Shown: positions 1-64,000, numbered from the stretch's first letter. The stretch: 64,000 nucleotides of DNA from Isoetes taiwanensis (GCA_021234155.1 JAJEKV010000074.1:3474040-3538039), one strand, 5' to 3'. Made by a program: numbers and translations. Notes: generated by a model from the letters alone, not told the origin.

Positions 1-723
1 ATATCAGCAAAGTTTGTCTGGATATTATCCCCAATGATAACAGATTTGGCCAGATTTAGATTTACACCAGAGGCAGCAGAGAATTGTTTGATAATTTCCA
101 AGAAAGCTTCAATATTAGAGAGATCAGCATCAAGGAAGGCAAAGGTATCATCAGCATATTGAGAAATAGTAAGACAATCCTCCCTGTTTGGCATTTGAAG
201 ACCTCTAATATCCCCCAGATTTTTTGAATGAATTACTGCCCTTGTAAGCATCTCAGCCACAATTAGGAAGAGATAAGGAGCAAGGGGGCATCCCTGTCTC
301 ACACCCCGAGAAAGAGGAAAGAACTGAGAGGGAGAACCATTTACAATGACAGCAGAATTTGAGTGAATGTTCAGTCCATGAATTAACATCTTAAGCTTAG
401 GATGAAAGCCAATCTTAGTGAGAGCAATGTCTAGGAAATCCCATCTAACCGTGTCAAAGGCTCTCTTAAAGTCAAGCTTGAGGAGCACACAATTTTGATT
501 GGAAACTTTATTCCAATGAAGACCCTCCATGGCTGAAATATAGTTGTCTAAGATAAACCTCTTGGACAGGAAGGCGATTGATAATGAGATATTTTTCCTC
601 AAGATACTCTTTTGATTCTCATTGGCAATGACTTTGGCACAGATTTTGTATGAGGTATTGGTGAGAGATATAGGCCTCCAATCCGAAAAAACAGATGGAT
701 TATCTATCTTAGGTATAAGAGCA
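1..723 (-). CDS. LINE reverse transcriptase core (partial, runs off window)
   Basis: Read from about 723 down to 1 this minus-strand frame is open with no stop. It contains the RT blocks in order: DWRPISLTN, LLKLDFKRAFDTVRW (first catalytic Asp in the AFD block), GVRQGCPLAPYLF, and QYADDTFAF (the YxDD catalytic centre, at about 150-170). The palm continues with NLAKSVIIGDN before the window ends. It copies the element RNA at the nicked chromosomal site. The catalytic aspartates are all present, so this part has drifted little. Confidence 0.93.
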
Positions 724-1092
724 ATGAGGCCAAAGAGAGATAGATGAATGTAGATGGTTATTATCCCAGAAACCTCTCACCATTGAGATAACATCATCTT
801 TAAGAAGGTCCCAAAAATGAATGTAGAATTCACTGGGAATACCATCAGGCCCAGGGGATTTACATTTACCAAAAGATCTCAAGACCTTAAAAATTTCATG
901 CTCAAGAAAAGCGTACAATAAAAGAGTCATCCATAGTGTCAATAGAATTGGGGATAATCCTATCCAACAGATCAAGAAATTTCTTTTCTCTTGTGGAGTC
1001 AATATCTTGAGGAGCAATTCTAGAAAAGAGAGAGGCATAGTTATCATGAAAGAAGGTTCTGATATTCTTTGGATCATCCAAGCAAAGACCAA
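709..1092 (-). pseudogene. LINE reverse transcriptase, N-terminal fingers segment
   Basis: The second half of this frame reads KCKSPGPDGIPSEFYIHFW, the well-known conserved block at the start of LINE RT domains. The first half is out of frame. The correct reading in another frame is RTFFHDNYASLFSRIAPQDI followed by a stop, so at least one indel lies around 900-960. The frame ends at 709, but the true RT continues in a third frame from about 723 (ALIPKIDNPSVFSDWRPISL), giving another indel near 725. Confidence 0.85.
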
Positions 1093-1105
1093 AGATCGTT
1101 TAATT

Positions 1106-1627
1106 TCAAAGAATAGAGTTTCTTAGCAGCCTAGCTTTGGCCACCTTAAAGAAGAACCTTGAACTACCAGAATCCATTTCTTTGTTAAATTTGACTTTGC
1201 ACTTGATTGTTGAGCTTTTAGCTTCAACCTCCTCTATACTCTTAAGATAATTTTCCACTAATTCTTCACCTACATGCAAGTTAAGATTGTATGGATCATC
1301 CTGCAGCAGGGATCTTATGCTTCTCATATGAGTTAACAAGTCCTCTTTCTCCTTTAGTCTTATGAGGTGCTTCTTCCTAGACCATTCTTTAATCCAGCTT
1401 TTGGCTTTCTTGATCTTAGCATAAAAGCTTTTCATAGATTGATGACTATAATCAGGTTGAAGACCAAGATAAAAAGCCCTGAAATCATTTACAAATGATT
1501 CATTTTCAAGAAGAGCACAATTGAATTTGTAGGGAATATTTCCATCTCTTGGAATTTGAGTCAATTGCCTTGTGCATAGAAATTGTGGTCGGTGATCGAA
1601 ATTATATTCCTTCATCACTTGTAACAA
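1106..1627 (-). pseudogene. LINE ORF2 linker between endonuclease and RT
   Basis: A 173-codon frame that begins with the end of the endonuclease domain (FDHRPQFLC in place of the usual SDH-P) and continues into a basic, helical region with WIKEWSRKKHLIRLKEKEDLL. This is typical of the segment between endonuclease and RT in plant L1 elements. It continues ORF2 after the frame break at about 1690 and is itself cut at 1106. No independent function is implied. Confidence 0.75.
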
Positions 1628-1675
1628 AACAATTATCCCAAAGAGAAGAATTAGGACCAGCAGACATAGAATCTA

Positions 1676-2275
1676 TCAAGAGCACACGGAGACCCTCTTA
1701 TCCCCTTTTTGCTTATTAGACCAAAAGTGAATGAGGTCAGAAGAGGGGACATGCACAAGCGAGGAATCAGAGATAAGATTATTCCAGTTACATCTCTCAG
1801 AGGCAGACATATTAATGTTATTCCCTAATTTCATGTTCCATGAAGGGGTATTATTAAAGTCCCCTCCAACAATCCAATCCGAGATAGAATTATTCTGCAA
1901 CCAAGAGTTAATATCATTCCAAAGCATCTCCCTATCCTTGGGGCAAGTAGGGGCATAGATGTTAATAATACCAAAAGTAGAATTTTGATACTTAAAGGTA
2001 ACAGCTTGCCACAATTTAGAAGGGGAATTGAAGAAACTAAGATGCTCAAGGTTTTTCCAAATCATGATGATGCCACCACTTCTCCCATTGGCCTCAATCC
2101 AAGTAGAATGAGATCCTGGATGAATCCAGTCACCAAGATTGGAGGTTTCAAATTTTGGAAGTTTAAGTTCTTGCAACAAAATCACATCAGCATTATAGCT
2201 CCTGATTTGAGAGATAGCTCTTTTTCTTTTGATAGGACCTTTAATTCCTCTAACATTCCAAGATAAAATCCTCAT
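1676..2275 (-). CDS. LINE ORF2 N-terminus: AP-type (EEP family) endonuclease
   Basis: Starts at the ATG at 2275 with MRILSWNVRGIKG, the classic start of plant LINE ORF2. Visible active-site motifs are the N of WNVRG, the E of LLQELKL, IYAP, and GGDFNNTP (catalytic D and N). This nuclease nicks the target DNA to prime reverse transcription. The frame stops at 1676 after NKQKGDKRV. A neighbouring frame reads LDRFYVCWS, the expected continuation, so a small indel near 1690 has broken the ORF. The terminal catalytic SDH is found downstream as FDHRP near 1590. Confidence 0.9.
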   Translation of the reverse strand: MRILSWNVRGIKGPIKRKRAISQIRSYNADVILLQELKLPKFETSNLGDWIHPGSHSTWIEANGRSGGIIMIWKNLEHLSFFNSPSKLWQAVTFKYQNSTFGIINIYAPTCPKDREMLWNDINSWLQNNSISDWIVGGDFNNTPSWNMKLGNNINMSASERCNWNNLISDSSLVHVPSSDLIHFWSNKQKGDKRVSVCS

Positions 2276-2330
2276 TATACTATGAGCTTATAGAGACAAG
2301 AAAAAGGAGAGGGAGAAGAAAATCAGAAAT

Positions 2331-2957
2331 TTAAATATATCTCTTTTTCTTTTTTCCTTTTTTCTGTTTACTTCTAGTATTAGCAGCAGGAGTATTAGTG
2401 AGGTCAGCAAAAGTTGAGCTATTCTTCTTATACTTAAAGACTTTGGGCCTAGAGGGTTCAGATGTAGTAGTTAGACCAGCAGAAGAGCAGTCAACAAGAA
2501 ATTTATCCCCTTCCCAATTTTCTTTATCATTTGCATTTTCAATCTCATCTTCACTAATATCAGAGGATCCCCCAGGAATGAATTCAAACATTCTATTTTT
2601 AGGAGAGACAGGAAGCTTAGGGAGATTATGCATAAAAGAGGGGGAAAGAGAAGAAACATGACCTGGATTGTTGCATTCCACAAGCTGAGATAGATCTTCT
2701 TGCAGAACAACATTAACTCCTTGAGTAGAGTCAGCTGCCAAAATCTTCTCATTATCCCACCAAGTATTGTCATCTTGTAGGCCAGTTGCCTCCCTTTCTG
2801 GAGTGTCTTGTACAATATCTTCATCCATAAGATTATACTGACAATAGTTTTGGCCCTGTGCACTGAGGCCCTCTTGCAAAGATGCCAGCTGCTGAGCAAT
2901 TTCCAGGGCAATATTTGAGGGATGGAGGGGGGGGATCAGGATCTGGTGAAAGATCAA
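2331..2957 (-). pseudogene. LINE ORF1 C-terminal segment, displaced by one-base indel
   Basis: This 208-codon frame overlaps the end of ORF1 and reads on in the same direction. The switch point is the homopolymer near 2925-2935 (eight G on the plus strand). Reading across it with a one-base change fuses the proline-rich end of ORF1 to this frame. It encodes an acidic, serine-rich region (ISEDEIENANDKENWEG) and a strongly basic end, KQKKGKKKK, suitable for nucleic-acid binding. It ends about 55 bases before the endonuclease ATG. Either the element is broken here, or the assembly has a homopolymer error. Confidence 0.7.
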
Positions 2958-4800
2958 TAATTGGGGATTGCAAAGGATTCAAAATGCCTTCACATGGTTT
3001 GCTCAACAAAACCTCCAAATCAAGTTCAGGGTTAAGGTTAGCTAATACCTGGAATTGGTTAGAGTTACCAATTTTGTGATCAGCAGCCATCTCCTGAACC
3101 TTACTTGACTCAGCAACATTCATTGGGAGAGTAACTTGATTGCTCTCCTTTGGTGAGGTAGGAATAGGAGCTGGAATAATCTCCACCAGAGTATCCTTGG
3201 GATCAAACATAGATTGTTCATTCATAGACTGTTCATTTTCCAATCTATTTTGTTTCAGAGTTTTATCATGCTTATTTTTCTTGTTTAATGGACCATTCTT
3301 AACCCTGTATGAGTCGAGAATATCAGCATTCTCCTTGTTCTTGGCGGAAAGCTTTGCATCCAAAATAATCTTGCTCAATGTGTCATGCAAATTACTTGTT
3401 TTTGAAAAGCTGCCATCTTTGTCAGTGGTTGTTTTGACAGAATTTTCATGATTCTGCAACACATTGACTTGCAAAGCTTCACCATTCCTGAGTGTCTTCA
3501 CAAAACCACCTTTAGGCTTCCCTTTATTAACTGTCTCCTCATTCTTAAGTTCAGCCTCTCTTAGCTGCTTTCTTCTCTGAATTCTTTTGTAGCTGCCATT
3601 AACTTTAGTCCACTGAAAATTGCTATCCTTGGAGATAATGCATGGAGCAACAAGGTCAGGATCTTGATGATCAATTACTGATCCATTTGAATTTTGCTTA
3701 ATCTGCTGTTCGTTGACCTTGTTGCTAATATTGACTTTTTGGTTGACCTGCTCATTGACTTGACAATTCTCAGATATCTTTATAGGAATTCGTTCACAAG
3801 AAGCTGTTAATTCCCTGCAGGAATCATACCAAAAGTGTCTAACCTTACAAGTTTGGCACTGAGGTGGCAATCCAGACCATCTCAAATCTAGAAAGGCTTC
3901 TTTCCCAAAAACATCTTGAAAGGGGATGTGGAGGGGAATGTCTTTGGTAATATCGAGCTGGACAATAGAGCGGGGTGGTCTATAGGGCGAGAATTCAGTG
4001 CAGATATAGGAACCAATTGAGTCAAACAATAATTTAAGACAATCCTCATTCCAGTATATTGGATTTAAACCGTGAAGGGTAGTGGAAGCAACACAAAGAT
4101 TGTCCAGATTGGCTACCTCAAATTTAGGATCCCATTTAAGAAAGGCAAGTTGAAAAGATTCATAAGCCATTGGACCATGATTTAAGAGAAAATTGGCAGA
4201 TCTTTTGTTGCCACATTCAATCATGATATATGGGAAATGAAGCCAATAAACAGCATTTATAAGCATACCCTTCTGAAGGTTCAGGCAGAAAGACCAAAGT
4301 TTGTCTAGTTTAATCCCATGCTTATTAGTTTTAACAATTACAGCAGAGTCATGGAAAGAGTTTAATTTTGCATGAACAGAAGGAAGATCTAAGGAAATAC
4401 CATTGAAAATAGCCTTCTTTCTTGCACTGAATGGACCCTTGAAAGGGCGGATATCTCCTAGGATCTTGTCCATGGTAGCATCAGTGGACAACGGTTGATC
4501 CGATCTTTTTTCCCCATAAGTAATTGGAACTTCGAGGACGGGATCAATGCTTGGAAGTCGGCCTAAGAAATCCGGATCCTTGGAGAGATTATCCCAGCAT
4601 GGGACTGTAAAAGATAGTGGATCCATTGAAGGCTGCCCAATGCCTGGGTTAGCAAAATTACCAAAGAAAATGAAATTTTTGGGATTTTCATGGAAGGATC
4701 TTAACTGTTTGAGAAGCTCGGGACGATCAGAGGGCGCGAATTCAGCAAAAGCGTGAAGAATGGAGAGAAATTTAGGGTAATTTTTGCTTTTAAGAGCCAT
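2833..4800 (-). CDS. LINE ORF1 protein (DUF4283-like, zinc-knuckle RNA-binding), N-terminal 655 residues
   Basis: Open for 655 codons from an ATG at 4800. In plant LINEs this protein binds the element RNA and forms the RNP used for target-primed reverse transcription. Residues about 130-330 look like the DUF4283 region of plant retroelement ORF1/gag-like proteins (tryptophan-rich, ending in a segment with PLHIPFQDVFGKEAF). It is followed at about residues 330-345 by a degenerate zinc knuckle, CQTCKVRHFWYDSC, whose spacing (C-x2-C-x3-H-x5-C) departs from the usual C-x2-C-x4-H-x4-C. The rest is a hydrophilic, low-complexity tail. The frame runs out just after a proline-rich stretch encoded by a run of eight C, and the natural C-terminus continues in another frame (see 2331-2957). 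Confidence 0.85.
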   Translation of the reverse strand: MALKSKNYPKFLSILHAFAEFAPSDRPELLKQLRSFHENPKNFIFFGNFANPGIGQPSMDPLSFTVPCWDNLSKDPDFLGRLPSIDPVLEVPITYGEKRSDQPLSTDATMDKILGDIRPFKGPFSARKKAIFNGISLDLPSVHAKLNSFHDSAVIVKTNKHGIKLDKLWSFCLNLQKGMLINAVYWLHFPYIMIECGNKRSANFLLNHGPMAYESFQLAFLKWDPKFEVANLDNLCVASTTLHGLNPIYWNEDCLKLLFDSIGSYICTEFSPYRPPRSIVQLDITKDIPLHIPFQDVFGKEAFLDLRWSGLPPQCQTCKVRHFWYDSCRELTASCERIPIKISENCQVNEQVNQKVNISNKVNEQQIKQNSNGSVIDHQDPDLVAPCIISKDSNFQWTKVNGSYKRIQRRKQLREAELKNEETVNKGKPKGGFVKTLRNGEALQVNVLQNHENSVKTTTDKDGSFSKTSNLHDTLSKIILDAKLSAKNKENADILDSYRVKNGPLNKKNKHDKTLKQNRLENEQSMNEQSMFDPKDTLVEIIPAPIPTSPKESNQVTLPMNVAESSKVQEMAADHKIGNSNQFQVLANLNPELDLEVLLSKPCEGILNPLQSPIIDLSPDPDPPPPSLKYCPGNCSAAGIFARGPQCTGPKLLSV

Positions 4801-4968
4801 GCAGAAAGAACCAGGTGAAAACTACAAAAGCAGAAGGAACATGTGCGAATAGGCAGGAGGGGAAAACAAAGGCCAGGGAAAAAACAGAGGAAGAGCCTAT
4901 CTAAATCTAAGAAGCCAGAAAGCCACACTCAATACCAAATTGAAGGAAACCAGACGCCAAAACATGAA

Positions 4969-5274
4969 TCATTGCTCGGAGTAGACCTTTACCACAATCT
5001 TGGAATCAGCCCAGTCACAATGAACATGAAAAGTGCCCGAAGCAGAAACTTCTTTCTTTCCAATGAACTCCTGTAACCAAGAATCTACAATCTCTACTTC
5101 AAATTCTACTGAACTCGGAACAAATGAATACTCAGGGGCAAATAGTTCCTCAGGAAAATGCTGTTCAGAGATTAGCGAATTCCACAGGTCAGAGGGAGAG
5201 CCTTTCAAGAAACCACAAGTCAATCTCGAATTTTGCTTGATAATTGTGAAGACATTGGTATCCATTTGTGGCAT
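4969..5274 (-). CDS. Possible small ORF upstream of the LINE ORF1
   Basis: A 101-codon minus-strand frame (start 5274) lies just upstream of ORF1 in the same direction. Its product is acidic and has no motif I recognise; FIGKKEVSASGTFHVHCDW is a sample. It could be part of the LINE 5' leader, an exon of a host gene into which the LINE was inserted, or chance. Nothing in the sequence decides this. Confidence 0.25.
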   Translation of the reverse strand: MPQMDTNVFTIIKQNSRLTCGFLKGSPSDLWNSLISEQHFPEELFAPEYSFVPSSVEFEVEIVDSWLQEFIGKKEVSASGTFHVHCDWADSKIVVKVYSEQ

Positions 5275-5378
5275 TTGATGAGGGGAATCATGAGAATTGC
5301 AAGCCCCTACAAGGCTGGCAATCTAAATCCCCCAAATTGTCTTCAGAAGCAGACTGAATTAGCACAGCAGATCAAGAT

Positions 5379-6180
5379 TTGAGTTTGAATCAGATAAGAC
5401 AAAGCAATCAAGAAAAATGGCGCACATTGCTGACGTCCCATTTTCATCCCAAGGTGTACTTGGGAAGCGGTTCTGATTTACAGCTTGGGTGGGAAGCGGT
5501 TCTGATTTCACGGCTTACAAGCTACTTCAAGCAGACATGGCCAACTTCACCTCTTGGATCTTTGAAAAGCGATGGAGTGCCGGAATGGGACAATGTGACC
5601 CGAGAGAAGAAGAGCCCATAATACCTAGGCGTGTTGTCCCGATTTTCACCCATGCGAAATGGATGGACATCCTCGAGCAACATAAATTTCTCTATTCACC
5701 TGGATGAGAATATGACCACAAAAATGCTTGAAAAGCTCTCACCAGAGGATGAATTGTACAATCGAACCTCCTGCACCTCTCAACTTACTCTGCTGCCATC
5801 GGGGTTTTACACACCATCTTTGGCCTTCCTCCTCATACTATTGACCAGGATCTCAAAGGTTGAAACCTTTTTCCGCTTAATGGCTACCAAGCCTTTACGC
5901 TTAGACAGTTCCGCTTTTGTTATGATAGGTTGTTTACAGAGGACCAATTCCTTCACTTCGGGGATATGTTCTATCATCACAAGGGCTTGCAGGATGCACA
6001 TGGAGATGCCGCTATTCCGCTTTGGTAACACCGCATCATTATGGTTTTTGCTTTCCCCGAATGGGATGAAATAGGTCGGGTAAGTCTGACCGTGGCACCG
6101 ATCCGGGTGATCATAGAAGATGACAAGGAGGAGCTGGACCCGATCTCTTTTTGATAGACGACATACGAGAATGAAAGCAA
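5379..6180 (+). pseudogene. Frame-broken coding-like remnant, family not recognised
   Basis: Across this stretch the plus strand shows coding-like text that hops between frames: an early part with ADMANFTSWIFEKRW and VVPIFTHAKWMDILEQHKF, and later QFRFCYDRLFTEDQF and FGDMFYHHKGLQDAHGD (about 5890-6020). No single frame is open throughout, as expected for a decayed gene or retroelement protein. A near-duplicate phrase GSGSDLQLGWEAV / GSGSDF at 5465-5510 shows a ~30 bp tandem duplication. I cannot name the family. 6181-6750 holds AT-rich sequence with no supported gene. Confidence 0.35.
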
Positions 6181-6755
6181 GTGTATATAAAAGTTTTGTT
6201 TCTCATGTAATCTGAAATGTTTAATACAAATCCGCTTGTAATCTGAAATGTAACCTTATGTAATCATTTTATATGTTTAATATAAATCTTCACTCTTCAA
6301 TCTTCACCGTTTAATTGGATGGGTGAAAGTGACACACGTAAAAATTACATTAAGGATGAAATGAATGGACAGAGAAACACATGATGAAACCCACCATTGG
6401 AAATCACACATCAAATGCAAGGTCAATCATTCAAAAGCTGGGTCAGGGGGGAAGCATTGACGGAAACCCTAAATCTAGTTTTGCATGCGGATATTGGCTT
6501 ATCTCAATCCAGCTATGGCGGAAGAAAATGTAAGGAGAACACGAGCACAAAACAATTTCGCCAGTTCAAATGCAATGCGATCCGTAGGACCTATAATGGA
6601 GCAAATAAACCGAACATAGGCGGATATTAGAGGACCTGGAGGATCCATGAATTCTGAGGTATTCTAGGCTTAAAACATAGGTTAATTCCCTATAGGCTTA
6701 AAGAATTAGAAGCCAAGGCGTTGATAGGCTGCCTTGCCTTTCTTTGTAGTAGAAT

Positions 6756-7172
6756 GTGATTTCTATATTACTAATGATGTTGTTTTACCACGATGCAGCC
6801 AGGAGGCTTAACAGCTGGTGCAAACGAGGGGATCTGGGGTGGCGTATGATTCTGATGATGAGTTTGCGCCTCTCCCCGAGTGAGGAAGAGGATATGTTCA
6901 TCCAACTAAAGCAGGAAATGATCCATGCTTCAGCCATTAAAAAGTGCTCAAATGGGGCCGATGCATGGAGACACAACAACTTGAGACAATACTTTATGAA
7001 TCTTTATCATAAGTGGGAGCAGAAACGAGAAGCTCATGTTTTAGTGTTGCTGGATTTCACCAACTACTCAACAGAAAAACTTGATCTCATCTTGAACATA
7101 CTTGGAAGAAGAAGAGTTACAGATCTCACAATGCAGGATCTGAGTGGCCCAGTAACTGTATGTCATCATTAA
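6756..7172 (+). CDS. 138-codon frame of unknown nature
   Basis: A plus-strand frame, basic and rich in Met/Leu, with a passage KWEQKREAHVLVLLDFTNY. Another frame over the same DNA reads VAYDSDDEFAPLPE, which looks more protein-like at the start, so a frameshift near 6860 is likely if this was ever coding. No domain recognised. It may be a fragment of the same decayed material as 5379-6180. Confidence 0.2.
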   Translation: MISILLMMLFYHDAARRLNSWCKRGDLGWRMILMMSLRLSPSEEEDMFIQLKQEMIHASAIKKCSNGADAWRHNNLRQYFMNLYHKWEQKREAHVLVLLDFTNYSTEKLDLILNILGRRRVTDLTMQDLSGPVTVCHH

Positions 7173-7343
7173 CCTCTTCAAAACAGCTATTATTATATCT
7201 CTAATGCATTTTGATAATACTAGGGTTATAGTTTTCCCTGATTTTTTTGCATACTTCATTTCATAAGAAGTATGAACTATTCTACCGGGTATGGTAGATT
7301 TCCATATGTATTTTTATTATTTAAAATATAAAAACAACGTTTG

Positions 7344-7403
7344 TATCACCACAGTTTTCACCACATTTTTCACCACAACTTTCACCACAGATTTCACCAT
7401 AAT
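7344..7403. repeat. Short (TTTCACCACA)n tandem array
   Basis: Five imperfect 11-12 bp units built on TTCACCACA. It shares its core with the larger arrays at 8542-8688 and 12083-12640. On the minus strand it translates to a repeating CGE/CGD-type peptide, an accident of the repeat. The flanks 7173-7343 and 7404-8000 show no supported gene. Confidence 0.85.
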
Positions 7404-8020
7404 CAGCTAGGGCATTGACCATTTTTGACCCGTTGAGAAAATGGAATGGCTCTCGATTCTCGATTCTTGACCGATTTTGGTGACAAAGAATATATGGATC
7501 CCAAATTAGGTCCCCTCGAATTGATATGAGGCCAAAATTCATTAAGCTCGCTTTGTGCAAAGATTCTTGCAAGGCCACTAACTTTTGCTTCGTGGAATTC
7601 GTGTTTTTCTTTTCGCTTTTTTTTGAACTCTATTTCTTTTGAACCCGAGCCACCCATCTCATATTTTCCTATTTGTCTTTGGTTACCATATTTTGTTAGT
7701 GTGCAGTGATCATAGATTCTCGCCTTCAAATTCCTTGTTTGCATTTTATAATTAATGACAAAAAGTTCAAATAATGAACAGTTCAAATTTAACGAAGGAG
7801 CAAAGGGAAACTTCGTAGAACGCTTAAAGCAACAAAATAGTCACAAATTGTAGAGAAGAGAGCATTCATCATTAATGAAAAAGCTTTACAAAAAATGGAG
7901 TCACAAGGACTATTGCAAAACAAGTTCGGTCTTTAATGAAAAAGTTTACAAAGAATAGTCACAAGGACTATTGCCAAAAAAAAAAACCGTGGATTACAAA
8001 AACAAATCTAAACTAATCGG

Positions 8021-8335
8021 TCAAGGGCTTGATCTTCTCCCGCGTGGGGCCATCCTCAGCTCTATATGGAGGTCGTCCTCCATGGCATACATCTTCATTT
8101 CAAGCGCCGCCTCGCCGGGTAACCTCGCATGCACCCACTTTCGAGCACCCGTGATCTGACGGCCGCACCGCGGCATCCATGATGAGCTTCTCCACCTGCG
8201 GGTGGAGTGAACTTGGCCACCACTCAGAACTCCGTGGCCTCCCGAAGAAGACACGATTCGACCGTCTTTGGGCGAAGGAGCAGTGCACAATGGCCGGGAT
8301 AGTATTCCCCACAGAGTGTAGTCTTGAACCTGGCC
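8021..8335 (-). pseudogene. GC-rich coding-like remnant, unknown family
   Basis: A GC-rich island in AT-rich surroundings. From an ATG at about 8335 the minus strand reads MARFKTTLCGEYYPGHC, then after frame changes KLIMDAAVRPSDHG and RKWVHARLPGEAALEM, and finally LRMAPRGEKIKPLTD. The piecewise coding look across three frames suggests an old gene fragment with at least two indels. Composition differs clearly from its neighbours. No family is recognised, and a GC-rich transposon fragment is an alternative. Confidence 0.35.
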
Positions 8336-8541
8336 ATGGCGGAAGTGAAGGAGATGGACGGAATGGGGAAGGAGGAAGGAGATGGCCGGAAAACGATGGG
8401 GACTAATGGACTAATGAAGCCGCAGGCAGAATTTTGGGAATAAAGGGATGCAAAATCGTAGGCATGCATACGATTTTGGGAATCAAAGCAAGAGGAAAGG
8501 GACGCTTGCATGCATATGATTGCATACCTCGAGGGCCGAGC

Positions 8542-8688
8542 CACCCACCACATGTCACCACATGATTCACCATATGTACCATTTGCATCACCACAAAGAT
8601 AACCACAAGATTCACCACAAGATTCACCACATGCACCACATGATTCACCACATGCACCATTTGCATCACCACATCTATCACCACATTG
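8542..8688. repeat. CACCACATGATT-type minisatellite
   Basis: About twelve imperfect 12 bp units with core ATTCACCACATG and variants (CACCATTTGCAT, CACAAGATT). Same core as the arrays at 7344 and 12083. It is immediately followed at 8767-8801 by three copies of AGTATACAAT, a separate short repeat. ORFs here (HHMYHLHHHK and its complement) are products of the repeat. Confidence 0.9.
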
Positions 8689-9041
8689 TCATGAATCTTT
8701 GAATACATCAATTTCTTCGAGAGATTTGAACTCCACCAGAGTGTTGCTCTGGTCAGCCAGAAAAGTCTATTGTATACAATAGTATACAATAGTATACAAC
8801 AATGTACATTAGAGTGTCAATGAAAGAATAGGTTACAAGAATAACCTCTTTGGTTACAATAATACAAACATGTGATTACAAGTAAAGATCTATTGATCTC
8901 AAACCTCAGCCTTCATTACTAGAGCAACCGTTAGCTTCACAACATCAATCATCATTCTCACAGCGTCCAACAAAATGCCACTAGAAATTGGTACACCCTG
9001 CAACAAATATATCAGGCCCTCACATTGGATGAGTAATACCT

Positions 9042-9386
9042 TCAAATTCTGAACTCACCTTGCATTGGGATAGTATGTCCAAGTCTCACATTATCTGCAG
9101 CCACAACTTTCTTTACAAAGACACATATAAAGGACCACCACGACCAAAGAATCGACCGAGTGGGGAACTTGTAATTCTCTTTGTGGTGCAGCTTTATGGT
9201 GCTTGGGAATTTTGTGTTTGCATCCTCAACAAAACTCATGACAGTTTCGGAGCCCTTGTACATTTCTAGATCACAAATGGTACACACCGGGCGACATTTA
9301 ACCGGCTGACCTCCAAGACCTACAATGACATACACCGGCCCAAGGCTGATAACATGCTGGTAGAATGGTACATTCCAAAATTGCAA
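9042..9386 (-). pseudogene. 114-codon frame near the FCP1-like remnant, family unknown
   Basis: Minus-strand frame containing HVISLGPVYVIVGLGGQP and a cysteine pair, CTICDLEMYKGSETV. It lies downstream, on the same strand, of the FCP1-like phosphatase remnant at 9961-10530 and may be part of the same decayed locus. No motif secures a family; a resemblance of the GPVYVIVG phrase to phosphoesterase text is too short to use. 9390-9960 has no open frame of note. Confidence 0.3.
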
Positions 9387-9960
9387 GTTGAGGGTTCAAG
9401 CAGTTTGTCCTTTCAAGCATGCTCATTCGACAAGAATGTGTAAATGAGCGGATCCATGAAATGGAACCTCTTCCATGTCATTCTTGATGCGAGAATTGGT
9501 GCATACACCGCCAAAGTCCAAGGTCTGGTAAAAACAAGATGATTTAAAAAACAACAGAAGACTTCAAATCTGAGTTGTTTATATTAAATCACTAACCTCA
9601 TGAAGAAATGGACTATCCTGTCACTGAACCAATCCCTACTTTTCTCCAATATTCTGATTGAATCTTGATCAAGTACAAGAGGCTCCTAGCGTCCCTTTAA
9701 ACACTTCAAGTGGCAAGTGTTCGGGGATGATGTGCCTTAACACTGCAAGTCCCTCGGCCGGTGGTGTAAGTTTACATTCAAAGAAAATGGAAGATCATTG
9801 AAAACCTTGAGGAACATTGAAATAGCCAAGAAATGAACAATTGAAGTAAAACTTTGTTTATATTAAAAAGTATAGAGAGGTTACATCATATACACAATAA
9901 TACTATTTCTAGGCTTTAGTTCTATGTTTTTCATCATATTAATACAAATTTGACTCTCAA

Positions 9961-10530
9961 AGTCAAACATATTCACCATTTTGTTGCTTTCGACATAACT
10001 TTGCACATTCCCCGCCTTTCAAAGAACCCCAAGCCAAACCTTTAGATCATTCATGAGGAAATTGCCATCTACTATGTCGTGGTTCCAAATTTGGACAGAT
10101 CATGGTGTTTGGCTCATTGAGGTACCCTTTGTATCTGCTTTGTCATCAATGAGAAGCACGTTCTCTTTGTGAAACCCGAAATTCGTCAGAGAGGTGCTTC
10201 AGAAAAATTGGCTTTCCACTGTTATATAAATTTGTGTTGGTACACTGATCCTGATTCCATATGAACTGGAATTTGTCCTGATATTTCATCAATGCTCCCT
10301 TAACTATCATTCTCAAGTTTTGAGCCCGCAGTCGGACCAAAGTGCTATATAAAAATTGACCGCACCAATCTAAGAACTCGCCCACTGATCTAGTTATCGC
10401 CCACTTGGATCCGTAAAGTGTGACCATGGTAACACCATCTTTTTTGGCAGTGGGTATTTTTTGATTCTTGTCATAGCTTCTACCCAAAACTCCATTGTAG
10501 TAAAAAACAAGCAGGATTGGGCTTAACCTT
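9961..10530 (-). pseudogene. FCP1/NIF-like (HAD superfamily) phosphatase domain, decayed copy 1
   Basis: The family comprises Ser/Thr phosphatases of the FCP1/SCP type, which act for example on the RNA polymerase II C-terminal domain. In order on the minus strand: LLVFYYNGVLGRSY (position of the DxDG/T nucleophile motif), VGEFLDWCGQ, then IALWSD in a neighbouring frame (the typical WS block), MKYQDKFQFIWNQDQCT, KPIFLKHLSDEF, then after another frame change VLLIDDKAD and NVQSYVESN. This order is diagnostic of FCP1-like domains. The nucleophile Asp reads as Tyr, at least two indels are present, and stops follow the LLIDD block, so the copy is dead. It lies in divergent orientation to a second copy at 16211-17015. 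Confidence 0.8.
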
Positions 10531-10539
10531 GTAGTCTTC

Positions 10540-11015
10540 TGATGGACGAGTTGGTGCGGTGGCTGGAAACTTCGCTTCAAAGATTTCTTGGTCTATCGAA
10601 ACTTCGCTTTCAAAGATGTCTTCGTAAGGGGCTGGAAACTTCGCTTCAAAGATGTCTTGGAGGTGTCTTTTGTTTGGAATTCTGCTCTTGATTTTTCTCG
10701 AGACACTTCCAACCGTAAAAAATTTAATGATTCTCAACTATATGGGTCAAATTAAAAGAAGACAGACACAAAAAGGTTGGAAGTTACCTTGTGACTTACA
10801 TTCACCTATCGATTTGTTCAGATCATAACCTGATGCATCTGCTGATTTGGCAGATTGGTGTGGAGCATGACTTAATGCATCTGCTGATTTGGCAGATTGT
10901 TGTCCGGGGCTGGAGCTTGACTTGATGCACCTAATGATTTGTTGACATCTACCGATTTGTCCGAAGTTCCCCGTAACCTGATGCATCTTCTGATTTGCCC
11001 GAAGTTTCTATCTCA
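10540..11015. repeat. Two tandem-repeat patches inside the decayed gene
   Basis: Patch one (about 10555-10660) repeats GGAAACTTCGCTTCAAAGAT-type units three times, giving the peptide (D/E)IFEAKFPA on the minus strand. Patch two (about 10828-11000) repeats a ~55-60 bp unit with GATGCATCTGCTGATTTG-like text three to four times, giving SAKSADASGY-like peptides. They keep a minus-strand open frame, so they may have been protein repeats in the ancestral gene. Confidence 0.7.
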
Positions 11016-12082
11016 TGTCTAATGCTTTTGAAGGGGTGAATGTCTTGTCCCCCTAGCTGATCACATTGTACCTCTATATCTACAAAGTAGGGATGAAGAA
11101 GTAAGCTACATATCCCAATTGCATCAAACAAGACTTGGTTACCTTTGAGGGTAGAAAATAATTCCCTTTTGGTGTGCTATATGGACTCACAAAGTCATTG
11201 CCACCAAAGATGAACAGCTAGACCTGAATTAGTAAACGGCACCATGCTCGCAAACACGGAATTGAAACACAATTGATTGTAACTATGCTTTGGCATCTCA
11301 ATATGACAAGGGCGCTCACCTATAAGTGCCTCAAGAGCTTGAAGTTGCTTTTGATCCTCCCTACTCACACCTAAGGCTTGTACCCATGTCAGAGAAAATT
11401 CATGACAGCAATTCTCAATGCAATGTTGATTACAAATCCCGCAAAGTGAACGCAAATTTGTCAATGAGAATACAATTATACTAAGCACTTCAGAATTTTG
11501 TTATGAAGTACCTCAAGAGGTTGAGCGTACATGGAAGATGGTATTGGTGATCGGATTCAAGAATCAAAGTTGGTAGTGGTTTCCCCATCCACTTTGGAGG
11601 ATATTGCCACAGAATGGACAGCTACTACCATAATCTTCAGCCTTATCAAGGAGTAGTGGATCCAAGACAAATAAAGGAAGACGGTCCTTGCAAGACGTAA
11701 ACCTCTCTAACCTTGGTTCCAAACTTTCAATGTTTGTTGTGTATCGCTTCCCCGGCCGACAGCCAGATTAAGCTCCTCGATTTTTGTCCGCTCAAGTTCC
11801 GGTAATAGTTCCTTGAGCTCGACCTCGTATCTTGGCATATAGCCCGAATACCGCCCCGCATCGACTTGGTTTATCCTTAATCATTCCTTTCCATTTTTTA
11901 AATCTTTATTCATCTTCTCTCGGCCCGAACTCAAGGTGTTGAACCTTCATTTGTAGCACCCGCAGCTTTGATCACAAGTTTGCAACCTTGCCTTTACACC
12001 GAATCACTTTTGATCTTGTAGAGTTGATCCATTCTCCCAAAGTCCTCGTTGAATTCAACCGAAAGTAATCCAAGGTTAGTAC

Positions 12083-12640
12083 CACATGACACAACAGGCA
12101 CCACTTTACACACCACAAATTTCATCATGACAAACTTTGCACCACAAATGGCGCCATATTCACCACATGTGGTGTGGCATGTAGTAAACTGGTGCCACAT
12201 GCCACACCACATATGGCACCACAATGCACCCAAAGCACCACATATGGCAATCCATTACCACCACAAATGGCGCCAAAGACACCACATGTGGTGCAAAATG
12301 GGATCCATAGTGGTGCCACATTAGACACCACATGTGGCACCACAATGCACAATAAGCACCACATCCGCAGTGCATCCACCACCCCATATGTGGCACATAG
12401 CGTGGTGCAATATTTAGCGCAGTTAGCTTGGCACCACATATGGCGCATAATCCACCATTCACAAGTATCACCATATCTAACATCACATATGACACTAAGT
12501 ATAGAAACATATGGAAGCCAATTCACTATTCGGATAAGGTACCACGCTTGGTACTATATATGACACTACATATGCTACAAACTATATTATTAACATATAA
12601 TTGGCACCATATGACTGTCACCAGAACACATTTGAGCTAC
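12083..12640. repeat. CACCACATATGGC-type minisatellite, ~550 bp
   Basis: A long, degenerate array of 12-20 bp units built on GCACCACATATGGC and CACCACATGTGGTG. Many units are themselves palindromic around CATATG or ACATGTGGT, so the array can form multiple small hairpins. It is the largest of three CACCAC-core arrays in the first 13 kb. All long ORFs in it, on both strands, are repeat artefacts (His/Pro or Cys/Trp-rich). Confidence 0.92.
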
Positions 12641-13781
12641 ATACTCGTGTGAACTGAAATTATCCACCACAACTCGAAACTAGCAAAGACAAATTTCCTA
12701 CACATAACTTACAACACACCCAAATGAAGAAGTAAGTGGTGTACCCCGATTGTTCAAGCTTGCTAGACCTTTCTCGAAAATAACAGCCCAATATTAAATT
12801 GCATCATATGGTGGTTCCAAGAAGAGGGTTGAAAAGTACCTATTTTTTTGATTTTCCCCGAGATTCTTCTTACGCCTTGAGGAGGCTTGAATTGTGGCCT
12901 AGTCATTTCAAGAGAGGAAGCATCATCTGTGGCATTTTGCTCTGCTTCCTCACTATTTGAAATGCTTGCATGCTTCCTCTTATGTTGGGACGGAGGCTTG
13001 GACCCTTTTTCTCTTAACTCATTGCGGAAAACTCAACCAGGTTTATTTCTTTTCCTTTTGTGTGAAGGTAACACGAATGACCATAGTCTGTGAGGCCATG
13101 CCTCCCCCGTGCACACTTCCTTTGTGTGATTTTCCGTAAAGGGACATATATTCATTATACCTCTCCTTGCTCGATTCTTCAACCTCGCATGATGAAACAA
13201 AACAATATTTTAAATAACAGAGAATCATGGGCATCCCCGAATCTAGAATGCAACCCACCAGTAAGTGGATTTTCCCCATACTTTCGGTCCCCAAACGCAC
13301 TTCGATTTCTTCTTGTGTGGCGTAATGCTTTTCTTTGCCCGTACATTTCCTTGTAGGTGTATCCCGTGGCATTCAAGTCCCAGATGATCGAGCCATTTAA
13401 GTGATTGATCTTCTTGCCGAAATCAGAAATGGTCTTGCCGATTAAGGGAGCGGATCGAGTTTTTGAGGGAAAATGAAAAAGGCATCGTAAATCAAGAAAA
13501 GACAAAATTTTGAATAAGTAATCATGTGTATATTTGAAAAAATAACTGCCTCTCCCACTACAAATTCGGTAGTTCCCACCACACTTAGCACCCAAAAATA
13601 TGGTGCTAAAATGCACGTTTTTGTTCCACTACAACATGCTTTCACCCTGAAGAAGGTTGTTAATCTGCTGGCGCAGCCAGTAATTCTATGCCATGCGCAG
13701 AGTAAACAAAATGCATTGCCAATTTTGATATGGGCTTAGGGTGCCCTATTAATTTGATTTTCTTGTTTTCTTCCAGCCCAG

Positions 13782-14414
13782 AAGGAACGTGTCCCTGAGA
13801 CCAGACCTGGTGATTGCCGAACAGAGGAGGACTTTCATGCAGGTCTACCAAACGATGGTGTACATCCCTCTCAATTTTGAACGGATGTCATTTCTGCTGC
13901 AGAGTATAATGAGGTTTGGGATACCAATAGTGTCATTCCCAACAAAACTTTAATTGACAAGGTAAGGCCAGAGCATGAAGAATCTTTAATTAAACTGCTG
14001 AGCAAGATATACCTAGAAGGGTTGAAGAATAGAGAAGTAAAAAAAATGGTTTCCTATTTATTTGCATTCAACAACTGCCAGAGGGCCAAGCAGGCTCCAG
14101 AAAATTTCAAGGTTAACTATGCAGCAGTGGCAGCAAAAAGTAGGGCCTATTCAAGTAAGGTTAAGAGCGAACCCAGCACCAACGGCCCTGTGAGCATAGC
14201 AGAGCCCAGCAAATCTCAGCAGATAACAGCACCTGAAAGCATAGCAGAAAGGCCAGCCTCAAAGAGTAATCGGTGTAAAATTAGAAGGAGGTTGCCCTTT
14301 AGGAGTACCGCAATGTGCCCAGCAGCGTTCTCAACTTATGGAGAACACATTGCATGCCTGGAAAGCATGATCCAAGGTGTGCAGGATGCCTTAAAATGCA
14401 ACAGAGTGATCTAG
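13782..14414 (+). pseudogene. N-terminal region of FCP1-like copy 2, coding-like
   Basis: A plus-strand frame open (with one early stop) to the stop at 14414. It reads AEYNEVWDTNSVIPNKTLID, LIKLLSKIYLEGLKNREVKK and a Ser/Pro/Lys-rich tail with VNYAAVAAKSRAYSSKVKSE. It has the look of an N-terminal regulatory region with a disordered linker. It precedes, in the same direction, a Cys/His cluster at about 14808, an acidic stretch at about 15420-15620 and the phosphatase domain at 16211-17015. Treating these as one gene is inference from order and strand. Confidence 0.45.
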
Positions 14415-14802
14415 CATCCAAGAAGAACTAGTTGCACAATCTCTGGCAAAGGGCACCTTCTTTTTTCTTTAGAGAGCGTAAGTTGCATCCATAAAGGATA
14501 ATATTGCACGCCTTCAAGCCCTCTCAAATCCTAATGCAGTGCCTCTCACGAGATTCAATTTGCAGAGGGAGAAAGATATAGCAAAGTATATGTTGAAGCC
14601 CCTTTTGAAATGGGGTGGGTCAATAGATGAAACCATGGTACAACAGTGGCTATTCTAACTGCGAGGTTGCCAATAACGAGTCCCTCCTTGCAAAAAAGCC
14701 CAAAGAACACTTACGTATGTCACCAGTCGAGGGAAATGACCAAGATAAATGATCACCTAGTCAAAGATCACTTCAATACCATTCAAATTGCCAATTGAGA
14801 TG

Positions 14803-14930
14803 AGGAGAGATGCTCCACATGTGGTCTTGCATTCCGGGATGATTACACCCTCACCGCATGGATGAAATGTGGACATCATTATCACGTGAGTCACGCCTCC
14901 GGTTGCTCACGGAAAAACATGTTGCCTCGA
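14803..14930 (+). pseudogene. Cys/His zinc-binding-like segment
   Basis: In frame the DNA reads CSTCGLAFRDDYTLTAW followed by MKCGHHYHVSHASGC. The C-x2-C ... C-x-H-H-x-H ... C pattern resembles a RING/SWIM-type zinc-binding module, though spacing is not clearly any one class. It is preceded by REMTKINDHLVKDHFNTIQI and an in-frame stop, so the exon is broken. It probably belongs to the FCP1-like copy 2 locus. Confidence 0.45.
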
Positions 14931-15349
14931 GTGTTCGGGGATACTATTCCTATAGGGTTAGTGCGTGAATTGGGGAAGCAGTAAAAGTAAAGCAGGAAGT
15001 GTTATATGCTGGAGCATCTCACAAAAAAACGGGAATGAGATAATTGATGTTGATGAGCATGCACAACTTCCGAGAGCAACAACAGAAAAAGAAACAAGTT
15101 AATACACCAAGAAGTAAAAGGACCCTGATCGCAAAGCGCAAGTCTACAAGGGTTTAAACTCCAGCCAAGACATGGAAAAAAAAAGTACATGCCTATTTTT
15201 TCGTGGTCTCAATTTGAATTGGTAACGGTAGAAGATCCTATAGGCATTGGACGACAAGCTATCGTGCCCTGCATTGGCAAAGACTGACATCACATCAGGT
15301 CAAGACACCAACCCATGCGTAATCTAAGGGAGATTCAAGTAGTACTGAT

Positions 15350-15880
15350 GATGCTGCTAGTTATGTTATAGTTCCAAATTCTGCAGCTGCCTCTACAAAG
15401 GCCTCCTCTAACACGGTTGCCGCGGGGAAGGAAAATGATGGCGAAGATGTCGACAAGCAGGTTCTTAAAGTCGTTTCCAAGGTCAACAGGTTGACATGGT
15501 CAAGGACCAAGAAGGTTGTGGAAGAAGAGAGTGAGGATGAGTCAGAAGTTGATCTTGATGAAGACGTCTCTAAAGAAGTAGCATTTGGAAAAAAAACAAG
15601 GCTAATGTAATTTTGCCATATGTATTTCAGGCAGGCAAATTTTGATTGCTCAAGGCAACCCTAAACCATCAGCCAAAAGGTTTTTGTTTAAACAATTAAT
15701 ATATTTGATCCCTATTTTCTTCCACCATGAATGTGTAAATTTTGTTTAATTAATTCATTCAACTTAGGCTTGAGTAAAAACTTGTCTGCAGAAAAAGAAG
15801 GCAGCCAATAGTTATACTTAGTGAATCTGATGAAGAAGAAGTGCCAGCACAACCTCTAACATACAAAAGGTGTCATCCAT
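15350..15880 (+). pseudogene. Acidic linker segments of the plus-strand decayed gene
   Basis: The segment at about 15350-15610 reads VIVPNSAAASTKASSN, then VLKVVSKVNRLTWSRTKKVV and EEESEDESEVDLDEDVSKE. After an apparent intron with an AG at 15789 comes IVILSESDEEEVPAQPL in a frame open to about 15870. Acidic Ser/Asp/Glu runs of this sort are common in nuclear proteins. The AT-rich gap 15615-15785 fits an intron. No domain can be named. Confidence 0.4.
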
Positions 15881-16210
15881 GATTTAAGATTTAGGGTTGT
15901 TTTCCTGTTGCATTTCACCTTATATATTCTCTACAAATTTCAGTTGGTAATTGGAGCACCACCCTTGCTATTGCAGGAGAACAGGGCAGGTTGTTAATGA
16001 TGAAAGGGAGGATGAAGCACAGAAGGCCACTGCAAGGGTTACTGATAGCCAGGAAATGCCAATACATTAGGGGCAGGGAGATACTAATCTGAGGATGTAT
16101 TTGATTATGGCTATCAACACTCTCCATTATCGGGTAGCAAAGCTAAAGCGTAATCTAGCGGTCGCGGTAAAAGTCCAAGACATCTCTAAAAAGACAAATC
16201 CAACACAAAG

Positions 16211-17015
16211 ATGGCAAAAGACAGCCTAGCATTTCGCATCATCACAATCCAAAGACACCTCGGCAGAGGTGCAAACATCGAGAGATGGGAACCCAGATGG
16301 AAGTTGATGATACTGGACATAGATGATGTACTGGCACAAACACAACAGAGGAGAAGCAGCCAAAAAATCTTGCCTCCACCTCATACGAACCATGTTGTAA
16401 AAGAAACTGCAAATAATTTGCAGATCAGGGTACCATGAGTTTGTGGAGTTGGCACTGCAGAGGTTTCATATTGTGATCTGAAGTGTTTCTCTACTTCGGA
16501 ATACAAGGGATATGGTGGATGCATTGTTCCCAGAATTACAGACCAAATTCTTAAAGGTATATGGTCAAGAGCAGTGCTATGCATGCGAGCATCCAACCAA
16601 TACAACAAAGCAAACTTTTTTTCAAGGAGTTGAAGGTTGTACTTGATGGTTTTCCTGAATATCATGGTATGATTTTCTTGGTAGATGACAGCCTACACAA
16701 AGAGTTTCTAAACCCTCCACACACAACCATTCCTGTTATCCTTTCAAAGGACAGGAAGAGGACAATTTTTTACAGAAGTTTGTGTGTCCAACATTGGATT
16801 ACTTGTCTTCCCATATAGTTGAAGAAACAAACTCACAGCTAGACATCACTAATGCATGGTTGCAGAAGGAGACAATTCATGTGCTGGATTACTGTCTCAA
16901 CAACTATCTTATTTCGGCCTATTATATCCTCGATACTCCAAAAGAGGTACAAAGGCAGTTGTTGGGCACCACTCCTGAAGACTCTAACCACTCTGAAAAC
17001 TCTAATGACTCCTGA
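16211..17015 (+). pseudogene. FCP1/NIF-like (HAD superfamily) phosphatase domain, decayed copy 2
   Basis: The domain runs in order: RWKLMILDIDDVLAQT (DxDx nucleophile motif, aspartates retained), GYHEFVELALQRFHIVI then a TGA where the family has Trp (the WS block), MVDALFPELQTKFL, VYGQEQCYACEHPT, then FFKELKVVLDGFPEYHGMIF, LVDDSLHKEFLNPPHTTIPV (the LIDDS-NPPHT block) and a helical tail to the stop at 17015. The break between CYACEHPT and FFKELK is a one-base change in a run of seven T near 16616-16622. So the locus carries at least one nonsense and two frameshift changes. Better preserved than copy 1, and in divergent orientation to it. Confidence 0.85.
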
Positions 17016-17205
17016 AAATATCATTGTACACCTTTTGTAATATATATGACTTACGTTTTTGTAATCTTGAGTATTTATCCCAAGTAATGTCTCTAATACA
17101 AAATTTAAGATAAAGGTCTTCAAAATTTAAGATAAATGCTGAAATGATGAAACAACTAGGTCAAACTATTTTCAACCTTTATATGGTAGGCTGTCAAGGA
17201 TCATC

Positions 17206-18252
17206 AAGGGAAAACCTGGTGGTGTCGGGAATTTGATTCATCTCAAACTTGATTAACTGTGACATGATGACTGTATTGATAAATAAGACCTTTGTTTTGA
17301 AGTAGCTCCCAACTACCATCGGGTTAGATAGCATAGTATAAACCAGCCAACACATGTTCATCGATATTAAAAGTCTGACCCCAACTGTCATGTACAATTT
17401 TGTCAAGAATATGCCTCAGCTTAACACACTTCACCACATAGAAGTCTGCATTTTCTTTGTTGCCCTCTTCGGCTACAACTACAAAGTTGTCACCTTCCTC
17501 TATGTTTCCACTAAGCCATCCTCCATCACCTTCAAAAAATGCCTAGTCAATTTCGTCATCAAGTGTTTCACCGGTAGACTTCATAGGCTTCAGTGTCACA
17601 TACTTTCAATTCTTCAACCTGTGCCTATTCACACAACATGACCAGTTTCCCTTCAAACAGTTACCACAGAAATAACTTAAACCTCTATGAACTACCCTTA
17701 TGATCGATTTGGCCATGTATGTCCTGATGCTGTGTATTTCCTTGGTCCCTTCCACCCTGGCACAGTCCAGCCGGTCTGTCCTATCAAGATCATCCTTTCC
17801 AATTAACCAGAAGTACCTGCAAAGAGACATCAACAAATATTGCAATTCACAGACAGCATTACTCAGCATAATACAACATTACTTTCGGCATTCTGACAGT
17901 TCACACAACATTACTCGTGAGAATACAAAGGATAAAAGTATAATACCTTTTGATGTCCCCGTTGTTGGTACCGTCATTCCAACGAGTTGCGAATTCACAG
18001 GCATTAGCAGCACCCCTAAATCTCACCCCATCATACTTGACCTGCTCTTTAGTGAATGCCCCCTTAAGAACTACCCTTGTCCATCGTGCTCTCCTTACCA
18101 CGGCCCCCAAAGAAATTCCACACTATTTCCTTCCCTAGCTCATTGTGATATCTTGGCGGAAATAGAATGGTAAACGCCGATTTAGAATTGGCTAGAACAA
18201 CCATCGACCAAACTATATGCCCGGAGAATTTACTCCATTTGATACCAGCCAT
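17206..18252 (-). pseudogene. Spliced pseudogene of unknown conserved plant family
   Basis: Read on the minus strand, the gene starts with MAGIKWSKFSGHIVWSMVVL and passes, after a frame change, through KGAFTKEQVKYDGVRFRGAA and ATRWNDGTNNGDIK. It then crosses a canonical GT-AG intron (17946 to 17817, 130 bp, splitting K-R-Y) into YFWLIGKDDLDRTDRLDCAR, IIRVVHRGLSYFCGNCLKG, FFEGDGGWLSGNIEEGDNF, ENADFYVVKC, SWGQTFNIDEHVLAGLYY and FEMNQIPDTTRFSLDDP. It has about three nonsense codons (one a Trp TGG to TGA) and one frameshift near 17250. Trp/Tyr-rich blocks and a C-x2-C pair suggest a folded domain. It converges on FCP1-like copy 2, ending about 190 bp away. I do not recognise the family. Confidence 0.6.
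17817..17946 (-). other. Canonical intron inside the 17.2-18.25 kb pseudogene
   Basis: Donor AAAAG|GTATTA at 17946 and acceptor CTTTGCAG|GTAC at 17817. Joining the exons restores an uninterrupted reading frame across DIK-R-YFW. The retained intron shows the pseudogene arose by DNA-level duplication or decay in place, not by retrotransposition. Confidence 0.7.
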
Positions 18253-20279
18253 GAATTGTGCTTTCTAAAACAAGTCTTTGCAAAAAGGAATGTCATGAAT
18301 CTTGTCACCACTTAATTAAAAATGAGTTTCTTTCAATAGCTTTTCGATCTCGTGAGCTTTTGTCTCTCCCATAATGATGTGGGCCGAGAATTGTTATCTG
18401 GTCATTGTGCGATCTTGCTCAACCTCCCTTTGTATTTTTATGTTGTAATTCTCTGCAAAATCAATTACAGAAACAACGGTCACATGGATTATATATGTAT
18501 ATTATAGATATATTATAGACATGCACAGAATTATTATAGGCTTAATTCTAAGGTAATTCAAATATTTCCCTTAGGTATTGAGCATGGGCTAAACCATGAA
18601 GCAAAAGGGAGGGAGCCTCCATAACAGTGCATCTACTTTGTGTCATGTTAGGAGCACATATAATTTTAAATTATGAAATACGGTTGCGCCTAAGGTTTTA
18701 AAATATAAATATTGGGACTTGAACCTCAAGTCTACATAACATGCATCTACAATGCATTATGTTAGAGGCGCCTATGATTTTAAAATATGAAATGTGGTTG
18801 TGCCTAAGGTTTTGAAATATGAAATAGTAGGATCCAAACCTCTACCAAAATAATTCAATGTTCCAACAAGAATTCTTTGACCAATAAAACCAGCGAGTCA
18901 AGTCAATTATTTTTTCTATTTGATTTAATTTTAACGACAATCCATTCATTTATTTTTGGGGCAGTGGCCTATGGGTTTAGGTGTTGTCATTCATACCTCT
19001 AAATCAAACATACTCTTGAATGCTTTTTTAAGATATAATCGGGATATATAATGTTTATCTATCCAGTGAGCAAAGAAGGAAAGAACGGAAATTTTAACTA
19101 TCCAAAGCCGGTTCTCTGCAGCTGAGTAGACGTGTGTGAGATTCTATGAATTTTGTAAAGCAACTCTGTGCAAAATCATCGGATTCTCAATATTGCTCAT
19201 AAATTTCATAGACCTGATTTGTCGAACACATCAATTTCTAAATGGATTGAAACCCTTTTTTCTAGATCCACCATTGCCCAAATCATAGTAAAGAGATAAT
19301 TTTAGGGCCTTATTCATGGCACTATATAAATAAACTCATAGATATCCTTAAAAGCCTTACTTTACAAGAAATTTCTTTTTCTTTATGTTCTAACTTCTAT
19401 CATATCCTAATTGTTTTCACCATACGTAATGAATAAAAGATAAGGAACACACCCTTCCCCTCAAACAAAAAAAAAAGGGGGGGAGAAAGAAAGACAAAAA
19501 TTTGTTATTTTTCAATCTATGTGTGTGTGAGGGAGGGAGGGAGGGAGGGAGGGGCACCTTCACAAATAGGCTACATCCTTGTAGCCTTTATAGGCGGTGA
19601 CCTAATACAACATATTAAACAAAGGAAGCAGGCCACGGGGTGGAGACATAGAAATTAAAAAATAATACCCAACAAAATTGATGAATGATAACAAATATGT
19701 TTCTTTCAAATGGCATCTTTTTAAACCACCTCGAGGTTTATAGAATTGAACTGAATTGAATGATTCATAAAAGAGGGATAAAAATATAACATCAAATAAG
19801 CCCCATTTCAACATACACTTAGTTTTTTATACTATTTGGTGCAAGTTGTATAATTTACGATAAGGTATATATATGTGGTCGCCTGACTTCGAAACAATAA
19901 GGTCGAAATCACAGGTCAGCAGTACCTATACAGGTCAGAAAGGGAGGATTTCTGAAAGCTCGAATCGATGCCTTTGACAGGCATGCATTTTAAGGAGAAG
20001 TTCGATTATGGCTATGGGAACATAGCCTAAGTCAAAGTAGCAACTTTTTTCGAGTTAAGGAGCTTTCTATGTGGTTCTAATTTATTTCAAATACTCCAAG
20101 AGGAAATCAAATGAGTAAGACAAATGAGAAAATCAAATGAGGAGATGAATCAATGGTTTGGAAAATCATGAGGGTTCCTTTATGTACATCATGTTTGAGT
20201 TAGGCATTAGGAAGTCTTCCATACCAAGGCAAAAAAATGGCATGTGGCTAGGTTGAAGAACATGGTCAATATATGCCAA
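18253..20279. other. Intergenic AT-rich stretch with two repeats, no gene seen
   Basis: It contains a diverged tandem duplication of a ~125 bp unit (about 18628-18730 and 18750-18850; shared text TGCGCCTAAGGTTTTAAAAT / TGTGCCTAAGGTTTTGAAAT) and a (GGGA)n microsatellite at 19529-19553 next to a short (TG)n. The 70-codon minus frame at 19602-19814 has no recognisable content. Confidence 0.6.
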
Positions 20280-20861
20280 CTATGGTGAAGCACAAAGTGG
20301 AAACAAGGGTAGCAGCCGAGGCTGCCGGCCTACTACCTTAAATTTAGAATCTATTAAATAAGATCTGTGTTGATCTTCACTTCCCTTGCTTGAACATGCC
20401 TCACATGACACTGCCAAATCCTTTTGTAACCTTTTTGCGTCCAACTTCTCCGAAATGCACTCCTTCAACTTACAAATATCATGGCAGCTATCTTTCCTTT
20501 TAGTGCCACAATTTGCTGCACTTGTTGGGCCATCTTTTGTTAGCTCTTCTTGTAACCATGGCTTGTTTTTGTTAACCCTATTATCACCTTGAGAAGATGC
20601 CCTGCCTGTAAGCTTCTGCACAAGAAATCTGAAACTAGAGACGTCTGCTTGCACAAAGGTTGTAGAAGGAATATGAATAGGCACTGAACTATCAACAGTG
20701 GAAGAAATCTTCCTTCTTTTCGAAGAATTAGCTACAAAAGACTTCTTTGGCTTGTCTTTTTCTTGTCGGATCTGCAACGAAAGGGGATCAACATTAGCCA
20801 ATCCAAGAACCTCTATAACAGCGTAATTTCGGTCCTCTGCACAATCCATATGATAGCACAT
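20280..20861 (-). CDS. VQ-motif-containing protein, 193 aa
   Basis: A single open frame from ATG 20861 to the stop at 20280. Residues 77-86 are FRFLVQKLTG, a perfect FxxxVQxLTG signature. VQ proteins are plant nuclear cofactors that bind WRKY transcription factors and adjust defence, growth and stress responses; some are MAP-kinase substrates. A basic stretch KPKKSFVANSSKRRKI (about 38-52) is a likely nuclear localisation signal. The C-terminal half is polar, and the protein ends PRLLPLFPLCASP. A second in-frame ATG (MDCAED) four codons on is an alternative start. Upstream lie a leader intron and a TATA box, so the gene looks intact. Which VQ subgroup it belongs to cannot be said. Confidence 0.8.
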   Translation of the reverse strand: MCYHMDCAEDRNYAVIEVLGLANVDPLSLQIRQEKDKPKKSFVANSSKRRKISSTVDSSVPIHIPSTTFVQADVSSFRFLVQKLTGRASSQGDNRVNKNKPWLQEELTKDGPTSAANCGTKRKDSCHDICKLKECISEKLDAKRLQKDLAVSCEACSSKGSEDQHRSYLIDSKFKVVGRQPRLLPLFPLCASP

Positions 20862-20879
20862 ACGTAAAGATCCTCCAAT

Positions 20880-20963
20880 CTGCGAGATTATATTAAAGAA
20901 GAACCAAAAAGCTCCAGATTAAGCAAGATTCCACAAAGAAGATAAAGCAAAAGAAGGACTTAC
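20880..20963 (-). other. 5'-leader intron of the VQ gene
   Basis: Donor TCAAT|GTAAGT at 20963 (perfect GTAAGT) and acceptor AATCTCGCAG|ATTGG at 20880, 84 bp, AT-rich between. The upstream exon has no ATG in frame with the VQ ORF after its last stop, so the intron lies in the 5' untranslated leader, a feature often linked to expression strength in plants. Confidence 0.6.
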
Positions 20964-21135
20964 ATTGATGATCCGGCAATGAAAAATTGGCGAAAGAAAG
21001 CGAGATCGGATTTGAAGGAATAAGTCCGACGACAAGTAAGGTAGGAAAGAACGCAAAAAGTCGGCTATGGCGCTCGCAAGCCCGTCGTCACAAAATGTAC
21101 TCTATCCACGACTTTCCCACGCATTTTAATTATCC

Positions 21136-21143
21136 CTTTTATA
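21136..21143 (-). promoter_or_regulatory. Candidate TATA box of the VQ gene
   Basis: TATAAAAG (in GTTATAAAAGGG) on the minus strand, about 275 bp upstream of the VQ start codon and about 170 bp upstream of the leader-intron donor. A start site 25-35 bp downstream would give a plausible leader. The support is motif plus position only. Confidence 0.45.
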
Positions 21144-21189
21144 ACAGTAGACGACATGGCCACTATTATCGTTGTAAAAAGCCATAGTC

Positions 21190-23115
21190 CATAATGGGAA
21201 ATAAGGCCCACTTGCCCTAGGCCCTAGCAAGCCTGGCACCATTTTTATACAATTTATTTGCCTACCATAAGCCATTTCAAGTCCCCCATGTAGTCCATTT
21301 TAACCCATGTATTAGTCCATTTTAATATTCCTCAATTGCCCATGGATCTGGCAGTGTCACTGTGGAACTCTGTTGCTTGAAGCCTGTACTTTATAAGACC
21401 TTCAAACCTTGCACACAGTCCATATACCGCTAAACTCCTCGTCTGACTTCCCCTGTTCCCAGCCATGTTTTCAAAGACATGTTTAATCAAGTTGGTGCTT
21501 TTTTACACGATTCTCTCTTATTTAAAGTCAATGATAGCTAATCTTCATGCACGATAACAACTAACAACTTGTCTCTGATGTGTGTGTTGATTTTTTTGCT
21601 ACTTATGTTCTCCTTTCAACCACGGCATTTGATTTCTCTTGTCGCATATTCAAATCTTATTTATAGATACCATGAAAAATAGATGAATGTGATAAGGCAT
21701 GTTTAGAAAACGAGGCATTTTATATTGGTTTGGTGAGTTATCGCATACTTGAAAGAAAGCATGTACAATGTAGAAGAGTGCATAAGATATTCCTACCCTC
21801 ATTGCGGTGATTCTACTGGTGGGATTCCGACCAACAGTATCACAGAGCTGACCACATGATGTCCCACAGGATGTAATATTGTCTGGTAGTATTACAATTA
21901 GCACTAGAATCTGCAACCAGTGTATTGAATATCGTCGTGGAAGAACTACACTAGTTGCATAGGCAATTATGCAGGACCACATTAGGGTGAGACTAGTCTC
22001 TCCACACTGTGAATGTACACACTCTCATTACATAATAGTGAGGGATGAGCGCGTGAGGGTGAGGTGTTGACATAGCTTTGCATTGCACTCGATCTTTACT
22101 TAGTTTACAACACTTTTAGATACAAAAAATGTATTGCGATCGGGTGCGATAGTTTAGGGTTTGTGCCAGTCTGTAATGACCACGCTTTCTAGAGAACCGT
22201 AACAAAAAATCTAAGTTTATTATTCAGGAGGCGGGGCAGTGATGACATAGATACTAATCCTATGACGATTACACCCCCTGAATCAGTAGGTATATTTGCA
22301 ATGTCTTGACTATTCCTCCGATTAATAATTTCTTATTGTTTCTCAAATAGGATTACTTGAAGATCAGAAGGTTGTCAGTGATTTCTTATGTGGGTGGGAC
22401 CACAACTCATATAGGAAGGGCCTCAAGACTCAATATCCAAACTCCTCTAGTAGGTAATATCTAATTATAAGCTAGAGCATGGCATTGGTGCACTCTGAAG
22501 ATAAGATGGTCTAGCCCTCTTCTCTCTAGCCTACATGTGTTCTTGGGTATTTGTAGGACTCAGGTACACATACTCTCTTACACGTGATTCACCCCATTTG
22601 TAGGGGCTCATGTGTGTTTCAACAGTTGGATTCAGAAAGGATATTAGGAAGAATTTACCACAACCTTGAGAAAACTCTATAGCTTATAGTTGCAGATTAC
22701 ATTTGCTAATTTTCAATCTTAAAGATCAAGTTGTCATGCCATTGTCATATTTTTTCCCTATCCATGTTCACAAGAAAGAGAACATATCAGCGCATATTTT
22801 TTTCCCATCCAAGGGTTCCAGGGAGATTTGATATAGATGCATAAATAACGCCCACGCTAGCTTTAATCTTTGGCATAGATCCAAGCCAACACATCTCCCC
22901 CTCCCCTCCCAAAAAAAAAAGGGGAAAAAAGAAGCGATGAGGGCAGGCTTGGGTCAAAGACTTGGCTGAAGGGAGGAAAATAGCCCTTTATATTCCAGGG
23001 CCATCTTTTAGATGTGATATGGATGACATTGAAACCAGATGGCCTCTAAGCCCTATTTCTCTTGCCTTTCAAGGTTGTCATAGAATTGGAACATGTTTGC
23101 ATGCTACGTTATTAC
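21190..23115. other. Intergenic stretch, no gene seen
   Basis: No convincing gene. Frames such as the 110-codon minus frame at 21650-21982 lack motifs. It contains short direct repeats (TAGTCCATTTTAA-type around 21290-21330) and A/G-rich runs at 22910-22930. VQ promoter elements could extend into its left end. Confidence 0.5.
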
Positions 23116-23352
23116 CCGGGGGATTCACCTTTATCACATGAGCATATGCCACCTGCATGCTTAAGGTGAGAAGGAACACCCCTATATACGTATGCAAAAG
23201 TGTTGGAAAAACACCCCTTCCATGGAGAAAATACACTATAATGTCAGTAAGAGGGGGATTTAAACCTCTAGTATATGTACAAAAATATTGAGAAAAAACC
23301 CCATTTTACACACTCACTAGGTTTATACGGGTCTTCTATGTGAATCCCCCGG
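23116..23352. mobile_element. MITE-like element with perfect 13 bp terminal inverted repeats
   Basis: CCGGGGGATTCAC at 23116-23128 is matched exactly by its inverse GTGAATCCCCCGG at 23340-23352, bounding a 237 bp non-coding segment. Inside are two related sub-blocks (around 23180-23220 and 23270-23310, each with ATA-GTA ... TTG-GAAAAA-C-CCC). A small non-coding element with precise inverted termini suits a miniature inverted-repeat transposable element. The flanking ATTA-rich bases do not give a clear target duplication. Confidence 0.5.
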
Positions 23353-23643
23353 CATTATTAATGTGAGCAAACGAGACCATCTGCCATATCCTGCTTATTT
23401 AAAGTTTCTAACACATTAGCACCTTTTTTCATTGTAAAAAGCTTGCAGTAGATATCGGCCAAGGTCGTTGGTTGTGACCATTTTCTTGATACCACGTGAT
23501 GATTCATAATTAAAAAGACTACGAAACTTGTTAGAAAATAGTGATTTTTAGTGTTGTTGGTGTTATGTCTAAGTTAATGTTATCATCATTTGATCTTTGC
23601 ATCAGGGTGGTTTCGTCATCAAGAAGATTTTTGATAAGAGAGG

Positions 23644-23748
23644 GATAACACCCTGGAACGAGGTTGTTATGCCCTATTATAACAAACGTGCGCCGGAGGC
23701 CTGAATTTGTTATAGTAGGGCATAACACCCGAGTTCTAGAGTGTTATC
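23644..23748. repeat. Long foldback (inverted repeat), ~105 bp hairpin
   Basis: Left arm 23644-23686 and right arm 23706-23748 pair over about 43 bp with about six mismatches. The inner 21 bp (GTTATGCCCTATTATAACAAA against its inverse) differ at one position. The loop is 19 nt and GC-rich. It looks like a foldback transposon end or the stem of an RNA hairpin. GTGTTAT/GGTAACACC-type words recur nearby (23559, 23891), so it may be part of a larger element. Confidence 0.65.
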
Positions 23749-23749
23749 T

Positions 23750-25470
23750 GCCTTAACAACCTGGGCCCGAGAGCTTTATGGTGGTTTTGTAGTGGTTTTT
23801 ATGGTGGTTTTCATAATAATCTAGGTGTTTATAGCCAGTTGGCATAACAAACTAGGTGTTTATGCACCTTTTAATGTGTTTACTGGTGGGTGGGTAACAC
23901 CACTTCAACCAACGGCTGAGATATGATCTCAGCATTAAAACTTGAGGGCCAGGTTGGGCTTTTGCCACATGACTATTCTTACATCAGGAGAATTTTACAT
24001 AGGGAGGGGAGTTTTGCCTCATGGCAATACCTCACCAGCAAATCCAGAGCACAAATGCAGTACCAGGACACAAAGTGAGCAGCTCGGCCTCATCCTCATC
24101 TCCAACCAGGATATAGGAGTGTCTCCATCTGCGACATTCCCATTTGCAACCATATATGGCAAAATGGAGCCAATACCACCTTAATCTTCGAGACCCTTCC
24201 TATTGGAATGCACAACTTATTCAGATCCGATGGCTTGAGCATTTTGCTCCATTTTGAGCAGGTAGTCCGCAACCACCCACCCCACCCAACACAAACTTAT
24301 GCACTAATGTTGGAACCCAAACCTTTGATCAGGCCTGCACATATGCCGTGTCGAAACAGAGGAGCAGGTGCAGACAGAGACCATGGGGCAAATGGAAGAC
24401 CGGTGCCGTCTCAGTTATACCAGAGTCCTCATAGGTAGGAGACTGATCATATTGACATTCAAGCTACAGGATTAGCTCGACTAGAGCCAGACAAAAGAGT
24501 AGCACACTTCTTCACAAATAGTATGCACATCCAGATGCCCAGCATTGTCACAGCCTGCAGAATTGGGCACAGAGGCCAGAATGGCCTCTTCATATTGTCA
24601 TCCAGTTAAACATAGACTGTATGTCCTTTATCACCGAAGCCACCTAAAAAAACACCAACTTCTATTCAGGAGGACTCTCCTGACACGGATGATTTGGCGA
24701 CATGTGGAAGTGCGTAAAGTGCAAGAGGCTAGGGCTAAAAGAAGTGGGCAGTCTATAGGGGAGGCACGGCTATTCGCAAACATTGGCCCGAGAATCCTTG
24801 CTTTGGTTATCTTTAGTGCCTCCTATTATGGATGTGATGTTTTTTATTTTTCGATTATTATGTTTGGTGACGGGGATTATTCCAACCAATATGTTGTCTG
24901 CAGTTTTCTCATCAAAAGTTTCTTGGATTGCCTCCACTCAAGGGACAATTCATTAGAATCGAATTGAATTGAGGGCTAGTTTTGGTAACTTGGAGCATAT
25001 TTTGTGCATATCTGAACACTAAAGACCAAACTTTGTGGGTTTTTTTTTTTTTGGCATCAAAATTTAAGATCAAATAGAGAGAGAAAAAATAGAGACAGAG
25101 AAACAATATCGAAAATATGGAAAGAGAAGAGATAGAAAATAAACCATGTATCTCTTCATGGATTGTTGGTTTCAACAACTAAGTACTTGAGAAATCTTTA
25201 ACTTAGTGGCACCTCTTAACTAAAAGTGAGAAATGAACAGTTATCTCTAATCTAACAAAGCCTCTTAACTACTAGTGCGAAGCTCCAGTTCATTGTAAAT
25301 GTTAGGTTAAGTTGATTTTATGAATTTAACCTAAGGGATCTCTAACAAGTCTAATGGGAATGTATATCTTCGTCATCCGTTAAGTTAGCCTTAACTTAAC
25401 GACCTTAATGGAAAAGGATAATCTCTTTTTGGTTAAGTTAGGAGATAATCAACTGGTTAAATCAACTTAA
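23750..25470. other. Coding-poor stretch with a 140-codon frame and TTAAGTTA-rich end
   Basis: A plus frame at 24545-24967 (LLTRMIWRHVEVRKVQEARA...) and frames at 23942-24438 (Pro/His-rich) have no recognisable domain. The moderately GC-rich 24000-24800 part may be an old retroelement segment. From 25195 to 25480 the words TTAAGTTA / TAACTTAA recur in both orientations at least eight times, forming several imperfect stem-loops beside the copia remnant. Confidence 0.4.
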
Positions 25471-25471
25471 C

Positions 25472-26880
25472 TTAATGGCGAGTGGGAAATCGCCCTAAAA
25501 TTATTAGAACATCCACATAGCAGAGTACTATTATTTGAGAATGCAAGGAATGAGAGTAGACACTTGGATCATTTGCACTTATATGTAAACCAAGTGTGAC
25601 GAGTACTTGATTTAGTCTGGCATACCAAGCTTTGAGGCCTGTCTTAGTCCATACAATGCTTTGAGCAGCTTGCAAACTAGATTAGAACCTTGTGCAAACC
25701 CATCAGGTTGCAAACCCATTAGAACCTTATGCATTTGTCACGTCCATCTGGTGGATATGGTAATGTTGTTGACAATCAAATGCAAGAATAGTCCTCATAG
25801 ATGTCAACTTCACAACTGGAGCAAAGCCGTCCTGTCATAGTCAATACCATATACTTGAAAATTTTCCCTAGTAACCAATCTTGCTTTGAATCTTTCAATG
25901 CTCCCGTCACTATTATTATATTTAATTTTGAATACCTATTTTGATCCAATAACTCCCCCATATATTGCCCATCCATTAATGTCCAAGTTTCAGCTTCTTG
26001 AATGGAAGCAAGCTTAGCTTCCATAGCTGCTACCTAATGAGCTTTTTCTTTGCTCTCACTGCTTCCTCATAGGAATAAGGCTCAACAGCATGATTTGTTA
26101 CTAAGAAAATATAGTTTTGCAACCATGCAGGTGCCCTCCTATTCCTTATTAACCTGACTATGATTCTCCTCTTCTGCAGCAGTTGCATGGTATTCATTGG
26201 AAGATGGTGCAACATGACATTTCCTTGCTAGATGTCCGAGCTTCTGGCATCTGTAACAAATCGTTGTCAAACCGACTTCCTATTGTTACTCTTCTTCCCC
26301 TTTTCACTTTTTCTTTTACTGAACTTTAAGGTTTCAGTGACAATCTGTGCTTTGTTTTATGCTTACCAAATTACTTCGGCTTTAGGCCTATCTAAGGCTT
26401 TATCAAAAGTGTATTCAGGCATGGCCCTCCATGTTAACAACACCACCTTCAAAGGTAGAAGATAAGCTATTCAACAGCATGCTTACCTTTTCCTCTTTAG
26501 TAATATCAACTCCAGTGGCCTGCAGTTCATCAAGCATTTCTTTCATCATACATGCATGTTCATGGAAATTGCTGCTCTCAGTCAGATAAAGACTGTATAA
26601 CTTCTTCCTCAGTGCAAGCCATTTTCGTCCAAGTTTGATGCATAATGACTCATCAGAATTTTCCAAATAGCTTGAGCAAATAATGCTCCTCTAACCAACC
26701 TTGCAGACGAGTCATCCAGGCTAGAACATATGATTCATCGTGCCGTTTAATCCTTTTCTGCAATATCGGCGGCTCATTCTTCCACAAGAACTTCATTAGC
26801 TGAAGCATTTGATCCCATGGGCCAACAACAACATCTTCATTTAGAACAACTCCCATTAGATTTAAAGTGCCCCAAAGAGT
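25472..26880 (-). pseudogene. Ty1/copia gag-pol remnant with protease and integrase deleted
   Basis: Minus strand in order: gag (UBN2-type) from ATG 26856 (MGVVLNEDVVVGPWDQ, then MLDELQATGVDITKEEKVSM in a second frame). Next is a perfect zinc knuckle, CYRCQKLGHLARKC (C-x2-C-x4-H-x4-C), at about 26220-26260. It is followed almost at once by the pre-RT text VEPYSYEEAVRAKK, then AETWTLMDGQYM, SDGSIERFKARLV, QVYGIDYDRT, LYGLRQASKLG and VLCYVDVLIIL (a YVDD-like catalytic site). Protease and integrase, roughly 1.5 kb, are missing between knuckle and RT. Numerous indels and stops make it inactive. No LTRs were found. Confidence 0.88.
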
Positions 26881-26892
26881 CTTATCCTGCTA

Positions 26893-27130
26893 TTGAAACT
26901 AAGTTGGGTGATGCTACAAAGCGAACAAATAAATAAATTGGGCCTGAATCACACTTATCGAGTCGAGAAAGGCCATCGCACCAAGTAACACTGAAATAAC
27001 CATGAAAATCAATACCATTTAACATAGCAGCAAAAGAATCTTAGTCTTGAAATGTGAAAGCTTTGAACGAAACATTGGCTACGTTGAGAAAGGCAGCTAC
27101 AACAAAGAAATTGAGGACATAGGACCTTTC
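26893..27130. repeat. Dispersed repeat, copy A (partial)
   Basis: It starts TTGAAACTAAGTTGGGTGATG and shares with copy C (from 31097) the run through ATGCTACAAAG, CAAATAAA and the GAGTCGAGAAAGGC motif, and with copy B the ACCATAAAAATCAAT block. It begins within 15 bp of the end of the copia gag, and its tail is lost after about 27130. The rest of 27130-28490 shows no gene; short frames there are featureless. Confidence 0.75.
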
Positions 27131-28489
27131 TTGCCATTGGATCGAGATTCTAGAGAGGGCGAGCATGCTTGTCTCGCATGCCATGCATGCATTGCATAAT
27201 TTCTCTGGTTGGGAGATCGCTATTTTAGGCGAGGTTCTTCATCAACGTCTCATCGGCGTTTTCTCGTCTCTCTCAGCAGTATCTTATTCTCTATTCTTTG
27301 AAACCATGTAGGGGAGGTGCTCCTCCCTGCTTAGATTGATCAATTTGGCATTTCTTTCCATGTTGTGGCATGTTCTTCCCTGGCTTTACCTCTTCTTTGG
27401 CCATAATACACAGGTGACCAACAGTTTACTAGCAACAGCCAGTTTGAAGTGGTTTTTGGCATATTTTAGGCATATTACAGCATATACTTAGAATATGCCA
27501 AAAAACCACATGAGCAAGGGTTTGCCCCCTAGGGGCAACCCAAAAATTGGTTATATAGCCAAGTTTCATGGTAGCATCATTGGTTAGAAATCTTTACTCC
27601 CGCAAAAACCTAGTGTATAGCATAATGTATCGGAAGATATCCTTGTATTAATAATTGCCTTGTGAGAAGCCATTGTCAAGCTGGTACCTACATTGTCTAC
27701 GGATGCATTGGAAAAGAATTTTTGTCTACAACTTTTGCATCTTTCAACCTTGTCTTCTGCAACAACAAGAGATTACCAGAGGATGTGCATAATAGAGAGT
27801 GCAAAATTTGTCTTTCAAAGTATTTTCTCTCTATATAATACTAAAGCCAAAATAAGAAGATAGTGTTTGTAGCCCTTGGGCGTTGATTGTGTAATTTTCA
27901 TTCTAGACCATTAAATAATAAGCGTTTTCTTATAACCTCTCTTAGACTGGGCACGCACAACTGAAGCTCATGCCAAAAATGATATTGTTAGATTAACTTA
28001 TTGCATTTCTATTAAGATTTGGTGCCAGTACATGATAGCATTATATTCCTGGTAGTATTCTTAGAGTGAAGCTATATGAATAAAGCAATGTTCTCTTTTG
28101 TGGATACGTCCCCTAAGAATCAAGCAAATCTTGTATATGTAGCCGCTTAGAGAAGCTATGCATTGGTTTTTCTGAATATGGTTTCGAGTGTGGTAAAAGC
28201 TGCAGTTTCAACAATATTCATGAGGAAAGATTTTTATTTCGATTTTGTGCTACTAATATAACACTTATGAATTTCTATTGTGAGTGCATCATGCTCTATT
28301 GAGGCCTGCAAGATGGATTGATTGTAAGGGACGTTCTACAAAAGAGCTTGGTGCAGGCAATCATTCTTCTTTAGGGCTCTATTAGCTATAACTAAGAACT
28401 TTGTGATTAGAAGCAAGATTTTAATACTTGAGGAAGGCTGCGGTTTATTCGCTATAGATGCACCCGCTTTCCTGAGATTTTTAACATAT

Positions 28490-29150
28490 GGATGAGTACA
28501 TCCTGGGCGAGTTGATAAAGGCCATCACACCAAGCAACACATAAGATAACCATAAAAATCAATATGATTTAACACACTGGCACAAGAATCTAATTTTGTT
28601 CCTTGTAAAATGGTATTAATCTAGAAATATGGAAGCTCAAATTGAAACACTAGCTAAGGATCTGGCAGCTACAACGAAGAAATTGAGGACCTAACCCCTT
28701 TCTCATCTCGAGTCGAGAAAGGCATTTATAAGTGGAAAAAATGAGGACTTAGGCACTTAGGGTCTTTCTTGACTCGTGAGTTGAGAAAGACATCTAGAAC
28801 GAAAAAACCATGGACTTAGGGGGTTTCTCGACCGACATCTAGAACCAAAAAACCATGGACTTGGGGGTTTCTCGACCAGCAGTCGAGAAAGGTCTCAGTA
28901 AGTGAAAAGCATAGGACTTGAGGCCTTTGTCCACTAGCAAGTTTAGAAAGTTCTTAGAAAGTGAAAAATAAGGGACTTGGAGCCTTTCTCGACTCGTGGG
29001 TCAAGAAGGGCAATTGGGCATCAAAACAAACAGATAATATTATCTCATGCAACTGGCACTTGCTGCAATACTACTTTGGTAGTGGCTGATGCTAGCAAAC
29101 TCAATGGATGGCATCTCCGGTGACAGCACTCTGCATTCCTGTTTGCAATA
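28490..29150. repeat. Dispersed repeat, copy B, with ~60 bp palindromic minisatellite
   Basis: Six diverged tandem units of about 55-68 bp (from about 28693 to 29010), each opening with TTTCTCGACT...AGTCGAGAAAGG, an imperfect palindrome, followed by a spacer ending in GGACTTRGGG. The array is followed by a unique tail (AAACAAACAGATA ... GGCACTTGCTGCAATACTAC ... CATCTCCGGTGACAGCACTCTGCA). The whole block matches copy C at 31097-31670. Confidence 0.88.
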
Positions 29151-29404
29151 CTGATCCTTCATCCTCTATAGGACCTCCTTCTCTGTCTACAAGACCTGTG
29201 CTACCTATCCATAACCTAGAACCTCACCTTGTTGCTCTTCAAATCCTCCTCCGTGCTCAACTTGAACAACTCACCATTCACGTACTATTAGGCTTAGAAT
29301 CTCTAGCATGTGAGCTGCATTGGACTTCCTGTGATTAAGAAGGACTGCATCACCAGCGCACACTTTCCGTCATTTATATCCAGACCTTGTGACTAATTCC
29401 CAAA

Positions 29405-31060
29405 TTATGATATTGAGGCTGCGTTTCCATTTTTTGAGCGCCCCTCTACATCAGTCTGACTTGCTGATTCAGGTCCAAAAACTGGAAGCCTGCCATGTCC
29501 TCTCCTCCATTCATCACCACTTGGATTAATTTTTTCACTGTCATTCTTCTCCCCAGTAGGATTTTTCTCTTTTCTTAACAAATTCTTGATAATCGTAGAG
29601 TGCTTTATACTCTTCAAGACATTGGATGTGAACGTCTGTGTAATGAACATTTTTTCTGTCACTCCTGAGATTTCCATGTCGAGCTCTTTGGAGATGAGAG
29701 TCCCATCCTCCTTCATCCATTCTAGGTCCTTCCAACCCAAATTCTAGGAATTAATAGGGGTCGGCCTTTTATCCATTCTCCTTGCCTTCTTCATTGAAGA
29801 AGAAGAAGAATTAAGCATAGACAACTTCTTAGTGGTGGTAAAACATGCCCTTTGGCACATCTTTTGTATAAGAGTCAGAGATTTATCATCTGAAGCAGCG
29901 TTAGAGAGGATTATCTTGGTCTATCTTGTACTTATTACCAAAACTTGTTTTAGCATTATCCCAAAAGAATAAATCCTTTTTTTTTTTTTCAGATATGGTT
30001 ACTTAAGCATACCACCAACATTATGGCGGGAGCTCAAGAACCTGTGTCTGCAATCCTTCAGTGACGAAGAAGGGAATTCTACCACTGATGGCAAGGTCCT
30101 CCGTTGAAAATCCTATGAAACAAAAGATTATTAGAAGAAGTCGAAGCTAGGACTCTGAATTAAGATCTTGCCAAGAGCCGCAGTCTTTCGCCTCTTCACA
30201 CTACCAGACGGTTGATCTTTTTCTGATCTCCCAGACCGTATATTCAATGTCGGAGTTGACATAGTAAGGCGATGGTGCTTATTCTTACTGCTCAAAGTAG
30301 CTTTAGTACTGCTCCTCCTTCGCGAGGTTTTTGTGACCCTAGAACTGCATGTATTAAATTTGAAATTAAGAATATATATACTTATTGAAAGCAAAAAAGC
30401 AGGGTAAGGTCACTGCCGTCTTTAGCTCTCTAAAATGCTAATTTGAACTCCATATTCATTGTGTGGAGCTCAGTTCGATGGGCGCAAGGGAGTTTATTAA
30501 GCGCTTACTGCTGGACCAACTATCGTCGGGCCCTAAATCCAAGTTTACGTTTGAGAAGTGCCTGAGCACATTCTAGAGAGGGTTCATTTTTTACATTTTG
30601 CTTCAGCTTGGTGTTGATGTAAGGTAGGCATAGTCCTTTCAGTTCCTTCATGTCCTCATCATCAAGGGAGTCCTTTACCTTATAGTATTCAAAATCCTGG
30701 CCCTCATTCAAATGGTTAATCCTGGCCCTTATTGCATAATTCTATGATGCCCTCATTCATTGCAATTTTGGATCTGGCCTTATTGGCAACACTCTATTAC
30801 TGTCTTTAAACATATCCCTCTACCACAAGCCCCAGATCTCTGTCCATTTTGTCCAAATTTCATCACTGTACAAAGTATCGATCGTATTGGTCTGATAAGA
30901 ACTCCCTGGTTTTTCTTGATGGTTTTCTTTTATTTTCATCTTCATCATCTGCGTCATCATTTTCTATAAGGATATATTTGCACGACTTCTTGAAAAACTT
31001 CCATTTGTCTGAAGGAGTTCTGTTTCTCTTAGGGTTCCCAATGTCTTTCATTGTTGTCAA
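29405..31060 (-). pseudogene. Coding-like exons of an unrecognised gene between repeat copies B and C
   Basis: Minus-strand pieces in order: 31060-30863 with WKFFKKSCKYILIENDD and an acidic/basic linker; 30711-30520 with EGQDFEYYKVKDSLDDEDMK, GLCLPYINTKLKQNVKNEPS and CAQALLKRKLGFRAR; 30394-30131, basic and Ser-rich (SVKRRKTAALGKILIQSPS); 29740-29405 with WMKEDGTLISKELDMEISGV. These read like a nuclear protein with acidic and basic stretches, but splice sites were not resolved and stops follow each piece. A ~25 bp duplication (AATGAGGGC / AATAAGGGC ... CCAGGATT) lies at 30695-30760. Could be a decayed or a multi-exon gene. Confidence 0.35.
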
Positions 31061-31096
31061 GCATATATCATCTGGGTAAGATACGGGCTGTAAACA

Positions 31097-31670
31097 TTGA
31101 AACTAAGTTAGTCGAGTGATGCTACAAAGCCAACAAATAAACAAACTGGGTCAGAACCACACTTCTCAACTATCGAGGCCATCAACGCATGACATAACCA
31201 TGAAGATCAACATTAACACAATGGCACAAGAATATTATTTTGTGCCTATGGAAGCTCGAAATGAACAACTGGCTGAGGATCACTTCTTGACTTGTGAGTC
31301 GAGAAAGGCGTCTATGAGTAGAACAATGAGGACTCTACGGTTTCCCTGACTAGCAAGCCGAGAAAGGAATCTACAAACAAGAACCATAGACTTTCGGGGT
31401 TTTTCGACAGCGAGTCAGGAAAGGCCTCAATACGTGAAAAACATAGGACTTGGGGCTTTTCTCGACTAGGGAGTCGAGAAAGTCCTTAGAAAGTGAAAAC
31501 AAAGGTTTTAGAGCCTTTCTTGGCCTACGCGTTGAGAAGGGTAGCTAGAAATTAAAACAAACAGATATGTTACCTTATGTAGTTGGCACTTTGTGCAATG
31601 GTATTCTGGCAGTAGCTGATGCTGGCAAGCTCAATGGACGGTATCTCCACTGACATCACTCTGCAGAGAG
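31097..31670. repeat. Dispersed repeat, copy C, with ~60 bp palindromic minisatellite
   Basis: Same structure and order as copy B: leader TTGAAACTAAGTT, ATGCTACAAAGCCAACAAAT, ACCATGAAGATCAA, then about five CTCGACT/AGTCGAGAAAGG units (31270-31545), then the same unique tail ending GACATCACTCTGCA. Direct orientation relative to B, about 2.6 kb away. Confidence 0.88.
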
Positions 31671-31899
31671 ATTTCTAATCTCATCCATTGAATTAGTATA
31701 TCTAAATAATATTCTATCAACCTACCTCTCCCAAGGTTTGCCCTTCAGGTAACCCCAAAAAATGGAATCTTTCTTACATAGAATTGGCAACCTTTTTGTG
31801 GGAAAACAAACAAACACACTCTAGAAGTTTCTCGGACCTTCTTCGAGACTCTATTGATTTCCCTTTGCAGCTTACAAAGCTCTCAAAATATATGATTGA

Positions 31900-32175
31900 T
31901 GATGGCCTAGTAAGTAAGAGTGGCTTCACATCGGTCGTTATGTTATGTTAAATGCTTTACATAACCCCAATACTTCACTTCACATCAAAAGATAGCATAA
32001 CAGAAACCATTAAAGGTAGCTTCACACTACATCGTCTGTTAAGTTAGATGAAAATATAATATAACAGTTGCTGTCAAAGACTACTTCACACTGAATGAGA
32101 CACCATTAAGTTGGATGAAGAATTAGTATAACAGTTTCCATTATAGATTGCTTTACACTATACGCCATTAAAGTC
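31900..32175. repeat. Degenerate ~65 bp tandem repeat
   Basis: Four diverged units with the theme CTTCACACT ... RCC ATTAAGTTRGATGAA ... ATATAACAGT. Present at about 31926, 31975, 32020 and 32080-32170. Noncoding. Confidence 0.6.
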
Positions 32176-32665
32176 AAATAAGTCTGAATATAATTGAAGA
32201 AAACAAGTGCAGTACAAGATCATTCTATCTTTTATCATTTTGAAGGCCTTTTAATATCAAGTAGGGCATGAATTTTAAATATAGTATAAGGAATGCTCCC
32301 CATCAGAGTCCAAAATCAACATTTTTGATAGATGGAGAAAATATTTCAAAAATCAAAATCATGCAAGGAATTTGAAGATACTAACAAAAATCTCTCCAAA
32401 ACACTGTGATGCCACATTCAAGCGTACAACCTACATCTTGAATCCGAGCTCCAAAAAAATGTAGCTTGCAGCATTCGATGGTTGATAACGGGCGCTTAAG
32501 TGATGGGGTCAAGCACCCCCTAAATTTGAACGGAGAAATTAGCCACAGTTTGCTTGCCTATAAATTTTAACCTAACATAAATACTAATTTGACTCCTATG
32601 AACCCCTGTTAAATGTTGCAATGGCTCCATTAAATTTTAACCCCAGCAGCAAAGCTCGAAAACAA

Positions 32666-32842
32666 CAATATGTCTAATCAGTACGAATGCCACCTGGTAT
32701 TTGAGGCTACTGGAGAAAATATATGTTAGTGCATTTTTTAGTTTAGTATATATTTTGACAGCAATATGTCTAATCAGTACGAATGCCACCTGGTATTTGA
32801 GGCTACTATATGTTAGTGCATTTTTTAGTTTAGTATATTTTG
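32666..32842. repeat. Near-identical tandem duplication (~90 bp)
   Basis: Copy 1 starts at 32666 and copy 2 at 32762 (96 bp offset). They are almost identical (CAATATGTCTAATCAGTACG at both starts, TTAGTGCATTTTTTAGTTTA at both ends). Copy 1 has an extra ~9 bp (GGAGAAAAT) and a longer TATAT near its end. High identity implies a recent event. Confidence 0.92.
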
Positions 32843-33879
32843 CCATAAATTTTTAGTAGGGTTGCATAAGCTGAGGTGTAAGGATTCGTGCAATTCTTTC
32901 CTATACACATGTCTTAACACGTCACCTAAATTTAACTTGGATCATTGGATGTTGAAATATTAGAATCTACGGTTGAGATAATTAAAAAATAGGCCATAAT
33001 TTGCTTCGAAGCCTTCCTTCTCTCTCCTTCCATTGTCAGGATGCTTGCAGGGTTGCGCTCCATGGTAAGCTATTTCGCTCCACATGGCTGCGGCAAAACC
33101 TCCCAAGTCTTTGTCAGTCGATCGCAGTGCAAAATGTGATTTGACAACATAATCCAAGCAGGAATCTTTTGAATGTTCTTGCCGAAGGCTCTAATGGTCA
33201 ATTAACTACAAAGCGTGTGCTTTTACTTCTTAGAATCTTATATTTAGCTGCTCATGTGGACATTCTCTGATAATCTTTTGTTTTTCCAAAATCGATGCAT
33301 TTACTACGACATACTCAAGAGCAGTTTATATTGGTGACATACTCAAGAGCAAAGTTATGATGGTCCCTCTTTGAAACAAGGTTTTGATCAGAAATCTATG
33401 TTTAGGGTTACCCAGCTTCAATACCAGTCTTGGTAAAATTTCTCTACATATTTTCTTTGTTGTGACGAAGATGCCTTTCTTGGTGCAGTGGCAAATCATT
33501 GGTCTAAATATTACCTGAATTGCTTTGAAACACTCCTCATCATCAGCATTTATTTATCACATTGCTAAACATATAGACACATCAAGTATATGTATGAGAA
33601 GGCTATAAGACAGCCCGAATTCTACTACTTTATTATTTTATTTTATTCGCCTCTTGTATTCTTAGATTTTGATTGCAAAATTTTTTCTAGAGGTGATTTT
33701 TCTCCGATCAGCTAGCTTCTTCTCTCAAGCCCCGGTTTATGGCGGAAGGTTCAACAAAGGAAAAGGGGAAAGAGCTTCTTCACTCATCTTAACAATGCAA
33801 CTTAGGGTGTAGGCCCATCTAGAATTGAGGCAATCGACAATCCTGTGCATGCATCTCATTTTTGAGTTCTCCTACGGAT

Positions 33880-34830
33880 GCATGAATTAATGTCGACATC
33901 CTTTTTGGTTAAGTTGGATATTGCAATGAAACTTAGAGTTCAAGGTGCAGCAAGATAAGAATGCAAAGCCATATATTTAAGATCCACAATTTCGTTTTTA
34001 AGGGAGATGCAATGTACGATTTGCCTTGTATAGTACTTACCCATTTTGGTGGCTATAATTGGCAAGCATCATGATGCTTCAAAGATAACATTGAGGTAAA
34101 TGATGATGAGAGATTTTCAACATCCTTAGGTGTTTAAGAAGCAAGAGCTTAAGAGGCAATGAGTTGAATAAACAAAAACCAGATTATGTAGAGATCAACA
34201 ATTATACCTTCTTATAAGTACTTGAATTTTTTATGTTATCCCGTGAAATTTACTTGCCCCATTTTTCATCCCCTCTTCACCATACTCAAAACCGGAGTCT
34301 ATGGCACATAACATTGGTTAATGTCCTTCAACATGAATATTGGTCTCTCAACCAATTTTATTCATCTTCCCTTTGTCTCTATTTATTTGCATTAACAAGG
34401 AATTACTAGAATTGCATGGTAGAGCTTCCGACTTTTTGAACAATATTTGCATGAACCATAGAAGTTGCTTGATAATGCAACATGGTCTCTATCAAAAGCA
34501 AAGATGGACAATTTTGGAAGTGCTTGAAAAATTTACTGGAAACCAAGGGACTTAGATGCTTTCAAAAGCTCATAGAGGTAAGTCTAGAGCATCTTGGATT
34601 CTTATCGTTAATAAACGGACATCCTTTTGAGTTAAGCCGCATGTTGTAACCAAACTTGAGTTTAAGATGCCGAAGCCGTTGTAACAAAGCCATCTATGGA
34701 GATCCACAAATCATTTGTCTAGCAATATTAGTTAAGCAAAAGCACGCAAGTGTTTGGACAAGTTTATACTTTGCACTTTATTGGACAAACATTTGCCATA
34801 ATTGGCAAACATCATGATGTTGATAAAACT
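33880..34830. repeat. Direct repeat pair (~220 bp units, ~720 bp apart)
   Basis: 33890-34090 and 34610-34830 share, in the same order, ACATCCTTTTKRGTTAAG, AACTTGAGTTYAAG-like, AAAGCCATMTAT, AGATCCACAA, and ATAATTGGCAARCATCATGATG. Noncoding and moderately diverged; the region between is AT-rich. Possibly pieces of one older element. Confidence 0.65.
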
Positions 34831-34839
34831 ACCATGTGA

Positions 34840-36711
34840 TGGTGGAGCACCTTGATATGGCATCTACCCAGATTTGGCTCTTTTCAATGCTCATTTATAA
34901 AATGTGTAGACAATCATTTCCTTTGACCAGACTATTAGGTTAAAACTTATTCGGTTTGTAATGCAGCTCCAACAAACATTATTAGCCGAACATTGGCATT
35001 TATCTCAAGACCAACTACATTATGAATAAAACCTTTTATAATCAATGTGAGACTCCATGGTGCAACAACCTTTTTGATGTTAAAAATATTTATTTTCACA
35101 TGTACATGCTTTTCAACATATTCTTTAACATAGAAGATTCAAGGTCTCCCGCATAAGCATTCATGTTGATGTTCTTTTACACCAAAATTTTCTTCACGAT
35201 AACATTTATCCCACATGTGGAAATTCTTTTCAAACATGTTTAATGATCTGGAATGTACTATGTCTCAATTAGGTCTAGCAACAAAATGTTAAACAAAAAG
35301 CATAAATAATGTTCATGATTTGTCTTTTTATTACCCTTTAAGTTTTTATATTGATAGAGATTGAAATAACATAATGTTGCTTCAACAAATAGAATTATAG
35401 AGATAGTTCATGAATTGTCTTTCTATTACCCCTCAATCACGTAAGAATATATGATAGAAATTAAAATATACAACCCATAAACCCCATTCGGGACAAAAAT
35501 GCACACCTATAACATCCCTTTTGCTTTTAATGCGATGGTATACGTGAATGAGTTTCCATGGAATACACATTTGAACATAAATAAACATTTTGACATGAGA
35601 GATAATAACATCTATATGACTACAACAACATCCAAGATCTACAATTGTCAATCCATGCACAATTTACCATCTACACGCACGCACGAGCAAACACATTTAA
35701 CTACAAAGATTTGTTCTAATTTGAATACCAATTTCTTACAAATGTTTGCCAAGTAAAGGATCGATTGAGACATTTGTTAAAAGTTAGCCATATCATACAT
35801 TTCATTAGTTCCAAAGCTTGTTAAAATGACTACGTCAAGTTAAAAACCATGAAAAGTCTCATGATCCAACTAAAACGTCCCTCTAGTGTGCTACAACTCA
35901 AACTTGGCAACCCCATCCCCACCCTAACCTTCACCTCAACCCCGCATTTCAAATTATTTAATTTTTTTTTGTGGAAAAAGTACCCTAATTTTTTTTAGGA
36001 TGACCCAATTTAAAGAGAGTGGGCTGGTTTTTTTTTGAGGAACCATCTATTTTCCAACTATGCGGCTTAATGGAAATACCTAACTATACGCAATAATGTG
36101 AAAATATGCTAAGGGACGCCTCAAATGTCACGGCAAAACTTGCCGGACGTGTGGCCGTTCGAAACACAGGTCTGAACTGCTCCAGCAGTTCGGGGACGCA
36201 CTCAGACGTTTAAACCGCCGTCTCTTATTCTCATTCCCTATTTTCCAACTTCATGTGAATGCCGAAAAATAACGGCAAGCATGTGAGGCGCCTAACAAAG
36301 TTTTTCTAATCTAACATAAGGGCATTTAACCCCAGTGTGAAGCGGGCCTAAGCTGAACAAAGGTTTTACATTTAGCATATGTTAGGTTATTCCCTGGCTT
36401 GCAGGTTTAATCAGTGAACACGATCGATTCTTCAACTATCGCTTCAGCAGGAACCTTTGCTATCAGACGCCGGAATCTTAATCTCAAAGCTTCATGCACT
36501 GGTCTGGGCAGCGATGGCGTTATTAGTTTTGGCTTCTAAAACAGTGGTACGAGGTCGGCGAGAAGCTCTGGACCATTAATACCCATTTTCCGAGCTCCGA
36601 AAAGGCTGCTCCATGTGAACGGGGAAGATTTGTAAGGAAAAAACCAAGGTTGTCCGATCTATTGAATATAATTCCGTACAATCTTGATTTTCGACATCCC
36701 ACCTTGGCTTC
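34840..36711. other. Intergenic region upstream of GPN3, no gene seen
   Basis: AT-rich and stop-dense on both strands to about 36100. Above that GC rises towards the GPN3 start (36130-36711), as expected for a promoter and 5' leader. No convincing TATA box was identified within the leader. Frames such as 35499-35756 have no recognisable content. Confidence 0.5.
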
Positions 36712-39164
36712 ATGACCCGCTACGCCCAGCTCGTCATTGGCCCTGCAGGAAGTGGAAAAGTATGCATAATTGCACTCAATCTATAATCACGACTATTTCT
36801 GTGCTTTCCTGATTGCCTTGGTGTTTTTTCCTCAGTCTACCTATTGTTCTCATTTACAACAACACTGTGCAAGTCTTGGCAGAAGCACTCATGTCATCAA
36901 CTTGGACCCAGCAGCTGATCAGTTTACTTACGAAGTTGCAGCAGGCAAGTGTTATTATATGATGGTAGAATAGTTTTTTCCAGTAGCCAGTATTGCTGGT
37001 CTTTTTATTCATAAATTCGCCTGCTTTAGATAATTTTCTATGTTAACTTCTGAATGTTTGGTTCTGGACACTTAGACATAATCAATATTTTCTAAGAAAC
37101 CTATGCATGTCTTACCGTGCTAAAATAACAAGCTGTTCTTAGGTCTTTTTATCTCAATATTTTGTCATATCAGTAACCTATAGTTTGATACTCGTGTAAT
37201 TGTTTACTGTGATTTTCATATCAAAATAATGCATACATTGTTTCTTACTTATATATATTTTGTAAAAACTATGATCAGATATTAGAGAGCTCATATCTCT
37301 AGAAGATGTTATGGAAGAGCTTAAACTTGGTCCCAATGGTGGGCTTATTTATTGCATGGAGTATCCACTGTTTATCGGTTTATACAGAACTTTCTTACAA
37401 TTTATAACTGTGCACACACATCTGCGTAATAGCCTTGACGATAAGAAAGATATTTGGAGGACAACATTGATGATTGGCTTGCAGAGCGTCTTGATGAGTA
37501 CATTGATGATGATTATGTTGTTTTTGACTGTCCAGGTTAGTACTGTTTTCTACTTGCACACATAGGGTTTAGAATGTGCTGCCTGTTGTGTTTTAATGTA
37601 AAGAATGCATGAGGGTTTAGAATGTGCTGCTTATTATGCTCCCAATGTATAGTATGCATGATAGTTGCAGCTATGTAATGCCCATAAGCTGCCTTATCTG
37701 ATGCTTTCTATTCTTTGTCTGGCCTGATACATGCAAATCATTCTGCAATCTTGTGAGAGACAAGCTAAATTTTAGAGGACTCTTCATTTTTCCTTGCCAT
37801 ATGCACTTCTCCTTTCCTGTAAAAATTGAACCTTAAACCAGTTGGTAGTGACATCCATGAATCTTCTTCAGTACAAATGCAAATGGCACTATCAATAAAA
37901 TCTTCTACATTAGTTCTTATACTCTAATCAAGCAGGAGTTTCTCCAGTTGTGGCATGATTTGTGTGTACCTCGTTTACAGCCTGTTTCAGTGTCTTCTAT
38001 AAATTGTGTGGGTGAATATAACGTGCTTTATTACAAATAAGCCCATTTGTTTAACTTACAAATATGCATTTGCTGCAGGTCAGATAGAACTTTACTCTCA
38101 TATTCCAGTTTTAAGAACATTTGTTGACCAACTTAAGCGTTGGGATTTTAATATATGTGCAGTGTATCTGCTAGACTCACAGGTATGATCTCATGGTATA
38201 TGCAGCCAACTGCAGAGTGTTGTTACCTCTGCATATATGCATGTCAAAAGCATTTGATTTGGGTTTTGCATTGGGGTCGTTTCAAATAGTTCCCTTGTGC
38301 AGGGCTAAGCAAGTTGGGATCGAGGGATAAAATATAGAGTGTCAAAAGATTTCATTTAAGCTGTTTTTATAGACTTAATTATTGTGACCTGATAATGGGA
38401 CTTCACTACCAATTTGTGGCCTAAGTGGGAGAGTTTTATATTGGGTTTGTTATGGGATGGGTGTTGTTTAACTGGTACCATTATATGGCAGTTTGTATCT
38501 GATGTCACCAAGTTTATAAGCGGGAGTCTCGCCTCATTATCTGCAATGATTCAGCTTGAGCTTCCTCATGTTAATGTTCTGACAAAGATGGATCTCCTTC
38601 CCAATAAAAAAGAAGTTGAAATGTATGTTTTCTTTTGAGGGAATTTGCTACCTTTGACTACATTCTTGGAGCTAATGGTATAATCAGGTTTCTTGAGCCA
38701 GATGCAAGGTTGCTACTTGCTGATCTTAACAGCCAAATGGCACCACGGTTCAGGAAGCTCAATGAGGCGCTAGCAGGGCTGGTAATCTTTTTGCTGATTT
38801 AGATGCATGCTCTGAAGTTAGTACTCAATATATGGCATGGTCTGTTGCTTGCAGGTTGATGACTACAGTATGGTAAACTTTCTGCCACTAGATATTCGTG
38901 ATGAACACAGGTTTGTATATAAAAATCTAAAGATTCCTCATATATGCGAAGTTGTCTTCTGTTAATTTTTTTGAGCTTATAATAATGGGAGCATAATGTG
39001 TATATTTTTGCAGTATTGAGTATGTGTTGTATCATATCGACAATGCTATTCAGTTCGGAGAAGATGCAGATGTTAAAATAAGAGATCATGACCTAGAGAA
39101 TGATGAGACGATCAATCCCCTTGACTTTGCAGATGGGCAGAGCGGGGATTATGATGATGATTAA
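36712..39164 (+). CDS. GPN3: GPN-loop GTPase 3 homologue, nine exons, 286 aa
   Basis: Exons: 36712-36759, 36836-36944, 37279-37360, 37450-37535, 38079-38182, 38492-38622, 38688-38781, 38855-38910, 39014-39164. Together they give 861 nt with all phases matching. GPN3 is a dimeric cytosolic GTPase that, with GPN1/GPN2, assembles and imports RNA polymerase II. Motifs: P-loop GPAGSGKST (10-18), NLDPAAD switch block, GPN insertion LGPNGG (69-74), DCPGQ (106-110), the family block [20 protein letters not shown] (151-170), TKMD (174-177), and an acidic C-terminal tail ending DYDDD. The start is chosen because [16 protein letters not shown] is the conserved N-terminus. Length matches the family. Intron 2 uses a GC donor; the other seven are GT-AG. 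Every key residue is present and no frame damage is seen, so it is probably functional. Confidence 0.96.
36945..37278 (+). other. GC-AG intron (intron 2) of the GPN3 gene
   Basis: The exon ends GCAGCAG and the intron begins GCAAGT, giving AG|GCAAGT, the strong consensus of non-canonical GC donors. The acceptor is TGATCAG at 37278. Only this junction restores [17 protein letters not shown] donor at the next GT (36949) would shift the frame and break the conserved block. Confidence 0.9.
37565..37668. repeat. Tandem duplication in GPN3 intron 4
   Basis: GGGTTTAGAATGTGCTGC occurs at 37563 and again at 37613, each followed by TGTT/TTATG, AATGTA-A and ATGCATGA. A ~50 bp unit, diverged, inside the longest intron (37536-38078). 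Confidence 0.8.
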
Positions 39165-39487
39165 ATCTCTAAAGCAATCAAATATCAAAGCGGGAAAACG
39201 CGAGGAAGAACTTGGGTGCAATAACAAACCTGAATCAATTTTTTGTTACAGTATAAAAGACTCTTATGGGCTTGAGAACTCCGTTGAAGTTCAAGTTTGA
39301 GAAAAAGGATTGATGTCTGTATAAGACTTGAATGTACAAAAAAACTCACCGAATGAAGGAATTTTGATTACGGCTCTCGGGCTGCCTCATTTTGAGCACG
39401 CGTTTCAGCATTTGATAGCCGAAATATCACTAGTAAACCGCATTTGATAGCTGAAATATCACTAGTAGACTTGTATCCGGCATCACT
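39165..39487. other. 3' flank of GPN3 with a small tandem duplication
   Basis: Presumed 3' untranslated region and flank. At 39409-39466 a 29 bp unit GCATTTGATAGCYGAAATAT... is duplicated. No clear AATAAA signal close to the stop was recognised. Confidence 0.5.
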
Positions 39488-40640
39488 GGTTATTTATATG
39501 AGTCTTGGAGAAGGTAAGACTGATCCCATCCTAAGCATGCACTTGGGTATATAGCCAAGGCCATGGAAGAATCAGCTCTCGCTTTAGAAAGGAGTGTATT
39601 TCGAGATATTTCTAATGCCTTATGACAATATAATACATTATTACAAAAGCAATATATTATCAAAAGCACGGGGACATGGAAGAATCAGCTCTCTTATTTA
39701 GAAAGGAGTGTATTTTGAGATATTTCTAAAGCCTTATGACAATATGGTACATTACCAAAAGCAATATATCAAAAGCATTGATTTGAATTCCACCATCCAT
39801 CAACCAAAATCAAAATTTGATGTTGCACAAAGGGTTGCTTGGAGAGAGGAAGGGAAAAATTTGAGAGACATGGAAAAAAACCTGAGGAAGAATAGAACCC
39901 AAATGGAAGAAATTTCATATTCACAAAAAAATAAAGATAACAAGAATGTTGAAACAAAACAATTCAGAACTTTCTAAAAAAGAAATTTGAGCAAAGGGAC
40001 AAAATTGAAAAACCCTCCCAACCTTTGAAAAACCGATGAAGACCATCTACAAGGAAATCTTATCACTATAAACCTATTGATAAAATTCCCATAAATAAAT
40101 GTGAGTTATTTATATGAGTCTTGGATAAGGTAAATATTTGATCCCATCCAATCAATGCACTTATTTATTCTCAAAATGGAAGAATCAACTATTGAAAATT
40201 ACAAAGAATCGTATTTCACTATTTTCTTTGTATTATGACAATATAGTACATTACAAAAAGCAATATATTATGACCATTACAGGGGCATGGAAGAATATCT
40301 CCATCTAAATGATGTATTTTGATATTTCTAAAGCCTTATGCCAATATAGTACATTACCAAAAGCAATATATTATCAAAAGCATTGATTTGAATTCCACCA
40401 CAATTTGAGATATTTCTAAAGCCTTATGACAATATAGTACATTACCAAAAGCAATATATTATCAAAAGCATTGATTTGAATTCCACCACAATCAGCTAAT
40501 TCAATAATTTGTTGTTGCACAAAGGGTTGCTTGTGAGAGGAAGGGAAAATTTTGAGACTAGGAAGAAATCTGAGGAAGAATAGAACTTTGGAAGAAATCT
40601 GAGCAACAAAATAAAAATAGAATGTTGAAACAAATGCAGA
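39488..40640 (-). repeat. Duplicated LTR-like 3' region of the copia element
   Basis: Two ~500 bp direct copies, 39488-39960 and 40103-40632. Each starts GTTATTTATATGAGTCTTGGA, continues through ~115 bp internal units (with CTTATGACAATATAGTACAT, CAAAAGCAATATAT and ATTGATTTGAATTCCACCA; five occurrences at about 39601, 39718, 40231, 40320 and 40406) and ends in GCACAAAGGGTTGCTTG ... AATGTTGAAAC. They follow the copia RNase H end on the minus strand, where the 3' LTR should lie. Exact LTR ends (TG...CA) could not be fixed. Confidence 0.65.
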
Positions 40641-43070
40641 TAAAGGCTTAGCCAGGTTATCCTGCATCATGTTTGCATCTCTGTATTGTAACTCCATATG
40701 TTCAAGCAGAGATTTAAACTTAAACAAGACCCTCAAGTTATAACATGATAATTCCCAACATTTCTCCTTCATGTTATAACCGTGCATTGGATTAACTTCT
40801 TCAGTTCTATAAACCTTTTTTTTTGGCAGGTACTTTAGTTAAGATATCAGCTAACTGAACTGAAGTGTTTATGTATATCATTTTAATCATTCTTTTCCAT
40901 CTGCTTCTCTGATAAAATGTATTCAATATGCTTTGACCTTTCATGTAGTACATGATTCTTTGACATTGCTATGCAGGGCGTGCTATTACAGTGCATTTCA
41001 ATAGCGCTTGATTGTTCAAAACCCAATTCTATTATCAACCTTCTCTCCCATATCAACTCCTTAGCACACAAGGTGGCAGATGCATATTCAGCCTCTGCAC
41101 TGGACATTGCAACAAAATTCTGCTTTTGCATTTCCAAGCTATAGGTCCTCCTCCTAAGAACATGAAATAACCTGAAGTGGATTTTCTCATGTCCAGATCC
41201 CCTCCCCAGTCAGCATCACAATAGGCCTTCAATTCTCGATTTTCTGAACAATATGTAATGCCATCATTCAGTATACCTTTAAGATATCTCAGAACTCTCT
41301 TTGCTGCAGTCCAGTGTTCCTTGCCTAGATCATGGTTGTACTTGCTCAATAAATTAATAATGTATGCTATATCAGGTCTTGTGCAGTTTGCTACATTCGA
41401 GAGGCATCCCACCAATGATCTATAAGGCATCATTTTTATCTCTTCCTTTTTCATTATCATCCTTCGGACATAACTTCTCAGAAATCTTATAGCTCAATGC
41501 AGTAGGGATTTTGTTTGGATTGCAACATTGCTTTTTTAATTTTTTTAAGCATTCCTTCAATCTGTCCACTTTGAGTAAGAGTCGTCTTACTCTTCCTATC
41601 CCTATGCACTTCAATTCCTAAGAACTTTTGTAGCTTACCCAAGTCTGAGATCTTAAATCTTTTATTCAGTACATTTTTGCAATGTTCCAAGATCCTTGTT
41701 CCTTTTGCACCACTCTTCTCCATCTTGATACTTGTACAAGTTACCATCATTCTTAAGCTTAATGAAACTCTGTTTTCTCAGATAAGAGTCCGTGCACTTA
41801 TACCATTCCCTGGAAGACTATTTTAGGCTATAGACAGCTCTTTTAAGTTTCCATACCTTATTTTTCCCTTCTTCAAATCCTGGAGGTTGTCTCATAAAAA
41901 TTTCTTCTTCCAACTTAGCATTCAAAAATGTTGTATTAACATCCATATGGTAAGTCACAAGCATTTGCAATCGACAAAAGCATTCTTACACTGTTTATCT
42001 TAACAAGTGATGAGAAAGTTTCTTCATAATCCTGACCCCTTCTTTGGGAAAAACCATGGGCTACAAGTCTAGCCTTGTATTTCGAGGGTCATCCATCAGG
42101 GCCATTTTTTATTTTGAAGGTCCACTTGTTTCTTACTATATCCTTTCCTTCAGGCAGGTCTACTACATCAAATGTATCAATCCTCCTAAAGGATGCCATT
42201 TCTTCATCCATAGCCTTGAGCCAGTATGTTTTTTCTGGTGTAACCAGTGCCTCATTGTAGCTTTTAGGAACGTTTCAATCTAAATGCATTAAAATTTCAC
42301 AAATGCCACCTTCATTATTTTGGAGTCTTTTGCTTCTGCCATGTTCATCTCGCCTATGCAAGTCAACATCAAAGCTTACTTCTCTTTGCAACCTTTGCTC
42401 TTTTGTTGCCCTTTTCTTCCTTGCTTGTTTTGAGTCAATTCCTTCATTGTCAACTGAATCTATTACATTAGAGTTAGGATCCTGCTGCTGCTGTACCTGC
42501 ACAGGTTGAATATAAGTACTATTTGACAAGCCTTTTAGATCACCCTCATCTTCTGCAGCATTGAAACTATTAGTGTCACTTATTGCAGTAGCAGAGTACT
42601 GAGTATTTTCAGCTTTGTTGTACACAGCAACTTCACCATTTAAATTGATCTTGGGAAGGAACTTGTAAAATTGTTCTTCATCAAAGGTAACATCTCTGTT
42701 GACTACAACTCTTCTTTTGCTTTGGTCAAACAATCTGTAAGCCTTTGATTCATCATCATACCCTACCAAATAAGTTATTAGTGCCTTGTCATCTAACGTT
42801 TTTCTCATCTCTTCTGGAATATGTGTGAAGGCTAGGCAATTATAAGCCCTCAAGTTATCATATGTTGAAATTTTGCCAGACCAAAGCATCTCTGGTAGAG
42901 TGCCATTAGTGCTTATTGAGGGTAACCTGTTCTGCACAGCTATCTTCACGGCCCCTTCCCTGAGAAAATTTAGTAGGCCAGAGAATTTAAGCATGTGTCT
43001 CACTATATTCAATATTGTCCTATTCTTACGTTTAGCAATACCATTCTGTTGAGGTGAGTATCTACATATG
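40641..43070 (-). pseudogene. Ty1/copia pol remnant: integrase end, RT and RNase H
   Basis: Minus strand in order: integrase (SPQQNGIAKRKNRT at about 43040; IPEEMRKTLDDKALITYLVG; a long hydrophilic linker to 42275), RT ([20 protein letters not shown] at about 42050; SYRSLVGCLSNVANCTRPDI at about 41380), and RNase H (KAYCDADWGGDLDMRKSTSG; KQNFVAMSSAEAEYASAT; LHERSKHIEY; ADILTKVPAKK near 40840). The central RT, including its catalytic centre (about 41470-41960), is badly broken by indels. Gag, protease and most of integrase are absent beyond 43070. The element is dead, but its ends are well preserved. Confidence 0.92.
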
Positions 43071-43074
43071 AGTT

Positions 43075-43660
43075 GTCCAATTGTTTATCACTTAAATAAA
43101 CATATTCAAGTCCCCGGACTTTTGGGTCTCCCCTCTTCATCTCTCGGGTGTCATCCCCACGGGCAAGTTCTCGGATCCTAGCAGCTTCCCTCCGGACGGC
43201 TTCCTCCTCCGTAACTTCCACACACGCAGGCGGATAATACTTGACTAGCATCAAAACTTGGGGGCTATTCGACCAAGGTGTAGGGCTGCTGGAGGAGGTT
43301 AAGTTTTATCAGAAGCGCTCGGACAAATGGAAGATAGGATAAGGAATCCTATGCCGGGCGACGAAGCGTTGCATGAGCTTAGTCAAAAGTAGCTCCACCA
43401 GATGCGGGTCAGTACCGAGGTGCTCTTCAAGTTGGGCAAATATTTGGGGCACACTAAAGTTGCTGAGACTTAGGGTACTTTTGGTGTGTGCCATATTTAT
43501 TGGAATGGAGAAAGAAAGGCGAGAGAGGAGGCACTGGTAGGTGACGACGGAGTAGGGCAAAGGCGGAGGTAGAGCGCTTGCAGCTGCTACTCCGGCGGCT
43601 ATGGCGGATGGGCGAGGCGGGCGCTCAAGCAAAAGAGAAGAGTAAAAAATAACCGCCACT
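43075..43660 (-). pseudogene. GC-rich coding-like fragment joined to the copia integrase
   Basis: At about 43060-43080 copia sequence gives way to GC-rich, Arg/Glu-rich text on the same strand: KYYPPACVEVTEEEAVRREA, ARIRELARGDDTREMKRGDP. Upstream is a 116-codon frame (43659-43309) with MAHTKSTLSLSNFSVPQIFA and DPHLVELLLTKLMQRFVA. Base composition contrasts with both flanks. It may be a gag-like part of another retroelement (a Ty3-type PBS lies 500 bp further on) or a host gene piece. Not identified. Confidence 0.4.
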
Positions 43661-44136
43661 TTTTATTTTTAAATTCAAAAGTTTTTGGTTTAAAACTTCT
43701 TTTAAAAAAAATTATATGGCGCGTTGTATCACGATTTTATACGCCGTTTCACTGAATTATACTTGCTCCTCTTAGGATTCTAAGACACCCAAATTATAGC
43801 AGCACTTGAGTACGTTTTCGAGCTTCTTTGATGCCGTTTTGATGCCGGATGACGACATATCTAGGGTAAAATGCCCGACGCGTTGGTGCAAAAATCTCGT
43901 CCATCCGAGCTACCTGGAGAGAGTTATGGCGCTTGGAACATACGAATCCCTTGCTCCACCATCTGAACCTACCCACCCTACTATAGAACGCTCTCCTTCT
44001 CAGCTAAGTTAACCCTCCCATACTGGATCAACCCATATGCTAACTACAGAGTTGGGAAACTCTAACCTAAGACAAAGTCCCGTCAACTAACGAGTTAGAC
44101 TATGGCCAGTGCAATGATTGGGTCTACCAAAATCAT

Positions 44137-44148
44137 GCTCTGATACCA
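44137..44148 (-). other. Retrotransposon primer-binding site matching initiator tRNA-Met
   Basis: TGGTATCAGAGC on the minus strand is the standard PBS of plant LTR retrotransposons primed by initiator tRNA-Met. It lies one base from GTCACA, the 3' end of a 5' LTR (TGTGACG... read on the plus strand from 44150). Little internal sequence follows before unrelated DNA. Confidence 0.85.
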
Positions 44149-44149
44149 C

Positions 44150-44560
44150 TGTGACGCTCCCAGAATCTATATGATGCTCCCATCGTACAAATACGGGAAT
44201 TCCCCTTCCATGGCGACTACATCACCATGGTAGGGCCCTCCGTCATACTCGGACCACTTGGGATGGCCAAGTGTCTGGGCGAGGAACACGGAGGTGTCAT
44301 TCGTCCCACGTCCTCTATGGTTATCCTATACAGTGGAAGCATACATATATATTAGCATACAACAATCATGCTGAAATAATATACCACCACGAAGGGTGGC
44401 CCATCCATCATCATCACGAAAAGACAATACAATCATAACTAACATGAACAATACACCACGATAAGGGCGCTACCGGGGCTCAGACTCCATGGGGTCAACT
44501 GACGGTCAGGGCCGCAAGATATCAACAGACGGAGGCATAAAATGTATTTAATAAATGGTG
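44150..44560 (-). mobile_element. LTR remnant (probable Ty3 type), far end not located
   Basis: The LTR end GGGAGCGTCACA (minus strand) abuts the PBS at 44148. TGTGACGC-type ends are common on plant Ty3/Metaviridae LTRs, so the class is inferred. Upstream GC-rich sequence (CACCATGGTAGGGCCCTCCG, AAGGGCGCTACCGGGGCTCA) looks LTR-like. The left boundary given is a guess at where AT-rich DNA begins. Confidence 0.45.
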
Positions 44561-47500
44561 CTTAAAAAAGAGGCATGTGTGTACTATTGAATATTTTGGA
44601 AATAAATCACGATATTGGGGCATGTTAGTCAAGTTTTTTATCCCTTGACAGTATTACGAATGGCAAATTTATAAATATAATTAAACTTATGCATACAAAG
44701 CTTATCTATATGCTCTTGTGAATTATATGATCAACGAGTTACGAGCATCAAGGTTTAGTATTTATCGCAATGCAGGCACACCATTTGAGAGATCCACACA
44801 TGTTATTGACAATCAAAGTATCCATCTTCTAGAGCCTTTCAAATGTTGCATTATCTTGATATAAAAATAAGATAAGATAAGATAAGTTTTTTTATCATCC
44901 ACGAGAACGCAATCGGGTTATGGGACCAGAACAAAGAAAGAGGGCATGAGCCCCCAACAAAACAAAAGGCCTAAGTATGGGGACTAAGCCTAGTAACAAA
45001 ATGGCAAAGAACAAAGAAGAACTAGTAGGGCACTATGCGTATCCCAACCAAGGGTTCCCCAATCGTCGTCGCTAATGATAGTCGCGGGCCCCTCCGTTAC
45101 ACCGCCCACTTGTTCTGGGCAATGAGCCTCTCTGGACTTTACACAACTCCTCCCGTCAGCTTAGTCACCAGCATTCTGAGAGATCCTCCTGAACAGAGAA
45201 GCTAGTATTCTTCAAATGGCTGTCGTGCTGGAGCACATACAACCTGTCCTGAGAGGTGCTTAAGTGCACAACTATATGACGAGGTCGGTCCGGTCTCTGG
45301 TCGCCAACCTATCTGCCATGGCGATACTAGGTCGCCGAATGTGCATGATGTCCGTGGAAAAAAGTTTGGCGGCTTGTTCGCTCAAAGATCCGGAAAGCAA
45401 GAGTCTGCTTCAAGTAGCCCCACTATGCGCAAATTGAGGCCTTTATCTTGTTCAGGAGCATCTATGGATGACGGAACCTGCCCCCCTGCCTGTGAGAATT
45501 CGTGTCTGAGCCTGGAGGTATCTATACATCGGTTGCATGAAGCTGGACCTGTCCGATCATGGCATCCGGTTTCTCGTGTCCGCCCTAGATCACCAAATAT
45601 CGGTCTCTGTGCACCGTGGTCCGTCCGGTCCTTTGCTTGCGCTTTGAGTGGTCAAGGTAAATTGCAGTAAAGTGTAACAAGTATCTTATACAATACGTGG
45701 CCCTCTATAAGGAGTGACGTATCTTGAACATGCATCTTGCCCCACATATCTCGGAGCAAAGTGGCATCCTACCGAGACAACCGGATCAAAGACCTCATCT
45801 TTGGAGATCACCCAAATTGCGCCACAATTCACGCACTTTGCCGCATGAAATCGCTTGATTTGGATATGTGCCGGCTATTGTTATTATGACGGTGCCTCAT
45901 CATGACGTAGGTCAAAGTAGTTGGGCAAAGCAAGAAGAGACCGAGCTCCAAGAAGAGGCCGAACCTAGCCAAAAGTACTGGGCAAAAATAAGACTGGGTA
46001 GAAGGGCAAAGCGGAAACTAGAGCCAAGCAGGAAAGCAAAACGGAGTAGCAAGTGCAGAATAAAGGAGCAAAAAGAAAAGGGAAGGAAGAAATCAAGCCT
46101 ATTTCCTATGGTCTGTCAAGACTGGCCGACTGCGATGATGTTGGAAAGCAAGCTCAGGCATTGGATCAGGTGCATGCTATATAGAGCAACTGATGTTGTC
46201 GGGGTAACCATGTGTGGCTGCCGAACCCTGTGTCTGGAGGCTGATTCCTATAGAAACTAAGCTATCGGACAAGGGCGTTACCGAACCGAGCTGGGGTCTG
46301 CGTGACTGAAAGAGGCAACGCAAGGCAAAACAGGGAAGGTTGAATCTCGATACCTTCAAGGATGCAAGAACGTGCTACAGAGGCAGATCTGCTGCCGAAT
46401 CCTTATGCTAGTGCTTTATTGATGCTACCACCTGCGTCAGATCACATGAGGAAACCCTCGGGGCCTAGGCTTCCTTATGTATCGGGATATATCAAAACAA
46501 GATAATGTCCATACTTGCCATATGGATGTTAAAGGCCGAGTAAAAACACATGTTGGTATATTAGCCCGGCAACGTCGGGCACATGTTTACTAGCCTACTT
46601 ACTTAAAATGTTTTTGGGGGTGGGTATCCTCTTTTTTCCAGTCGCCGATGGACATTCGAAATCCAACAAAAAGCAAAATTTTAGGACCCGAATATCAAAA
46701 TCCGACAAGTGCCTCAAAAATCCAATTTATTCTTTTTCTGTGCATTATAATGTACTTATCAATCCCTCGTTTCGACGGCGGGCAGTGGCAGCCGTTATAT
46801 TCTTCTAGATATAACGAAGCGGAGGGCATATGGTATAACGTCATGAATCACTGCTCAGCAAGCAAGTCCACAGACACAAATTTTAGCAGCTTTCTGCATA
46901 ACTAAAAGAGAGGCTGGATCGGATTGTAGCCAAAATAGGGTACTTTTTGGTGAAATTTGCCTACTTATTTTCGATCATTCCAACTCATGCATTGGCATTT
47001 GGAGCGGATTTACACTTGTCAGGCTGCATCAGATGATAACATTTTCTAGTGCTAAAATTTGAAGCTCCTTTTGTTGGATTCTGGCTGCGAGATAATTTAT
47101 GTTTGGGGTTTGGTTACATATTGGATTTCTCATAGGTAAAATCTTTGCTTAGCGTGTACAGAAGGAGCCTTTGCAAAAAAAAAAATTTGCTCGTAGAAGG
47201 AGCCTTTGCAAGCAGACTTTTGAGATGAGGGTTTCTCTATTTTCGGCAAAAGGGGTCTTTTTGGTGCAAACAAAAGGAGCTCATGAAAGGCAAGGATTTC
47301 TAGCTCCTCGCCGATGGTTATGTTTGCAAGCTTTGCGTTCGGTGATCTGGCTGGGAAAAAGCAAAATAATAGTTCAACATCGTGATCAAAGGATACGAGA
47401 ATCTAAAGAATATTTTTCAATAAAAAATCCATACAATATTCCCAACTAACCATCAAACAAGGGTTTACCCTTTTTGGGCAGCCAAAAACAACCACCAAAT

Positions 47501-49500
47501 CTACGATGACTGCCTACCTCAATTAACACGAAACGAAGACTGCCTACCTTTAACACGAAACGACAAAACAAAGAATATGCAAACACACTCTCTAGGCCAT
47601 CGGCGTATAAACCCCTCGTATGCTATCAATTCCATTGCTTTTGGGCCCTAAGAATATGCAAACACACTCTCGAGGCCATCGAAGGGCAACCCCTCATGCG
47701 CAACACCGGGCCCTTGTAACGATGGGGGAGGAAAGTTGGGGAAAATCAATATAACGCCGGAAACGGCTTTTTGAGTGCCAAAACTACCGTGTTACTGGCG
47801 AGAACCCTAAAAACCAATTAAATAAGATATCTTCCCAAAAAAAAACTAGGGGCGACCCTTCCTGCTAAGTTAATGCACAGCCCTGCATGCATAAATCGTT
47901 TTGGTTGGAAGAAACGCATGCGCAATAAGAATACCACATGCAAATCGAAAGGAATAAGATGTTTGCGCTTTTAATTGAACAATCTAAGAGAGAAACGGGT
48001 ATGGCCATGATCGCACCTTTCAACCAGCCACGCCATAAAAAACAAGCCTGAAAATTGATCTGAATTACTTGTAATATGCATAACTCGACGCTATGTTGAA
48101 TGTATAAAACACTGACTCTGCGCTAAGGGGCCTTGAATTCCTTTCCCATTTTGATGGTGGTTTAATGCCATTTTCTAAATAACCAAAGCTTCTTCACCTT
48201 TAAACATTGATGCTATATGCATTCGTATGCCTCAATTAACCTTTGAAGCATTCTGTATAAACAATGACAAACTGAGGATTCTAAAAGCATGCAGTATTGC
48301 AAATAGAAGGTGCCATACCTTCAAACTCCTTATATACATTTTCTCTCAACAGCAACCAGCTTGCCATCAACCAACACCGGATGGAATACGATTATGCATT
48401 CAGTTAAAAACCTTGAACCATTTTTTCTTCTAGATAAACAATGACTACTGTGGACTCTAGAAGCACGAAGCACTGTAAAAGGCAAGTGGTATACCTGCAA
48501 ACTTTTATATACATTTCCCTAACATCTCTAATGTCATCATCCACGCTTGAACATCCATAATATAAAAGTACAAAGATTTCTTTCAGCCATTTTAGATTCA
48601 CTGAGTTAACATTAATATTATTATAGCATCATATAGAAAAAATTTACTTCCACTTTTTAGTGGTTCGGCCCTAAGCAATAAGGGCTTCTAAGGTATGAAA
48701 ATCAAACCCGTTATTTAACATCCTTAGTGCTAACATTCCGTGACATCATGTTAATCAAAACTACTCACCTCTAGGTGCATCAAAATCATATAAAGTTGCC
48801 TAGCAGTAATGAAATTAATGGTATAATAATTCACAAAACAAGAAATCAATTAAATAGGTAAGAAAGTTAAATGGAATGGACATGAAGGAATGGAAGAATG
48901 GAAGGAAATGGGTGACCAAAATAATCAGACAATGAACACACAAGACCAACAATGGAAGAAGGAATGGATGGAATGGAACCTGACGGATTATGACAAAAGG
49001 ACAGAATGGATTAACTGAAGGAAATGACTTCCTCCTCGTATTATTGCTAAACACAGTTGAATAAACATTAACTGAAATATTCAGTGCTTTTCAAGCATTT
49101 ACCCCACAAATGTTCTAAAACCAGAGGAGCAGATTTAGCTGAGGATGACGCTTTGAAATAGGAACTAACAGGCCTCTCACATGATCATGTATGAGACAGT
49201 TTACACAATAGTCGGCTCAGCAACATTTTACAGCTTGGAAGACAACACAAGAACAAAAACTTAATAGGAAAAATATCAAAGGTAAAGTCGCATTACAATA
49301 GCTATAATGTTCTGAGGAACAGTAGTCGAAGAGCTGAAGGGGAGGATGTTCAGAATGATAAGGATCTGAAATACTTCAAGGTCCTAGCCTGTATATATGA
49401 TTCACACAGATAGATAATAAAATACATTTCACGCAAATTAAAATAGTTTAAAGAAAAAAATATCTTACAAATCAAATGGTTAATTTTGTGCATTTTCCAG
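44561..49500. other. Repeat-derived intergenic DNA, no gene supported
   Basis: 44561-45000 is AT-rich with an (ATAAG)n run at 44870-44886. 45000-46480 is GC-richer, with frames 45341-45670 and 45868-46260 (Lys/Glu-rich) that show no domain and probably derive from retroelement leader or LTR. Local duplications: AGAAGGAGCCTTTGCAA twice at 47158 and 47197; GACTGCCTACCT...AACACGAAACGA twice at 47505-47567; AATATGCAAACACACTCTC twice at 47573 and 47652; and a ~180 bp-offset pair at 48251-48355 and 48431-48530. 48530-49500 is AT-rich and featureless. Confidence 0.5.
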
Positions 49501-49507
49501 CTGGCGC

Positions 49508-50506
49508 TTATCCTCCGCCACACAATATTTTGGGCTCTAGTGGAATGTCTAAAAAGTTGCAGGGAATTTTCGCCGCTCTGCAACCCAAATAATTACCATG
49601 GCAGCCTCCCCAAGTATCATTCAATCCCCAGGCATCTTGTAAGACATAATTACACCGATCGTTGGTCTCCAAACTCTTGCATTCACGATGTTCTGCTAAA
49701 TGTAGAAGTTAGCAATGGGGCAAATTTGTTTCTAATACATCTAAAAACAATAGTTTTAGAGAATACTTGCAAATGTGTGTCCCAGTTTTCAGACTAAGCA
49801 AGAGTAGTAATACGTCTATGAAATTAAATAGCTATCTCATTTGTTTATGATAGATCTAATGAACCTTGACACCTGAAACAGTCTGTAATGCATATCAAAC
49901 AAAACAGAACAGTATGCAAATCCTAAATGGATGAATTACCTGGTGATGGGAGGAGAACATGATTATCTGGGAAAAGTGTGACTTTCTTGACTACGCTTTT
50001 ATGCTCAAATTGAATACTAACCCAGATATGATCAAACACTGTATTGACAGGCATGAAGCAAAATGTAAAGATTAATCATATCAGCAAAATTCATCTCTTT
50101 GAAGATGACATTTTACTCCAAAAGTTACTTAACAGTTCATGACGAAAACTGTTGACAGTTTGAGGAAGTTAAAACAACCATTGAAGGAGAAAGATGGTTA
50201 CCGTTCCCAGCAGATGGCACCATTTTGCAGCCAATACGCCATCGTTCAGGAAGACAACCATCAGCATTATGATCTTCACGTGAATGCTTCTTACGATGTG
50301 GACGCCACTGCAGCAAAGTCCAATGCTTGAACAATATTAATAATCCCATCCGCAGAATAGTGACTACGGATGATGCACCATGAATAACATTAGACCAAGA
50401 TCTATTATATAGATGTCTATTAAAACACACTCTAAGGACTCTCTTGGACTCCAGTTGGGATCAATTTATCATCAACTGGCACCAATTCACGCGTAGCCTC
50501 CGCCAT
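49508..50506 (-). CDS. Spliced gene of unknown family (three phase-matched exons plus tentative first exon)
   Basis: Exons 50307-50202, 50038-49940 and 49692-49508 (stop at 49510-49508) join in matching phases. They give WRPHRKKHSREDHNADG, LPERWRIGCKMVPSAGN, VFDHIWVSIQFEHKSVVKKV, TLFPDNHVLLPSPGEHR, YVLQDAWGLNDTWGGCHG, NYLGCRAAKIPCNFLDIPLE and a final CGGG. The junctions are canonical: CTGCAG|TGG, ACG|GTAACC, TACAG|TG, CAG|GTAATT, AGCAG|AA. A tentative first exon starts at ATG 50506 (MAEATRELVPVDDKLIPTG) with a weak GTCCAA donor; that junction is unproven. The product would be about 148 aa. I do not recognise the family; Cys and Trp are frequent in the last exon. Confidence 0.5.
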
Positions 50507-50519
50507 GGTTCTTCATACC

Positions 50520-52290
50520 CATTCCCTCCATCAACATATATTTACGGCAGGAAGCCACTGACAATATCAATGTAAGAAACCCACAAAATTCTTAAACCCA
50601 ATCATATTCGATGGCAATAGGTTCCGTCAAAGCCCAAGCATCAAATCTCGGTGGCAGCAGAACAACTAATCGTGTCTATAAAGAAAGAGAAAGAAAAGAC
50701 AAAATCGACTACTCATACCTGACTTCCGGCGTTTGAGAGAAAGGCATCTTTTCGAAATCTATATGTAATCAAGTAAGCAGGTTGGTTCGGAGTAAAAAGG
50801 TTCTTGCCGGAACAAGCGCCATGCCAAGGCCAAGGCCGAGGCTGAAGGGAAGGCAAAAAAAAAATTCTGGTAGGAACGGAATTGGATCTTTTCAAATCCC
50901 ATGGGAGATGGCGCGAAGCCTTATATTGAAAAACCCTAAAATTATCAAACACCATTTTCTCTAAGTGGTTTTTGGTAAATTGAGACAATCTAATGCATTG
51001 CTGCCCATACAATTCAATTGTACATGGTAAAAGGTAAGGTTCTTGTTAGCCAAAAATGAGGTTGTACATCCGAGGCCAGATATTGGGCATGTAGGGCCGA
51101 GGCTCGTTACGGCCCGAAGGTTGGGCCGAGGCCTACGTGCCAAATATCTAATCGAGGACATACAGCAGAGGCATGCTTTTTTGGTTATCAGCCGAGGTCT
51201 AGACCGATAATCACCGTATCAGGCTTATATAGGATACCAGTACTAATCACTAGTTATCAGTACTGCACCAGTATCAATAACTAGAGTTATCGGACTCTCA
51301 CTTTATTTACACACAAAAGTCTGATAAGGACTTCTACTGAAATTACTACCAAACCATATCTTTTTAAAATCATGTAAAATTAATATAATTACAGCATACA
51401 CGTAATTTCAACAAAAGTCCATTTTACGCTTTATAAATTGCCATGTGGGTTTTTGTGCCTTGTAAGGGGCTCGGCAGTGGACTCGATGCCTCCGCGACTC
51501 ATACACCACCTTGCCTTGCACCTCGCCCTTAGAGCGTAAATGTCCACAAGGGACTGATATATAATATATAAGATGTTCTGCCAACGGAGAAAAAAAAATG
51601 CCAATATAATATTATACAATGCACCAATAAAGGTACCTGCCATCTTTATAGCCTCAAAGTTATAGAAATAGGCTGGAAGAATATGCAAAGATTGCGCCAT
51701 CTACTATAGAAGGATTGAACTTCCAATCAAAATTCAGTAAGTTAGTTAGTAGTTTTAACGTCATACTACTTGGCATCATTCCTTAAAAAAGCATATACTA
51801 TCACAACATATGTTATTTTACATCTTCGTTGTGAGCGTCCACATGTTTGCCGTCCGTTTCCAGCTGCCAAGAAGTTTTTCGACAATGTTATGAAAAAAGA
51901 AAATAGAAAAGGGAAGAAAAAAAAGCACATATCATCATCCTAATTGGTTGCATTGATGTTGGCCATCGCATATCTGGATCTACGAGGTATCGTATCCTGC
52001 TCTTCCATCCAATCTCGTGCTTACATTCAATCCGGCTCGTAGCTCCAGCCTTTTGGTTTCTAGAGAGCTAACGCCGATGTTCCTACTTGGGCTCCACTTT
52101 TCTCACTTACCCTTTAATTTGTTAACGCATGGAGCAAAATCATAGTACCGTGATCCAATGTTTTCGAGACAAGGTAAGGTATATAGTCAATGTTCATTAT
52201 TTCTTATTTGCTTAGTTCTCTTCATGCAATGATTCATGCTTTTATCCGCAAACTCCATGGATTTGGCAAAGATGTTATTTTTGATATGGT
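50520..52290. other. Intergenic stretch, no gene supported
   Basis: 50700-50960 is G/C-richer and may be the 5' flank of the gene at 49508-50506. 51050-51330 has GCCGAGG-rich text (GGGCCGAGGCTCGTTACGGC, GGTTGGGCCGAGGCC) and repeated AGTTATCAGTACT / CAGTACTAATCACTAG words, resembling an LTR or helitron-type end but with no boundary I can fix. The 99- and 89-codon minus frames here are featureless. Confidence 0.4.
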
Positions 52291-52299
52291 CACGGCGAG

Positions 52300-52690
52300 T
52301 GGGAAAGCCTTGGAAAGGTTGGAGCCTATTGATAACGATTTCCTTGAAGGATCTTTTGGTGTGTGTTGGTTATCACTTGGGAGGTGCTAGTCGAACATTT
52401 GGTATTAGAGTCAAGTTTCAATTGAAATATTAGTGTGTTTTCTACATGCTTGAGGGAAAGCATCTCGGAAGGAGAGGAATTGATATGGTATCCGGATACA
52501 GATAAAGCCTTGATATTAGAGCTTACATGCTTGAGGGCAGTCCTGTGGAAGGAGAGGAATTGATATGGTATTCGATATAGGGATAATTTTGGATAAGTTG
52601 ATGCCCATTAGATAAACGATTTCATCAAGGATCCTTGGTGTGTTGGTTATCACTAGAGTGTGCTGAAGCTGTAACATTTAAAACTTGCTA
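52300..52690. repeat. Nested tandem duplication
   Basis: A ~65 bp block (ACATGCTTGAGGGMARKC ... GGAAGGAGAGGAATTGATATGGTATYCG) occurs at 52447 and 52526. A wider block (CCTATTGATAACGATTTC... GGATC TTTTGGTGTG... GTTGGTTATCAC) at 52325-52385 recurs at 52605-52665. The two layers imply two rounds of duplication. Confidence 0.75.
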
Positions 52691-54400
52691 AGAACTACTC
52701 CCTCAATAACCTGGGTGAACTAACCCCCAAAGGGCTGACCCTTCATGGAAATCATTATTATTCAATGGACCCCAAACTTTCCGTGCTTTATCTCATATCC
52801 CATGCATCATATCAATTTCCTCTTGCAGAGATGCTTGTGTCACATGTAGAACACACCAATGTTGCCAAGGAATTGAACCCGCTCTAATATCAAATTGCTA
52901 AGGATCATACTGCCTTAACCAACTCAAAAGGACAAATTCGCACGACAAACACTGCAACCGTGGACGTAATGGCTTTCAAATCACCTAACTAAGATCAGTC
53001 ATTCCCAACCCAAGGTCCACCCTTCGCCAAACCCGACCGAGCCTCGCTTCTCTTGGAAATTTAATACTTATTTTATTTTCTGTCTGCACTATAGAAAATG
53101 ATGGTCGAGAATTTGCCATATTGCTCTACTACTTTGCTCTCTGGCTGCCTAGCACCGATTGGACCCAGCTTAGATGGAGAACTACCACCTTTGCAAATAT
53201 TTGCATCTTTCTCTGCTTTTTAGTGAATTAGGAGCTTAGACTATTGTGAGTTATTGTGTAACTCGTTGAATCATCCTCTAGTTTCAGTGAAACCCAAGTT
53301 TGACTACTAGTTATCGTAAGTTCTATCAAAGTTTAACCGTTTTATTGGCTAAGATCTCCGTTATTCGAGAAAATGTATTTACATTTTCTGTAAAGAGAGA
53401 TTATTTGTCTTTGCTAACAGCTTTATTTTGTGTAAAATTGTAGCAATTTAGGTTGGTTTGCATTGAATGACCTTTGTTTTATCCGGAGCAAAGTCTTACA
53501 ATATGGCTTTGAGATATAAAGATATGGATCACCGTGTGATTCGTGAACAGAGAGTCCGCTTGATGTTTGCAAGTCATCTAGTTGGTGTTAGAGATGCTGA
53601 ACTGAAATAGAAATCCTTTATCCTGGGCAACCTAAATGATTTCTATCTATGAATTTAAACTTATATAACTTCTGATCTATTCTAAATCCAATCTAATCCA
53701 AAGCTAAAAGAAAGAGATTATCAGAGATAAGAGAATATTCGTATGGCGAATTCTTTCTCAAGGTGAAATATAGATTGCAGGAAACATATAAGGAATTTAT
53801 TAGATACATGTGATTCAAAAATAAGCAAAGTGAACTCAAATCTGTCTACTTACCAATCCATTTCGGTTTTACCAAATGGATCTCCTCTTCAACCAAACCT
53901 AACCGAAATTGATCATGATGATCTCACCAACTATCTATCTTGCTTAAACTATCCATCATGAACAATGTAAATTGTATTTTAAGAGTTCCATCATTTATTT
54001 TATTGGTGATTAGAGTTTAGATTGTAACTATTTATGGACATTGTAGGGGATAGAGAACCTATCAAATCTTTATGAAGTGCTTGGTGCCACTAGAGAAATT
54101 ATAAATCGATTTTATGATTGTATTGTAATCCATACGATGGTTATCCATGTCCTTAATATTTGCATAATATTATAGTTGGTGCCATAAGTATTTCATATTA
54201 ATGGATGACATTGAAAATTTTACATGGCTGTCTAAAATTTTGAGCACTATTTGATGCTCATGTACAAACGGAATGAGTTGGTTCTCATGTACAAATGGAT
54301 TGCGTGAGCCAATTTGTAATCTATTTTCAAATGCGGCATATGCATTTTTATTTTAAGTTCTGCCCAAGAGTCGGTTCCAAAAAGCAAATCCAAAAGAGCA
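52691..54400. other. Intergenic AT-rich stretch, no gene supported
   Basis: No frame of note. A degenerate PBS-like word (TTTGATATTAGAGC on the minus strand near 52885) is too diverged to call. Nothing else was recognised. Confidence 0.4.
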
Positions 54401-55170
54401 TGGTCTCAGTCTGGTAAAGGATCCAAGATCTGAAAATCGACGACGCGTTTGTTACATTGAAGACTACCCACCACTAGATCAAGCATTGAATTTTCGTTAG
54501 GTTGGAAGCATGTGTGTTTATATTTCTTTGAAAAATCCTTAAGTCTGTTCATGATGACCGATTCTAATGCTGTACATGTTTGCAACAAATGGCTACCCAT
54601 TACGCCTTGTGATATTAGCGTGGGTTTCTTTCTAATTCATTTTCGATGCGTATGATTCAAGCAATAGAAGATCATTATAGTTGTGATAAAAGATCGCTCC
54701 CGCTTAGCCACCCCGCATTGGAAGTTCCAACAATAATATATACATTACCACGTTTAACATCAGCCACATCTTTGCCAATGGAAAATGGGTCTTGAGAATC
54801 AAGACCATCTTGCTCATAAACTCTGATTTCGCAGGGATCTAGTGGCAAGATAGATCAGAAGAATGAAAAATTATTGTTTCTATCTTTGCGTGAAGCGACA
54901 ATATTGATTGCACGTACATGCCTTCATAGCATGAGCCCAATCTTCCATCTCAGCTTTGACAAAGCATCCAATCTCCACCCATCCCCGTGACAATCCGGTG
55001 GAATATACTTAATAAACTTAATATTTATGAGTGGATACACGCGTTCCCATGCCTCATGAGAAGATATCACATGCAAAAAATATTGTACCGCACTGCAAAA
55101 TTTATAACATTTGCCCCTTGCATATTGTTCCCAAACAAGATGTTCAGAAGCATTTCGGCTAATCATTTGC
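54400..55170 (-). pseudogene. LINE endonuclease (EEP family) remnant
   Basis: Minus-strand pieces in the order of a LINE EEP domain: SHEAWERVYPLINIKFIKYI followed by PPDCHGDGWRLDALSKL (about 55090-54930); KRGNVYIIVGTSNA at about 54750, where active enzymes have GDxNA (here the Asp is Thr); then GVMGSHLLQTCTALESVI, YKHTCFQPNENSMLDLVV and VVDFQILDPLPD followed by a shifted SDHALL-like end near 54400. It is a different and older element than the LINE at 1-4800. No RT was found next to it. Confidence 0.55.
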
Positions 55171-55289
55171 CCTATGCTGCTGGGCTACCTGCCAAACTTA
55201 TACACCATGTTACTCCACCAAGATTTAACGCCCAAGACCACACCTCCGGCTACCATATTTGTAGCACTCTTCCTTTCCCGAGGCTAAAT

Positions 55290-57660
55290 TGACCTCAGTT
55301 GTATCCATAAAACACAAAATAAACACCAACTCAATTTGAGACACTTGAACATCAAGTCATTCCATTTTTCTCTGAAATATGCCAATAAATTGGATGCATT
55401 GTTGATGCAATAAACTCGGGCATTAATGAAATATGCCAACAAATTGGATATATTGTTGATGCAACAAGCTTGGCCATCGGACATTAATGAAACCTTTTGA
55501 TATATTATATGCTTACAACAGCTTCAGAAATCTTTGGTTATGCAAGCCACAAAATACAAGTCACAAAAATGGTTTGACAAGGATTTGTATGCATGCAAGA
55601 GCAATAATTAAACAAGCAAATGATAAAATTGCACCTCACAAGGTATATTGAAAGACTTTGAAGCGAAAAAAAAAAAAAATATAATAAGTGGAGAGAGAGC
55701 ATTATAAAAGGACATTTACAATTGGAATCGTAACTCTTTTGGAAATTTACAAAAAGCACCTCTTATTGGAGATTTTTTCAGAAGAAGTTCTAAGATTGAT
55801 TGAAAATCTGTACATGATAGATGGATGCCAATATATGAAAGTATTTACGGCTCTGAAAGTATTTTCACAAAGGAAGCATGTTGGAACTACACTTAGCGAT
55901 ATGAAAATGGCAAAGCACTGTTAATTTGGGTATGGTAATTTAACCATGCAAGTGGGAAAGTGATGCATCAGGATGATAAACTTATAAAGAATGTAGTCTC
56001 ACGCTCTTAATAGAGAGCATTTCCAGATGTATGGTTTGTAAGTCGTAGTCCTAATTACAAAGTGGAGACACAATAAATTATCGCACTATATCGATTAGGT
56101 AACATTCTTCTAAATTGTTTGCCTCTATGGTAGAGGATAGCCATGTTGGGCTGATCAAGTAAAATGCAAGGACTACATGCGAAGCTGGTTTTCGCGGCAG
56201 GCACCAACAATAGATCACCTTGTTACTTTTACGAGTGACAAAGGGTCATTGACGAAATGCAAAGGTCATGACAACAAGGTATATCAGGCTTTTATTGGTT
56301 TGTTCAAATCATTTGATAAAGTGCATGGACAATTTACAAAGCTAGAATGGAGGCTTTATCTATTCCAATTGGAGCTAAGAGCAGCTTGTGGCATGTCTCT
56401 ACCGGCAAGATTTGTTGAATTATCATTCGCATTTGACTAAACACTTTAAGTTCCACATAACATAAGTTAAACGTATACGCCATTCCTTACATTTGCTTTT
56501 TCGGGCATGTTTATTGATGAGGTCGAACAAATGGCTTCAAAGAAAAGGATAGTATAGGCATGGATCTTCCGTTATGTGGTGCAATTTATTGCTTTTTTGT
56601 AGATGCAGCTTTTGATATATTGGATGTAAATGGGCATCAATTATTATCGAATGTGTTGCATGATTTGTGTTTTTAAAAAGGGAATGCGCTTTGAATATAT
56701 CGGACCCGGCCACTTGATGGGCCAAAGATATATTTATCGGCGGGCGTACATGCTTGGCATGCATGTGAGCGTGGGAGGCGTTACTCATGAGGAGGATTTT
56801 GCAAGAGCTTTTGCAGAGCGTGAAGGCAGAGAAGCATCAGAGAGGCAAGGGCTTGGGAGATTGCATTCAAAATGCATCATGGCGGCAGAGGAGGCTACAT
56901 TTTGCAAAGCACTGCATCAATCTTCTTCTTAAAGGCGGTCTTTTTCGTCTGTTTATATTTATTTTATGGCTTTTGTTTGAGGTAGGTATTTGTCATCCTC
57001 TGTCCATATCATTGCAATTGGAACATTCCAAATGTATTCAAAAATCAATTCTATTAGTGATAAAAAAAAAGAATCAAGTTTATTAGTGATACTAAACTGA
57101 TCTACAAGATATTTGACCTAAGAAAAATTAAAAAGGAATATCGATAATCAATGCCTTATTCGACCAAATTTCGAATTCAAAGCTAAATGCAATGTACCTC
57201 TTTCCATGGACGTGTTTTCTGCTAGTCGAGAAATTACTCCACCTACGTCTTCTGCCTGCAATGGCAAAGAAGGGCTAATATTAACATTTTAATTATCTTA
57301 ATCTTGTGACCTATCACATTAAGATTACAGTACACTTGGCATCATGCTTATTGTCGATAGGTCTATTGAATCCATCATATCCCACGCGACACTTATGGCT
57401 TTAATGCACATGCATTTGCCTAGAATGGGCACGATATATTAATAATTGAAGCATATTACCCAAATACTTGAGCATGTTAAATAGGTAACCAAATCAACAC
57501 TAGCACTAGCCTCCTTCATCATATGTCATCTCCGGGATGTTTTTTAATCGACGCCAAGACAATTGAGCACGTGAAGCATAAGTCACATAGCCGACGCAGG
57601 CCGATCACCCTTCTACCACCCTTCACGTGTCTCTCACCATTTTCTCACCCGCCAAAAATT
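55290..57660. other. Intergenic stretch with short featureless frames
   Basis: Contains a ~60 bp tandem duplication at 55380-55460 (AATATGCCAAYAAATTGGATRYATTGTTGATGCAAYAA) and scattered plus-strand frames (55688-55924, 56177-56440, 56630-57086) without recognisable domains. Some, such as MDLPLCGAIYCFFVDAAFDI near 56560, look protein-like but are isolated between stops. Confidence 0.4.
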
Positions 57661-57669
57661 TCACCCGCC

Positions 57670-58220
57670 ATGGATCCGAAGCCTGAACAGCTTGATCATC
57701 AATTTCATCGAAAACATTTCCATAGCAATGTCATCAATCCTAATGAAAGAAGGTTTGATTCTTTTTCTAATTTATAATTACGTGACTGGAAGTTAATCGA
57801 ATAGTTGTTTCGGAGTTCAAATTTTGTGTTGTACTCTTTGCATCTCCTGGAAGAGTGGGAACTCAAGACTGCAACTCAAGTGGTTCTATGGTCCCCGCTG
57901 AAGAGGATGAATGTTCCTGAAAAAACTTCCTCATTCCCTAAGGGTTTTCCTACATTACTAACACAAATGTGTTGCCGGGCCATATTTATAACTCCTAAGG
58001 TACATCAAGAAAACAATGGGTATGTACCAGAGTGCGTACTACCATCCATTAAAGCGCTTGAATTCAATCTCTTTGGCAATCTTAGATGTCTCGATGACCA
58101 CTGTGCTATAAGGACTAAAGTCATAGCAGCTCTTTTTGGATTGTTGTATATGATTTTCACTAAGAAGATTCCTCCTTTACTTTTTAAATGGCCCATATCA
58201 ATATTTAATACAGATTAAAC
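57670..58220 (+). pseudogene. Possible small or decayed gene, unidentified
   Basis: An ATG in a good context (CCGCCATGGAT) at 57670 begins MDPKPEQLDHQFHRKHFHSN, open to 57775 with a GT (AGAAG|GTTTGA) on the way. A second frame at 57805-58218 contains PSIKALEFNLFGNLRC. Splicing between them was not resolved. 58221-60224 shows only short frames; the one at 59643-59900 and the phrase WWKMAHWILMACLPNKSKAT at about 59910 are unidentified. Confidence 0.25.
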
Positions 58221-60079
58221 GTCATTTAGCTGAATCGGTGTACTCACCCAATGCGAGTGTATTGAGGAAATTGATATTCATTGGAGGGAAACCAATATTC
58301 TTTGTTCAATTCTGTCGACTTTGTAGTTGAAAAAATAGGCAGTGATGATATTTTTGGTGCAATACCCGATGATAATGATCTTTGATGAACGCAGTGGCTG
58401 CCACTGAGGGGCCAGGATGGCTGGGTTATAGAATTGTTGAAAGCGCAAACTAGGAGTCCATAAATTGAGACAGCAGGAAATGAACTACAGAGTTTCTTGA
58501 ACAAGAATCAACTTTGAAAATTATCTGGGGATGGTAGCCTTCTATTCTAACAAAGAGAGAGATGTTTATCATTCCTCCAAAGAGCTTTGTCATTCTGGAA
58601 ATATCAAAATTGAAGGCTGATAGCTAGGACAATACTAGTTCTCTACGTGCTTGTTATTCAAAGGCCTGCAGAGGCTGGCGTAGTGGAACTAAAAACAATA
58701 ACTAAGAAGCTAATGTTACATAAATAAAACATTCATTACCATACCCGATAACTTCAGTTTGGTTATATTGAATTCCAATCTTTGTCTTAGCATCACGAGA
58801 AGCAATTTATAGAGCAACCCTTAGTAGGCTACACTAAGCGACCGACGTTGAATTTGCCTCTATGCGCATACATAATCGAAAACAAAATCATTCTACGCTC
58901 TCTTTAATCCAGGCCTGTAACAACATCACGACTTTTTGTCGTTTCTGAAAATGATAGAATAAACGTATGGAGGCCAAAAGTCGATAAGCGGAATGCTCAG
59001 TGGCCATTTCTGAGATTGTCTATGATAGTGTGTAGTTGTACATACGTCAATGGAGTGCGCGGGCAACCATTGATACGTTAACAGCTGTTAGTTCTTGGGT
59101 CTTTTAACTTGAGGGCAACCTATTGATGCGTTAGCATCTTGTTTCTATCTTGACTGTTGTTGCTTGCTAGAGCTCAATAACGAACTCAATGAGGTGGGTG
59201 GTCGCTATATGGATTTGGTGCAGTGGCTGAAAATTGAAGTTTACCTTTCAGTACATTCGGCATGTTAAAATCGACATGGAAATGTTTGCCACCTTAAGTT
59301 TGCCGGTAAAATCTGTGGTGTTTTCTTCCGACGTAGACCCCCCCGACTAGCTTAAATTATACAGGAAATATATACTTGCGTTAGAGAGTTCCATGTAATT
59401 CCATGGAGCTCGAGTATTCATGCTTAGAAATTACGAAGGTGCGTTATTTTTATGCAAAAATCAACTAATAGGCTAGGGATTTTGGGTAGAATTGAGTGCT
59501 GGGCCAACCAGGTTTTGACCCAATTTTTCCAAGGCACGAGGATGGCCGAGGATGAAGAATGGAGCCGATTAGAGTAATTGTTACTGGGCATGCTTTTGCT
59601 GTCAAGGAAAAGCGCCAAAATTTCTTCTTTTGAAGAAGAGGTATGACTCACCATCATATCAGAAGAGGATATGAGAGTAATAAATGGGTAAGAAAAATTC
59701 TACTCGCCAGGCTGGGTGGGACAAGTGTTAGAATTTTGTTTGTTCCCAAATTTGGGGAGTTTGCCCTGAAACATGAAGGATTTCAGCTTCAAGAGAGGGT
59801 TTCTATATGGGTTTTGAAGCTTTGGAAAGCTAACACGTGCATTTTTACAGGTCCTGAAGATCACAGGGATGAAGAACAAAGAAGATTCTCTGATTTCTGA
59901 TATTTCTTGGTGGAAGATGGCTCATTGGATATTAATGGCTTGCTTACCAAACAAGTCAAAGGCTACAGAACGGAAGGCAGCTAGGCTTATATTTGGTGAG
60001 GTGGACGTTACGACCTAGATTTGTAGTCTCTGAAGTCTAGCTATTGTTGTGAAGCATCTGAAAAGAGTCTTTTTGGCAA

Positions 60080-60175
60080 CTTTTAGATTGTTCAATTTCC
60101 ATGGATTACCTTTAGGTAGTTATAGTGTTCAAATTTCCATGGATTACTTTTAGGTAGTTATACTGTTCCAATTTG
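60080..60175. repeat. 51 bp tandem duplication
   Basis: TTTCCATGGATTACYTTTAG followed by GTAGTTATA-TGTTC occurs at 60095 and 60136. Two copies, few differences, just upstream of the NPF pseudogene. Confidence 0.85.
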
Positions 60176-60224
60176 AACTTTTAATTTTCTCTACAAACTT
60201 CAAGTTAGACTTTACCGTATTGTA

Positions 60225-62010
60225 CTGTTCTATTGATCAGGGGTTGAGCTATGTGAAAGAACATAGGTTTACAAGCAATTTGGTGACATATTTTGTGATA
60301 AATGCATCAGCATCCCAAAATCTGCAAATATAATTTATCTAATTTTTTGTTGAACATTATATTTGGCTGCTTTTATTGGTGGGTTTATGGCAGATTCATA
60401 CCTTGGCCGTTTCTTGGCCATTCTCATATTTGCAATATGGTTCAGGTCTTGGTAAGTTCTTGTCCATTGCTTAATGGACTTCAAAATACTTGACTGCATC
60501 TAAATATAGCCATTTTTTTCTTATATATGTGAGGGAATGATACTGTTGACGTTATAAGCTTCTATATACCAACTTTAAAAGCCACATTGCACAGATTCCC
60601 ACTGTCCAGAGCCACAAAAGCCTCTATGAAATGGCTGTACTTTTGACAGGGGGCTCTATCTAGTTGCATTGTTAGGGAATGTGGCATAAAAGCCAAACGT
60701 ATCTTCCATGAGGGCAGATCAGTTTGATGAACATGATCCAAGTGAAAGTTATCATATGCCAAAAGTTCTTTTAACTTTACTTCATAATATCTATAGGCTC
60801 CTTATTGTCTGTGACTCTGTTTTGTGTATCTCAAGATAATATATAGGGTTTAGTTGGGGATTTGGCATCCCTTCCTTCATGATGATTGTGGCCATGAGTC
60901 ATCTTTTTTGCTGGTGCCCCTTTGGCCCGAATTAGAAGTACCAATGGGAAGCCCTTTAACTCACATGGCACAAGTCGTGACTGCAGCAGTTCCGCAAATG
61001 CCGTATTTCATATCCCTCATGATCACATCTGTTTGTATGAAGATGAGGGTGAAGAAAAGGGCAAACAGAAAGTACTCTAGCAATCTAGTTTCTGTGTAAG
61101 ACTTTAAAACCATTCTTGGTGCTATTTTATAAATCATGGAATTTTTGGTGGTTGAGAAAGAAGCTTTGTTCATGTATTCTCGAACAGGTTTCTCTCGACA
61201 GGGCAGCAATTATTCTTCAAAGCAAAGAGAATTTTTGAGTTATGTGAGCAAGTGGAAGCTTTGCACTGTTACACAAGTTGAGAAGTGAAGATGGTTCTTA
61301 GGTTACTGCCTATGGGGCCGAAGCACCTTCTTTTATTATGAATACAGCCCTCTCTCAGCGTTCAGAACCTTTTTCAAGTGGAACAGGGTGCCCCTTAATA
61401 AATATTAGGACCACATTTAAGTTTCCCCCACCAACACAAGTAGCAGTTTTTGAACTCGTGAATGTGTTGATATTTTTGCCTCTCTATGAAAGTAAATATT
61501 TTTTATTCCTCACAACGAAATACACCGGACATGAGCAAGGGAATCTCACCTCTTTACAAGGGATCGATTGTGGGTGTGACATCATTATCAAAAGCTGGTG
61601 GTTGCTGCCTTAGTGAGAGATGCATCGGCTCAGGTAGCAAGAATATGGACTCTTGGATGAGCCAAGGCCCTATTCCCAATGGTATCTTCTGACATGCAAT
61701 ATTTCTGAGGGGCACCGCAATTTTCACACAGATAAGGCCCGGTTGGAATTTTTTACAAGGGAATCACCTGTGAACATCGAGACTTGGAACAATATATCTG
61801 AGCACCATAACCAGTGGTCATTTTTTGGGTTACAATTCTGTCTCTACTGTAAATAGAGAGTATACAGAGCATGGTAGTGATTCTGGATGGCTTCAAACAA
61901 TCTTAATCCAGACAGAGTTAGTTCAGCCTACTGGCTTCTGGCCTTGCTCAGCTTTGCTTAATTTTCTTCATCTCTTGCTCAAGATGGTATAGATACAAGG
62001 CAGCTGTAAA
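60225..62010 (+). pseudogene. NRT1/PTR family (NPF) membrane transporter pseudogene
   Basis: NPF proteins are 12-TM proton-coupled transporters of nitrate, peptides or hormones. Blocks in order across shifting frames: GVELCERT (60239), TSNLVTYFVINASASQN, GGFMADSYLGRF (60370), GLYLVALLGNVA, KPNVSSMRADQFDEHDPSES (60690-60745), FGIPSFMMIVA (60860), VPMGSPLTHMAQVVTAAV (60935), LDRAAIILQSKENF (61195), WKLCTVTQVE (61253), FPPPTQVAVFELVNVLIF (61413), TGHEQGISPLYKG (61532), LEFFTRESP (61742), LGTIYLST, SAYWLLALLSFA, and SRWYRYKAAVN (61978). At least eight frameshifts or stops. An intron (61096-61187, GTAAGA...CAG) and other GT/AG junctions are retained, so it decayed as an unprocessed copy. The first exon (N-terminus before the ELCER block) was not found. 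Confidence 0.88.
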
Positions 62011-64000
62011 CTAAAATATAAATGCATATGTGGAAAAGGATGTAAAGTAGTACTCATATATCAGTTTCTTAGAAGATTGTAGCCTGTGGTGTGCAAGCCA
62101 TCCCAGCAAATGAAAATGCTATTATATAGTTATGTCAGAGATATATATGTTCTCTTATTGATGGGGCAAGATGGAGAAACAGGAAAGATTAGTTCAAAAT
62201 ATGGTTAAAGCTGTACTTACTGCTATGCAGTCATTACCCTGATTCAAATCCCAAGTTCATGATACCACACATGGATGAGTTATGTAATATGGTTTTATGA
62301 GACTTGTTTGTTGAAAATTCAGGCTTAGTGGTTGTTTCAAATAGTTTTACGCTTACAAAGCTAATTTAGTTGTAGTTGGCTCAGCAGACAATTTTACGGC
62401 CTTATGAAGCTGCTTTAAAACGAACGTTTGAAGGAAGATGCACGCCATGACCATGTTTAAATATTGCTAGATGTCGGGAGCAGTACTCGAGAACTTATAT
62501 TATCGAGTGGAAGCAGAATATCAAAATATTTAATAATATTTGAGAGACTTTTAATATATTTAGGCATTACTGGGACCGAAATTACCACGAATAATTGGCC
62601 AGCAAATTCCAGGATTGAACCAATGGTTTGTACAAATCTACGATGGGAAAAGCAGCTCTGCTATGCACATCATCTTTCCATTGCTTCTGCGATCATCCAT
62701 TTGAAGGCCTCCGTTCTTTACAGGAATCCCGTTCTTTACATGACCTGCAACATGGGAAAGGTTACTAGTATTGGTCCGTGGTGTTTAAAACACCATATTT
62801 CCTTGACTTCAAAACCATTATATGCTTACCTAAAATTATAGCTGAAACATTAATGCTGTATTTCTGAAGACCTCTTAGCGTGGCGACCGAGGCAAGGGAC
62901 AAAACAAACCGAATGACAGTTATCCATGGTGAAATCTCTTGCACATCTCCGGGACCACATCTTAAACGTGGCATTATACAATTTTACCCTGCTTTTTGTC
63001 TTCAGTTTAGGACTCTGTTTTGGATCAGTTTCTTTATTCTTCAGTAATTATGTTCAGTACAGGCGTACAGCTTCTCGGTCGTGCAGAGACAAAAGCCTGG
63101 TGAAATGGTAGATGTATTGTTGGTTACCCAAAAGAAAGTAGATACCGATAGTTTACTTGGATGAATGCAAAATCCCATGAGATCAATAATTTCTATGATA
63201 AGTAACCATGTTCGAAGATTGAAAATACCCTGCGAGACTACCTCATTGAGCATACTCGTAAACTAAACCGATGACAAAATGAAAAATAGATTACGTTTCC
63301 TCAAAATGGATGTCCATTCCGGCGTTGCCTCCAAAATGAAGCAAATCTAATAAATTTCCAGTGTTTCTGGCTAAAGGAAGGCATAAAATTCAGTTCCACC
63401 AAAAGAGCAAATACTTTGTGGCTGGGTTTACAAGTTGAATAATTAACAAAGTCAAGCTGCAACAATCTGCATAGTCTATATAATGCAAGTCATAGTTTTG
63501 GTTTGTTTACTCTTCAAAATTATAACTCAAAATACAAAATGCTTGAATTAATGGACAGACCCCAATAAATATTTGGTCCTCTGAAAAGACGTACTGCTAA
63601 GTTTGCTCTCCAGCCTTTTCGAGGATGCGCATAAGACTGATTCATCTTCCACATGCAATCTGAAGAGATCTAATTCGTTGTTTCTCAAATCTGGAGATAG
63701 GACCAAAACCAAATGTTTAACATATGTCAACATTAGCCGATTGTCTGTCCATGCCGCGTTCTGGTTTGGAATTAAAAGCAGAATGATGGCAAGAAAATGT
63801 CGCAAGAATGTTCATTCGAGACAAGCTTTGGTTTAGACCTGACTAAATAATTTACACATGGCAAGAAATCAATAGAAGCGCTAATGTTTTAAATGAAGAT
63901 AAAGACCAAGCACATATTAATTCTCATGAAGTGAACAATAAGTTCTACTAACTAAAAATCCATGAGGCACAAGCTTTACACCTTTCAGCAATACGTAATA
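62011..64000. other. Right-end intergenic stretch, one possible exon
   Basis: A minus frame at 63548-63805 (MRHFLAIILLLIPNQNAAWT ... YVKHLVLVLSPDLRNNELDL) has a hydrophobic start and could be an exon of a gene beyond the window, but no splice site was resolved. The plus frame at 62464-62841 and others are featureless. The remainder is AT-rich. Confidence 0.35.

Follow-up and report, generated by a model that had tools for sequence, protein, structure and literature searches.

Nested, decayed transposons carrying putative RING-H2-like/NIF-like genes in the genome of Isoetes taiwanensis

DNA transposons of the Sola superfamily generate 4-bp target-site duplications and encode a transposase with a DDD core, and duplications of this length are not unique to Sola. 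In the Ectocarpus element Sola1-1_Ec32, an accessory gene combining ParB-like DNA-binding and DNA methyltransferase domains lies on the strand opposite to the transposase (PMC12477816). Captured host genes are known from plant transposons, for instance from the MULE elements with plant mobile domain (PMD) genes, for which an anti-silencing role was proposed (PMC5418596); the phosphatase-bearing PMD protein MAIL3, with its serine/threonine phosphatase domain, is encoded by a host gene (PMC5418596). Pack-TYPE elements are terminal inverted repeat (TIR) transposons that carry host-like coding DNA. The NIF domain itself (PF03031) is found in plant and animal proteins of the dullard/SCP, FCP1 and UBLCP1 types.

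The present analysis concerns a 64,000-nucleotide stretch of Isoetes taiwanensis DNA (hereafter the window; contig C1083:3474040-3538039). The genome searched comprised 1,658,258,908 bases in 1110 sequences (~1.658 Gb), the published assembly being 1658.30 Mb in 204 scaffolds and 909 contigs (PMC8566536). Two loci in the window are copies of transposons, an identity that we regard as firm, and it is likely that they are decayed members of two related cut-and-paste families in which a gene joining a RING-H2-like finger to a NIF domain (RING-NIF) is an accessory gene of the lineage.

Several described systems resemble these elements in part. The right-hand family shares with Sola the 4-bp target duplications and the long element, and the acidic blocks of its putative transposase could form a DDD core; judged by the target duplications and these blocks, it resembles Sola and may belong there. 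As in Sola1-1_Ec32, the accessory gene is on the strand opposite to the transposase, but it specifies RING and NIF domains in Isoetes in place of the ParB-like and methyltransferase domains (PMC12477816). Like the MULE-PMD elements, the Isoetes elements are plant DNA transposons with a host-type regulatory domain, although both the domain and the transposon group are different (PMC5418596). Unlike Pack-TYPE elements, those of the right family also encode transposase-like genes, and their cargo is under purifying selection. The Isoetes NIF domains differ from those of plant and animal proteins in being transposon-borne, in having a RING-H2-like finger ahead of them and in their altered motif I. 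Neither an FCP1/NIF domain nor one joined to a RING finger was found reported as transposon cargo in the open-licence papers searched; an earlier description may exist.

Two nested TIR elements in the window

Six-frame reading of the window located broken FCP1/NIF-like coding at ~10.1-10.6 kb on the minus strand and at 16.2-17.0 kb on the plus strand. The first-pass annotation had delimited a pair of phosphatase-like loci at 9.96-17.0 kb, lying on opposite strands and pointing away from each other; this orientation is borne out, and the mobile elements together span ~5.45-18.48 kb. Their features are as follows.

5453-13647, minus strand: left element, a copy of a TIR family with a full length of ~10.0-10.4 kb; shared terminus at 13647
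10149-10514, minus strand: left-element NIF/FCP1-like domain, decayed, with FYYNGVL at motif I; unbroken copy matches PF03031 (E=2.6e-12)
10561-10660, no strand assigned: tandem repeat with a 36-bp unit (~3 copies), a short way upstream of the left NIF domain
11564-11767, minus strand: open frame with the start of the left RING-H2-like Cys/His finger (CPFCG...), decayed
13624-13647, minus strand: TIR of the left element, GGGTGAAAGCATGTTGTAGTGGAA in minus-strand reading; 794 genomic sites
13648-13651, plus strand: TGAA, presumed to be the left element's target-site duplication, in the start codon region ATGG/TGAAGAAGG
13648-18480, plus strand: right element, a copy of the second TIR family; matches the complete copies E1-E10
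13758-14393, plus strand: N-terminal exon (ORF1N) of the RING-NIF gene; 67.6% identical to the E3 copy
14730-14978, plus strand: decayed segment with the RING-H2-like finger of the right family; zf-RING_2 20.8 bits in an unbroken copy
14987-15595, plus strand: right-element linker segment, Ser-rich with basic and acidic stretches
16271-17012, plus strand: right-element NIF/FCP1-like domain, decayed, with DIDDVL at motif I; unbroken copy matches PF03031 (E=1.6e-18)
17203-17764, minus strand: transposase-like gene, C-terminal zinc segment; 82% identical to the E8 copy
17946-18480, minus strand: transposase-like gene, core segment, decayed; segments 49-51% identical to the E4 copy

The right family was defined from ten 20-kb stretches (E1-E10) around copies with long open frames. 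All-against-all comparison of these stretches revealed a common block of ~7.6-8.2 kb with sharp ends. Complete copies carry GGGTGAAAGTATGCTGGTGGGTA at both ends in inverted orientation, and identical 4-bp target-site duplications, differing in sequence from copy to copy, flank 6/6 of the complete copies read, so that the family has both the TIRs and the fixed-length target duplications of a TIR DNA transposon. This TIR was found at 523 genomic sites with at most one mismatch (reversed control, 0), and most facing pairs among the exact sites listed are separated by 7.5-7.8 kb. The window's copy is without the first ~320 bp and the last ~2.3 kb of a full length of ~7.6 kb; genomic copies part from the window sequence at 18480, which is where the right transposase core is cut.

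Right-family elements carry coding sequence on both strands. The NIF strand holds, in order, ORF1N, a coiled-coil-like stretch, the RING-H2-like finger, the Ser/basic/acidic segment and the NIF domain. GT/AG sites between these open frames are compatible with a spliced gene, and we infer from such splice-like sites that the frames may be joined into one RING-NIF protein. In the set of segments encoded on the opposite strand, the blocks IDFAENY, SDGCSSQFKS and HGKGEHDG are accompanied by a CCCIYH segment and a zinc segment. Copies conserve the IDFAENY, SDGC and HGKGEHDG blocks, and the set has no Pfam match. That it is the transposase is suggested by the conserved acidic blocks and by its location within TIR elements. 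A scan of viral contigs for relatives of this putative transposase, a weak test made with two peptide patterns only, returned none.

For the left family, the transposon evidence consists of the TIRs and the spacing of facing pairs. The TIR of this family, GGGTGAAAGCATGTTGTAGTGG, is akin to that of the right family, both reading GGGTGAAAG..., and occurs at 794 genomic sites with at most two mismatches (reversed control, 0), with facing pairs clustering 10.0-10.4 kb apart; pairs that are further apart probably hold later insertions. In the window, the left terminus lies exactly at 13647, a terminus common to six further copies retrieved from the genome, whose flanks differ. At its far end the element is cut short: homology starts at 5453-5456, where the element is adjoined by a LINE whose minus-strand open frames are endonuclease- and RT-like. 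No transposase was identified within the part of the left family that was read, and the family may be non-autonomous. A TIR-like GGGTGAAAG at position 6321 was rejected as a candidate for the left terminus, since genomic copies continue across it without a break.

The junction of the two elements accounts for the arrangement of the loci. At the start of the gene, uninterrupted right-family copies read ...ACTATGGTGAAGAAGGTTG..., and the window reads ...TTCACCC/TGAAGAAGGTTG... (the slash marks the junction); more closely, intact right copies have ACTATGGTGAAGAAGG where the window has CACCC/TGAAGAAGG. The left element is inserted into the right element at 13647/13648, within the start codon of the gene there, and the divergent layout is due to this insertion. 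The second copy of the TGAA is gone together with the far end of the left element. Both elements decayed after this insertion. The divergent pair described in the first-pass annotation does not form a unit: one family is inserted in another, and their NIF domains are only 26-29% identical. The annotation's suggestion of a dispersed family, perhaps amplified by a transposon, is supported by the high-copy TIR elements and by the 4-bp target duplications of the right family.

Contig C1050 has the same nested pair, 85-92% identical across at least 14 kb. This match also covers non-element DNA, corresponding to 18480-20500 of the window, and is a segmental duplication. Contig C357 seems, from coordinates alone, to have a comparable arrangement, in which two left TIRs (203356 and 214298) fall between right TIRs at 199240 and 219521.

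The NIF and RING-H2-like domains

Genome searches with each NIF domain returned at least 150 scored copies, out of 337 first-look candidates for the right family and 1612 for the left, and a chance origin of both NIF matches is excluded by these numbers. An unbroken right-family copy matched PF03031 with E=1.6e-18 and 67.3 bits, and an unbroken left-family copy with E=2.6e-12 and 47.2 bits, against a cut-off of 21.8 bits. The window's own broken pieces, including a left piece of 148 aa, had no Pfam match by themselves. That left piece is 75-80% identical over ~110 aa to many unbroken copies, and the right NIF segments of the window, interrupted by frameshifts and stops, are 60-65% identical to unbroken genomic copies. 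The FCP1/NIF-like nature that the first-pass annotation had ascribed to both loci is thus upheld through their unbroken relatives, and Pfam, among the checks it proposed, placed these relatives in the family and not the window's pieces taken alone.

The C-terminal BRCT domain of FCP1 proper is absent, Pfam giving only NIF in open segments of 256 aa and 210 aa. The NCBIfam dullard-like/HAD-IIID profiles match far under their subfamily cut-offs (37 vs 139 bits). Among sequences with a solved structure, UBLCP1 (3shq) is the nearest relative.

Both families have a RING-H2-like finger upstream of the NIF domain. In the right family, the pattern C-x2-C-x15-C-x-H-x2-H-x2-C-x9-C-x2-C provides eight ligands at RING spacing; an unbroken copy scored 20.8 bits with zf-RING_2, under the Pfam cut-off of 27.3. 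The left finger, read in copy L033 as CPFC...AECSHQYHLPC, has the same ligand order as the right family, with six ligands clear and the last pair less so, and gives a weak profile match only (E 0.1-0.5). The extra Cys-rich, acidic and repeat-bearing segments that had been noticed upstream of the two domains correspond to these fingers, to the acidic segment of the right element and to the 36-bp repeat of the left one.

The first-pass annotation had set dispersed copies with upstream segments against a genome with ordinary single-copy SCP genes only; transposon copies with these segments are there, and so are ordinary-looking NIF matches. PF03031 had 3260 candidates across the genome, ~48 of which score roughly 90-196 bits, look ordinary and resemble host genes. 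Many other matches fall at 60-85 bits, with matched lengths unlike those of the right family. The transposon NIF copies therefore look like an addition to an apparent set of host NIF genes.

Accessory gene, captured cargo or phosphatase

Across 18 right-family copies, the pooled dN/dS of the NIF domain was 0.42 (codon bootstrap 0.30-0.51), the wrong frames giving 0.52-1.07; in the same family, the values were 0.27-0.45 for the transposase segments, 0.15 for ORF1N and 0.35 for the RING segment. The right NIF gene is under purifying selection and about as constrained as the transposase core, as estimated from copies that were chosen for long open frames and are thereby biased to younger, less decayed ones. 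The left family, which is too young for such an estimate, had a dN/dS of 0.54 (bootstrap 0.29-0.95), a value not distinguishable from those of its wrong frames. Because two families with NIF domains this divergent share the RING-NIF gene, and because the right-family gene is under selection, we infer that RING-NIF belongs to the transposon lineage as a standing accessory gene and was not captured recently.

A Pack-type transduplication in which each family independently took a host NIF gene as passive cargo appears unlikely. Such capture would be in keeping with what is known of plant transposons (PMC5418596), with the many NIF matches in the genome that resemble host genes, with the altered motif I and with the lack of visible selection in the left family. 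However, it is a RING-H2-like finger upstream of NIF, and not NIF alone, that is common to both families, and the selected right-family gene is present in every complete copy read.

Taking RING-NIF as an accessory gene, its product might be an active FCP1/SCP-like phosphatase working on the RNA polymerase II tail or on the transposase, which we find more doubtful still than independent capture. In FCP1/SCP enzymes, both the nucleophile and the acid/base come from motif I. Activity would fit the place of the domains in the NIF/dullard-like fold family and the state of motifs II-IV (WSAS/WSS, FFKELK/KHLK and VDDS/IDDS), which in the alignment of both families keep the residues expected of active phosphatases: Ser in motif II, Lys in motif III and a pair of Asp in motif IV. 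The right family also keeps the first Asp of motif I, and three right copies including the window's have DIDDVL, which fits DxDxV. Most right copies, however, read DINGV(L), with Asn for the second Asp, and the seven left copies read have FYYNGVL or similar, with Tyr for the first Asp, so that the motif DxDx(T/V) of active phosphatases does not extend across the two families. Judged from these residues, phosphatase activity is probably weak in the right family (DxN) and absent in the left.

That the loci are a divergent duplicated pair of immobile host phosphatase genes, decayed in place, is refuted: the divergent layout of the window and its recurrence on C1050 would suit such a pair, but the two halves have spread independently of each other, each in hundreds of sharply bounded copies with TIRs, target duplications are present, and the C1050 match, with its non-element DNA, belongs to a segmental duplication.

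Our best guess for the accessory RING-NIF protein is that it would bind a phosphorylated nuclear partner and not efficiently dephosphorylate it, and it is possibly non-catalytic. With low confidence, we propose that the product could act as a helper or anti-silencing factor: the NIF domain might dock on a phosphorylated nuclear partner, for example peptides resembling the RNA polymerase II tail, and the RING finger might ubiquitylate the NIF-bound partner or support the transposase. If RING-NIF helps the element, this would represent a new route for transposons onto host transcription, ubiquitylation or silencing.

Related sequences extend beyond the two families. An ORF1N homologue (33% identity) and a transposase homologue (47% over 58 aa) adjoin left-family termini at two further loci, L043 and L038; by contig orientation, these segments are outside the left element's terminus and in other families. 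Genome searches with these homologues gave 2301 and 4522 first-look candidates. When distant ORF1N, NIF and transposase hits were compared by position, using for each the top 150 out of thousands of candidates, no co-located pairs were seen, an outcome that is uninformative at this coverage. Many further families in the genome are suggested by the first-look candidates, which for NIF, ORF1N and transposase run into the thousands. We put forward, as a tentative possibility only, that these elements form a very abundant new lineage of plant DNA transposons, possibly a superfamily, in which a RING-H2/FCP1-like (pseudo)phosphatase captures or modifies phosphorylated nuclear proteins for the element.

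The elements also matter for annotation. Repeats resembling plant proteins were taken out of the published I. taiwanensis repeat library (PMC8566536), and for this reason element copies may be counted as I. taiwanensis genes or inflate its phosphatase families.

Duplication and subfamilies of the nested elements

The nested pair, a decayed TIR transposon copy (left element) within a RING-NIF-bearing element of a second TIR family (right element), was found again on another contig of the genome, C1050, where 11051856-11066039 aligns with window 6407-20500 at 85-92% identity and carries the same pair. The match extends over non-element DNA (window 18480-20500), and the two regions constitute a segmental duplication.

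Among ten right-family copies fetched from the genome (E1-E10, loci L009-L028), the 5' half, from the N-terminal RING-NIF exon (ORF1N) to the acidic segment, differed by ~25% between E2, E5, E6 and E7 and the other six (E1, E3, E4, E8, E9 and E10), yet all ten shared ~90% identity from the NIF gene onward, a mosaic pattern suggesting that subfamilies have recombined with each other.

Three right-family copies (window, L002, L008) read DIDDVL in place of DINGVL at the nucleophile motif (motif I), which would match canonical DxDx(T/V).

More distant families

Two segments adjoining left-element termini at other loci belong to additional families of this transposon group, which are more distantly related:

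L038:197-1374, (-), transposase CCC segment 47% identical
L043:2-745, (-), ORF1N 33% identical

Other repeats

1-5436, (-), LINE-type retrotransposon with endonuclease-like (MRILSWNVRGIKGP...) and RT-like open frames
12140-12390, within the left element, 121-bp tandem repeat with many CACCACATGTGG palindromes
42278-43084, (-), Copia-type integrase-like open frame (YSPQQNGIAKRKNRTILN)

Other genomic copies of the LINE reach 96% identity, and its end at 5436 adjoins the truncated left element. The tandem repeat is also present in other left-family copies.
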